Source: Verrucomicrobiota bacterium | Lineage (GTDB): Bacteria > Verrucomicrobiota > Verrucomicrobiia > Chthoniobacterales > UBA10450 | Length of the DNA stretch: 43,966 nt | Direction: 5' to 3' | Assembly: GCA_003219415.1 (NCBI GenBank) | Contig: QHOS01000029.1 | Location: 1-43,966, forward strand | Shown: piece after piece, positions 1 to 43,966 of the stretch | Position numbering within the stretch: the stretch's first letter is position 1 | How the letters are laid out: the number at the start of each line of letters is the position of its first letter | Position numbers and translations under genes: made by a program | The notes under the pieces: model-generated | The model's database searches: none | What the model was told of the DNA's origin: nothing | What the model saw: the letters and a program-made list of their open reading frames with translations, nothing else

Positions 1-378
1 AAATCGATGCGACCCAATATCAAAGTGATCGCGGTTGAACCGGAGAATGCAGACGATGCCGCGCAATCGTTTCGTGAGGGAAGAGTGATCCACACCGAAA
101 AGAAATTCACCATTGCAGACGGACTGCGGACAAATGTCGGCGAACCAAACTTCGCGATCATCAAGCGTTATACGGACGACATTGTGACCGTGAGCGAGGA
201 CGCGATTATCTCTGCCATGCGCACGATTTGGGAGACGATGAAAATCATTGTCGAGCCCTCAGCGGCTGTTCCGGACGCTGCGATTCAGGAGGGGAAGATC
301 GATGTCGAGAGGCAGCGAGTCGGAATTATTCTCACCGGAGGGAATGTCGATCTCGAGGCGTTGCCGTGGAATCTGTAG
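1..378 (+). CDS. Threonine dehydratase / serine racemase-like PLP enzyme, C-terminal part (5' end cut by window)
   Basis: The reading frame is open from the first base of the window, so the gene begins outside it. The visible 125 residues match the C-terminal part of fold-type II PLP enzymes of the threonine ammonia-lyase / serine racemase group. That group deaminates or racemises Ser/Thr and feeds branched-chain amino acid synthesis or hydroxy-amino acid catabolism. Family-like stretches are GLRTNVGEPNF, the helix around VSEDAIISAM, IIVEPSAAV and the glycine-rich ILTGGNVDL. No C-terminal ACT regulatory domain follows, so this is the short, catabolic or racemase-like form. The catalytic Lys lies upstream of the window, so substrate choice cannot be read. 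The TAG stop lies inside the left arm of a palindromic repeat. Confidence 0.8.
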   Translation, partial: KSMRPNIKVIAVEPENADDAAQSFREGRVIHTEKKFTIADGLRTNVGEPNFAIIKRYTDDIVTVSEDAIISAMRTIWETMKIIVEPSAAVPDAAIQEGKIDVERQRVGIILTGGNVDLEALPWNL

Positions 379-426
379 CCGGGATCGATGATCCCGCCCC
401 GACCGGCATCAACGATGCCGGCTACA
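374..426. repeat. Composite palindromic repeat with TGTAGCCGG / CCGGCTACA ends
   Basis: The outer 9 bp arms are perfect inverted repeats (374-382 and 418-426). They enclose two nearly perfect hairpins with 3-base loops: 380-396 (stem CGGGATC) and 403-421 (stem CCGGCATC). The left arm contains the stop codon of the upstream gene. The ends resemble those of the longer element at 29196-29295. It is a REP-like element or a terminator-like structure; no T-tract follows. Confidence 0.7.
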
Positions 427-466
427 ACTCCGCGCGGAAGCGTAAGAAAAAAAAGAAAGCTAAATC

Positions 467-1259
467 GTGGCAACCTGCGTTTTGTTTTTCTTCGCGAGCA
501 TTGTTGGGGGAGTTATTAATGCAATAGCCGGTGGCGGTGGATTGATAACGTTCCCGCTGCTTGCTGGTCGTTGGGCCAATGACTGCCGATGCGACAAGCG
601 CGGTGGCTGGGTTCGCCTCGTATCCGACGGCAGTTTGGCGTACCCGAAATCTGTTAACCGGAGTTCTGGGCAGCGGTGGGTTATGGCTTCTCGTGATCCC
701 CAGTTTTCTCGGTGGATTGATTGGAGCGCTGCTTCTGAGTCATAGGGGCAATCGCAACTTCATAGAGTTCATACCATGGCTAGTGTTACCAGCCACTATT
801 ATCATTGCGTTGCGCCCGGTCCTGGTCCGACGAAGAGAAGGCGGTACCTTGCAGCCAGATCTCGCGCAGATGTTATGGCCGGTCGCAATGGCGGGCATCT
901 TCGTGGTGGCGCTCTATGACGGATATTTTGGAGCGGGCATCGGTATCCTGATGATCGGCGCTCTGACCTTCATTTCGCCGGGCGAGATTAGCCATGTGGT
1001 TGCGCTGAAGAATTTCCTGAATTGCTGGATGCGAGGAGTCGCTGTGTTTGTGCTCGTGCTTGATGGTAATGTGGACTGGAATTACGGCGCGCCGATGGCT
1101 GTCGGTGGTTTGGTTGGTGGCTACATCGGGGGGATTGTGTCGCATCGCGCAAACCGAGCCGTTGTTCGGTCAATCGTCATCGTTATCGGTCTTACAGTGG
1201 CAGGGTACTATTTCTGGAAGTTGTATGGACCGGCTGTAATGGGTGTAGGCGGCGAGTAG
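467..1259 (+). pseudogene. TSUP-family (TauE/SafE) membrane permease, interrupted by one frameshift
   Basis: TSUP proteins are inner-membrane permeases for sulfite, sulfoacetate and related anions. The first frame, from GTG 467, gives the typical first segment with NAIAGGGGLITFPLL. It then leaves the family, while the frame that starts around 561 continues with VVGPMTADATSAVAGF and several further membrane helices to 1259. Removing one T at 561-562 restores FPLLLVVGPMTADATSA and a protein of about 263 residues, a normal length for the family. Everything downstream is intact. It may be a recent pseudogene or a base-call error. No slippery site or stimulatory structure suggests programmed frameshifting. 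Confidence 0.75.
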
Positions 1260-1350
1260 CGGCTGGGGATAGCGAGATTTTTCGCGTTATCGGGAACCAG
1301 TAACTCGATCAAAATCGAAACCCTTGTTCGTGAAGGGAGTTTAATTACCT

Positions 1351-1884
1351 ATGAAAGCATTGAGTTTTATCACAGCAGCATTTATTCTCGTATTTGGCTC
1401 TATTGCCTCGCGCGGCGCGAACTTAGACAGGATTTCGACTGAAACCGGAGTTCCTGTTGCTACGTTGCAAGCGGAGAGGGCATCAACTGGGCTCGGGTGG
1501 GGTGGATTAGAGAAGGCGCACCTGCTCGCAAACGAATCCGGTAGGAGCTTCGATGACATCGTGGCACTGCATAAGAGTGGCGAAGGCTGGGGCAAGATTG
1601 CGCACGATAGCGGGCTCAACCTTGGAAAGGTCGTGAGCAACGCGCATCACTCAAGCAAGGCGACGTCGCATTCCCAAAACATCCACAGCCAGAAGCTTCA
1701 TGGCAAGAGTGCCAGTAAGATAAGCAAGAGCCACGGCAGCAAGATGGACACCATGAGAGGGGTCAATCACGGTTCGAGCTTCAGAACCGCCCATACAGGA
1801 TTCCATGGTACGCATGGGATGGGTCGGATGGGCGGTATGGGACATGGCATGGGTAGCATGGGTCACGGCGGTCACGGCCGGTAA
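1351..1884 (+). CDS. Secreted small protein with His/Gly/Met-rich tail
   Basis: The 177-residue protein starts with a clear signal peptide (residues 1-23, cleavage near SRGA), preceded by a good ribosome binding site (GAAGGGAG). The mature N-terminal half carries a helical stretch with FDDIVALHKSGEGWGKIA. I recall this pattern from small secreted proteins of unknown function. The middle is Ser/His/Lys-rich, and the last 30 residues are built of GMG, GHG and MGGM units rich in His and Met. Such a tail could bind copper or another soft metal in the periplasm, but this is inference from composition. No operon partner is evident. Confidence 0.7.
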   Translation: MKALSFITAAFILVFGSIASRGANLDRISTETGVPVATLQAERASTGLGWGGLEKAHLLANESGRSFDDIVALHKSGEGWGKIAHDSGLNLGKVVSNAHHSSKATSHSQNIHSQKLHGKSASKISKSHGSKMDTMRGVNHGSSFRTAHTGFHGTHGMGRMGGMGHGMGSMGHGGHGR

Positions 1885-1919
1885 AATCGCTAACCCGAAG
1901 AGCCGCCTGCGACGAAGGA

Positions 1920-2384
1920 TTACTTAAGAGTAATCTCGCGCATGGTTTTTGTGCCGAGAATTTCGCGGATGTCGAGGCGCTTTACAGCGGTGGCGCGGCG
2001 CTGGTCTTCAGTCCCCATGATCTTCTCGACAATGGGATCCATCTTGTCACGAAGGTTATCGAATGCTGCCCAGTTAGGATATTCAACCAGAATTAGAATG
2101 TTGAAATCCTGAGGACCGGAAGCCTCTCCATTCAGGATTTTGTAGTCGAGGATGACCTTTTGCTTTTTCTCCTCGTCATACACAGGCTTCACGGTGCCGG
2201 TGATCTGTTTGAGGTAATCATCGCCCAAACCGGTCTTGGTTTTTACCATCGTCAGAGTCCAAACGGGCCCTTCGTTGTAAGGCGCATTGCTGCCTTTCGA
2301 ACTCGCAGTATCTGGCTGTGCCAAGCAGGTGAAAGCGAGAGTCAACGATGCGCACGCGATTGCATAGATCTTAGTGGTGGTCAT
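1920..2384 (-). CDS. Secreted protein of unknown function, dimeric alpha-beta barrel-like
   Basis: This 154-residue protein has a signal peptide (residues 1-22, ending FTCLA) and a charged, single-domain mature part. The pattern of strands and helices (VWTLTMVKTKTG, then FNILILVEYPNWAAFDNLRDKM) resembles ferredoxin-like dimeric barrel proteins of the NIPSNAP/ABM type. I do not recognise a named family. It stands alone between convergent genes. No cofactor ligands are obvious. Function unknown; secretion is well supported. Confidence 0.65.
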   Translation of the reverse strand: MTTTKIYAIACASLTLAFTCLAQPDTASSKGSNAPYNEGPVWTLTMVKTKTGLGDDYLKQITGTVKPVYDEEKKQKVILDYKILNGEASGPQDFNILILVEYPNWAAFDNLRDKMDPIVEKIMGTEDQRRATAVKRLDIREILGTKTMREITLK

Positions 2385-2467
2385 GTGGGCACATTGGTTC
2401 GGCTGTGTTTAAGAGGCGAGAACAATTTCCCAGATATGGTTCAGCCACCCTGCGGAATACGATTCGC

Positions 2468-4870
2468 CTAGATATCAGTCGTGGACCAGAATTTACGAAA
2501 CGCGTTTGGCCAGCTCCGGTCGGTGACACTCTTTCTGGCGGCGTTGCCCATGCGTTCCCGCAACGCTGGATCGGCAACCAGTGAGCGGATGGCTTGAGTG
2601 AAATCATTCACATCACGTGATCGAGTGATCAAACCGTTCGTCCTGTCTTCCACTAATTCCTTGGGCCCGCCGGAATCGGAAACAATGACCGGTACCCCAC
2701 AAGCCTGCGCTTCCAGGATGACATTGCCGAATGTGTCGGTGGTGCTCGGGAACACGAAAATGTCGGCTGACGCATACGCGGTGGCTAACTCTTTCCCTCT
2801 AAGGTAGCCGGTAAAAAATGCCTCTGGCACTGATTGAGCAAATGCTTCCGAGTACGGGCCGTGACCGACGACAAAAAGCTGCACCGCAAGGCCCTCATCG
2901 CGCAATCGGCGGTAGGCATCTGCCAAAACATCGAGATCTTTCTCCCGCGATATCCGGCCAACGTAAAGCAGGCGAACCTGACCGTTAGTGGCGCCAAATT
3001 TTTCCCAAAAAGCGGACTCGCGCCGTGCCGGAGTGAACAGTTCGGTATCGAGACCGCGCGGAAGAATTTTAAGTTTTGCGGGATCAAATCCGTGCTTGAT
3101 CCAGCTTTGTCGATACTCTTCAGAATTAACGAAAACGGTGTCGAGCTGGCCATAGAACCAATGCATGTAGCGCCACGCCATGCTTTCCAGGAAGCTATCC
3201 TCGGTGAGAATCCGGACGTATTGCGGGAAATCCGTATGGTAAATGCCGCTCGTTTGCAGGTTGAGCATTTTGGCCGCGAGGAGTGCAGTCAGCCCGACTG
3301 GCCCAGGCGTGCTGATGATAATCTCGGTGAATTTTTCCCGTTGTATGTAATCGAGCATCTGCAGAATCGGCGGGAAACTTAATTTTTGGAGTTCGTACTC
3401 GGGCAATTCGAATTCGCCGATGGGCGGGAAGTTTTTAATTGGGATCTTGTACGTTTGGAGATTGCTGTGCGAAGTTACGACAGTCAGTTCGTTGCCGGCG
3501 GCGGCCCCGGCGGCAGTCATCTTGCGAATCGTAGTAGCCACGCCATTGACGTCGTCGAGCGTATCGGTGAACCAGGCGCGTTTGCGGTTTTGCAATTCGA
3601 TCGGAATTTCTCCGGTCAATTCCAGAAAGATAGCCCGCAGCCATTTCCGGGAAGGCGCCTGGCTGTGAAACCCATAGATGTAAGGCGTAAGAACGACCAG
3701 GATCGGCACGATCGCGCTAAGAGCTTGCATGCTCTCGACCATGTTGCCGCTGCCGATTTGCTGAACGAATTTGTGGAAAAACCGAAACGTGAGCTGCTCG
3801 GCCACCATGTTTGCCATGAGAAATGTGCGGCGCTCCGGTTCGTGGACTCCCTCTAATTGCGCGGCCAGTTTCGCTTTCACCCCAGGCTGCGCGAAATAAC
3901 CGGAAAGTTCTTTCCACAGTGACACGTTCGCAGGCTTGACGAAGTCAAAAATTTTTCCCGACAAAACGCCCTGCACGATAAATTCCATTTTTTCTTTGAG
4001 AGTGAATTCAGTCGGGGCGCGGCCTTCCATGAACCGCGAAAACATTTTCTCGAGCAGCGCGGCGCCCGGTCCGAGTTTTTCATTGAAACGATCCTGGATG
4101 AAACAGGCGACCGTGTTATAAAAACCGTGGGAAAGGACCAGCGGGGTGCCGCCGTGGCCATGCGCGCTGCACTCGCCGTTGCGAACGCGTTCGAGGAATT
4201 TTTCCGCCGATTTCGCCGCCGGAGTTTCCGTAAAAGCCGAAGCAGCGAATTGCCCACCGTGATCGTCCGAGCCCCCAACAAGAATTTTCTTCCAGGGCTC
4301 TGTGTGGGTGGGCGCCAGATTGTGGCGATTTGCGAGCACATCGATCTTTTCCGGCGTCAGTTGTTTGAACAGTGTCTGGGCCAGATCGCTTAGAAGGGCA
4401 TCGCGCAAACCGTTGATGCCCTCGAAATGCTTGAAGAGAAGCATGAGCAGCTCAAGATGATGCGAATCGAGTTTGCCGTTGATGCTGTAAAGGGGATGCG
4501 CAACCGCGTGCGCGATGTGCGCTGCCTGCAAGTAGCGTTGCAGCTCAAAAATATTATCGCGTATCGCATCGATCTCGCGATGCTGATTCTCTGAAATTCC
4601 CCAAACAAGTACGTGCACCTTGCACGCGTCGTTGGGAAAATAGGTGGTGACTTGTTCGCTGATAAACGTGCGAGGCCGATCAACGATTTGCAGGCAGCCC
4701 TCGATGCTATCGTGGTCGGTAATGGTGACGTAGTCCATTCCTCGCTCGAGCAACTTTCCATACAGTTGTTTCGGGTCGGAATAGCTGTCGGGGAAATCGA
4801 AACGGCGAAAGAGCCATTCTTCAGAGCGCGCACTGTAGCGCGAATGAATATGAAGATCGCACCTGCTCAC
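2468..4870 (-). CDS. PHP-domain / GT4 glycosyltransferase fusion protein
   Basis: This protein of about 800 residues joins two enzyme folds. The N-terminal 250 residues are a PHP metallohydrolase-like domain with metal-binding motifs CDLHIHSRYS, TITDHDS and GGSDDHGG. A middle helical stretch (about 250-430) is unassigned. Residues of about 435-790 form a GT-B glycosyltransferase of family 4. It shows YVGRISREKDL, FVFPSTTDTFGNV and an EAQACGVPVI segment of the nucleotide-sugar site. The frame extends upstream to 4975. I place the start at GTG 4870, two bases after the deacetylase stop, preceded by GGGGGA, which avoids a 100 bp overlap. Coupling to the deacetylase suggests a role in envelope glycolipid or polysaccharide synthesis. 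The PHP substrate is unknown. Confidence 0.85.
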   Translation of the reverse strand: MSRCDLHIHSRYSARSEEWLFRRFDFPDSYSDPKQLYGKLLERGMDYVTITDHDSIEGCLQIVDRPRTFISEQVTTYFPNDACKVHVLVWGISENQHREIDAIRDNIFELQRYLQAAHIAHAVAHPLYSINGKLDSHHLELLMLLFKHFEGINGLRDALLSDLAQTLFKQLTPEKIDVLANRHNLAPTHTEPWKKILVGGSDDHGGQFAASAFTETPAAKSAEKFLERVRNGECSAHGHGGTPLVLSHGFYNTVACFIQDRFNEKLGPGAALLEKMFSRFMEGRAPTEFTLKEKMEFIVQGVLSGKIFDFVKPANVSLWKELSGYFAQPGVKAKLAAQLEGVHEPERRTFLMANMVAEQLTFRFFHKFVQQIGSGNMVESMQALSAIVPILVVLTPYIYGFHSQAPSRKWLRAIFLELTGEIPIELQNRKRAWFTDTLDDVNGVATTIRKMTAAGAAAGNELTVVTSHSNLQTYKIPIKNFPPIGEFELPEYELQKLSFPPILQMLDYIQREKFTEIIISTPGPVGLTALLAAKMLNLQTSGIYHTDFPQYVRILTEDSFLESMAWRYMHWFYGQLDTVFVNSEEYRQSWIKHGFDPAKLKILPRGLDTELFTPARRESAFWEKFGATNGQVRLLYVGRISREKDLDVLADAYRRLRDEGLAVQLFVVGHGPYSEAFAQSVPEAFFTGYLRGKELATAYASADIFVFPSTTDTFGNVILEAQACGVPVIVSDSGGPKELVEDRTNGLITRSRDVNDFTQAIRSLVADPALRERMGNAARKSVTDRSWPNAFRKFWSTTDI

Positions 4871-4872
4871 AG

Positions 4873-5616
4873 CTACATCCCCCGTCTCAATCTTTGTTGC
4901 GCGATCCAGTCCTGATAGGTCGTAACTGTCCGCGACCCCATCGCCCTTTCGATCATACTCGTGACTTGGCGCCAAATCGCCGGATGCGAATAATCGGGTG
5001 GATGAATGCTAATGCGCAAAAGTGGCCTTCCCTCTAGATATCGAAAGAGAGTGGCATTGCAGATTCGGCTAATTCCGCGCCGCCAGTTCCTTCGAACACT
5101 GTAGACAATCGATCGCGCGGCGAACTCATTGCCCGCCCGGAGATCGCACACCTTGTGTAACCGCGTGGTATATTCCATCCCGGCATCGCATACGGCGCGC
5201 TCAGCTTCCTTGCTGAGCAGCCATGCTGGAGCCACAAAACCTCGCGGCTTGAGATTATTCGCGCGAAATTCATCTCGCGCGGCTGTAATTCGACGCAACG
5301 CTTCATCGTAGTTCAGGTCGTAAAATTCACCTTCTTGTTGCGTGTAAAATCTCGTGAAGAACTTGTCGTGGAAGCTCTCTTTGGCACTGCAAGGGCGCTC
5401 ATGAAAATATCCGTGAATAACGATTTCGTGACCGTCCGCTTCCAAGCCCCGTAGCCAGGACACAAATTGTTGATTTCTCGCGAACAGCCCCTGATGATGA
5501 TAATCCGGGACGACAAGAAGAGAACAAACGCTCACCCCGCGCCGAGCCAGTTCTGAAATGATTGTGTTTGCGATCTGCTGAGTGGAGGGGGCGACGTCAT
5601 GCAAAGACACGACCAT
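4873..5616 (-). CDS. DUF2334 / polysaccharide deacetylase-like protein
   Basis: The protein belongs to the DUF2334 branch of the NodB-like carbohydrate esterase fold. It has VSLHDVAPS near the N-terminus (metal-binding Asp), EIVIHGYFH in the middle (metal His motif) and FVAPAWLLS later. The family is thought to remove acyl groups from glycans. The frame stays open to an ATG at 5682, but the ATG at 5616 has a good Shine-Dalgarno (AAGGGA, 4 bases away) and places the HDVAP motif at the usual distance from the start. The stop lies two bases before the proposed start of the glycosyltransferase, so the two are co-translated. There is no signal peptide with this start, so it is probably cytoplasmic. 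Confidence 0.8.
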   Translation of the reverse strand: MVVSLHDVAPSTQQIANTIISELARRGVSVCSLLVVPDYHHQGLFARNQQFVSWLRGLEADGHEIVIHGYFHERPCSAKESFHDKFFTRFYTQQEGEFYDLNYDEALRRITAARDEFRANNLKPRGFVAPAWLLSKEAERAVCDAGMEYTTRLHKVCDLRAGNEFAARSIVYSVRRNWRRGISRICNATLFRYLEGRPLLRISIHPPDYSHPAIWRQVTSMIERAMGSRTVTTYQDWIAQQRLRRGM

Positions 5617-5787
5617 GAAATCCCTTGTGGCAGCGCCGGTTGCGACAAGGGGAAGAAAGTCCGTTGCCGCAATTGTACTCATTGGGGAATTTTCGGCCTC
5701 GACATAGCTTTGAACAAGGCAAATCGATATCGTGACTCATTAAAACGTTCCATCGTTACGCCGTAGCGAATTGCCGACCCTCTAGGG

Positions 5788-5811
5788 GTTCAACGATTTA
5801 ACGATTTAACG
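5788..5811. repeat. Octamer tandem array, three units (minus strand CGTTAAAT type)
   Basis: Read on the minus strand this is CGTTAAAT, CGTTAAAT, CGTTGAAC. The TAA stop of the EVE-domain gene (5806-5808) lies inside the array. The same octamer theme occurs at 40215-40238. Confidence 0.55.
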
Positions 5812-6219
5812 TGGCGAAGCCATCTTTACAATTTCGCGAAATTCCGATTCCGCCAACGGCATAACGGACAGACGTGATTGCCTAACTAAAGCTATTCCTT
5901 TCAGCGGCGGATGGCTTTTGATCTCGCGAAGTGTAACTGGCCGGTGCAGCGGTTTGACCGGAGCAAGATCAACAGTCGACCAGTCGCCTTCCTTTGCGGT
6001 CGAATCTCGATATGCGGTTCGAATTACTTTCGCGATCCCCACGACCGCTTTGTCGTCGCCGCTATGATAGAAAAGAACTTCATCGCCGTTCTGCATTCTA
6101 CGAAGATTGTTTCGGGCAGAGTAATTGCGTACGCCGGTCCAACTGGTTTGGCCTTCCGCGACAAAGTCCGACCACGAATATGAGGATGGCTCCTGTTTCA
6201 CGAGCCAGAAATTTTTCAT
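5806..6219 (-). CDS. EVE domain-containing protein
   Basis: This 137-residue protein is a complete EVE domain, a PUA-like fold related to YTH that is thought to recognise modified bases in DNA or RNA. Diagnostic features are the start FWLVKQEPSSYSW, WTGVRNYSARNNL, GDEVLFYHSG and VGIAKV. The length equals that of typical bacterial single-domain EVE proteins. It is divergent from tmk and has no restriction or defence partner beside it, so no specific role can be read from context. The 3' end runs into a short tandem octamer array. Confidence 0.9.
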   Translation of the reverse strand: MKNFWLVKQEPSSYSWSDFVAEGQTSWTGVRNYSARNNLRRMQNGDEVLFYHSGDDKAVVGIAKVIRTAYRDSTAKEGDWSTVDLAPVKPLHRPVTLREIKSHPPLKGIALVRQSRLSVMPLAESEFREIVKMASPR

Positions 6220-6270
6220 ATGCCGAAACTAATCCAATTAACTTGTGTGGGGCAAACTTCCCGGCTGTGC

Positions 6271-6329
6271 TGGAGGGCGGAGCTCCGGCGACGCCAGAAG
6301 GACTTGCGCTCGCGAAGCTCGCCCCTCCA
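6271..6329. repeat. Inverted repeat upstream of tmk
   Basis: The left arm TGGAGGGCGGAGCT (6271-6284) and right arm AGCTCGCCCCTCCA (6316-6329) pair with two mismatches around a 31-base centre. It lies in the divergent gap between the EVE gene and tmk, so it may be a repeat element or affect the tmk leader. I recall similar GGAGGG...CCCTCC elements from related genomes but cannot verify this here. Confidence 0.5.
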
Positions 6330-6376
6330 ACTGCGCGCGTTCGACAATCACGCCGGCTTGTTTCACAATCGACATC

Positions 6377-7021
6377 ATGCGCCGGCTGCCATTCATCACG
6401 TTCGAAGGATCAGAGGGCAGTGGAAAATCGACGCAGGTGCAGAGATTGGCCGCGCGACTGGAGCGTTCCGGGGTGCCACATCTGGTCACCCGCGAACCCG
6501 GCGGCACGCCGATCGGCGAAACCATTCGTGAACTTCTGCAATTTGCTTCGCACAATTCGAGTATGACCCCGGAAGCGGAGCTGCTTCTCTTTGAGGCGAG
6601 TCGCAGCCAGCTCGTGCGGGAGATTATCAAGCCAGCGCTTGAACGTGGCATTTGCGTGATTGCCGATCGTTTCTTTGATTCCACAACCGTTTATCAAGGC
6701 GCGGCACGAAAATTAGATCGTGAGACGGTCGAACGTTTGAATGTATTTGCGGTCGGCGATTGCATCCCAAACGTTACTTTTGTTCTTGATATCGATGCGG
6801 CTACCGCGAAGTCGCGAATGCAGAAACCGCGCCGACGAGATCGGATGGAGCAGGAGCCTGAGGAGTTTTACGAGAGCGTTCGGGAAGCGTATCGCGAACT
6901 GGCCACGCGCGACCCGAATCGCGTTGTACTAATCAACGGCTCACGTGGAGCGGACGTGATCGAGAATGAGATATGGAAAACGCTTTGTGGCCGCTTCCCA
7001 ACTCTAAACACTCGCCAGTGA
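6377..7021 (+). CDS. tmk: Thymidylate kinase
   Basis: Phosphorylates dTMP to dTDP with ATP, the step that feeds dTTP synthesis; cytoplasmic. The P-loop EGSEGSGKST is at the N-terminus, followed by the substrate-binding TREPGGTPIGE and by ADRFFDSTTVYQG, the DR[YF] motif that contacts the nucleotide. VLDIDAATAKSR and the Arg-rich lid (KPRRRDRME) follow. The ATG at 6377 gives 214 residues, the normal family size. The open frame extends further upstream but only through a repeat. It is followed by a four-helix-bundle gene and then holB. The tmk-holB order is common in bacteria, so the middle gene looks inserted. Confidence 0.95.
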   Translation: MRRLPFITFEGSEGSGKSTQVQRLAARLERSGVPHLVTREPGGTPIGETIRELLQFASHNSSMTPEAELLLFEASRSQLVREIIKPALERGICVIADRFFDSTTVYQGAARKLDRETVERLNVFAVGDCIPNVTFVLDIDAATAKSRMQKPRRRDRMEQEPEEFYESVREAYRELATRDPNRVVLINGSRGADVIENEIWKTLCGRFPTLNTRQ

Positions 7022-7023
7022 CA

Positions 7024-7461
7024 ATGGCGAACGAAACGGCGAGACGGGAAGACGGCGAGACGGCGAGAAAACCGATTCGGCATTTCCGCGATTTGGACGT
7101 GTACCAGAATGCCCTCGTGGCTGGCCTACGTGTTTACGAGTTAACGAAGCGATTTCCAATCGAAGAACGCTACGCGCTGACTGATCAAGCGCGTCGATCA
7201 TCGCGCTCAGTTTGTGCAAATGTTGCCGAAGCGTGGCGGAAGCGTCGCTACGAAGCAGCGTTCATCGCAAAACTTAGCGATGCAGAAAGTGAAGCCGCGG
7301 AAACGCAGGTTCATTTGGAATTCGCATTTCACCACAGATATCTTTCGCACAATGAGTTTCTGAGCGTCGATGACGCCTACGCAAAAGTAATCGGCCAGCT
7401 CGTTAAGATGATCGACAAACCCGATAAGTGGCTGATCAAAAATTCGCCGCGTCGTCTATGA
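7024..7461 (+). CDS. Four-helix-bundle protein (S23 / 23S rRNA IVS family)
   Basis: The 145-residue protein matches the four-helix-bundle family first seen in 23S rRNA intervening sequences. It shows HFRDLDVYQNALV, ANVAEAW and the helical AKLSDAESEAAETQVHLEFA. Its biochemical role is unknown. The start at 7024 lies 2 bases after the tmk stop. Its first 18 residues (ETARREDGETARK type) are low-complexity and encoded by a GACGGCGAG-like array, so the true functional start may be near residue 19. A similar array in opposite orientation lies just after the gene (7495-7540). It separates tmk from holB, and no rRNA is nearby. Confidence 0.85.
   Translation: MANETARREDGETARKPIRHFRDLDVYQNALVAGLRVYELTKRFPIEERYALTDQARRSSRSVCANVAEAWRKRRYEAAFIAKLSDAESEAAETQVHLEFAFHHRYLSHNEFLSVDDAYAKVIGQLVKMIDKPDKWLIKNSPRRL
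7032..7067. repeat. Left flank low-complexity array of the four-helix-bundle gene
   Basis: Repeats of the form CGAAACGGCGAGACGG / GACGGCGAGACGGCGAG fall within the first codons of the four-helix-bundle gene. The reverse complement of 7495-7540 begins CGAAACGGAGAATCGG, so the two flanks form imperfect inverted arrays. Confidence 0.45.
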
Positions 7462-7494
7462 ATCGCCACAAAACAGAGCAATTGCGAGATAGGG

Positions 7495-7540
7495 AAACGG
7501 CGGCTTCGCCGATTCGCCCATTCGCCGATTCTCCGTTTCG
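7495..7540. repeat. Right flank low-complexity array of the four-helix-bundle gene
   Basis: Contains ATTCGCCGATTC-type units and ends CTCCGTTTCG. Its ends (AAACGG...CCGTTT) also pair with each other. It lies between the four-helix-bundle gene and holB, and is an inverted counterpart of 7032-7067. Confidence 0.45.
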
Positions 7541-7555
7541 TCAGTTTTGAGTGAT

Positions 7556-8524
7556 ATGGCTTTCTCACGTACAACAGCGCTGGAGTATTTGCGTCGCGCC
7601 CACGAACAGAATCGACTCGCGCATGCCTATTTGATTTCAGGGCCGCCAGGCAGTGGCAAGCAGCAGCTCGCCGCAGACCTGGCCAGTCTTGTGAATGGCA
7701 CCCCTGTCGGTGACGTTTTTTCCGCCAAGGCCCGTGAAATTTTTGTTGCCCGGCCGGAATCGAAATCGCGCCGAATTGTTATCGAGCAAATTCGTCGTCT
7801 TGAGCACGCGCTGCAAATGCGCGCAAGTAATTCGCGGCGCAAGGTGGCGATCATTTCCGATGCCGATCGGCTACAGCCGCAGGCTGCAAACGCGTTTCTC
7901 AAAACATTGGAGGAACCGCCCAAAGATTCTTTGCTGCTTCTGCTGAGTGCTTTGCCGGAAGCGCTACCGGAGACGATTCTTTCGCGGTGCATTGCGCTTC
8001 CCCTTGCAAGAGACGGCCAGCGACAGCCGAGCGACGAAGAAAAGAAGCTCGTGAAATTATTACAGGTGTCCCATGAACAAAGCTGGACCATTCAGTTTGC
8101 CTACCGACTGGCTCAGGAATTTCAGAGTTTGCTCCGCTCTGTTCGTGAAGAGGTTAAGCGCGAAACAGATGAAGCACTGAGGCAGGAACAAATACGTTAC
8201 AGGGATGCGACCGATGGCGCGTGGCTGGAGGAACGCGAACAATACTACAAAGCCCGTGCCGAAAGTCTTTACCTGCAACGGCGCGCAGAATTGATCGAGA
8301 CATTATTCGCCTGGTGGTCTGACGTTCTGCGCTCCAGTAACGGTGTGGCGCAACGTAGTCTTCCTGGTGCGGGAAAAGAAACCGCTGCATTGGCAGGCCG
8401 ATTCAGCACAGCCGAAATCTTGAAGCGCATCCGGTGTCTTGAAGAATTGCGCGATCACTTGAATCGCAATATCCACGAAGCGCTCGCAATCGAAGTCGCG
8501 TTCCTCACAATCTTCACCGCATGA
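7556..8524 (+). CDS. holB: DNA polymerase III delta-prime subunit
   Basis: Clamp-loader subunit that helps load the beta sliding clamp on primed DNA. The N-terminal AAA+ module has HAYLISGPPGSGK (P-loop), IEQIRRLEHALQ, IISDADRLQPQAANAFLKTLEEPP and a sensor 1-like ILSRC. This is the usual delta-prime signature. The canonical zinc-binding Cys cluster of DnaX/delta-prime is not apparent. The C-terminal third is divergent and helical. The ATG at 7556 is preferred over the in-frame TTG at 7547, giving 322 residues. It sits downstream of tmk, its common neighbour. Confidence 0.88.
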   Translation: MAFSRTTALEYLRRAHEQNRLAHAYLISGPPGSGKQQLAADLASLVNGTPVGDVFSAKAREIFVARPESKSRRIVIEQIRRLEHALQMRASNSRRKVAIISDADRLQPQAANAFLKTLEEPPKDSLLLLLSALPEALPETILSRCIALPLARDGQRQPSDEEKKLVKLLQVSHEQSWTIQFAYRLAQEFQSLLRSVREEVKRETDEALRQEQIRYRDATDGAWLEEREQYYKARAESLYLQRRAELIETLFAWWSDVLRSSNGVAQRSLPGAGKETAALAGRFSTAEILKRIRCLEELRDHLNRNIHEALAIEVAFLTIFTA

Positions 8525-8651
8525 CACTCTAGCCGGGGTCGCTGACGCCAGTATACCTACGGATTGGCAATTGCTCTGGCTGGGTGGTGGTGGAACCAAT
8601 CTAACTCGCAAGGTTGACAAAAAGCCGCCCAATCATATCCAGTATCCACAT

Positions 8652-9305
8652 ATGCGACATATCTCCCGATTACTCTTGCTGTGTGCTGGCGGTTCGCTTC
8701 TGCTGCTGACTGGTTGTCAAACAGGGCGCGTAGCAGGCGGCCCCTATCACGTAACCGCATATCGTCCGAACAATCCCTCCGCCGTGCGAGTGCTCGTTTC
8801 GCTTTCAAAAGAAAACATTTATGTCATGGAGGGCGACCGTTGCCTGATGGCCGTGGCATGTTCGGTTGGGACTGCCGCGAAACCGACGCCGAAAGGAAAT
8901 TTCAAGGTCTACTCCAAACAGGAGCACAAACGTTCGGGATCGTACGGCTTTAGCGTGCAAGGCGATCGCATAATTCCTTCAACTGGCGGAGGAGGAGGCC
9001 GGTATGTCGGATACCCGATGGGTTATTGGTGCGAATTCGCTCCTGCCTACGGCTTTCACCAGGGCTTTGTGCATCCGACTCCCCGCACACACGGTTGCAT
9101 TCGACTGCACGGCGAAGCAGCGCCGAAATTTTTCGCGCTCGTAAGAGTCGGGACCCCGGTGAACATCGCCACTACGCAACCAGAGGACGCGACTCTTGCA
9201 TCGAAAGTGCAGCGTGTGGATGATTCGAGAACGCCTGATCCCGATCCGCGGATAATGGTCAGCGACGGCGCGTTCGAAAAACCGAGCGGACCATTGCTTC
9301 AATAG
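8652..9305 (+). CDS. Lipoprotein L,D-transpeptidase (YkuD domain)
   Basis: Predicted envelope enzyme that makes 3-3 peptidoglycan cross-links or attaches proteins to peptidoglycan. The ATG at 8652 begins a lipoprotein signal peptide with lipobox LLTGC. The YkuD fold spans about residues 50-185. The catalytic motif HGCIRLHG contains Cys149 and His147, with the expected upstream His at GFVHPTPRTHGC. A Gly-rich insert (STGGGGGRY) lies before the active site. The protein has 217 residues, normal for single-domain members. A GC-rich hairpin (9314-9326) follows the stop. Confidence 0.9.
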   Translation: MRHISRLLLLCAGGSLLLLTGCQTGRVAGGPYHVTAYRPNNPSAVRVLVSLSKENIYVMEGDRCLMAVACSVGTAAKPTPKGNFKVYSKQEHKRSGSYGFSVQGDRIIPSTGGGGGRYVGYPMGYWCEFAPAYGFHQGFVHPTPRTHGCIRLHGEAAPKFFALVRVGTPVNIATTQPEDATLASKVQRVDDSRTPDPDPRIMVSDGAFEKPSGPLLQ

Positions 9306-9313
9306 CAGGTTGC

Positions 9314-9326
9314 GGGGCGTTGCCCC
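9314..9326 (+). terminator. Possible hairpin terminator after the L,D-transpeptidase
   Basis: GGGGC-GTT-GCCCC forms a 5 bp GC stem with a 3-base loop, 8 bases after the stop codon. The downstream GGGCCGTTTACC has only a short T-run, so termination is uncertain. Confidence 0.3.
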
Positions 9327-9339
9327 GGGCCGTTTACCG

Positions 9340-9433
9340 TGTCATGTTGAGCGAAGCGAAACGTCTCTGGCTCCTGTTTCGACGCCCCTCGGACAAAACT
9401 GATCCGAGATCCTTCGCTGCGCTCAGAATGACA
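9340..9433. repeat. MITE-like TGTCA...TGACA palindromic repeat, copy A
   Basis: Imperfect palindrome of 94 bp between the L,D-transpeptidase and ispH. The left arm reads TGTCATGTTGAGCGAAGCGA. The right arm, read on the minus strand, starts TGTCATTCTGAGCGCAGCGA. One of five copies in the window (see 10700, 22216, 24316, 42304). Confidence 0.85.
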
Positions 9434-9441
9434 ACAATTGT

Positions 9442-10680
9442 ATGAGCACGAACCTGATTTCCAGCGGCACAACAGCGCGGGAGAAAGTAAACCTCCGCAC
9501 ACCGGACGTGATGGCTGCCGTGCAGCAACAGGTGGAATCGCACTACCGCAGCGACATCGTGGAAAAAGTTCGCCGGGCGGGTGGGATCATCTCAGTGGGC
9601 GATACTACAGTGCGTCTGGCAAAACAGTTTGGTTTTTGCTACGGGGTGGAGCGCGCAATCGATCTGGCGTACGCAGCCCGCAAGGTCTTTAAGGATCGTC
9701 GTCTTTTTATCGTCGGGGAAATCATTCACAATCCGGAGGTCAATCATCAAATCGCGTCGTTAGGCATTAAGAACTTGACCGGCAAAAACAAGGAGGCCGA
9801 CATTTCCGATCTCGGTCCCGATGACGTTGTTATTGTCCCGGCGTTTGGAACCGAATTATCGATTCAACAACAGATCAAGGATCGCGGCTGCCAGATTGTC
9901 GACACCACGTGCGGAGACGTGATGAGCGTCTGGAAGCGAGTGCGCAAGTACGCGAGCGAATCGGCCACTTCTATCATTCACGGGAAGGCTGAACACGAAG
10001 AAACAAAGGCCACCAGCTCGCGCGCTCTCGGTAACGGCAGCGGGCATTACCTGGTCGTTCTGACACTCGCGGACACCGATTACGTTTGCGATTACATCCG
10101 GAACGGTGGTGACAAACAGGCGTTCCTCGAGAAGTTCAAAGGGGCCTATCCACCGGGGTTCGATCCCGACGTGCATTTGCAAACCGTTGGCGTGGCAAAT
10201 CAAACCACCATGCTGCGTGGGGAAACCGAAGAAGTGCAGCGGCGCGTTCGACGGGCGATTGTCGATCGAGACGGGCCCGACCTCGCCGAGCAAAATTTTC
10301 GGTTTTTCGACACGATCTGCGGCGCAACGCAGGAGCGACAGGATGCGTTGCGCGAATTGCTCGATGTGCCAATGGACCTGCTGCTGGTCGTAGGTGGTTA
10401 TAATAGTTCGAACACATCTCATCTGGCCGAGATGGGCGAAGAAAAATTGCCGACCTATTTCGTGCTCAACGCTTCGCGACTGGTTTCCGCTACGGAGATC
10501 AAGCACTACAACTTGCACGAAAAGCGCGAAGTGGTTTCGCATTTCTGGCTGCCGAATGGACCCGCCGTCATCGGCATCACTGCGGGCGCATCGTGTCCGA
10601 ACAATCTGATCGAAGAGACATTGATCCGCCTTTTTGAATTGCGCGGTATCTCGCGCCACGAGCTCGAGCTGGCCGCGTAA
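9442..10680 (+). CDS. ispH: 4-Hydroxy-3-methylbut-2-enyl diphosphate reductase
   Basis: Last enzyme of the MEP pathway: reduces HMBPP to IPP and DMAPP with a [4Fe-4S] cluster. Three conserved Cys ligands are visible: Cys66 (FGFCYGVERA), Cys157 (DTTCGDVMS) and Cys293 (FDTICGATQERQ). Catalytic-region motifs HGKAEHEE and GGYNSSNTSHLAE are also present. At 412 residues it is about 100 longer than E. coli IspH, with an N-terminal extension of about 55 residues and enlarged loops. This is the long form I recall from Verrucomicrobia, Bacteroidetes-like and plant/cyanobacterial lineages. The ATG at 9442 lies just after repeat copy A. It would supply isoprenoids for, among others, hopanoids (see HpnR). 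Confidence 0.95.
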   Translation: MSTNLISSGTTAREKVNLRTPDVMAAVQQQVESHYRSDIVEKVRRAGGIISVGDTTVRLAKQFGFCYGVERAIDLAYAARKVFKDRRLFIVGEIIHNPEVNHQIASLGIKNLTGKNKEADISDLGPDDVVIVPAFGTELSIQQQIKDRGCQIVDTTCGDVMSVWKRVRKYASESATSIIHGKAEHEETKATSSRALGNGSGHYLVVLTLADTDYVCDYIRNGGDKQAFLEKFKGAYPPGFDPDVHLQTVGVANQTTMLRGETEEVQRRVRRAIVDRDGPDLAEQNFRFFDTICGATQERQDALRELLDVPMDLLLVVGGYNSSNTSHLAEMGEEKLPTYFVLNASRLVSATEIKHYNLHEKREVVSHFWLPNGPAVIGITAGASCPNNLIEETLIRLFELRGISRHELELAA

Positions 10681-10699
10681 CGACGACGACAGCCCCGTC

Positions 10700-10793
10700 T
10701 GTCATCCCGAGCGAATCGAGGGATCTCAAACTATGTCCTCGCTGCCAAGGTCGGGTTAAGAACAGAGATGTCTCGACTTCGCTCCACATGACA
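10700..10793. repeat. MITE-like TGTCA...TGACA palindromic repeat, copy B
   Basis: Imperfect palindrome of 94 bp between ispH and ku. The left arm is TGTCATCCCGAGCGAATCGA. The right arm, on the minus strand, is TGTCATGTGGAGCGAAGTCG. It begins 19 bases after the ispH stop. Confidence 0.8.
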
Positions 10794-10837
10794 AAAGCTG
10801 GGCGCGCGGTTCCTGCCCGCCACACGAATAGGTTTGT

Positions 10838-11680
10838 ATGGCGCGCGCAATCTGGAAAGGCAGCATCAGTTTCGGTCTGGTTAACATTCCGATCGCCCTG
10901 TATCCCGCCACGCGACGTGAGGAACTCAAGTTTCGTTTGCTGCGCAAGAGCGATTTGAGTCCGGTAAACTACAAGCGTGTCGCTGAAAAGGACGGCAAGG
11001 AGGTTTCCTGGGACCAAATCGTAAAGGGGTATGAGTATGAGAAGGGAAAATACGTCGTGCTCAAGGACGAGGATTTTGAGCGCGTTGATCTGGAGGCCAC
11101 ACAGACAGTGGACATTCAAGACTTCGTCGATCAGGAAGAGATCGATCCGATGTTTTTTTATAAGCCCTACTATTTGGAACCTCAGAAAGGCGGCGATAAA
11201 GCGTACACGCTTCTGCGCGATGCGTTAAAGGATAGCAACAAGGTCGGGATCGCCAAGGTGGTGATTAAGACGCGCCAATATCTCGCCGGGGTAAAACCGG
11301 AAGATGGCACGCTCGTTCTCGAGCTGATGCATTTCGCCGATGAACTTGCGGACCCGGAAAAGCTCCATGTCCCGAAAAAAACCGAGGTCGGCAAACGCGA
11401 GATGAACATGGCCAAATCGCTCATCGATAGCATGAGCTCAAAATGGAACCCGGAAAAGTACAAGGACGACTACCGGGAAGCGCTAATGGAAGTGATCGAG
11501 GAAAAAGTGGAAGCCGGCGGGAAAGAAATCGAAGAGAAACCGAAGAAAGCCCCCAAGCCGACGAAAGTAATCGATCTGGTTTCCGTATTGCAGAAGAGCT
11601 TGGAGCAAACCGGCGGAAAGAAAAAGGCGACTGGCAAATCGGGCAGGAAACAGAAGCAACCTGCAAAGAAAGCAGCGTGA
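10838..11680 (+). CDS. ku: Ku protein (non-homologous end joining)
   Basis: Forms a homodimeric ring on double-strand DNA ends and recruits LigD in bacterial NHEJ. It starts with the very typical MARAIWKGSISFGLVNIPI and continues with GYEYEKGKYVVL, EIDPMFFYKPYYLEP and LRDALKDSNKVGIAKVVI, which cover the Ku bridge core. KSLIDSMSSKWNPEKYKDDY marks the end of the core. The last 45 residues are Lys-rich, as in the DNA-binding tails of other bacterial Ku proteins. 280 residues is normal. No ligD is present in the window, so the partner must be elsewhere. Confidence 0.96.
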   Translation: MARAIWKGSISFGLVNIPIALYPATRREELKFRLLRKSDLSPVNYKRVAEKDGKEVSWDQIVKGYEYEKGKYVVLKDEDFERVDLEATQTVDIQDFVDQEEIDPMFFYKPYYLEPQKGGDKAYTLLRDALKDSNKVGIAKVVIKTRQYLAGVKPEDGTLVLELMHFADELADPEKLHVPKKTEVGKREMNMAKSLIDSMSSKWNPEKYKDDYREALMEVIEEKVEAGGKEIEEKPKKAPKPTKVIDLVSVLQKSLEQTGGKKKATGKSGRKQKQPAKKAA

Positions 11681-11846
11681 GGTGGATCGGCTTCTCAGAA
11701 GACGATGGCGAAGAAAATCGCCGAAGGCGCGAATATGAGGCGGCGAAGCCGCATTGTTTAGCCAACATGTTAAGGACAACGCGTTTCATCGTTGATATCG
11801 TAACGGGCTTGACATAGCAGCTCCGCCTCGTTCAGCGTGAACGGCT

Positions 11847-12287
11847 ATGAATTCTCTTAATCGATTTGCGGATCCCGTTTACTGTATTATGCGACTGATA
11901 GTCGGTCTTATGTTCGCATGTCACGGTGGTCAGAAGATGCTGGGCTTTCCTGGCGGCGGGCATGGTGGCGCCCAAGGACTAATGCTGATCGGTGGAATCA
12001 TCGAGCTCGTTGGCGGGTTAATGATTGCGTTTGGGTTTCTCACGCGCCTCGCCGCGTTCGTCTCTGCAGGTGAAATGGCGGTTGCCTACTTCATGGTACA
12101 CGCTGCGGGTAAAGCGATCGGTCATGCGCCAACTCCGACGGAGCAATTTTTTCCAATTCTAAACAAAGGCGAACTGGCCGTGGTTCTCTGCTGGCTGTTT
12201 TTATTCATGCTCTTTTATGGACCGGGACGCTGGAGCATCGACTCGGTTCTCTTCAAAGGTAAAGCTACTGCCTCGCCTGCGGCTTAA
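11847..12287 (+). CDS. DoxX family membrane protein
   Basis: The 146-residue protein has four predicted membrane helices. DoxX-like motifs are CIMRLIVGLMFACHGGQKML in the first helix, GLMLIGGIIELVGGLMIAFG in the second and AAFVSAGEMAVAYFMVHAA in the third. The family acts in the inner membrane, often with redox or oxidative-stress genes. The gene is followed after 40 bases by a secreted dienelactone hydrolase on the same strand, so the two may be co-transcribed. The exact function is not known. Confidence 0.88.
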   Translation: MNSLNRFADPVYCIMRLIVGLMFACHGGQKMLGFPGGGHGGAQGLMLIGGIIELVGGLMIAFGFLTRLAAFVSAGEMAVAYFMVHAAGKAIGHAPTPTEQFFPILNKGELAVVLCWLFLFMLFYGPGRWSIDSVLFKGKATASPAA

Positions 12288-12327
12288 GTGGAGATCGCCA
12301 CCTCTAAGGCGAAAAGATGAATGCGTT

Positions 12328-13152
12328 ATGAAACAAAAATTTCTCCTGGCGCGTTTCTTTGTTGGAACGTTGTTTGCTTCGCTTATGTGCGACTCGGCCT
12401 GTAACGCAAGGGCGGAGGAAGTGAAAGATTTTGGTCGGGAACAGTTGAACAACTCACCGCGACACGGCGAATGGGTCGATATCAAATCGGGCGAGCGAAC
12501 GATCAAGGCGTTTGTTGTTTATCCAGAGCGCAAGGACAAGTCGCCTGTCGTGCTTGTTGTTCACGAAATCTTTGGCGTAACCGATTGGGTCCGCAGTTTG
12601 TGCGACGAGCTTGCCGAGGCTGGCGTGATTGCAATCGTGCCTGATTTGCTCAGCGGCCAAAAATTCGAGGACGTAGATGGCGCGCGCAAAGCGATATCTG
12701 CACTGTCGAAAGAACAGGTGAAAGCGGATCTGGATGCAACGGCTGATTATGCCCTAACGAAGATTCCGTCGTGCAATGGCACACTGGCAATCTGCGGATT
12801 CTGCTGGGGCGGGGGAGTGGCGTTTGCGTACGCCAATGAAAACCCAAAACTAAAAGCCGCCTATTCTTTTTACGGCACCCCGCCCGATGAACCTTCCAAA
12901 GTCGCGAATATCGCGGGTCCCGTTTACGGCTTTTACGGCGAGAACGACGAGCGCGTGAACGCAACCATTCCCAAGGGCGAAGAGCTAATGAAAGCCGCCG
13001 GCAAGAAATATGAGCCCGTGATCTACAAAGGCGCCGGCCACGGTTTCATGCGACTAGGTGAGCCGTCCAATCCAGCAGTTCGCGAAGCTGATAAAAAAGC
13101 GCGCGACGAAGCCTGGGCGCGTTGGAAAACGCTGCTGAAACAGCTGCCATAA
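12328..13152 (+). CDS. Secreted dienelactone hydrolase family protein
   Basis: Alpha/beta hydrolase of the dienelactone hydrolase (CMBL) type, 274 residues. A signal peptide (residues 1 to about 29, ending ACNARA) directs it to the periplasm. The nucleophile elbow GFCWGG gives a Cys nucleophile at about residue 159, typical for DLH. The acid and base of the triad are in YGENDERV and GAGHGFMR. The start is the ATG at 12328. An open frame extends upstream but lacks family similarity. The natural substrate cannot be told from sequence. Confidence 0.9.
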   Translation: MKQKFLLARFFVGTLFASLMCDSACNARAEEVKDFGREQLNNSPRHGEWVDIKSGERTIKAFVVYPERKDKSPVVLVVHEIFGVTDWVRSLCDELAEAGVIAIVPDLLSGQKFEDVDGARKAISALSKEQVKADLDATADYALTKIPSCNGTLAICGFCWGGGVAFAYANENPKLKAAYSFYGTPPDEPSKVANIAGPVYGFYGENDERVNATIPKGEELMKAAGKKYEPVIYKGAGHGFMRLGEPSNPAVREADKKARDEAWARWKTLLKQLP

Positions 13153-13266
13153 GTCGATGGTAGGATTCTCCGCGGGCTATCGCTAGAAATTCGTCAGACG
13201 TGTGCCGACAAAATTTGTGGCGGGCCGCGATCCTCGTCACGTTCGCGGCTACACTGGTTCCGTGCT

Positions 13267-15729
13267 ATGAAAATCCTTAAGTTTGGTGGTTCTTCGCTTG
13301 CCACAAGCGATTGCATCAGGGGTGTCTCCAGGATCGTTCTTCAGGAAGCGCGGCGGGGACCGCTCATCGTAGTGCTTTCCGCTTTTCAGGGCGTGACCAA
13401 CCAGCTTCTCGATTGTGCGCGGCTGGCGGAAAAGAATGATCGACGCTACGACGCGGCGTGGAAAAAAATCGCCGGCCGCCACCGCTCGGCGGTCGACAGT
13501 CTGGTCGGTCGACGTCGAGGTATCCGAATCCGTGCGCAAGTCGATACGCTTCTCGGCGATTTGCATGACGCGCTTCACGGCGTCCAGCTCTTAGGTCACA
13601 GTCCACCACGTGCGCTCGATCTAATCGTGAGTTTCGGCGAACGGCTGTGCGCGCTAATCGTGGCGGCACATCTTGCGCGGGTTCATCCCGCCCGGTTTGT
13701 TGACGCGCGACAACTCGTAGTCACGGACAACCAGTTCACGAACGCGAACGTGATCTTTAGCAAAACGAATCGCGCGGTGCGACGATACTTTACAGACCTG
13801 TTCGAACTTCGCCGCCGCCGGCCAATACCTGTCGTGACCGGATTTATTGGATCGACGAGCGACGGCCAAACTACAACAATCGGGCGCAATGGATCCGATT
13901 ACACGGCCGCCATTCTAGGCGCCGCCCTTGGCGCCTCCGTGATTGAGATCTGGACGGATGTCGACGGCGTCTTGAGCGCCGATCCGAAGGCGGTCGCCCC
14001 TGCGTTTGTTTTGCCGCGGATCACATACGAAGAAGCGATGGAGCTGTCGTATTTCGGCGCGAAGGTGCTTCACCCCGCCGCGATTGCTCCGGCCGTGGCC
14101 AGGCGAATTCCGCTTCTGATCAAGAATACGTTCCATCCAGAGGCGCCGGGTACGCTCATTTCAGGTGATCGCAGCGATGGCGATCAACTTGCGAAGGGGA
14201 TCAGCTCAATTGCGGGACTGACGCTCCTCACCATTCGGGGCCTGAGCATGGTTGGAGTTCCCGGAATCGCCGAGCGATTATTTCGTGCGCTGGCATCTCG
14301 CGGCGTCAACGTCATCCTCATCTCCCAAGCCTCATCCGAGCACACGATTTGTTTCGCCGTCCGCGAGGCCGACACCGCTTTGGCGATTGCGGCCGTGCGT
14401 CACGAATTTCGCTTCGAATTCCAGAACCATTTGACATCGCTCGATGAAAAACCAAATCAAGCGATCGTCGCGGTCGTCGGCGATGAGATGAAAGGGCACC
14501 CCGGTGTCTCTGGCAAAGTGTTCGGAGCGCTTGGCCGGCATAACATTAATATCAGCGCAATTGCCCAGGGCGCGTCAGAGCGCAACATCTCTTGCGTAAT
14601 CGACGTGGCGCAGCAAGCGCGTGCGCTGAATATCATCCATCAGGCGTTCTTCGAAGTCCGCAAACGCCTCGCGCTTGTCGTGATCGGCGTCGGAAATATT
14701 GGTAGAACGCTACTGCGACAACTGCACGAGCAGCGCGCGTATCTGCTTGCCCATGGATTCGATGTCACGGTGGTCGGCGTGGCCAATAGCAAGTGGTTTG
14801 CGCTCGACGGTAGCGGCATCAATCTCGCACGCTGGCGCGAGAGATTATCCGTTTCGCGAAGACGGATGGATCCCCAGGTCCTGGCAAGGGAAATCGCAAA
14901 ACTCGAGTTGACCGACGCAGCGGTAGTTGATTGCACTGCCGCCGATTCAATCGTGAAGGCGTATCCCGATTTTGTCAGAGCGAATCTGCACATCATCACG
15001 CCGAACAAGCGCGCGAACGTGTTGCCGTGGCGACAATACGCGGCCCTCATGGAGCTTTTACGAAAGCGGCAGAAGTACTTTCTGGATGAAGCCAACGTTG
15101 GCGCGGGACTGCCTATCATGTCGACGTTGCGCGATCTGATCGCCAGCGGAGACGTGATCAGGAAGGTGGAAGGCATTTTCTCGGGCACGCTGAGCTATCT
15201 GTTCAATAGTTTTGATGGGAGCATGCTATTTAGCGCTCTCGTGCGAAAAGCTTATCAGGCGGGGCTGACTGAGCCGGATCCGCGCGATGATCTCTCCGGT
15301 CAGGACGTGGCCAGAAAGTTGCTTATTCTCGCGCGTCAAAGCGGATTGAAATTGGAAATCGCGGACGTCCATGTTGAGAGCCTGGTTCCTCGAAGTTTGG
15401 CGCTGAGGCCATTTTCGCACCGATTTTTCAGCTCATTAGCTAAGCACGATTGCGAAATGGCAGAACGATTGAAACGCGCGCAATCGCGCGGCGCAGTGCT
15501 GCGATACGTCGGCACGCTCGAAGGCGGTCGCGCGCGCGCCGGAATCAGAGAGTTCCCGCATGGTCATCCAATCGCTGCTACCAAGGGCAGCGACAACATT
15601 ATCGCATTTACGACAAAGCGTTATTCGCGTACCCCCCTCGTTGTTCAGGGCCCGGGGGCCGGCGCGGATGTTACGGCGATGGGCGTTTTCTCCGATATCC
15701 TCAAGTTGCTCAATTACCTGCCGCACTAG
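13267..15729 (+). CDS. thrA: Bifunctional aspartokinase / homoserine dehydrogenase
   Basis: Catalyses the first and third steps from aspartate toward threonine and methionine. Residues of about 1-300 are the kinase, with KFGGSS at residues 5-10 and the aspartokinase core GRNGSDYTAAILGAAL. Tandem ACT regulatory domains follow (about 310-460; GVPGIAERLFRAL and GVSGKVFGALGRHNINI). Homoserine dehydrogenase begins near 465 with the NAD(P) loop VIGVGNIGRTLL. It continues with DEANVGAGLPI (near residue 611) and the SGTLSYLFN motif. At 820 residues it has the length I recall for E. coli ThrA. The ACT repeats imply allosteric control by threonine. It ends 9 bases from the convergent S46 peptidase. Confidence 0.95.
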   Translation: MKILKFGGSSLATSDCIRGVSRIVLQEARRGPLIVVLSAFQGVTNQLLDCARLAEKNDRRYDAAWKKIAGRHRSAVDSLVGRRRGIRIRAQVDTLLGDLHDALHGVQLLGHSPPRALDLIVSFGERLCALIVAAHLARVHPARFVDARQLVVTDNQFTNANVIFSKTNRAVRRYFTDLFELRRRRPIPVVTGFIGSTSDGQTTTIGRNGSDYTAAILGAALGASVIEIWTDVDGVLSADPKAVAPAFVLPRITYEEAMELSYFGAKVLHPAAIAPAVARRIPLLIKNTFHPEAPGTLISGDRSDGDQLAKGISSIAGLTLLTIRGLSMVGVPGIAERLFRALASRGVNVILISQASSEHTICFAVREADTALAIAAVRHEFRFEFQNHLTSLDEKPNQAIVAVVGDEMKGHPGVSGKVFGALGRHNINISAIAQGASERNISCVIDVAQQARALNIIHQAFFEVRKRLALVVIGVGNIGRTLLRQLHEQRAYLLAHGFDVTVVGVANSKWFALDGSGINLARWRERLSVSRRRMDPQVLAREIAKLELTDAAVVDCTAADSIVKAYPDFVRANLHIITPNKRANVLPWRQYAALMELLRKRQKYFLDEANVGAGLPIMSTLRDLIASGDVIRKVEGIFSGTLSYLFNSFDGSMLFSALVRKAYQAGLTEPDPRDDLSGQDVARKLLILARQSGLKLEIADVHVESLVPRSLALRPFSHRFFSSLAKHDCEMAERLKRAQSRGAVLRYVGTLEGGRARAGIREFPHGHPIAATKGSDNIIAFTTKRYSRTPLVVQGPGAGADVTAMGVFSDILKLLNYLPH

Positions 15730-15738
15730 GATTCGGAA

Positions 15739-17862
15739 CTATTTCCTTACGCCTTCCAATTCATCGGCAAGCGGCTGCGCATCATACACCTTGCGCAGCG
15801 CTTCGATTATGGCAGCAGAATCAACCGAGACAGCACGCGCTTGAGTGTCTGTGTAAATGCAATCGAGCACCAAAGATTGAATGTTGCCATCGAAAATAAT
15901 GCCCACGAATTCGTTTGCCCTGTTTACAACGGGGCTGCCGCTGTTGCCGCCAATGATGTCCGCGTCGGACACGAAATTGAAATGTGTCGCGAGATTCAAA
16001 CTGGCTTTTTTGTCGACCCAACGCTTCGGCAGATCGAACGGCGGCCTGTTGTCGTGTTCGGCAGAACGCTGATATAAACCGGCGAAATCAGTAAAGGCCG
16101 GAATTTGTTTCCCGTCCTGTTCGTAGCCGCGCACGGTCCCATAGGAAAGGCGAAGGGTGAAGGTCGCATCCGGATAGCTACCCGTGCCTTCGATCGCAAA
16201 ACGTGCTTTGGCGATTTCCGAATACGCTTGTTTTTTGATTTCATCTTGCGCATCGTGGATCTTCTTCGCTTCTCTCGCTGGGCCGTCCAAAAGACGCGCG
16301 ACATCGATCATCGGATCATGTGCTGCTTGCAATGCGGCCGCATCTTTCGCGTAAAGATCTTTGCGCACGGCGACATCTTTTAGTTTGGTCCCGGAGACGA
16401 GCTCGACGGCGCGATCGTGCGGCGATTTCCCACCGAGCACCTTTTTTACGAGCGGATCGTCGGCGCCAAATTGGGTGGCGAAATCGGTCAACGAATCCGT
16501 CAGACGCAGGGTTTCGTAGTCGTCATAAATCGGCTCGCTCGAAAAAAGTTCGAGTTCCAGCGAATCGAGCGCGCTGTCGCGGAATTGGGGAATCCGCTCC
16601 CCATTGGGTTTGGTTCGTTCGTCCACGGCACGAAGCAGCAACCGGGCATATTCAAACAGATTTCCGAAGAACGCTCGGGGGCCGCGATAACCAACGGGTA
16701 TTGGCCGTTCCTGTTCAAGATAATTGTACAGTGGCGCGTTTTTGGCGATTTCGGCCTGAGCATTTTTGATCCGATCGTACGCGCCGGCGGTCGACCGCAA
16801 TTTCGGATCGCGCGCAATCGCGTCACGCAGTTTTTGTTCGCGCGCCTGGAGTTGTGCCCAGATTTGCGGATCAAGCAGCCCGGCAAGATAACCGTCGTAA
16901 CGTTTCCGGTTATTTTGGTCGCCGAAAAGATCGTCGCGTGTTTTTCTTGCGTTTTCGAACGATCGCGCACCGTACGCCAGCTCCAGCACTTCGCGTCGGT
17001 TAAACAAACGCAGGAGGTAAGGCAACCACCGATCGCGCGTGTCGGCCAGTTCATCGACGGTGAGCTGCCGGTCAGTTTTACCAGGGCTGCCGCTCACGAA
17101 GGTTAGTTCGCCGTCGCTCGGGCCGCGCGAATTCCATTTAAGAAAATTGTCAATCTTCGCGGGCTGCCCACTTTCGTAGACTCGAAAAATGCAAACATCG
17201 AGATCGTAGCGTGGGTACTCGAAATTATCCGGATCGCCTCCGTAAAATGCTATCTGCTGTTCCGGCGCGAAGACTAACCGGACATCATCATAACGCTTGT
17301 AGCGATAAAGGTGATACGCTCCGCCTTGATAGAGCGTGACGACATCCGAACGCAGCCCGGTCTTGTCTTTGCTTTCCTTCTCAATCGCAGCGATGACTGA
17401 GCTGCGCGCACTGGAAGCCTGGTCGTTTGTCATTCCCGGTTTCACCGCTCCGTTCACTCGCGTTGTCACATCTTCGATTGACATCAGCACGTTGAGCTCG
17501 AGATCGGTCGATTTGATTTCCTCCGCCTGGGTTCTCGCGTAGAAGCCGTCCTTCAAATAATTGTGCTGCGCGTCGCTCATCTTTTGTAATGTGTCGGCAC
17601 CAACATGGTGATTTGTAATCACAAGACCATTTGCAGATACGAACGAGCCGCTGCCGCCAGAATTAAACCGGACGCTCGCTTTTTGCAGGTGCTCCAACCA
17701 TTGCTGCGTCGGTTCGAATTGATATTTCTCTTTGAGCTGCTTGAGCGGTGGCGCATTGAAAAGCCACATTCCTTCATCGGCAAACCCTGATGCGGCAGAT
17801 TCGAATGCGCACATGATGGCGAATATCGTTAGTTGTTGCGATGCCGAAAAACCAGTAAGCAT
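15739..17862 (-). CDS. S46 family serine peptidase (dipeptidyl-peptidase 7/11-like)
   Basis: Exported exopeptidase that removes dipeptides from peptide N-termini; 707 residues with a predicted signal peptide of about 28 residues. The mature N-terminus has GMWLFNAPP. The catalytic His is in NGLVITNHHVG (residues 85-86) and the nucleophile is Ser641 in GGNSGSPV. FDGN follows the Ser at the usual spacing. The residue 18 after Ser641 is Gly, where I recall DPP11 having a specificity Arg, so a DPP7-like hydrophobic preference is more likely than Asp/Glu (inference). The gene is convergent with thrA and probably monocistronic. Confidence 0.92.
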   Translation of the reverse strand: MLTGFSASQQLTIFAIMCAFESAASGFADEGMWLFNAPPLKQLKEKYQFEPTQQWLEHLQKASVRFNSGGSGSFVSANGLVITNHHVGADTLQKMSDAQHNYLKDGFYARTQAEEIKSTDLELNVLMSIEDVTTRVNGAVKPGMTNDQASSARSSVIAAIEKESKDKTGLRSDVVTLYQGGAYHLYRYKRYDDVRLVFAPEQQIAFYGGDPDNFEYPRYDLDVCIFRVYESGQPAKIDNFLKWNSRGPSDGELTFVSGSPGKTDRQLTVDELADTRDRWLPYLLRLFNRREVLELAYGARSFENARKTRDDLFGDQNNRKRYDGYLAGLLDPQIWAQLQAREQKLRDAIARDPKLRSTAGAYDRIKNAQAEIAKNAPLYNYLEQERPIPVGYRGPRAFFGNLFEYARLLLRAVDERTKPNGERIPQFRDSALDSLELELFSSEPIYDDYETLRLTDSLTDFATQFGADDPLVKKVLGGKSPHDRAVELVSGTKLKDVAVRKDLYAKDAAALQAAHDPMIDVARLLDGPAREAKKIHDAQDEIKKQAYSEIAKARFAIEGTGSYPDATFTLRLSYGTVRGYEQDGKQIPAFTDFAGLYQRSAEHDNRPPFDLPKRWVDKKASLNLATHFNFVSDADIIGGNSGSPVVNRANEFVGIIFDGNIQSLVLDCIYTDTQARAVSVDSAAIIEALRKVYDAQPLADELEGVRK

Positions 17863-17982
17863 CGCTTAGCATAGACACCGAAAAGCGCGCGACAACTGCT
17901 GGTCCTTTCCCTTACTCATGCTCGCGCTCGTAGTCGCAACGACATCGGGCAAGATAGAGGTATGGCAGCGTGTTGAAGGTCG

Positions 17983-18086
17983 CCTCTCCCTTCCGAAGGG
18001 AGAGGGGGAGGATGAGGGATGAGTTTGCCTTGGAGGAACACGGTGACCCCTCACCTCAATCCTCTCCCCTTTAACAAGGGGAGAGG
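17983..18086. repeat. Pair of CCTCTCCC...GGGAGAGG hairpins
   Basis: Two strong hairpins share almost the same stem: 17983-18005 (CCTCTCCCTTC with its complement) and 18061-18086 (CCTCTCCCCTT-TAAC-AAGGGGAGAGG). They lie in the 294-base gap between the divergent S46 peptidase and sulfotransferase genes. No gene is seen in the rest of that gap. Confidence 0.6.
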
Positions 18087-18156
18087 CGGTTCGAACAACT
18101 CTGCTGGGCAGATATCAACATCTCGCCAATCGCTCACTCTTGAATAACTTGCGCAG

Positions 18157-18918
18157 ATGCTCGGAACTAGGCGTTGCAAACTTGAGCGGCTCGATTTCGT
18201 TGTGGCCGGTGCGCAAAAATCCGGCACCACAGCATTGCACTATTTTCTAAGCAAACACCCGAACATAACGATGGGCGATCAGCAGGAGATACATTTTTTT
18301 GATGACGACGCGCTCTTTGTTTCCGAGCCCGATTACGAGGAATTACACAAACATTATGGACCGCTTGGGCCGTCCACCATTGCCGGTGATTGCACGCCCA
18401 GCTACATCTATCATGAGACAGCAGCGGAAAGGATTTGGAAATACAATCCGAAGATCAAATTACTGATTCTTTTGCGAAATCCTGTCGACCGCGCATTTGC
18501 TCACTGGAACATGCAACGATTTAGAGGTCGCGAACCGCTGGATTTTTTTGACGCCGTTCGAGAGGAAAAAACGCGTATTGCCGGAGCGCCTCCCGCTCAA
18601 GCACGCCGCTTTGCTTATGTCGATCGAGGATTTTACGGACAGCAACTCGCGCGTCTGTTCAAATTCTTCCCACGCGACCAAGTCAACGCGGTAAAGTTTG
18701 AAGAGTTTAGGGATAAGCAGCGAGAAATGCTGACTTCGATCTTTTCGTTTCTCGGTCTCGAACCGCTCCGTTCGGTGCGCAGTAAAGACAGAAACGTCGT
18801 TCCATACGAACGGGCGATGAATTGGGAGGAGCGAATTTTCCTCTACAATCTTTTCGCGGAAGACATCACAAAGGTCGAGCAGCTGTTAAACTGGGATTGT
18901 TCGGATTGGAAACTGTAA
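18157..18918 (+). CDS. Sulfotransferase family protein
   Basis: PAPS-dependent sulfotransferase of 253 residues, a single P-loop-like domain. The 5'-phosphosulfate loop is VVAGAQKSGTTALHYFL near residue 15. The 3'-phosphate motif is LLRNPVDRAFAHWNMQR near residue 106. The FYGQQL and VKFEEFRDKQREML stretches are usual for the bacterial heparan N-deacetylase/N-sulfotransferase-like group. No signal peptide. The acceptor could be a glycan, lipid or small molecule; no biosynthetic neighbours identify it. The start at ATG 18157 is the only plausible one. Confidence 0.9.
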   Translation: MLGTRRCKLERLDFVVAGAQKSGTTALHYFLSKHPNITMGDQQEIHFFDDDALFVSEPDYEELHKHYGPLGPSTIAGDCTPSYIYHETAAERIWKYNPKIKLLILLRNPVDRAFAHWNMQRFRGREPLDFFDAVREEKTRIAGAPPAQARRFAYVDRGFYGQQLARLFKFFPRDQVNAVKFEEFRDKQREMLTSIFSFLGLEPLRSVRSKDRNVVPYERAMNWEERIFLYNLFAEDITKVEQLLNWDCSDWKL

Positions 18919-19212
18919 TTAGGGAGCGCACAGCTTGCCCACCGGTGTGCGGGTGTACTCGCGCGCGCGGTGGCAGTTCGCTTCAGACTTCCGGCGCCCT
19001 CGCGAAACGTCACAGGGCTGCATCAAATCCTGCCCGTGGTTCAATACACTGCGCGATCAAGATTTAGACTTGACCTCTTCGCCGCTGTCAAAACAATGTC
19101 TGCTTCGGACATCTGGATCAGGGCAGGGCAGAAAGTTTTTCCCGGCAGTTTCTTTCCCCTTTTCAGAAGAGTTTATAAGGTCAACTTGCCGGCGAAAAAG
19201 GACAAAGCCACT
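18919..19212. other. Gap before the stalk protein gene, no gene recognised
   Basis: 294 bases between the sulfotransferase stop and the start of the S74-domain stalk gene. Both strands were examined. I find no convincing gene, palindromic repeat or promoter. A purine-rich AAAAAGGA near 19196 is a fitting ribosome binding site for the ATG at 19213. Confidence 0.4.
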
Positions 19213-20567
19213 ATGACACCTACAAATCTATTAACGATTCATCGAAAGCCGCGCTCACTTGTCGCGCCGGAGCAATGCTCAGGCGGGGATTTACAGCGCA
19301 GCTGGCCACTGGTTCTCTTGGCGCTTGGCTGCTTTGCACTTTGCCCAGTGATGCAAGCGGTTGTCCCCGTCCCGGACGGAGCCTATCCAGGGGGGAAATA
19401 CGGCAGAAGGACAAGACGCCCTTCTTAGTCTCACGAACGGCACATACAACACGGCAGTTGGCTGGTTTTCCCTTCCGAGCGTCACCGACGGCAAGTTCAA
19501 TACAGGGATGGGCGCCGGGACGTTGGTTGATAACACGGCAGACAACAACACCGCCACTGGCGCCGGAGCGCTTTTAAACAACACGACCGGCGACTCCAAT
19601 ACGGCCACCGGGGCATTTGCGCTTTTTAGCAACACCACGGGCAGCGCAAACACAGTCACCGGCGATTCCGCGCTCTCGAGTAACACCACCGGGTTCCGAA
19701 ATACGGCTACTGGCGCGGCCGCGCTTTTTAGCAACACCACAGGTCCCGCCAATACAGCCATCGGTTTTGGAGCTCACTAACAACACAATTGGCGGCACCA
19801 ACACAGCTAACGGGTATCAAGCGCTATCTAGCAACACCACCGGCATTGGCAATACAGCCATCGGCAACGGTGCGCTCGATGGCAACACCACCGGCGATGA
19901 CAACATCGCTTTGGGTGTCGCCGCGGGGAGTTCTGTGGCCACGGCTAACAACGTTATTTCTATCGGCGCCACCGGTGCGAACGTGAGCGACACGACTTGG
20001 ATCGACAATATTTATGCTACAACTACGGTAAGCGCGACAACGTTGCCAGTCGTTGTGTCTGATTCCGGTCAACTCGGCACCGCTCCCTCTTCGGCCCGGT
20101 TCAAGAAAGAGATCAAACCAATGGACAAAGCCAGCGAAACAATCCTAGCGCTCAAGCCAGTGACGTTTCATTACAAGAGCGACAATACAAATATCCCGCA
20201 ATTTGGCTTAATCGCCGAAGACGTAGCCGAGGTGAACCCGGATCTGATTGTGCGTGACAAGAATGGCGACATTTACACTGTGCGCTACGACGCGGTGAAC
20301 GCGATGTTGCTCAATGAATTTCTCAAGGAGCACAAGAAGGTTGAGGAGCAAGCCCGTGAGACGCGGGAACAAAAAAATGTTATTAACCAGTTAAAGGTAA
20401 GTGTGGCAGAGCAGGAAGCGACTATCGCCCACCAGCAAACAGATTTTCAGTTCAAGCTCACTGAACAGGAAAAGCAAATCGAAGCCTTAACATCGGATCT
20501 TCAGAAGGTGAGCGCGCAGTTGGAAGCGAGCAAATCCGGGCCGCAAATGGTCGAGAGCAATCAATAA
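19213..20567 (+). pseudogene. S74-domain stalk protein (collagen-free adhesin/tail-fibre type) with two frameshifts
   Basis: Three frames must be joined to read this gene. From ATG 19213 a membrane/signal segment (WPLVLLALGCFALCPVMQA) leads to VPVPDGAYPGG. At the G6 run 19390-19395 the frame shifts, and the next frame gives GGNTAEGQDALLSL and about nine NTATGAxALxxNTTG-type repeats. Near 19771 a second shift moves to the frame that carries the remaining repeats. That frame continues with a peptidase S74/chaperone-of-endosialidase domain (ARFKKEIKPMDKASE...FGLIAEDVAEVNPDL) and a C-terminal coiled coil. Such proteins form trimeric, self-processing surface stalks. One fewer G at the run and two extra bases near 19775 restore one frame. 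The gene is decayed, phase-variable or misassembled. Confidence 0.75.
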
Positions 20568-20704
20568 AAGCGGGAGGTGTAGTGGCACATGGCTTCACGC
20601 GCAATCTCTGAAATTATGCGGCTGGCACAGCCGGGCCCACAACGCACCCGCTTGGGATAGGACAGCCCGCCACCGCTGTCCAATGCCGTAGCGCGGGCTC
20701 TCTA

Positions 20705-21448
20705 CTATTTAGGTTTGAATCGTGGACGCTGCTTCGGATCCGAAGCCAACAGCGCTTTCCAACGGAAAATTCGCGCGCCTTGCGACTTAAAAAAGGCGCG
20801 CAATTCATCCGTAAAAAATGAGGAACCGTCCGGTCGCGGATTAAATTCCAGCAAGAGACGCCCTTCGGGTTTGAGAAATCGTGTTCGGATATCGTTGATA
20901 AAAAATTCCCAATCGGCGGGTGTCCATTCGAGCCACTCTCCGTTGTTGGTACGTGTGAGCCGGTGAAAGCAAACGCGGTGGCCTGTTACGAGATCGAATT
21001 TTCTTCCAAGATCGGGCAGCGGCGTTTGCGGCTCAATGCGCCCGATCACGCGGCGAACGTTGAAGAACTCGGTTGTGCCGCGGAAGAACGGCTCCTCATC
21101 CGTGTCAAACCCCAGTCCCTCGTGACCAAATAGCCGGCAGAGGTAGAGAAAGTAACCGGCGCCGCAACCGAGATCGAGAATTTGCAATGGTGGAGAACGA
21201 TCGAGCCAAAGATCCTGCGCGCGCCTAACGTTCACGCCGATCCAGTATTTTGCATCTTCGTAGGCATTGATCTTGCGCGCATTTGGCCGGCAGGGATAAC
21301 TGTCACGCAATCTCTCTAATTCGGTCCTGTCAATCGTCCCGAGAATTCGTCGAGCGCTCACTGGGTGAGTGGAGCGGCAAACGTGTTCCCACAGGCTTTG
21401 GCCTGCGTCGAGTGAAAACAGTTTTTGAAATTTCCGCGAAAGTCGCAC
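20705..21448 (-). CDS. Class I SAM-dependent methyltransferase
   Basis: Rossmann-fold methyltransferase. The SAM-binding motif I is LQILDLGCGAGYFLYLC, followed by the acidic motif GLGFDTDEEP. The motif IV region KFDLVTGHRVCFHRL and a post-motif ending RFLKPEGRLLLEFNPRPDG follow. The frame is open up to 21730 but would then overlap the neighbouring gene by about 190 bases. I chose the GTG at 21448 (VRLSRKFQKLF), giving about 247 residues; the start is uncertain. The acceptor is unknown. It could be a lipid or glycan, as in similar methyltransferases near envelope genes, but nothing here proves it. Confidence 0.8.
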   Translation of the reverse strand: MRLSRKFQKLFSLDAGQSLWEHVCRSTHPVSARRILGTIDRTELERLRDSYPCRPNARKINAYEDAKYWIGVNVRRAQDLWLDRSPPLQILDLGCGAGYFLYLCRLFGHEGLGFDTDEEPFFRGTTEFFNVRRVIGRIEPQTPLPDLGRKFDLVTGHRVCFHRLTRTNNGEWLEWTPADWEFFINDIRTRFLKPEGRLLLEFNPRPDGSSFFTDELRAFFKSQGARIFRWKALLASDPKQRPRFKPK

Positions 21449-21543
21449 CCAATAACGATGCAGCGAAGTGCGTGACACACAAGGCCGACCCAGGGAGCGA
21501 CAGCTTGGCAGTTGTCGAAATAAAGGCGACGGCCGCGAAGCCG

Positions 21544-22161
21544 TCACTCCTTGATAGTAACCTGGATCAGACCGGTTGAGCCTTCGCGTGTCATGAATCC
21601 ACTTCCCCAGCCCCCGTTGCCTGGAATGAGCCGTTGCCCGTAGAAGAATTGCTCGTAACGCCAAATCATATCGAGTGTCGCGCCGGTAGTTTTTTTCCAG
21701 CGAAGCTTGTAATACAAATGGCGTTTCCATGACGGCGAATGGCCGGTCATGAAATTGACTTCGAATGGCGTTGGCCAGTTAAGAACGCTCCGTCGGATTT
21801 CGATGGAAGCATCGTCGCCTGCTGGCGGCACTGTAGAGAGGTTCTCTGCCTCTGATCGCGGTGGACCAAATGCGAAAACCTTTCCACCGTCTGCCAGCCC
21901 AAGCTGACCATTCTTCGTTGTACCGATGTTTGGACTCGGACCATTCCTGTCGTTCAGACTTAGGGCGAGGTCATTAACGTGAAGGATGCCACCAGTGCCG
22001 CGCCCTTCATACACGATCGAATTAATTCGTGCTGAGGTCATCTCAATAGTCCCGAAGCGATCGAGAAAAAGTGAAATCTGGCGGCCGGCGAAAATCCAGC
22101 TCGCTACTATGCCAATAACAAACGCGACCAGAACTCCAAGCGTAATGAGGATCTTGCGCAT
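21544..22161 (-). CDS. Membrane-anchored protein of unknown function
   Basis: 205 residues with one N-terminal membrane segment (ILITLGVLVAFVIGIVASWIF) and a soluble, probably periplasmic, remainder rich in strands. No family is recognised. It lies upstream of the methyltransferase on the same strand and could share its transcript. A purine-rich leader (GGGGGTAGAAAAGA) supports the ATG at 22161. Tyr- and Trp-rich C-terminal parts (YKLRWKKTTGATLDMIWRYEQF) suggest a folded beta domain. Confidence 0.65.
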   Translation of the reverse strand: MRKILITLGVLVAFVIGIVASWIFAGRQISLFLDRFGTIEMTSARINSIVYEGRGTGGILHVNDLALSLNDRNGPSPNIGTTKNGQLGLADGGKVFAFGPPRSEAENLSTVPPAGDDASIEIRRSVLNWPTPFEVNFMTGHSPSWKRHLYYKLRWKKTTGATLDMIWRYEQFFYGQRLIPGNGGWGSGFMTREGSTGLIQVTIKE

Positions 22162-22215
22162 TCTTTTCTACCCCCGCAGGCTACGCTAATTTCGCGGATA
22201 AAACTTGTGGGGATT

Positions 22216-22310
22216 TGTCACTCTGAGCGGAGAGAAGAATCTCTGAACAGATTGTTCCAACAAAAGGAAAGCGCAAGATCGAGAGATGTTTCGCTTCTCC
22301 CAACATGACA
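22216..22310. repeat. MITE-like TGTCA...TGACA palindromic repeat, copy C
   Basis: 95 bp between the DUF885 gene and the membrane-anchored protein gene. The left arm is TGTCACTCTGAGCGGAGAGA. The right arm, on the minus strand, is TGTCATGTTGGGAGAAGCGA. Confidence 0.8.
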
Positions 22311-22357
22311 ACGAAAAACAGCAGCTGATCCGTGCCATCCGCGAAGTCCGCGGTTGA

Positions 22358-24187
22358 CTAAAGGTTATGTTTTTTCCGCTGAATATAATCGTTCACTTGT
22401 TCTTCGAGAATCTCGAGGGGTAACGCGCCGTTTTTCAGCACGACATTGTTAAACTCGCGCCGATCAAATTTTTCGCCCAGTTCGTTTTCTGCACGCGCGC
22501 GCAATTCTTGAATCTTTAACATGCCGATTTTGTAGGCGCACGCCTGACCCGGCGCGACGATGTAACGTTCGATCTCGGATTTAACTTCTTTCTCGCCCAT
22601 GCCGGTTTTCTCGCGCATGTAAGCGATCGCCTGTTCGCGGTTCCAGCGCTTTGCGTGAATGCCAGTATCGACGACCAATCGGACCGCGCGGAAAAGTTCA
22701 TCGCGAAGGCGTCCCAGATCTCCGAACGGATCGTTGTCGTACCACCCGACTTGTTTCGCCAGCCATTCGCAGTAAAGCGCCCAGCCCTCTATGTACGCGG
22801 TGAACGGCAGCACTTTGCGAAATTGCGGAATGCCTTTGAGCTCCTCCGCGGTGGAGAGTTGCCAATGATGTCCCGGCACGCCCTCATGATATGCGAGTGT
22901 TGGCATGCTCCATTTTGGCACTTCATTCATGTCGCGCAGGTTCGCGAAAAAAATCCCGGGACGGCTGCCATCCATGGCGGGAATGTCGTAATACGCTCCC
23001 GGTGCAGTTGATTCCTTGAACTCAGGAACGCGGCGAACTTCGATCTTCGCATGCGGCGTACTAAGGAACAATTCTTTCGACGAACGTTCTGTCGCCTGCG
23101 TGATCAACTCCGTGTACCTCGCCAGGGCATCAGAACGGCCTTTGTCATCGTTTGGATAAAGAAAACGCGGATCCTTGGCGAGTTTGTCCATTGCCTCACC
23201 GATCGGTTGACCTGTAAAGCCGTTTGCATCGAGAATTGCTCGCATCTCGCCTTCGATGCGAGCCACTTCGCGCAGACCAAGTTCATGCACCTCATCGGGC
23301 TTCAGCGTGGTGGTCGTGTTCTCGTGCAACTTGTAGGCGTAGAAGGCGTCGCCATCCGGCAATTTCCAGACGCCATCGTCTGTTGTCGTTTTTGGCAGGA
23401 TTGCCTGGAAATAATCGATTAGTTTTTGATAGGCCGGATAGACTTTGCTGGTTATCGCCGATTCCACACGCGCTTGAAGCTCGGTGCGATCTGCCTCGCT
23501 TAATTTCTCAATCTTCGCAGCCCGGGTTTTGAATGATGTCGCCAGAATATTCTCCGAAGCGGGTTTGCCGATAAACTCGGTCATCTCCTTGAGTACTTCT
23601 TCAACTACAAAACGCGGCGGCAAAATCTGTTTTTGTTCGCGGACCTTCAGGCCGTCGAGCGTTTGATCGAACTTCTTCGGCAAAGCATCGAGCCGCATGA
23701 CGTAGTAATCACAATCCTTCCGGTTCAGCAGCCGGTGCGTATTCGCCATGAAAGACGGAAACTGGTTCTGGACTCCGAAGAGCTGATTAACGGGATAATC
23801 ATGCCATTGCCACTTCTCGCCTTCGGCTTGTATTTGCAAAAACCAATCGAGCACATGCGTCGAAAGCTTTTGCGAAGACGATTGGCGATCGGGCGGATAT
23901 TTGCGAAGCTGCGTCAGATCGCGCTTCCACCTGTCGAATTCGCGTCGTTGATGCGCGGGCGATTCGTCGTCGAGCTTTCCATTGTGACCTGTGATCCCGA
24001 ATTGCTCCACCAGACCGAGCGTGGAGAGTATCTCCGGGTGATCGAAGAGAATTTCGGCAAAGACCTTCTCGTAAAACAGATTCAGACTCCATGGCCGGAA
24101 CCAAATTAAATTAACAAGGAAGACCGCAATCGCGATTGCGACGACGGCAATTATTGCGCCGAACCACTTGAAAATTCGCTTAAACAT
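22358..24187 (-). CDS. DUF885 family putative metallopeptidase
   Basis: 609-residue protein of the DUF885 family, which resembles zinc carboxypeptidase/thermolysin-like peptidases. The N-terminus has one membrane segment (AIIAVVAIAIAVFLVNLIWF), so the enzyme is anchored facing the periplasm. The putative metal site is HEGVPGHHWQ with His434, Glu435, His440 and His441. GWALYCEWLAKQVGWYDND follows and is typical of the family. The C-terminal part YIVAPGQACAYKIGM is also conserved. The substrate is unknown; peptide hydrolysis is the likely role. Confidence 0.9.
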   Translation of the reverse strand: MFKRIFKWFGAIIAVVAIAIAVFLVNLIWFRPWSLNLFYEKVFAEILFDHPEILSTLGLVEQFGITGHNGKLDDESPAHQRREFDRWKRDLTQLRKYPPDRQSSSQKLSTHVLDWFLQIQAEGEKWQWHDYPVNQLFGVQNQFPSFMANTHRLLNRKDCDYYVMRLDALPKKFDQTLDGLKVREQKQILPPRFVVEEVLKEMTEFIGKPASENILATSFKTRAAKIEKLSEADRTELQARVESAITSKVYPAYQKLIDYFQAILPKTTTDDGVWKLPDGDAFYAYKLHENTTTTLKPDEVHELGLREVARIEGEMRAILDANGFTGQPIGEAMDKLAKDPRFLYPNDDKGRSDALARYTELITQATERSSKELFLSTPHAKIEVRRVPEFKESTAPGAYYDIPAMDGSRPGIFFANLRDMNEVPKWSMPTLAYHEGVPGHHWQLSTAEELKGIPQFRKVLPFTAYIEGWALYCEWLAKQVGWYDNDPFGDLGRLRDELFRAVRLVVDTGIHAKRWNREQAIAYMREKTGMGEKEVKSEIERYIVAPGQACAYKIGMLKIQELRARAENELGEKFDRREFNNVVLKNGALPLEILEEQVNDYIQRKKHNL

Positions 24188-24315
24188 GAGCTCGCGTCAG
24201 TGTTGGAACGCCTCCTTAACTATGATGGAGCGGTTGTCCACTTTGGATTCAGAAGTTTATCAAGTGTACATAGCCGACACGGGTTAGCCCAATGCTCAAC
24301 GCCAGACGATCATCC

Positions 24316-24420
24316 TGTCATCCCGAACGAAGAGAGGGAACGCGCAGTTGGAGTTTCGTACACAAATTGCGGAGTGTGATCCAAGTGTGTGTGTCGTTCC
24401 TCGCTCCACTCGGAATGACA
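24316..24420. repeat. MITE-like TGTCA...TGACA palindromic repeat, copy D
   Basis: 105 bp in the 287-base divergent gap between the DUF885 and membrane protein genes. The left arm is TGTCATCCCGAACGAAGAGA. The right arm, on the minus strand, is TGTCATTCCGAGTGGAGCGA. It is the most divergent copy. No gene is seen in the rest of the gap. Confidence 0.7.
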
Positions 24421-24474
24421 GAGGCGGTTTTCCGGGATGGCGTCATATGCGAATTTCAATTATAGCCAAGGGTC

Positions 24475-25134
24475 ATGCCTGCCCCATCAGATCGCATCGA
24501 TAAACCTGAGCCGCGGTGGCAGGTGATCCTTGCACTGCTCGCTGTCGGTGGAATTCACCTGGCATTGCCGCGGTGGTTCATCGTTGGTCCTATCTGGCTG
24601 CTGCCAGGCGTGATCATCGTATTGCTAGTGCCGACAATCATGACCCATCGGACAGGGCGTAAATCGCTCAATCATGCGCTCGGGATCCTGATTAACGCCA
24701 TTATCACTATCGCTTTAATTGGATCAGTCGTCTTGTTAGTGACGACCCTGCCATCCCACAAGGAAACGCCATCGCGACTATTGCGTTCAGGGGGGCTCCT
24801 CTGGCTGACCAACGTCATCGTGTTTGCGCTCTGGTACTGGCGGCTCGACGGCGGTGGGCCGTCCGTGCGCCACGACCAAAACAAGTTCGGCAGCACAAGT
24901 TTTCTCTTTCCGCAGATGCAAGTCCCGCGTGATGAGCGTGCGCAATTTGAGTGCGCGCGTTGGCGGCCGCACTTTGTCGATTATCTGTTTGTCGCGTTTA
25001 CGCAAAGCTCGACATTCGGCCCAACGGACGCACCGTTGCTGGCGCGCTGGGCCAAGGTTCTCGCGATGTGTCAAGTCTTCATCTCACTGAGCATCGTGGT
25101 GTTACTCATCTCGCGAGCCGTTGGTATTTTGTAA
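24475..25134 (+). CDS. Integral membrane protein, possible ion-channel-like C-terminus
   Basis: 219 residues with about five membrane helices. The C-terminal segment VDYLFVAFTQSSTFGPTD, followed by a hydrophobic helix VFISLSIVVLLISRAVGIL, resembles the pore/helix arrangement of two-helix channel-like proteins of the DUF1345 type. AAGGG three bases before the ATG supports the start. No regulatory domain is fused. The gene stands between a divergent peptidase and a cobalamin-binding protein gene. Function is inferred only from topology. Confidence 0.65.
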   Translation: MPAPSDRIDKPEPRWQVILALLAVGGIHLALPRWFIVGPIWLLPGVIIVLLVPTIMTHRTGRKSLNHALGILINAIITIALIGSVVLLVTTLPSHKETPSRLLRSGGLLWLTNVIVFALWYWRLDGGGPSVRHDQNKFGSTSFLFPQMQVPRDERAQFECARWRPHFVDYLFVAFTQSSTFGPTDAPLLARWAKVLAMCQVFISLSIVVLLISRAVGIL

Positions 25135-25274
25135 GGCATTCCGCAAGCCTGACTATTTGCGAGACTTTTGAAATGCTCTGAGCGCCCTCGGCGTTTTTGT
25201 CTTTCTGCTCTTACTCGTGCTCATCCCCACTTTCTTCTGCTGTTGTGAGGGCCAGAGACTGAGTAAAATTAGAA

Positions 25275-26204
25275 GTGCCCCGCATAGTTTCGCTTTTGCC
25301 CGCTGCGACCGAGATCGCGGCCGCGCTTGGCTTGATGGACCAACTGGTCGGTGTTTCGCATGAATGCGATTTTCCGGAAGGAGCAAATGCGCGGCCACGT
25401 GTCACGCATTGTCCAGTCCACAATTCGGGCCTGACTAGTGGCGAAGTCGATCAATGGGTTCGTCGCGCGTTGTGTAATAACGGGACGATTTACACGATCG
25501 ATGAGCAACTTCTGCGTGAGCTACGCCCGGATGTAATTCTCACCCAAAAATTGTGCGACATCTGCGCCGTCGGTTATGGCACGGTTGCACGACTTGCCGA
25601 AACTCTGCCAGGCCCGCCACAGTTGGTGAATCTCGAGCCAACAAGCCTCTCGGATATATTCGATGATATTCAACGTGTCGCGAAAGCGTGCGGTGTGCCA
25701 GAACGCGCCCGTGGCATCATAGCCAAGTTGTCGGAGCGTGTTGAAGGCGTGCAGCTCCGAGTGGATCGCATTTCACATCGACCGCGTTGTTTCCTAATGG
25801 AGTGGGTGGATCCGCCATTTTGCTCGGGTCATTGGGGACCGGAGCTCGTGGAGATCGCCGGCGGCCGTGATTCGTTAGGGCGCAAGCATCAGCCCTCGGC
25901 GCAAATCGATTGGCGGGAAGTAGTCGACACTCGTCCCGAAATCATGGTGCTGGCTCTCTGCGGCTACAATATCAGTCGTGCGCGACGCGATTACGAGTTG
26001 CTCCGGAGTTTTCCTGATTTCGAGTCACTTCCAGCCGCGCATGACGGCGAAATTTATCTCGTGGACGCTAGCGCTTATTTCGCCCGCCCAGGGCCGCGTA
26101 TTGTCGACGGCCTCGAGATTCTCGCCGGAATCCTGCATCCACGGGAATTTCCTGAATTCACTACACGCGGGCCTGACGATCCGCGCGTTGTCCGCATCAG
26201 CTAA
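25275..26204 (+). CDS. Cobalamin-binding / BtuF-like substrate-binding protein without signal peptide
   Basis: 309 residues of the periplasmic-binding-protein (BtuF/FepB) fold. The start RIVSLLPAATEIAAALG and VGVSHECDFP, RPDVILTQ, LVNLEPTSLSDIF and RPGPRIVDGLEILA are typical of NCBI-style cobalamin-binding proteins. The GTG start at 25275 leads directly into the first strand with no signal peptide, so it is cytoplasmic unless the start is wrong. A CDIC pair near residue 95 could bind a metal. No ABC permease or ATPase is adjacent. A role in corrinoid handling would suit the B12-dependent radical SAM enzyme 1.4 kb downstream, but this is speculation. Confidence 0.8.
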   Translation: MPRIVSLLPAATEIAAALGLMDQLVGVSHECDFPEGANARPRVTHCPVHNSGLTSGEVDQWVRRALCNNGTIYTIDEQLLRELRPDVILTQKLCDICAVGYGTVARLAETLPGPPQLVNLEPTSLSDIFDDIQRVAKACGVPERARGIIAKLSERVEGVQLRVDRISHRPRCFLMEWVDPPFCSGHWGPELVEIAGGRDSLGRKHQPSAQIDWREVVDTRPEIMVLALCGYNISRARRDYELLRSFPDFESLPAAHDGEIYLVDASAYFARPGPRIVDGLEILAGILHPREFPEFTTRGPDDPRVVRIS

Positions 26205-26335
26205 CGAATCCACTATCGGCAACCGCCCGCCCGTGAACGCCTTCGAAGTGCGGCTGCGAAATTCGAGATCGGTGCGCGTCTATCCTGTTCGCGAAATGTG
26301 CGTGAATTCACGAAATCAATGGATCAGCTTACAGC

Positions 26336-27037
26336 ATGCGAATCAGCGAAATGAATTGGATGATGGTTGAAGAATATTTGAAGCGTGACGATCGAGCGCT
26401 GTTGCCGCTCGGCAGTACTGAACAACACGCATACCTTAGTCTGAGCGTCGACAGCATTTTGGCCGAACGCCTGGCCGTCGAAGCAGCGGAATCATCAGGC
26501 GTGCCGGTCTTTCCTGTGCTGGCCTACGGGATCACCCCGTACTTTCGCGCGTTTCCAGGAACCATCACGTTGCGGGTCGAAACGTATCTGTCGCTCTTGC
26601 GCGACATTCTCGACGTGATGGCAGAGCAGGGGTTCAAACGAATCCTGATCGTCAACGGGCACGGGGGCAATACGCCTGCGCAAGGGCTGGTGGGCGAATG
26701 GCTGGCGGACCATCCTGGCTTGCGAGTCAAGTTTCACAACTGGTGGAACGCGCCGAACGTTTGGGCACAAGTGGAGGCAATCGATCCTGTCGCATCGCAC
26801 GCGTCATGGATGGAAAATTTTCCCTGGACGCGTTTGGCAAAGATCGACATCCCGCGTGAGCAAAAGCCGATGAGCGATTTGGATAAGTTGCGTCGGCTAG
26901 ATGCAAAATCGCTGCGGGAGTATCTAAAGGACGGCAACTATGGCGGTTTTTATGAGCGCGACGACGAAGAGATGATGAAGATCTGGCGCACAGGCGTGGA
27001 AGAAACGCGCGCTCTATTAACTGAAGAGTGGGATTGA
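26336..27037 (+). CDS. Creatininase family amidohydrolase
   Basis: 233 residues of the creatininase/MftE family, binuclear metal amidohydrolases that cleave cyclic amides or peptides. The motifs are LPLGSTEQHAYLSLSVD (Glu, His and Asp metal ligands) and VNGHGGNTPA. HPGLRVKFHNWW and a late Glu-rich segment follow. The usual GSxEQHGxHLP is altered to GSTEQHAYLSL, losing the HLP portion, which may change specificity. The start at ATG 26336 is preceded by 131 bases with no detected gene. A GC hairpin lies just 3 bases after the stop. Confidence 0.88.
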   Translation: MRISEMNWMMVEEYLKRDDRALLPLGSTEQHAYLSLSVDSILAERLAVEAAESSGVPVFPVLAYGITPYFRAFPGTITLRVETYLSLLRDILDVMAEQGFKRILIVNGHGGNTPAQGLVGEWLADHPGLRVKFHNWWNAPNVWAQVEAIDPVASHASWMENFPWTRLAKIDIPREQKPMSDLDKLRRLDAKSLREYLKDGNYGGFYERDDEEMMKIWRTGVEETRALLTEEWD

Positions 27038-27039
27038 AA

Positions 27040-27057
27040 GCGGCAGGGCGCTGCCGC
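27040..27057 (+). terminator. Hairpin after the creatininase-like gene
   Basis: GCGGCAG-GGCG-CTGCCGC forms a perfect 7 bp stem, three bases after the stop. No T-run follows, so rho-independent termination is doubtful. Confidence 0.4.
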
Positions 27058-27111
27058 ACTCCAAGACGCAAGCGCGTACGATGGCCAGGAATGATGGATA
27101 AGTTTTGAAAT

Positions 27112-27129
27112 GCGGCGGTGTTCCGCCGC
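27112..27129. terminator. Hairpin between convergent genes
   Basis: GCGGCGG-TGTT-CCGCCGC forms a perfect 7 bp stem followed by TCTT. It lies between the convergent creatininase-like and DUF3175 genes and could serve as a shared terminator. Confidence 0.45.
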
Positions 27130-27154
27130 TCTTAATTCATAGAGATTCGCGCGT

Positions 27155-27475
27155 TCACTTTCGGCCAAAAACGTCACGCAGTTCGTCTTTAGCCCGCTCG
27201 AGAACGCGCTTTCGGCTCTGCGGTAAATTTTTCCCAGCGCGGTTGATGTAAAAATTCAACATCGACATCGCCGATTGATAAGGCGTGCCTTTGCGTCTTT
27301 TGCTCCGCTGGGCAGAACGTTTTAATGACAGCGCAATGCGATGCGAATCTTTTCCTTTGAAGACGTCCGACTCAAGATCGAGTGCGTCGCTACGCTTTGT
27401 GACTTTAGCCGACCATCGGCGAGTTCTCTTGCGGGGCGCGCCCTTCTTTGGTGACTTCCTAGCTCTCGCACTCAC
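27155..27475 (-). CDS. DUF3175 domain-containing protein
   Basis: 106 residues, strongly basic. The pattern RRWSAKVTKRSDALDLESDV, then IALSLKRSAQRSKRRKGTPY and SAMSMLNFYINRAGKNL, is characteristic of DUF3175. That family of small proteins has no assigned function and is frequent in soil bacteria. GTG start at 27475. The positive charge suggests nucleic-acid contact, but there is no direct evidence. It is convergent with the creatininase-like gene, with a hairpin between them. Confidence 0.88.
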   Translation of the reverse strand: MSARARKSPKKGAPRKRTRRWSAKVTKRSDALDLESDVFKGKDSHRIALSLKRSAQRSKRRKGTPYQSAMSMLNFYINRAGKNLPQSRKRVLERAKDELRDVFGRK

Positions 27476-27484
27476 GATTATGTA

Positions 27485-27512
27485 GTTGGGCGTTGGACGT
27501 TGAGCGTTGGGC
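27485..27512. repeat. Heptamer tandem array, four units
   Basis: GTTGGGC, GTTGGAC, GTTGAGC, GTTGGGC in direct order, in the gap between the DUF3175 and hpnR-like genes. Related in composition to the octamer arrays at 5788 and 40215. Confidence 0.6.
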
Positions 27513-27556
27513 GTTTCTTTTTGGTCTCGATGGTTCAGCTCAGTGTCCGAGTGTAA

Positions 27557-29101
27557 TCAGTCGGCCACCCCCATGCGCGTCACATTAACAAACTCTTCCG
27601 TGTGATGATCGATCTGCCGACCGCCGCGTCCCCGATTTTGGTGAATGTAAAGCGCGTCTCGTTGCACGGTGGAGACGGAAGGCGGCGGTAGATTGATTTC
27701 GTATTTCACCGGTTGACGGTGATCTGCGAGTTGCAGCTCCGGATGATAGACGCTGTCGAACTTCCAAAGCATCCGGATGAAATTGGTCTGTCCGCGAAGT
27801 AATTGCCGCGCAACGATGCGCGCACAGTCTCGAAGGGCGGCCCATCCAAGATGTTTATGGGAAAGGACTCGCTGAGTGTCGACAAGCTCCTTGTAAAACT
27901 CCGGAAGTGGCAACTTGGTTGGCAGCACAGCGTGTTGGATGTCGAACAGCCGGTAGTCACGCGTAGTAAGCCGACGCGATTCGGTGCGCCATGTTTCTGT
28001 CCCAGGATAAGGCGTGTTAATGCTGATGTTAACGACCTCCGGAATTTCGAGGCACCAATCGCGTACGACCTTGAATCGTTCGCGGTCCCAAGCGGGATCG
28101 GCAATGATATTGACAGCTACCGATATATCGAGCGAGCGAGCAAACTCCAACGCCTCGAAATTCTTTGAGAGCGTCACACGCTTTCGATAACGCTTGAGTC
28201 CATCTTCGTCGATCGCTTCAAGGCCGAGGAACATGGTATTCAGACCAAGCCGCTTCCACAGCTGGAAGATCTCTTTGTTACGCAGCAGCACGTCGCCGCG
28301 TGTTTCGAGGTAATATCGTTTTCGGATCCCGCGACGGGCAATGGCCTCGCCAAGCTGCATTCCGTGCTCGGCTTGAATAAAAGCTACGTCGTCCACGATA
28401 AAAATTCCGGGCTCGCGTATTTGCGCCAGCTCCTCAACGGCGAACTCGGGTGTCTTGACGCGGTAGTTGCGTCCGTAGAACGTCCACGCACTGCAAAAGA
28501 CGCAATCCCAGGGGCAGCCCCGGCTAAACTCGATGGAAGCAGCCGGGTCCAACGCGCCGATGAAATACTTTTGGCGATGCTGAAGCAGGTCGCGGGCGGG
28601 GAGTAAATCGTCGAGCGATTTCACGAACGCGGGCGGTGGACCCCGATGATCGAGCGTTACGCAACCGGAAACATTGTTTAAGTTCGGCGGATTCTCGCCT
28701 AGCGCATCGAGCAGCCCGGTGATCGCCGTTTCGCCTTCGCCGGTCAGCACGCAATCCACGGCGCCGCCAGCGTGCCGCAAAATTTCTTCGGGGATAAACG
28801 AAACACTGTGTCCACCGACACAGATGAATGTTTCCGGCAATAAGCCCCGCGCAGAGCGAGCGAGATCGATGACTTCAGGAACGTTAGCGAGGTAATTGAC
28901 GCAAAACGCGATGACGTCCGGTTGCCATCGTTTGACCAGGCGGAAAAAATTCTGGTGCGGTTCGCATTGCAAATCAATCAAGCGAACAGAGTGACCGGCG
29001 CCCCGCGCCGCGGCAGCAACAAGTTCGAGGCCCAGCGGTTCGAGGCGAAGATAGATCTTTGAGTACATCAGGCAGCTGGGATGAACGGCCAGGAATTTCA
29101 T
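27557..29101 (-). CDS. hpnR: B12-binding radical SAM protein, hopanoid C-3 methylase HpnR-like
   Basis: Cobalamin-dependent radical SAM enzyme, 514 residues from ATG 29101 (the frame extends to 29143). Residues of about 1-150 are a B12-binding fold (EPLGLELVAAAARGAGHSV, VGGHSVSFIPEEIL). The radical SAM core carries Cx3Cx2C at Cys196, Cys200 and Cys203 in RGCPWDCVFCSAW. YGRNYRVKTPE, IFIVDDVAFIQAEHG and the C-terminal KFDSVYHPELQLADH are as I recall from HpnR, which methylates hopanoids at C-3. Cyclase (shc) and other hpn genes are absent from the window, so the assignment rests on the protein itself. A related B12 radical SAM methylase with another substrate is the alternative. Confidence 0.82.
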   Translation of the reverse strand: MKFLAVHPSCLMYSKIYLRLEPLGLELVAAAARGAGHSVRLIDLQCEPHQNFFRLVKRWQPDVIAFCVNYLANVPEVIDLARSARGLLPETFICVGGHSVSFIPEEILRHAGGAVDCVLTGEGETAITGLLDALGENPPNLNNVSGCVTLDHRGPPPAFVKSLDDLLPARDLLQHRQKYFIGALDPAASIEFSRGCPWDCVFCSAWTFYGRNYRVKTPEFAVEELAQIREPGIFIVDDVAFIQAEHGMQLGEAIARRGIRKRYYLETRGDVLLRNKEIFQLWKRLGLNTMFLGLEAIDEDGLKRYRKRVTLSKNFEALEFARSLDISVAVNIIADPAWDRERFKVVRDWCLEIPEVVNISINTPYPGTETWRTESRRLTTRDYRLFDIQHAVLPTKLPLPEFYKELVDTQRVLSHKHLGWAALRDCARIVARQLLRGQTNFIRMLWKFDSVYHPELQLADHRQPVKYEINLPPPSVSTVQRDALYIHQNRGRGGRQIDHHTEEFVNVTRMGVAD

Positions 29102-29195
29102 CTGTTTCGCGCAGGTCTTGATCTGGTTGAGCTCTCTGGGCAAGTGCTTTCCGAAGTTCTTCGCGTGGTGTTGGCTCGTCGCGCGTATTCAAAAT

Positions 29196-29295
29196 GCTGT
29201 AGCCCGGTTCGCCGGCCCCGGTTGTGGCCACGGCGCTGTGTCGCAGTGCCTGCGGCACAGCGCCAAGCGCCTCGACGTAGCGAGGCGGCTACAGC
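29196..29295. repeat. 100 bp palindromic element with GCTGTAGCC / GGCTACAGC ends
   Basis: Perfect 9 bp terminal inverted repeats (29196-29204 and 29287-29295) enclose three substructures. These are a CCGG-rich part, a strong hairpin GGCGCTGTG...CACAGCGCC, and CGCCTCG...CGAGGCG. It lies between the OsmC and hpnR-like genes. The ends resemble those of the 53 bp element at 374-426. Confidence 0.75.
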
Positions 29296-29303
29296 AGCGG
29301 TTG

Positions 29304-29768
29304 CTACGCGGGTGATTTCTTCTCAGCAGCCCGTAAGCGAATGTTGATCTCGGATGTCAGCGTGCGATGGACTGGGCATTTGGCGGCAATCTCCATCAGT
29401 TTGTCGTGCTGTTCTGTGCTCAATGGACCGGTCAGTTCGATCTCCACGTCAATTCTGTCCAGCATTCCCTCCTTCGTTTCGCATTCCTCACAATCTTTCG
29501 CGTAAATACGTGACTGCCGGAGCGAGACTTTGATCGTCTGCAGCGGCAAGTTTTTCCGGCGCGCGTACAAGCCGATCGTCATAGATGTACAGACCCCGAG
29601 CGCTGTTAGCAGATAATCGTACGGATCAGGACCAGCGTCGCTTCCGCCTGCGTTCACCGGTTCATCAGCGAGGAGGCGATGTTTGCCTGCAACAATCTCT
29701 TGCTTAAAGCTGCTCGCGTCGCCGTGCACGACGACGTCCGCTTTTCGATCGCCGTTCTGTGTACTCAT
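29304..29768 (-). CDS. OsmC family protein
   Basis: 154 residues of the OsmC/Ohr fold, which typically reduces organic hydroperoxides with two Cys residues. Cys60 (ALGVCTSMTI) and Cys131 (AAKCPVHRTL) sit at the expected places, with GPDPYDYLLTALG before the first. A CEEC pair near residue 93 is extra. It is YhfA/OsmC-like in length. It starts 8 bases after the stop of the DoxX-like gene on the same strand, so the two are probably one transcript. The DoxX-OsmC pairing suggests redox protection. Confidence 0.92.
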   Translation of the reverse strand: MSTQNGDRKADVVVHGDASSFKQEIVAGKHRLLADEPVNAGGSDAGPDPYDYLLTALGVCTSMTIGLYARRKNLPLQTIKVSLRQSRIYAKDCEECETKEGMLDRIDVEIELTGPLSTEQHDKLMEIAAKCPVHRTLTSEINIRLRAAEKKSPA

Positions 29769-29776
29769 ACGCCGGA

Positions 29777-30151
29777 TCAGGGACGAACGATTCCTTTGAA
29801 GGCATCGCGATAGCGCCAGACCAGAAACAATTCAAGGATGGCAACGAAGATTCCCGGTGGCAATCCCTCGGGTGCCATCAAAATGTGAAAGATCCAAATA
29901 TTTACGATAATGGCGCCGAGAATCGTTAGGCCAAGCGGAACGAACTTACCAATCAAGAGAAGCAAGCCGCCGATGACCTGAAAGCCGCTGATAACGTAAA
30001 CGTAGCCGCTGGCGAAAAACGAGTGCAAATATTCACCGGCCACGCCTTGTGGGAGAGGCGGCATCGGAAGGAAATGCAGTAATCCATTGGAACCAAAAAA
30101 AAGAAAGATCAATCCAAGAAGGATTCGGGCAATAATGGTTAAGATTTTCAT
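29777..30151 (-). CDS. DoxX-like small membrane protein
   Basis: 124 residues with four membrane helices. The first has IARILLGLIFLFFGSNGLLHF and the second VYVISGFQVIGGLLLLIGKF, resembling DoxX/YphA-like proteins. It is upstream of the OsmC gene with 8 bases between them. No catalytic residues are apparent; it probably assists a membrane redox step. A divergent gap of about 130 bases separates it from the lipid operon. Confidence 0.8.
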   Translation of the reverse strand: MKILTIIARILLGLIFLFFGSNGLLHFLPMPPLPQGVAGEYLHSFFASGYVYVISGFQVIGGLLLLIGKFVPLGLTILGAIIVNIWIFHILMAPEGLPPGIFVAILELFLVWRYRDAFKGIVRP

Positions 30152-30279
30152 CCGAGGATAGTGGCGTGATCCTGCGCGAATTCCAAACCCGAAGTTCCGG
30201 AACTACTCAGATCTGTCCGGATTTTGAAGAGCGCCAGATTTGTCGCGCAATGCGCCTGGCCTTTCGATAAGCGTAAGGA

Positions 30280-30939
30280 ATGGCGGAATACCTACCGAGA
30301 TCACACCGGCCGATCGCGCAGATGTTCCGTCGCACGGGGCACTGGGCGACGAATTTGTGCGTGCGTCTTGGTATTTCTCCCGATGCGATTTCGTACTTGT
30401 CGATCCTGGCCGCGCTCGCCGCGGCGCTGTGTTTTTGGAAATCAGGCAAAAACGCGTGGCTGCTGATTATTGCACCGCTGTTTTGTTATCTCCGGCTTTG
30501 GTTCAACATGCTGGACGGCATGGTTGCAGTCGCGGCGGGAAAGGCGAGTGCGCGCGGAGAGATTGTTAACGACCTGCCGGATCGAATCTCAGATGTGATT
30601 ATTTTCGTCGGCGTTGCGCACAGCGGTCTCATGAATCCTTTCATTGGTTATTGGACGGCAATCGTTTCCTTGTTCACTGCTTACGTGGGACTTTTCGGTC
30701 AGGCAATCGGAGAACGGCGCGAATTTGGCGGAATCATGTCGAAGCCGTGGCGGATGGTTGCGCTGAGCCTCGGGGCTTGGGCGATGTTTGTGTGCCGATC
30801 TTGCCAAACCGGTTTACACGATTTTGGCAGGCTAACCATTCTCGATTGGACTTGTCTGTTCATCATCGCAGGCTGTTTACAAACGATAATCGTTCGCTTG
30901 AAACGAATCGTGATCGCGCTTCAAGATAGAGCGCGATGA
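30280..30939 (+). CDS. CDP-alcohol phosphatidyltransferase family protein (YnbA-like)
   Basis: First gene of the seven-gene operon. Integral membrane enzyme (219 residues, about six helices) that would transfer a phosphatidyl group from CDP-diacylglycerol to an alcohol acceptor. The family motif D-G-x2-A-R-x8-G-x3-D-x3-D is seen at residues 79-101. However, Arg is Val84 and the first of the last two Asp residues is Asn97 (DGMVAVAAGKASARGEIVND). That variant occurs in a subgroup, or it may alter activity. AAGGA directly abuts the ATG, so a later start (residue 15) is possible. Its stop overlaps the next start by 4 bases (ATGA). Size and order match E. coli YnbA as I recall it. Confidence 0.88.
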   Translation: MAEYLPRSHRPIAQMFRRTGHWATNLCVRLGISPDAISYLSILAALAAALCFWKSGKNAWLLIIAPLFCYLRLWFNMLDGMVAVAAGKASARGEIVNDLPDRISDVIIFVGVAHSGLMNPFIGYWTAIVSLFTAYVGLFGQAIGERREFGGIMSKPWRMVALSLGAWAMFVCRSCQTGLHDFGRLTILDWTCLFIIAGCLQTIIVRLKRIVIALQDRAR

Positions 30940-31892
30940 TGTCCCCGCAGACTGCGCTGAACGACTCAGTGTTTCGCGCGTACCTCCTCATCGTTCCTTT
31001 GTCGCTCGCGATTGGTGGCGGGATTCTCGGTTTCCTGCATTGGGGGTTAAAGAAGAAACTCGACGCGATCTGGCGAACCTATCGTTCGTGGCTGGTGATG
31101 GCGCCGATTGGACTGCTGGTTGTTTTCGCCGGACGGGTGCCGGTCATCTTCGGGGTGACATTGCTTTCGATCTTTGGATTCAAGGAATTCGCGCGCTCTT
31201 CCGGACTGCATCGCGACTGGTGGATGACGGGCGCCGTTTACGCCGGCGTCGTTGCGGTCGGCATTGCATCTTGGATACCGCACCCGCGCGGCGAAGAGCC
31301 AGGCGCAGGTTGGTATGGATTGTTTATGGCCGTGCCGGTTTTCGCTATCGCATTGATCCTGCTCATTCCGATCCTGCGCAACCGCGCCCGGGGCGAACTG
31401 CAAAAAATGTCATTGGGCATCATTGGCTTTATTTACATCGGTTGGATGTTCGGGCATTTGGGTTTTCTCGCGAACGCGACGAATGCCTACGGATTTCTTT
31501 GTTACATCGTCTTCGCGACCGAATTGAATGACGTCGCCGCGTTTACATTTGGCAGATTATTTGGACGGCATCCGCTTCGCGGCGAAATCAGCCCGAACAA
31601 AACCTGGGAAGGCGCGCTTGGCGCGCTCGCGGTTTCGATGGTTTTGCCCTGGGTGCTTCGATTTTCGTTTCCATTTTTCGGTGCGACACAATTGATTCTT
31701 ACGGGGTTGATCGTCGGAATCGGTGGACTGCTGGGCGATCTCTCCATCAGCCTGATCAAACGAGACATCGGAACCAAGGACATGGGCGCGGCGATTCCGG
31801 GGCACGGCGGAATCTTGGATCGCATCGACAGCTTGATTTATGTTGCGCCGCTGTTCATGCACATGGCGGGATATTATTACCGGTTACGATGA
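30936..31892 (+). CDS. Phosphatidate cytidylyltransferase, CdsA family (YnbB-like)
   Basis: Makes CDP-diacylglycerol from phosphatidate and CTP in the inner membrane. 318 residues with about eight helices. The CDS signature SLIKRDIGTKDMGAAIPGHG is near the C-terminus, followed by GILDRIDSL. The upstream stretch GEISPNKTWEGALGALA is also typical. It is overlapped by 4 bases at both ends. It would supply activated lipid directly to the product of the gene before it. It is probably a paralogue of a housekeeping cdsA elsewhere, in the way YnbB is in E. coli. Confidence 0.92.
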   Translation: MMSPQTALNDSVFRAYLLIVPLSLAIGGGILGFLHWGLKKKLDAIWRTYRSWLVMAPIGLLVVFAGRVPVIFGVTLLSIFGFKEFARSSGLHRDWWMTGAVYAGVVAVGIASWIPHPRGEEPGAGWYGLFMAVPVFAIALILLIPILRNRARGELQKMSLGIIGFIYIGWMFGHLGFLANATNAYGFLCYIVFATELNDVAAFTFGRLFGRHPLRGEISPNKTWEGALGALAVSMVLPWVLRFSFPFFGATQLILTGLIVGIGGLLGDLSISLIKRDIGTKDMGAAIPGHGGILDRIDSLIYVAPLFMHMAGYYYRLR

Positions 31893-32617
31893 AAACCTGG
31901 CATTACGATTCCGCCTGCGATCTCGACCAACCATTGGTTGATCGCTTGCGCCGATTTCCGCGCGATCCCGACATGCTGGTTTACGGAGTGCGCGAGCTGA
32001 TCGCAGTGATCATCCGCGGATGCCTGCGCATCTATCACCGGTTCGAAATTATCGGGCATGAAAATCTTCGGACCAATCGACCGCTCATTATCGTAGCAAA
32101 TCATTCCAGCCATCTCGACACGCTCTGCCTTCTCGCCGCGCTGCCCTTGCGCAAATTGCATCGCGCTTTCCCGGTTGCAGCTGCGGATTATTTTTTCCAA
32201 AGCATGCCGCGCACTCTTGTCGCTGCCGTGGTTACCAATGCGCTGCCCTTTGCGCGACGAGTTCGCGTGCGCCGGAGCCTCTCCATCTGCTCGGAGCTCC
32301 TCAACGATCCCGAAAATATCCTGATCATTTTCCCAGAAGGCACGCGATCGGAAACGGGCGAGACTCGGGAGTTCAAATCGGGAATCGGCGCCCTCGTCGC
32401 CGGGCGTGACGTCACGGTTCTTCCCTGTTATTTGCAAGGCGCTTTTCGCGCGTGGCCGAAGGGCCGACGTCTGCCGCGTCCAAAAAAAGTTAGACTCATT
32501 GTTGGCGCGCCTCGCAATTATTCGTCGCGCAACGCAAACAAGATCGAGATCTGCGCGATCGCAGCGGAACTGCATCGCGCGGTGAAGGAATTGGGAGAAA
32601 GCAATGGAACCGACTGA
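31889..32617 (+). CDS. 1-Acyl-sn-glycerol-3-phosphate acyltransferase family (PlsC-like)
   Basis: 242 residues of the PlsC fold. The catalytic NHSSHLDT (HX4D, His72 and Asp77) and the acceptor motif FPEGTRSE (residues 148-155) are intact, so the enzyme should acylate a lysophosphatidic acid-like acceptor. Its first codon overlaps the stop of the cds gene by 4 bases (ATGA). Its end overlaps the hydrolase-methyltransferase gene by 14 bases. I do not recall a PlsC gene inside the E. coli ynbABCD operon, so this may be an extra here. It would feed phosphatidate to the CdsA-like enzyme or remodel the product. Confidence 0.9.
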   Translation: MKTWHYDSACDLDQPLVDRLRRFPRDPDMLVYGVRELIAVIIRGCLRIYHRFEIIGHENLRTNRPLIIVANHSSHLDTLCLLAALPLRKLHRAFPVAAADYFFQSMPRTLVAAVVTNALPFARRVRVRRSLSICSELLNDPENILIIFPEGTRSETGETREFKSGIGALVAGRDVTVLPCYLQGAFRAWPKGRRLPRPKKVRLIVGAPRNYSSRNANKIEICAIAAELHRAVKELGESNGTD

Positions 32618-34325
32618 GCATGCCATGACGAGTTGGGACGGCGCCGAGCTGTTCTATCGAGCGTGGATTCCTCGCGAAAGGACCGATAAGACGATTTTAC
32701 TTTTTCATCGCGGCCACGAGCACTCGGGCCGGTGGCAGCAGACAGTCGATTTACTCGGGCTTCAAGACATCGCCGTTTTCGCGTGGGACGCGCGCGGGCA
32801 TGGGCGATCGTCGGGCGAGCGCGGCGCCGCGAATAATTTTGCTGACGTAATCAGAGATGTGGACGCTTTCGCGCGCCATATTTCCGAGCGTTACAAAATC
32901 CCTTTCGAGAACATGATCGTTCTCGCTCACAGCCTTGCCGCGGTCAGTGTCGCGGCCTGGGTGCACGATTACGCACCGCCGATTCGCGCAATGATTCTGG
33001 CTACCGCTGCGTTTCACGTGAAGCTTTACGTCCCCTTCGCCATCCCGTTTCTGCGAATGAAACAAAAACTGTTCGGCCCGGGCCAGGTGAAGAGTTACGT
33101 AAAATCGAAGCTCCTGACTCGAGACCAGGAGCAGGCTGCGCAGTACGACGCCGACCCGCTTATCTTCCGTCAAATTGCGGTCAATGTTCTACTTGATCTC
33201 AACGATACGGCGGACCGATTGGTTGCGGACGCGGGCGCACTCCAAACACCGACGTTGATGATCGGAGCCGGCCGTGATTGGGTCGTTAGCCTGAAAGCGC
33301 AACGTGAATTTTTTAACCGGCTTTCGTCGTCGTTAAAGGAAATGGAGATTTATCCTGCCGCTTATCACGCCATCTTTCATGACCAGGATCGACATCTGGT
33401 TGTGCATCGCGTGCGTAAGTTTGTCCGGGAGCGCTTCGCCGAGCCGGTGACTCAGCCTTCGCTTTTGAACGCGGACCAGGTTGGCTACACGTGGGATGAA
33501 TATGAGCGGCTGAAGTCGCGCGGCGGAATGAAGTTTGCCGTGGCACGCGCTGGACTAAGAGCGGCTGGCCGCTTGAGCCGCGGCGTAGATCTCGGCTGGC
33601 GGAACGGCTTCGATTCGGGGCTTTCGCTCGATTACGTTTACGAAAATAAACCGCGTGGATCTTTAGGAGTCGGCCGTTTGATCGACAAATCGTATCTCAA
33701 CAGCATCGGTTGGCGTGGCATTCGGCAGCGCAAAACGAATCTTAAGAATGCGCTGAGAAACGTAATCGAAAAGCTTCATCAGGAAGGGCGGCCCGTTCGC
33801 CTTTTGGACATAGCTGCCGGGGCCGGGCGATATGTCATCGAAACGATGCACGAGCTTCCAGACATCTCGATAAATGCGACCCTGCGCGATTATGAACAGG
33901 AGAATGTCGATGCGGCGCGAGCGTTGGCGCAGGAATTTGGATTGAAAAATGTGATCGTGGAGCGAGGCGACGCATTCGACCGCGATTCGATTGCCGCAAT
34001 CGCGCCGCGCGCGACGATCGGAATCGTATCGGGGCTTTACGAATTGTTTCCCAGGAACGAACCAGTCTTGAATTCACTCCACGGGTTTGCGGTGGCGATC
34101 GAACCGGGCGGGTATTTGATTTACACGAATCAACCCTGGCATCCGCAGGTCGAGTTTATTGCGCGCGTGTTACGTAATCGGGAAGGGGAACCCTGGATCA
34201 TGCGTCGCCGGACGACGGCCGAAATCGATGAATTGGTGTGCGTGGCCGGTTTCCGGAAAATGGCGATGGAAGTGGATCAGTGGGGCATGTTCACCGTCTC
34301 AATCGCACGACGCGCGGAGCCTTAA
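32604..34325 (+). CDS. Alpha/beta-hydrolase / class I methyltransferase fusion (YnbC-like)
   Basis: 573 residues, two domains. Residues of about 1-280 are a monoacylglycerol-lipase-like hydrolase. Oxyanion/turn motifs are FHRGHEHSGRW and DARGHGRSSG. Ser110 lies in VLAHSLAAV, where the usual GxSxG glycines are Ala. Asp225 is in GAGRDWVVS and His255 in AAYHAIF. Residues of about 300-573 are a SAM methyltransferase with motif I LLDIAAGAGRY (near 402-410) and DYEQENVDAA. The fusion and its length are as I recall for E. coli YnbC. It may trim or methylate a lipid headgroup; the substrate is unknown. It is coupled tightly to both neighbours. Confidence 0.9.
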   Translation: MEPTEHAMTSWDGAELFYRAWIPRERTDKTILLFHRGHEHSGRWQQTVDLLGLQDIAVFAWDARGHGRSSGERGAANNFADVIRDVDAFARHISERYKIPFENMIVLAHSLAAVSVAAWVHDYAPPIRAMILATAAFHVKLYVPFAIPFLRMKQKLFGPGQVKSYVKSKLLTRDQEQAAQYDADPLIFRQIAVNVLLDLNDTADRLVADAGALQTPTLMIGAGRDWVVSLKAQREFFNRLSSSLKEMEIYPAAYHAIFHDQDRHLVVHRVRKFVRERFAEPVTQPSLLNADQVGYTWDEYERLKSRGGMKFAVARAGLRAAGRLSRGVDLGWRNGFDSGLSLDYVYENKPRGSLGVGRLIDKSYLNSIGWRGIRQRKTNLKNALRNVIEKLHQEGRPVRLLDIAAGAGRYVIETMHELPDISINATLRDYEQENVDAARALAQEFGLKNVIVERGDAFDRDSIAAIAPRATIGIVSGLYELFPRNEPVLNSLHGFAVAIEPGGYLIYTNQPWHPQVEFIARVLRNREGEPWIMRRRTTAEIDELVCVAGFRKMAMEVDQWGMFTVSIARRAEP

Positions 34326-34332
34326 CCATCGC

Positions 34333-35682
34333 GTGAGCGTCTCTCGCCTTAAAGCATTCGCGGTTTCTGCCGGATTGTCGGTCCTGTTTCTGATCGTTTA
34401 CAGCGGTTGCAATTGGATCACTGGGCAACGCAGTCACGTCGGCTCGTTTTATTTTCAATGGGAGCGCGCCATCCCATTCGTTCCTTTCATGATTCTCCCC
34501 TACATGTCGATCGACCTCTTCTTTGTCGCAGCGCCGTTCCTTTGTCGAACGGATCAGGAGCTGCGAGTCTTTTCACGGCGGGTCGTAGCCGCAATTCTCA
34601 TTGCCGGCATTTGCTTTTTGCTTTTCCCGTTACGCTTTGCTTTCCCGCGCCCTCATGCCAGCGGATGGCTCGGCGCAATCTTTGATTGGTTTCGCGGAAT
34701 GGATTCGCCTTTCAATCTCCTCCCGTCGTTGCACGCCGCGCTGCTGTTGCTCCTGATCGATCTCTACGCGAGAAATCTTCGCGGCATTTTCTTGTTCGCG
34801 GCGATGCTTTGGTTCTTTCTTATCGGTCTCTCACCGTTACTCACTTACCAGCACCACATCATCGATATTATTGGCGGCTTTGTTCTAGCCGGATATTGCT
34901 TCTACCTCTTTCGCGAGCCTTCGCTCGTGCTGCCAGTCGTGGTGAATCGCCGCATCGGATCCTATTACGCAGCGGGAGCGGCAGTCGTCTTATTCGTGGG
35001 CGCGATCTTCTGGCCATGGGGTGTGTTGTTTCTTTGGCCGACGATCGCGCTTGGCATCGTGGCGATCGCGTACTTCGGAGCGGGTCCGGTCGTTTTTCAC
35101 AAGGCGAGAGGGAAGTTGCCTTGGAGCACGCGGTTTGTGCTGGCGCCTTGCTTGCTCGGTCAATATTTGTCGCTGCTGTATTACCGCAGCCAATGTCGAT
35201 CTTGGAATGAGGTCACGCCGCGAATCTGGATTGGCGGCAAACTGGGATCCCGGGCCGCGAACAAAGCTTTGGGCTCCGGCGTCACTGCTGTGCTCGATTT
35301 AAGCGCTGAGTTTTCCGAAGCGAAACCATTCCGCAAAATCAATTATCGAAACATCCCCGTCCTCGACTTAACTGCTCCTACCCAGGCGCAGCTCGCGGAA
35401 ATGGGTGAATTAATCGGCAATCACTCCCAAAACGGTGCCGTCTATGTTCACTGTAAGATCGGTTACTCGCGAAGTGCGGCCGCGGTCGCCGCTTATTTAA
35501 TAATGAGTGGAAAAGCGAACACCGCGAACGATGCATTCGCGATCATTCGCCGGGTTCGACCATCCGTTGTCATTAGACCCGAGGTGATCTCTGCATTGGC
35601 CGAATTCGCTCCGCGAGTTCGTTCTTCCCCCGATGGCACCGACTCTTTTCTCCTCGCCTTAGATTATGGCGCGCGTCCATGA
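34333..35682 (+). CDS. PAP2 phosphatase / dual-specificity phosphatase fusion (YnbD-like)
   Basis: 449 residues from GTG 34333, seven bases after the previous stop. The first 290 residues are a membrane PAP2-like domain with about eight helices. It has FNLLPSLHAAL (His134, the PSLH form seen in IPC-synthase-like enzymes) and TYQHHIIDIIGG (His175 and Asp178). The last 130 residues are a soluble dual-specificity phosphatase with VYVHCKIGYSRSAAA (His373, Cys374, Arg380) and a probable general acid in VLDLTAPT. A membrane phosphatase joined to a Cys phosphatase could remove phosphate from a phosphatidyl-sugar or -inositol phosphate headgroup. Order and architecture match YnbD. Confidence 0.9.
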   Translation: MSVSRLKAFAVSAGLSVLFLIVYSGCNWITGQRSHVGSFYFQWERAIPFVPFMILPYMSIDLFFVAAPFLCRTDQELRVFSRRVVAAILIAGICFLLFPLRFAFPRPHASGWLGAIFDWFRGMDSPFNLLPSLHAALLLLLIDLYARNLRGIFLFAAMLWFFLIGLSPLLTYQHHIIDIIGGFVLAGYCFYLFREPSLVLPVVVNRRIGSYYAAGAAVVLFVGAIFWPWGVLFLWPTIALGIVAIAYFGAGPVVFHKARGKLPWSTRFVLAPCLLGQYLSLLYYRSQCRSWNEVTPRIWIGGKLGSRAANKALGSGVTAVLDLSAEFSEAKPFRKINYRNIPVLDLTAPTQAQLAEMGELIGNHSQNGAVYVHCKIGYSRSAAAVAAYLIMSGKANTANDAFAIIRRVRPSVVIRPEVISALAEFAPRVRSSPDGTDSFLLALDYGARP

Positions 35683-35695
35683 TCGCGGGAATCTT

Positions 35696-36124
35696 ATGAA
35701 CTATAACGAACTGATTCAGCTTTACTTCGAGCGTTCGACTGCGATGCAGCAATACTGGAACCTCTACGTCATCATCGTCGGCGGGGTTCTGGCGTTTTCC
35801 TCTCTGCGCAAACAGCCGGCTGCAATTACTACCGCGCTGGTCTGCATTTTATTCGCCCTGTTTGCCTATAAGAATCTCGATGCGATGAAAGACACGACCG
35901 CGCAACGCTCCGCCACGATCGAAGCGATCAAACAATTCGATTCTGGCGGCGTCACGGCCACTCCCTCAAAGCAAGTGCGCGATCTGCTCGAGCCGACTCT
36001 TACGCCCGCCACGTTTGGAAGCGTCAAGGCCACCCACATCATCAGCGACCTGCTCACCATCGTCGCACTTTGCGCGATGGAGCTCCGAAGAAGAAGGCTC
36101 AAAGCGACCCCGAGCTTGCCCTAA
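35696..36124 (+). CDS. Small membrane protein of the lipid operon, unknown
   Basis: 142 residues from ATG 35696, 13 bases after the phosphatase stop. The first helix (WNLYVIIVGGVLAFSSL) and a second (TALVCILFALFAYKNL) form a membrane hairpin. The tail has a third hydrophobic stretch (IISDLLTIVALCAMEL) and a basic end. No family is recognised. Tight spacing places it in the operon, so it may be a partner or chaperone of the lipid enzymes. It may also be an unrelated passenger. Confidence 0.7.
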   Translation: MNYNELIQLYFERSTAMQQYWNLYVIIVGGVLAFSSLRKQPAAITTALVCILFALFAYKNLDAMKDTTAQRSATIEAIKQFDSGGVTATPSKQVRDLLEPTLTPATFGSVKATHIISDLLTIVALCAMELRRRRLKATPSLP

Positions 36125-36143
36125 GGCGCTCCATCTCGAGAAA

Positions 36144-36398
36144 ATGATTCCCTTCGTATTCGGCTTCTTACTCTTTCTTACAATGGGATTATTGTTAACG
36201 GGATGGCCGAAGCTCGTGCGGGAATTCACTATCAATGCATGCGAGAGCGGCCGTTGGGGGTTTTGGATTGGCCGGAACATGATTTTGCGCCGTGTGAAGA
36301 AGCCGGGATATCTTATTGAATTGCGCCTGATCGGCGTTGTGTGTCTTTGGGCCGCTGTACTCCTGGGATGGGCGCTGCTAGCTCCGAAGCACTACTAA
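36144..36398 (+). CDS. Very small membrane protein of the lipid operon, unknown
   Basis: 84 residues from ATG 36144, 19 bases after the previous stop. Two membrane helices (FVFGFLLFLTMGLLLTGW and IGVVCLWAAVLLGWALLAP) surround a basic loop. An open frame extends upstream to 36015 but overlaps the previous gene. CGAGAAA is a weak ribosome binding site. No family recognised; operon membership is inferred from spacing. Confidence 0.55.
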   Translation: MIPFVFGFLLFLTMGLLLTGWPKLVREFTINACESGRWGFWIGRNMILRRVKKPGYLIELRLIGVVCLWAAVLLGWALLAPKHY

Positions 36399-36515
36399 CG
36401 CCACTTAAGTCGGTGACAGCTGGGCGATCCCGAGACCGCGGGTGAATTCCAGGACGAAGATTTGTCGCCACGTCTACTTGATCAGCTCTTCCAAGGGCGC
36501 AGCGTATGACTGCAA

Positions 36516-37346
36516 TCACGATGTTTCCTGAAACAATTTGTTCAAATCTGCAGACACAGCGCCGTTCGCCAGAAGATGGAATGTGCCGTTTGTTTTGATG
36601 TCTTTGGCGGCGCGCAGGAATGTGCCCCACGCAGCCAGAGCAAGGCCGGAGCCGACAGAAATCCGCCGCACGCCGAGATCGGCCAATTGGGAAAGCGAAA
36701 GCTGGTGATTGAATCCGGAGACGAGGACATTGACATGCTTGGGAGCGACTGTCTTCACGATCTGCGCAATTTCATCTGGTTTACTGACGGCCGGCGCGTA
36801 GACGCAATCGGCACCGGCTTCGGCGTACGCAACGAGCCGGTCGAGGGCGGTATTGAACGGATCGGAATCGTGCACCAGCCACGCTTCGCAACGGCCGGTT
36901 AGGACGATGCCACTGCCCGAAGCGTCAATCGCAGATCGCGCCGCCCGAATACGATCGATGCCCAATTTTTTTTCGTAGAGCGGTTTGTCAGTGCGACCGG
37001 TACTGTCTTCGATTGATAGACCGGCAACTCCGGTTGAAACGCAAAGTCGCACATTGTTCGCCACGTCTTCTGGCTGATCGGCGTAGCCGGCCAGGAAGTC
37101 TGCGTTTACCGGCAGCGTTGTTGCTTCCACAATTTCGCGGATGTGCGCGAGCATTTCATCGCGCGGAACACCGCCATCGCGTTTTCCCCGCGAAAAAGCG
37201 AATCCTGCTGAAGTGGTGGCGAGTGCTTCGAATCCGAGATGTTCCAGATAGATCGCCGTTCCGATGTCCCACGGATTTGGAAGCACGAAACACCCGGACT
37301 CGTGCATCGCGCGAAACGTTGCAGAAGATTGTTGCGGTGAACTCAT
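36516..37346 (-). CDS. Isocitrate lyase / PEP mutase family protein
   Basis: 276 residues of the PEP mutase/isocitrate lyase TIM barrel, which acts on C-C or C-P bonds of alpha-hydroxy or phosphonate acids. It has NPWDIGTAIYLEHLGFEALAT at the start and VNADFLAGY (metal-site Asp). GLSIEDSTGR follows, and VSGFNHQLSLSQLADLGVRRIS near the end. The Cys of the KKCGH loop of true isocitrate lyases is absent (FSRGKRDGG instead), so a 2,3-dimethylmalate/oxaloacetate-type lyase or hydrolase is more likely. The exact substrate is undetermined. Monocistronic. Confidence 0.9.
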   Translation of the reverse strand: MSSPQQSSATFRAMHESGCFVLPNPWDIGTAIYLEHLGFEALATTSAGFAFSRGKRDGGVPRDEMLAHIREIVEATTLPVNADFLAGYADQPEDVANNVRLCVSTGVAGLSIEDSTGRTDKPLYEKKLGIDRIRAARSAIDASGSGIVLTGRCEAWLVHDSDPFNTALDRLVAYAEAGADCVYAPAVSKPDEIAQIVKTVAPKHVNVLVSGFNHQLSLSQLADLGVRRISVGSGLALAAWGTFLRAAKDIKTNGTFHLLANGAVSADLNKLFQETS

Positions 37347-37435
37347 GTCTTAAACCTATTCTGCCCTGGCTCGAGTGCGAGAATGGAATGGCCAGCGATG
37401 CGTTTGCCCTACAATCTGTCTATCGTCTTCCCGAA

Positions 37436-37978
37436 TTATTTCGATTTTGCGTCGTTGGATTTCCAAATCCGTCGTAATGGGCCTTCGACTCCGTAAATCG
37501 GATCGTTCTCCGGCATTGGCAAGGCCGCAATATTGTGATCGGCTTTCGGGCGCTCACCCGGGAGACCCCGAAGTAAATCCCACTGGCGACCTTCGGGATA
37601 AGCTCCTACGACGCCAAAATCGTTGCTAGCACCGATGTTCTGATGTGCCACACCGGCCGGGATGACTATCACATCGCCCGCATGCACCTCGATGTTCTTG
37701 CCATGCTCGCCGCCGAGTCGCAGAGTGGCAGCGCCAGAATAAACACCGAGCACTTCATGCGACGTGCTGTGATAATGGGGAAAGGAATAGACTCCGTCTC
37801 GCCACGAGTTGGTCCAATCGTTTTCGGCAAAACGCTGTTCGAAAATGGACGCCGAATCTTTGGCATCGGTTGCGATTGCCTGCCGATAAAACAGCAAAGA
37901 AAGGGGACTATTTGGGAAAATACCGTCGTCTTTGAAATTCAATTGCTCGGGCTGAACAAGATCGTGCTTTTGAGTCAT
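37436..37978 (-). CDS. Cupin-domain protein
   Basis: 180 residues from ATG 37978 (the longer frame to 38134 runs into repeat sequence). It is a single small cupin barrel. Motif 1 is FPHYHSTSHEVLGVYSG (metal His and Glu) and motif 2 is VIPAGVAHQNIG. The C-terminal GVEGPLRRIWK is as in a common cupin family found with sugar or redox genes. The substrate cannot be told. It ends about 90 bases from the PEP mutase-family gene on the same strand. Confidence 0.85.
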   Translation of the reverse strand: MTQKHDLVQPEQLNFKDDGIFPNSPLSLLFYRQAIATDAKDSASIFEQRFAENDWTNSWRDGVYSFPHYHSTSHEVLGVYSGAATLRLGGEHGKNIEVHAGDVIVIPAGVAHQNIGASNDFGVVGAYPEGRQWDLLRGLPGERPKADHNIAALPMPENDPIYGVEGPLRRIWKSNDAKSK

Positions 37979-38131
37979 GCGCAGTTCTCTCGCGTTAAGG
38001 TAACGCAAGAAAGGTCGGAGTTGGTCTTGGCAGCGATGAAATTGTAATAGAAGCGGTCCCGCAAATGTTGTACCCGCCTCAGAGTTTACTCGCGGCAAGT
38101 GTCGAGGCGTCTGGGATGTTGCACCTTCCAG

Positions 38132-38157
38132 CACGGCGACAGAGCGCCGTGGCTACA
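38132..38157. repeat. Short hairpin with GGCTACA end
   Basis: CACGGCG-ACAGAG-CGCCGTG (38132-38151) is followed by GGCTACA. It resembles one end of the TGTAGCC-type elements and is probably a degraded copy. It lies downstream of the SDR gene ending at 38181. Confidence 0.45.
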
Positions 38158-38180
38158 ACGCTTGTTTTTCCTGGAATTGA

Positions 38181-38990
38181 CTACAGGATCGAGCGAAGCA
38201 GGCCGCCTTCAGCGCGCAGAGCGGCACCATTGGTAGCAGATGAAAGAGGACTCGCCACAAACGCAACTAATGCGGCTACTTCTTCGATTGTGGCAAATCG
38301 TTGCAGGAGAGAACTCGGTCTCACTGTTTTAAAGAAATTCTTCTCTACTTCGGCAGGCGTGATTCCCCTTGTCCTCGCGACGTCGGCAATGAATTGCTCG
38401 ACGCCTTCGGATCGTGTTGGACCGGCGAGGATTGAATTCACTGTGATGCCGGTGCCCGATGTCATTTCCGCGAGGCCGCGAGCCAGGGCCACCTGCATGG
38501 TCTTGGTTACCCCGTAGTGAATCATCTCAACAGGAATGTTCACAGCGGACTCGCTGGAAATGAAAATAATGCGCCCCCAATTTGCCGTATTCATACCCGG
38601 CAGGTAACGCCGGCATAGCCGTACCCCGCTCATAAAATTTGTCTCGATGATGGCGTGCCACTCGTCGTCGGTGATTTTCTCAAACGGCTTCGGTTCGTAC
38701 ATGCCAAGGTTATTAACAAGAACATCTATCACAGGCATAGCCTCGATGCATTTCGCGCAGCCGCGCGCTGTTGCAAGATCGGCAGCTATGCCGCTGACCT
38801 TTGCATCGCGGATATCCTTCTGAATCCTCTTAAGCGCGGCCTCGACTCGATTCTGAGTGCGGCCGGTAATGACAACGGAAGCTCCTTCGCCCGCCATGGT
38901 GCGTGCAATCGCAAAGCCGATACCAGCGGTCGAGCCCGTGACCAATGCTTTCTTTCCTTCTAATAGCAGATTCACAGGCTTAGACAGCAA
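38181..38990 (-). CDS. SDR family oxidoreductase
   Basis: 269 residues, classical short-chain dehydrogenase/reductase. The NAD(P) motif is VTGSTAGIGFAIAR. DVLVNNLGMYEP is the NNxG motif, and a serine before YGVTK (Tyr and Lys) completes the catalytic set. VITGRTQNRVE after the second strand suggests NADP preference (Arg). The substrate is unknown. The start may be the TTG at 38990 or the GTG at 38975, both in frame. Stand-alone. Confidence 0.9.
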   Translation of the reverse strand: MLSKPVNLLLEGKKALVTGSTAGIGFAIARTMAGEGASVVITGRTQNRVEAALKRIQKDIRDAKVSGIAADLATARGCAKCIEAMPVIDVLVNNLGMYEPKPFEKITDDEWHAIIETNFMSGVRLCRRYLPGMNTANWGRIIFISSESAVNIPVEMIHYGVTKTMQVALARGLAEMTSGTGITVNSILAGPTRSEGVEQFIADVARTRGITPAEVEKNFFKTVRPSSLLQRFATIEEVAALVAFVASPLSSATNGAALRAEGGLLRSIL

Positions 38991-39105
38991 CTAGATGATG
39001 TCACTTGGGGGGCTCTCGGAACAACGGAACTGGAAGCGAGCACCGTTAGCAGTGCCCACCTCCACTTGTCCCACGTCTCCGGATAAAAACGAGGATGTAA
39101 TCCCA

Positions 39106-40083
39106 TTATCTGATTCCCAGCGACTGAAGCGTGGCAGCATCAACTGTCCCTGTCACGCTGAGATTGTTGTCCTCCTGATAACGGGCAAGAGCGGCCTCTG
39201 TTTGGTCGCCAGCTGTTCCGTCGATCGTGCCGTTATAGTAACCAAGCTTCGCAAGCTCCGCCTGAACAGCGCTTACAGCCGCGTTGGCCGCGGATTGACC
39301 TGAATTGGAGTAACCAGACTGATCATCATCGTTGTATGGAGAGTAGTTATAGTAATCGTACGGGTTACCGGAGGAGTAGTCGGAATCATAGGGATAATAG
39401 CCGGAGTAATCATCCGGGTAATCGCCATAGGCGTAGTAAGGATCGTAATCCGATGGGTAAAGTCCCCACCAGAAACCGTCGACAAAAACAAACACCCGAT
39501 TGTGATCAAAGTGCGAGTGATGCCTGTCCCAATCGCGATGCCAGTTGTTTGCGTCGTGCCGCTCGGAAGCGTGGTTTCTCACAAAGGACTGACGATTGGC
39601 TGCCGTCGAAGCCCGCGGATCCGAAACCCGGTTCCGCCCTGTGGTTGAGCCAACGCGATTTGGTTGACGACGTGCCGCACCGGCAATTGAGCCAACGCGA
39701 CCCGGCTGACGATTTGCCGCAGCAACTCTGCCAGCATATGGCCTTGTGGGTCCGACTGAGCGAGTGAATCCGTGCGGCCGCACGGCGGTCATGCGATTAC
39801 CACCATAGTAGAATCGAGGCGCGCGACTTACGGCCCCAACACTTCTCCCGGCAAAGTATGCCCCATTGCTACGGAAAGCCGGTGCTCCTCGAAAGCCACC
39901 ACCGTAAAAGGCTGGCGCGGCGCGGGAACCACCACCAGCAGAGCCCCCGGCGCGGCCGCCACCGCCAATGTGGCCGCCACCGCCAACTTGGCCACCGCCT
40001 CCGCCGCGCGGACCTGCCCACGTTGGCTGACTAAGACTAACAAAAGCGATCCCTGCTAACCCTAATAATGTAATTCTTTTCAT
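39106..40083 (-). CDS. Secreted Gly-rich protein with C-terminal peptidoglycan-binding domain
   Basis: 325 residues from ATG 40083. A signal peptide (MKRITLLGLAGIAFVSLSQ... to about residue 23) leads into a Gly-rich region (GGGGGQVGGGGHIGGGGR). An Arg/Asn-rich segment, a His-rich patch (WHRDWDRHHSHFDHN) and an Asp/Tyr-rich low-complexity run (DYDPYYAYGDYPDDYSGYY) follow. The last 60 residues are a PG_binding_1 domain (VQAELAKLGYYNGTIDGTAG). It may be a cell-wall-attached structural or scaffold protein. Such architectures are common in Verrucomicrobia as hypothetical proteins. No partners nearby. Confidence 0.85.
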   Translation of the reverse strand: MKRITLLGLAGIAFVSLSQPTWAGPRGGGGGQVGGGGHIGGGGRAGGSAGGGSRAAPAFYGGGFRGAPAFRSNGAYFAGRSVGAVSRAPRFYYGGNRMTAVRPHGFTRSVGPTRPYAGRVAAANRQPGRVGSIAGAARRQPNRVGSTTGRNRVSDPRASTAANRQSFVRNHASERHDANNWHRDWDRHHSHFDHNRVFVFVDGFWWGLYPSDYDPYYAYGDYPDDYSGYYPYDSDYSSGNPYDYYNYSPYNDDDQSGYSNSGQSAANAAVSAVQAELAKLGYYNGTIDGTAGDQTEAALARYQEDNNLSVTGTVDAATLQSLGIR

Positions 40084-40214
40084 GACATAAACCTCATGGC
40101 CGATTGGCTGCGCTGCCATTGCGATTCCGTGGGATTTTGCGGTCTCTCTTTGGAGAGATGCAGTAACCAGCAGGTGCGTCGTCTAAAATGACGAATGGCT
40201 TCGCCCCGCTAAAT

Positions 40215-40238
40215 CGTTAGAGCGTTGGACCGTTGAAT
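40215..40238. repeat. Octamer tandem array, three units (CGTTAGAG, CGTTGGAC, CGTTGAAT)
   Basis: Same octamer theme as 5788-5811, in the gap of about 210 bases between the peptidoglycan-binding protein gene and the response regulator gene. A CCCGCC-TGA-GGCGGG hairpin at 40254-40268 lies nearby and may end the response regulator transcript on the minus strand. Confidence 0.5.
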
Positions 40239-40294
40239 CGGATTTCCGTGTAACCCGCCTGAGGCGGGGTAACGAATCACAAATCACGCACGCT

Positions 40295-40777
40295 TTAGCC
40301 GAAGAGTTTTGCCTGCTGCGCGAACAAATGCTCGTCGATGGTGCGGATCAACTCTTGAATATTGATGGGCTTGGCAAGAAATGGATGCCCGTCGATGTGT
40401 ACGCCAGCCTTGGCTTCGCTCGGCGTAACGAGCGCCGTGAGGAAAATGATGGGTGTGTTTTGCAATTCCGGGTCGGCCCGAATTTGCGCTGCGATTTCGC
40501 CTCCGTCTCTGATGGGCATGATTACATCCAGCAAGATGAGGTCTGGCCGAAAAATCCGGGCGCTCCGGTAAGCCTTAGTTGAGTTATTCTCTTCAAGCAC
40601 GAGATACTGACCTGTTTTTTCGAGAAGGATTCTAACCAGGTGAGTGGCGTTCGTGTCGTTATCAACGATCAGGATTCGCCTCTTTCCGTTGACTCTGGAG
40701 ATTGCAGTTGAATCTGGCCAGGAGACATCACCCTCGGGTTCATGAGGAAGGAAATTCGCTTCGATTACCTTGTTCAT
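40295..40777 (-). CDS. Response regulator receiver protein without output domain
   Basis: 160 residues. The receiver domain covers about residues 33-155, with acidic pocket Asp39 and Asp41 and phospho-acceptor Asp74 in ILLDVIMP. A Thr in FLTAL and a Lys in FLAKPI are conserved. The 32-residue N-terminal tail is not recognised. No DNA-binding or other output domain is present, so it acts as a stand-alone signal relay (CheY/Spo0F type). GAAAGAG before the start supports ATG 40777. No histidine kinase is in the window. Confidence 0.93.
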   Translation of the reverse strand: MNKVIEANFLPHEPEGDVSWPDSTAISRVNGKRRILIVDNDTNATHLVRILLEKTGQYLVLEENNSTKAYRSARIFRPDLILLDVIMPIRDGGEIAAQIRADPELQNTPIIFLTALVTPSEAKAGVHIDGHPFLAKPINIQELIRTIDEHLFAQQAKLFG

Positions 40778-40813
40778 ATCTCTTTCGATAACGTTGTTAT
40801 TTCTGGTGGCTTC

Positions 40814-41155
40814 CTAGCTAGTCAGCCATGTGACAAACCAGGCGCCGAGAAAGCCGATTATTAAACCGATCAAAGGGCTGGAAATGGCGAACCAAAGCGG
40901 AATCGCCTCGCGTAATGGCAGCGCATCTCGTCGTCGTAGATGCCAGTGTGCACTTGTGATTTGAACTGTTGAATGGCCCGATGCTTCCTGCGGCACTAAT
41001 CGATCAAGGGAGTGAGTGGCTTTCATGCCTCCAACACTCGATGACGATTCCGTTCCGGCTAATGCGCGTGTGTGGGATTTTGCGATGCCACCGAAGAGTT
41101 GATTGATGCTCCCTCTTTCGAGTGAGAACGGGTTGGTAAGCTTCGTGAGAACCAT
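40814..41155 (-). CDS. Small protein with C-terminal membrane anchor, unknown
   Basis: 113 residues with a hydrophobic C-terminal segment (ISSPLIGLIIGFLGAWFVTWL). The rest is polar and low in recognisable motifs. A start at residue 44 (ATG 41026) is possible but its GGAGG is too close. It lies upstream of the response regulator on the same strand, 36 bases away, so the two may be linked. Whether it is a real gene is not certain. Confidence 0.5.
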   Translation of the reverse strand: MVLTKLTNPFSLERGSINQLFGGIAKSHTRALAGTESSSSVGGMKATHSLDRLVPQEASGHSTVQITSAHWHLRRRDALPLREAIPLWFAISSPLIGLIIGFLGAWFVTWLTS

Positions 41156-41182
41156 ATCGTAATAAAGGAACGCACACTACTT

Positions 41183-41243
41183 GGTAGGGCGCGACCGCCG
41201 GGCGCGCCGCGAACGGCGGACGGCCTGGCAGTCCGTCCCTATC
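41183..41243. repeat. GC-rich inverted repeat (GGTAGGG...CCCTATC)
   Basis: 61 bp in the gap between the small membrane protein gene and an SDR gene. The ends GGTAGGG and CCCTATC pair imperfectly. An inner hairpin GGACGG...CCGTCC is present. It may be another REP-like class; no copy of the same class was seen elsewhere in the window. Confidence 0.45.
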
Positions 41244-41262
41244 TTCACCAGATTGATTCTGA

Positions 41263-42024
41263 TTAGCGATAACCGCCGGAGACGACCAGTGTTTCACCAG
41301 TGATCCAGCCAGCATCTGGTGAAGCAAGAAACACGACGGCAGGAGCAACGTCGTCTGGCTGTCCGATTCTTCCAAGCGCGCTTTGTGCCTCAAACAACTT
41401 TTGGAAATCGCTTCCAACGAAGCCGCCTGCGTGAAGGCCTTCCGTTTCCACCATGCCCGGGTTGATGGCGTTCACGCGGATTTTGCGTGGTCCAAGCTCC
41501 TTTGCCAGCGATTTGGTGATCGTATCCACGGCTGCTTTGGTCGCGCTGTAAACCGATGCAGTCGGCGGCGCCGACATGCTGGCGCTAGAGCTGATGTTGA
41601 TTACACTTCCGCCTTCGGGACCGAAGTACTTCGTTGCTTCTTGGATTGCTAAAAGCAAACCGAGAACATTCACGTCGAAGTGTTTGTGGAAATGTTCCTC
41701 CGTGACATTCTCCAGCGGAAGAAACTCGTAGACGCCGGCGTTATTAACGAGGATATCAAGCCTGCCGAAGGCTTTTTTCGCTTCGGAAAAGAGGCGTTCA
41801 ACTTCGGCCTTTTTAGCCATGTTCGCGCGGACAGCGACCGCCTTTCCACCCTGTTTTGTAATTTCGTCCACGACACGATCGGCTCCTTCCTTGCTAGAGG
41901 AGTAGTTAACCACCACGGCCGCGCCTTCGGCAGCGAGATGTTTGGCGATCGCAGTCCCGATTCCTTTTGACGCTCCAGTTACAATTGCAACTTTCCCATC
42001 AAGTTTTTTCGTATTCGTTTGCAT
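41263..42024 (-). CDS. SDR family oxidoreductase (glucose-1-dehydrogenase-like)
   Basis: 253 residues with TGASKGIG at residues of about 16-23, NNAGVYEF, a Ser in NISSSASMS, and YSATK as the catalytic Tyr/Lys. The C-terminal VFLASPDAGWITGETLVVSGG is typical for the FabG/glucose-dehydrogenase subgroup. A second-strand NYSSSKEGAD suggests NADP use. The substrate is unknown. Adjacent to a short Cys-containing protein gene and an aldo/keto reductase gene on the same strand, so all could be co-expressed. Confidence 0.93.
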   Translation of the reverse strand: MQTNTKKLDGKVAIVTGASKGIGTAIAKHLAAEGAAVVVNYSSSKEGADRVVDEITKQGGKAVAVRANMAKKAEVERLFSEAKKAFGRLDILVNNAGVYEFLPLENVTEEHFHKHFDVNVLGLLLAIQEATKYFGPEGGSVINISSSASMSAPPTASVYSATKAAVDTITKSLAKELGPRKIRVNAINPGMVETEGLHAGGFVGSDFQKLFEAQSALGRIGQPDDVAPAVVFLASPDAGWITGETLVVSGGYR

Positions 42025-42073
42025 TTCGTTTTCTTTCTATTGATATTTTTAACAGCAAAGGCACTCGATCCGC

Positions 42074-42295
42074 CTAGCGAGTGTCGCTCGCTGAAGCGAA
42101 CCCAAGGAGCTTGGCAAGACGAGATTCGTAAGATTCGCAGGTAGGACAATCTCCGTCGGGCTCAATCCAATCTGGATGCTGAACACTGAGAGCGCCATGA
42201 ATTTCCTGTTGAAGTTGAACAAGGCGCGTCCGACTTCGGGTAGTCATTCTGTCAGTCGCATTGTCTTCGCCATTTGTCATTTGTTTCCATGCCAT
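42074..42295 (-). CDS. Small Cys-motif protein of unknown function
   Basis: About 73 residues. The conserved-looking core is RTRLVQLQQEIHGALSVQHP, then WIEPDGDCPTCESYESRLAKL. CPTC may bind a metal. I recall small soil-bacterial proteins with this core. The open frame extends into repeat copy E to 42391, adding about 32 residues that are a translation of the repeat. I place the start at ATG 42295, with ATG 42280 and ATG 42247 possible. Confidence 0.6.
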   Translation of the reverse strand: MAWKQMTNGEDNATDRMTTRSRTRLVQLQQEIHGALSVQHPDWIEPDGDCPTCESYESRLAKLLGFASASDTR

Positions 42296-42303
42296 CTGTA
42301 AAT

Positions 42304-42395
42304 TGTCATTCTGAGCGAAGCGAAGAATCTCTGGGACTTCTGGATCGATCCCCACGGCAATAAATCCGAGATGTTTCGCTTCGCTCAACATGACA
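42304..42395. repeat. MITE-like TGTCA...TGACA palindromic repeat, copy E
   Basis: 92 bp between the small Cys-motif gene and the aldo/keto reductase gene. The left arm is TGTCATTCTGAGCGAAGCGA. The right arm, on the minus strand, is TGTCATGTTGAGCGAAGCGA. It is the most regular copy. Confidence 0.88.
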
Positions 42396-42419
42396 AATCG
42401 TTTAAACAGTGAGTTGTTG

Positions 42420-43343
42420 TCATTCGTTAGCCAACTCGTTCATGGTAGAAGCATCAAGGTTGAGAAGCGCCGCAGCGGTGTTTTCTTCGAGATGTTTTAC
42501 TTTTGAAGTTCCGGGGATCGGCAGCATAACCGGAGACTTCTTGAGTAACCACGCCAGAGCTATCTGCGCAGGCTGAGCGCCGAGCTGCCTGGCGACCCTT
42601 GTTAATACTCCATGCGGTTTCGCGAGATCGCCAGTCGCGAGCGGGAACCAAGGGATGAACCCGATGTTGTTGCGCGTGCAGTAGTTTAAGACATCCTCGG
42701 AATCGCGGTGCGCGAGATTGTATTGGTTTTGCACGGTAGCGACTGGAACGATGCGACGCGCTGCTTCGATCTCGGTAACGTTGACTTCTGAAAGTCCAAC
42801 ATGCCGGATCTTACCCTCTTTCTGGAGATCTCGCAGCACGCCAAATTGGTCGTCGGCCGGAACCTTGGGATCGATGCGATGCAACTGGAACAAATCGATA
42901 CGCTCGACGCCTAGGCGTCGCAGGCTCATCTCGCATTCCTGTCGTAAGTAATCAGGTCTTCCTAGCGGAACCCACTTGCCAGGGCCAGGTCGGGTAAGAC
43001 CCGCTTTAGTGGCAACAACAAGTCCTCGTGGGTAAGGATGCAATGCTTCGCGAATCAGGTCTTCACTTACGTAGGGCCCATAGGAGTCTGCTGTGTCGAT
43101 GAGGTTGGTACCGAGCTCGACTGCACGGCGCAAGACTCCGATTGCTTGCGCTCGATCAGCTGGCTCGCCCCAAACACCAGGGCCCGTCAGTTGCATTGCG
43201 CCGTAGCCTAGCCGGTGAACGGGAAGGTCACCACCGATTGCAAACGTGCCGCTCCTCGCGGCAGGTCTCGTTTTAACACTTGCCGCAGGAGTTAGTTTAG
43301 GAGGTCCCATGTGGTGCTGAATAACGTCGATAGTCTTGCTCAT
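42420..43343 (-). CDS. Aldo/keto reductase
   Basis: 307 residues of the AKR TIM-barrel fold. The catalytic tetrad is visible: Asp and Tyr in LIDTADSYG, Lys in VVATKAGL, His in [12 protein letters not shown](P)-binding residues are in the late [32 protein letters not shown] at the start is as in the YhdN/AKR11-like group. A good ribosome binding site (CAGGGACATTT) supports ATG 43343. The substrate is unknown. Upstream of it on the same strand is the F420-type reductase-like gene. Confidence 0.93.
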
Positions 43344-43399
43344 AAATGTCCCTGTTATTCTTCTTCTTCCCTCTTTGTCTTAGTCTTACTAGTGCTTGT

Positions 43400-43966
43400 T
43401 CAAGCCGGACCTTCGTACGTGCCAGGACTCTTAGGAGTAGCACGCCACTCCGGTTTGCGCTCCCTACTCGCTTTCGCCAACGCGTTTCGCACACCATCGG
43501 CGTCGAGGTCTGTGGCGTAAACCGGCGTGTCGGGTTGTTGCCGCCAGGATTCATCCAGTCCACCAGCATCGACGCCATCAAATCCGAGCTCATCAATTAG
43601 ACGCAGCACAACCGCCTTCGCTGCGGGATCGTCACCGGCGACGGGTAAGGCAATACGCCCAGGGCTGCCAGGCGGCCGCCCCAATTCGTAAAGGTGCTCG
43701 GCATAAGTGGTGTTGAACGCTTTAACTACGGGACGACCGAGTTGCTGTTCTACCCAGCGGCTTTCGGTCATACCGTTCTCGATTCCATCAATGCGACCGT
43801 CACGTTGCTGCGGATAATAATTGCCCGTGTCCACCACAACCACGCTGTCCGGTGTTTTCGCGAACAAACCCGCTGGCAAGGATGGAATGTTCCTCAGCGG
43901 TATCGTAACAATGACTAGCTCACCAGCCTGAGCCGCCTGCTCGACTGTGACCGGAGTCGCGCCAGT
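43400..43966 (-). CDS. NADPH-dependent F420 reductase-like protein, N-terminus outside the window
   Basis: The frame is open to the window's last base; 189 codons minus stop are seen. The visible part has AGELVIVTIPLRNIP, VVVVDTGNYYP, RPVVKAFNTTYAEHL and the C-terminal region of a Rossmann fold related to F420-dependent NADP reductase (NADP oxidoreductase, coenzyme F420-dependent). The GxGxxG loop and start lie upstream. Many soil bacteria use such proteins with NADP as simple oxidoreductases. It sits directly before the aldo/keto reductase. Confidence 0.8.
   Translation of the reverse strand, partial: TGATPVTVEQAAQAGELVIVTIPLRNIPSLPAGLFAKTPDSVVVVDTGNYYPQQRDGRIDGIENGMTESRWVEQQLGRPVVKAFNTTYAEHLYELGRPPGSPGRIALPVAGDDPAAKAVVLRLIDELGFDGVDAGGLDESWRQQPDTPVYATDLDADGVRNALAKASRERKPEWRATPKSPGTYEGPA

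Follow-up and report, generated by a model that had tools for sequence, protein, structure and literature searches.

The two adjacent genes described here, which encode a PHP-GT4 fusion and a DUF2334 deacetylase in a Verrucomicrobiota bacterium, are predicted with a probability of about one in two to form one half of a gpgSDF-related amino-glycolipid module, with the fusion as a second, distinct GT4 enzyme. The gpgSDF genes make glucosaminyl-phosphatidylglycerol (GlcN-PG) in Pseudomonas aeruginosa (PMC12713373). The pair is located on the reverse strand of the window, which is the whole stretch of 43,966 nucleotides analysed (contig QHOS01000029.1). The features are as follows.

4873..5682, reverse strand: DUF2334 / GpgD-like deacetylase, 269 aa (PF10096, 90.4 bits; NF053788, 199.6 bits)
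2468..4870, reverse strand: PHP-GT4 fusion, 800 aa, GTG start (open reading frame; full-length homologues in 33/288 Verrucomicrobiota genomes)
4136..4870, reverse strand: PHP domain, residues 1-245 (profile alignment, ligand positions, PMC3666897 consensus)
3584..4135, reverse strand: helical middle region, residues 246-429 (predicted all-helical; no family match)
2471..3583, reverse strand: GT-B fold GT4 glycosyltransferase domain, residues 430-800 (Pfam, model, NF053787)

The stop codon of the deacetylase (TAG at 4875-4873) is followed by 2 bases (CT) and then by the GTG of the fusion at 4870, and both frames are open. The deacetylase may start at ATG 5682 or at the alternative ATG 5616, which was chosen in the initial annotation. 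The GTG start of the fusion (VSRCDLH...) agrees with homologues starting with MSKCDLH. The 2-base gap bears out the coupling of the two genes proposed in that annotation, and its three-part architecture of the fusion (PHP, middle region, GT-B) was recovered by Pfam, profile alignment and structure model. The 800-residue layout is common to nearly all fusions, while the 2-3 most divergent ones possess a different middle region. An open-literature search turned up no publication describing a PHP-GT4 fusion. Elsewhere in the window, a gene for a 162-aa protein (6973-7461), which by eye resembles four-helix-bundle proteins of the 23S rRNA intervening-sequence type, lies between thymidylate-kinase-like and DNA polymerase III delta-prime-like genes and its start overlaps the thymidylate-kinase-like gene. 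A B12-binding radical SAM protein (PF02310 and PF04055) is encoded at 27557-29143. No Rfam match was found in window 1-14000.

The PF02811 score of the fusion is 17.2 bits against a gathering threshold of 26.4, and other members of the fusion family reach at most 18.2 bits. Several of them show a weak PHP_C match at residues 193-235. With a 58-row profile of residues 1-245 as hhalign query, residues 3-236 aligned at 92.4% (E 5e-7) with a PHP protein from the window's own genome, while 8 non-PHP controls each gave 1.4% or less, and the PHP assignment made earlier thus holds despite the sub-threshold Pfam score. A PDB sequence search with the N-terminal half of the fusion returned nothing significant, and no plasmid match was found for it. 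As residues 1-440 modelled on their own gave a mean pLDDT of 44, the PHP fold was judged by profile comparison instead. In the full-length predicted structure the confidence of the PHP part is mostly 85-97, and the match list of this model against the PDB was filled by the GT domain.

In catalytic PHP domains the nine residues of the metal site follow the consensus H H D/H H E H C/H D/N H (PMC3666897). The corresponding residues of the window fusion are H7 H9 A14 H53 Q73 H86 H125 D202 H204, that is 7/9 canonical ligands, with D14->A at position 3 and E73->Q at position 5. In DnaE1 of M. tuberculosis, D->N at the position matching the first replaced ligand abolishes the PHP nuclease activity, and E->Q at the second yielded no protein (PMC5636811). 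Because two of the nine ligands are replaced, phosphatase action of the window fusion appears doubtful and its PHP half is probably no longer working as a phosphatase. The adjacent glutamate E72 might substitute for Q73. Among 82 aligned homologues, the strict nine-ligand set is found in 17 from several families, and 4 more depart from it only in having N instead of D at position 8, as the consensus permits (PMC3666897). The histidines H7, H9, H53, H86, H125 and H204 are each kept in at least 78 of the 82, and the exact window pattern (A and Q) occurs in 35, all near the window lineage. The fusion of genome G280 has 4/9 ligands left, so the protein is retained there though its metal site is gone. 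These patterns suggest that the PHP domain ancestrally had a metal site, which decayed in the window's order, and that the domain now probably acts as a structural or ligand-sensing module. An apparent one-residue drift of the ligand glutamate was also observed in the family at residues 71-74 (bases 4649-4660), with the variants SSELT, SEEVT and SEQVT.

The C-terminal part of the fusion is a complete GT4 glycosyltransferase of GT-B fold by domain, fold and donor-site residues. PF00534 (121 bits) and PF13439 (77 bits) score far over their cut-offs, the predicted structure of residues 428-800 resembles BshA, MshA and PimB' in the PDB with Z values of ~25-26, and the donor-site residues R639, K644, D712 and E720 are kept and nearly invariant in homologues. 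Glycosyl transfer by the window fusion is likely on these grounds. Its best NCBIfam model is NF053787 (GlcN_PG_synth) with 135.9 bits, below the cut-off of 480, and the next best model scores 95. The GT domains of the fusions group as a single clade (support 100/99) broadly tracking taxonomy; the fusion is therefore old and was probably inherited largely vertically. The middle region (246-429) is predicted to be all-helical, with low confidence in its first half. The domain search suggested for it in the initial annotation gave no Pfam and no PDB sequence match, and the region is unrecognisable in the most divergent fusions. In locus L141 (genome G152) the fusion gene breaks up after the PHP domain into two frames (278 and 574 residues) that overlap, owing to a frameshift, a sequencing error or a true fission of the gene.

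The deacetylase scores 90.4 bits with PF10096 (DUF2334), for which the gathering threshold is 26. Its best NCBIfam model is NF053788 (GlcNAc_PG_deac) with 199.6 bits over positions 3-240 of 241, below the cut-off of 280. As all scores with the GlcN-PG models are below the equivalog cut-offs, the proteins are regarded as '-like' and not as members, and the window deacetylase is named 'GpgD-like' rather than GpgD. Its residues H28-D29, H90, H94, H227 and D230 are kept in 76-77 of 77 homologues. Since these residues and the donor site of the glycosyltransferase are near-invariant while PHP ligands are lost, the most economical interpretation is that constraint in the window lineage would act on glycosyl transfer and deacetylation and not on PHP catalysis. 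Plasmid-borne DUF2334 genes of Sphingomonas and Thermomicrobium were considered as well and set aside; these lie near ordinary glycosyltransferases, with no PHP fusions.

The scan for related loci, which reaches close relatives only, collected 60 loci, 58 of them with true fusion relatives. The deacetylase and the fusion are situated within ~20 bases, in the same strand and order, in 50 of the 56 Chthoniobacterales-like loci showing both genes. This tight linkage rules out chance and shows that the pair, whose conservation elsewhere the initial annotation had made decisive, is indeed conserved; the accompanying idea that both proteins act on one glycoconjugate is counted as supported. The deacetylase is always the first gene, and in the 6 exceptions the two genes are 132-1333 bases apart. 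Intervals of ~1.1-1.3 kb between deacetylase and fusion were seen in two MAGs (L049:3907-5001 and L065:3634-5001).

The tighter partners of the deacetylase are a GpgS-like GT4 and a GNAT protein, which in its own genome are encoded outside the window (contig C157, L135). The stand-alone GT4 of C157 scores 282 bits with NF053787 against the cut-off of 480, twice the GpgS score of the fusion, and 83 bits with the MshA model. Its gene overlaps the gene for a 231-aa protein which has no Pfam match and whose profile matches the solved GNAT acetyltransferases 4bmh and 3zj0. One operon in the order GT4-GNAT-deacetylase-fusion, with GT4-GNAT directly upstream of the pair, is found in L113, L114, L117 and L141. 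In L139/L140 a GpgS-like GT4 gene (268 bits) stands immediately beside one for a UPF0104 flippase, with the fusion within a few kb; the best model of this flippase is GlcN_PG_flip with 122 bits against a cut-off of 320. A gpgSDF-type cluster of glycosyltransferase, deacetylase and flippase is present in L139/L140 and absent from the window's own genome, where no GpgF-like flippase was found. Two further neighbourhood features were noted. A gene that begins 44 bases downstream of a PHP-GT4 fusion encodes a PlsC-type acyltransferase plus GNAT protein (OlsB-like; L123:4033-5886), a further lipid link. A family of ~572 aa without Pfam match ('LFIIDGI.PFF....INWSK.PF') occurs within several kb of the fusion in at least three families (L116:8010-9725, L119, L120, L124, L139:15144-16859, L140:714-2426).

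Co-occurrence was surveyed in a phylum sample of 288 Verrucomicrobiota genomes, in which the GpgD-like deacetylase was counted at >150 bits. The fusion was found in 33 genomes, the deacetylase in 17 and both in 16. Thus 16 of the 17 deacetylase genomes possess the fusion (Fisher 3e-16) and 16 possess the GNAT (Fisher 2e-25), both values being indicative as they ignore shared ancestry. A GNAT of comparable strength is absent from all other genomes of the 288. The fusion is present without the deacetylase in 17 genomes, 16 of which also have no GpgS-like GT4 (the exception is G050), and it therefore has a role outside the amino-glycolipid pathway. Genome G143 possesses GT4, GNAT and deacetylase with the fusion absent, so this core can manage without the fusion. 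In G280 (1.7 Mb, 97% complete) the fusion and the deacetylase occur while GpgS-like GT4 and GNAT are both absent; this gene set indicates that the fusion may be able to provide the substrate of the deacetylase on its own.

A pathway of glucosaminyl-phospholipid type is the most likely setting for the deacetylase, because the best models are gpgSDF-like, a GpgS-like GT4 and a GNAT co-occur with it, operons are shared and a flippase is found in one family. In P. aeruginosa, gpgD mutants accumulate GlcNAc-PG, and gpgSDF expressed in E. coli yields GlcN-PG (PMC12713373). In the proposed scheme, the GpgS-like GT4 (C157) would add GlcNAc, with UDP-GlcNAc as the putative donor, to a glycerophospholipid, probably phosphatidylglycerol. 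The acetyl group would then be taken off by the window DUF2334 protein, and the PHP-GT4 fusion would attach another sugar to this lipid or, where a lineage has no GpgS-like enzyme, transfer the GlcNAc itself. The amine of the product would finally be acylated by the GNAT encoded beside the GpgS-like GT4, a candidate N-acyltransferase. In the window's order the PHP domain would probably be a structural or ligand-sensing part of the glycosyltransferase. As the glycosyltransferase, deacetylase and flippase reach 282/480, 200/280 and 122/320 bits, respectively, of the model cut-offs, the substrate identity may differ. No lipid analyses for these organisms were found in the literature searched. An undescribed cationic or N-acylated glycosyl-phospholipid, formed from GlcNAc on phosphatidylglycerol by deacetylation, acylation by the GNAT and extension by the fusion, with the PHP domain active where it has 9/9 ligands (e.g. 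PGP to PG) and a regulatory relic elsewhere, is a speculative end product with the odds clearly against it.

One competing explanation, taken from the initial annotation, is a bifunctional synthase/phosphatase, in which GT4 would make a phosphorylated glycoside or lipid, PHP would dephosphorylate it and the deacetylase would act on the product. Trehalose-6-phosphate synthase/phosphatase fusions follow the same logic of a glycosyltransferase joined to a phosphatase-type domain, which there is of HAD type and in the window fusion PHP. The 17 homologues with complete ligand sets and the 4 with the allowed N, spread over several families, and the six kept histidines agree with such an enzyme, but the window lineage is without positions 3 and 5, 35 homologues share its pattern and G280 retains the protein with 4/9 ligands. 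Phosphoester processing is thus not borne out for the window protein with its 7/9 ligands. Conservation of the PHP ligands among homologues, on which the idea was made to depend, stands in the wider phylum and fails in this order, where the site is eroded, and we consider a bifunctional enzyme unlikely. A different division of labour, which we also hold to be improbable, would make the fusion the sole GlcNAc transferase feeding the deacetylase in this order, with GpgS-like GT4 and GNAT as a separate route. The close coupling of the two genes in the window order and the gene set of G280 are in line with it. Against it, GNAT and GT4 co-occur near-perfectly with the deacetylase and share an operon with it in sister families.

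Other products may also be considered. GT4 enzymes and polysaccharide-deacetylase-like folds are frequent in loci for surface or LPS polysaccharide, and an LpxA-like gene lies upstream of GT4 in L113. Synthesis of such a polysaccharide instead of a phospholipid head group is nevertheless quite unlikely, as no polymerase, Wzx, Wzy or polyprenyl-phosphate transferase was recognised beside the pair in the window and the inspected operon loci, the best models are lipid-modifying and a UPF0104 flippase is the partner in L139/L140. The mycothiol pathway (MshA, a phosphatase, MshB and MshD) possesses the same part list of GT4, phosphatase, deacetylase and GNAT. A similar low-molecular-weight thiol pathway would match the logic of these parts, the likeness of the modelled GT domain to BshA and MshA, and a thioredoxin-reductase-like gene before GT4-GNAT in three genomes of the window's family. 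It is very improbable, however, since the deacetylase is DUF2334 whereas MshB/BshB are of LmbE type, the inspected neighbouring genes include no recognised MshC- or BshC-like ligase, the stand-alone GT4 is nearer to GpgS (282 bits) than to MshA (83 bits), and the reductase gene does not adjoin the operon in L113, L114 and L117. The amino-glycolipid module is the preferred reading.

It was only in 2025 that the genes for GlcN-PG became known (PMC12713373). That an abundant soil phylum has relatives of the whole set, together with two extra components, would suggest a widespread and chemically more elaborate amino-glycolipid route. It would also provide a natural experiment at phylum level, in which a PHP domain joined to a glycosyltransferase loses its metal site and the protein is kept. 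The function of the fusion, which occurs in at least 33 of the sampled Verrucomicrobiota genomes, moreover comes within reach of direct tests in E. coli.

The proposed reactions have the logic of NodC, NodB and NodA, which carry out GlcNAc transfer, N-deacetylation and N-acylation in Nod factor synthesis. The glycosyltransferase there belongs to a different family, and the acceptor proposed here is a phospholipid. In C-family DNA polymerases the PHP domain is likewise fused to a catalytic unit and has become structural in some lineages by loss of its ligands (PMC3666897, PMC5636811), but its partner there is a polymerase while in the window fusion it is a glycosyltransferase. Compared with gpgSDF (PMC12713373), both systems possess a GT4 and a DUF2334-type deacetylase, along with a UPF0104 flippase in L139/L140, whereas gpgSDF has neither a PHP-GT4 fusion nor a GNAT, and in the genome of the window the module is split over two loci.
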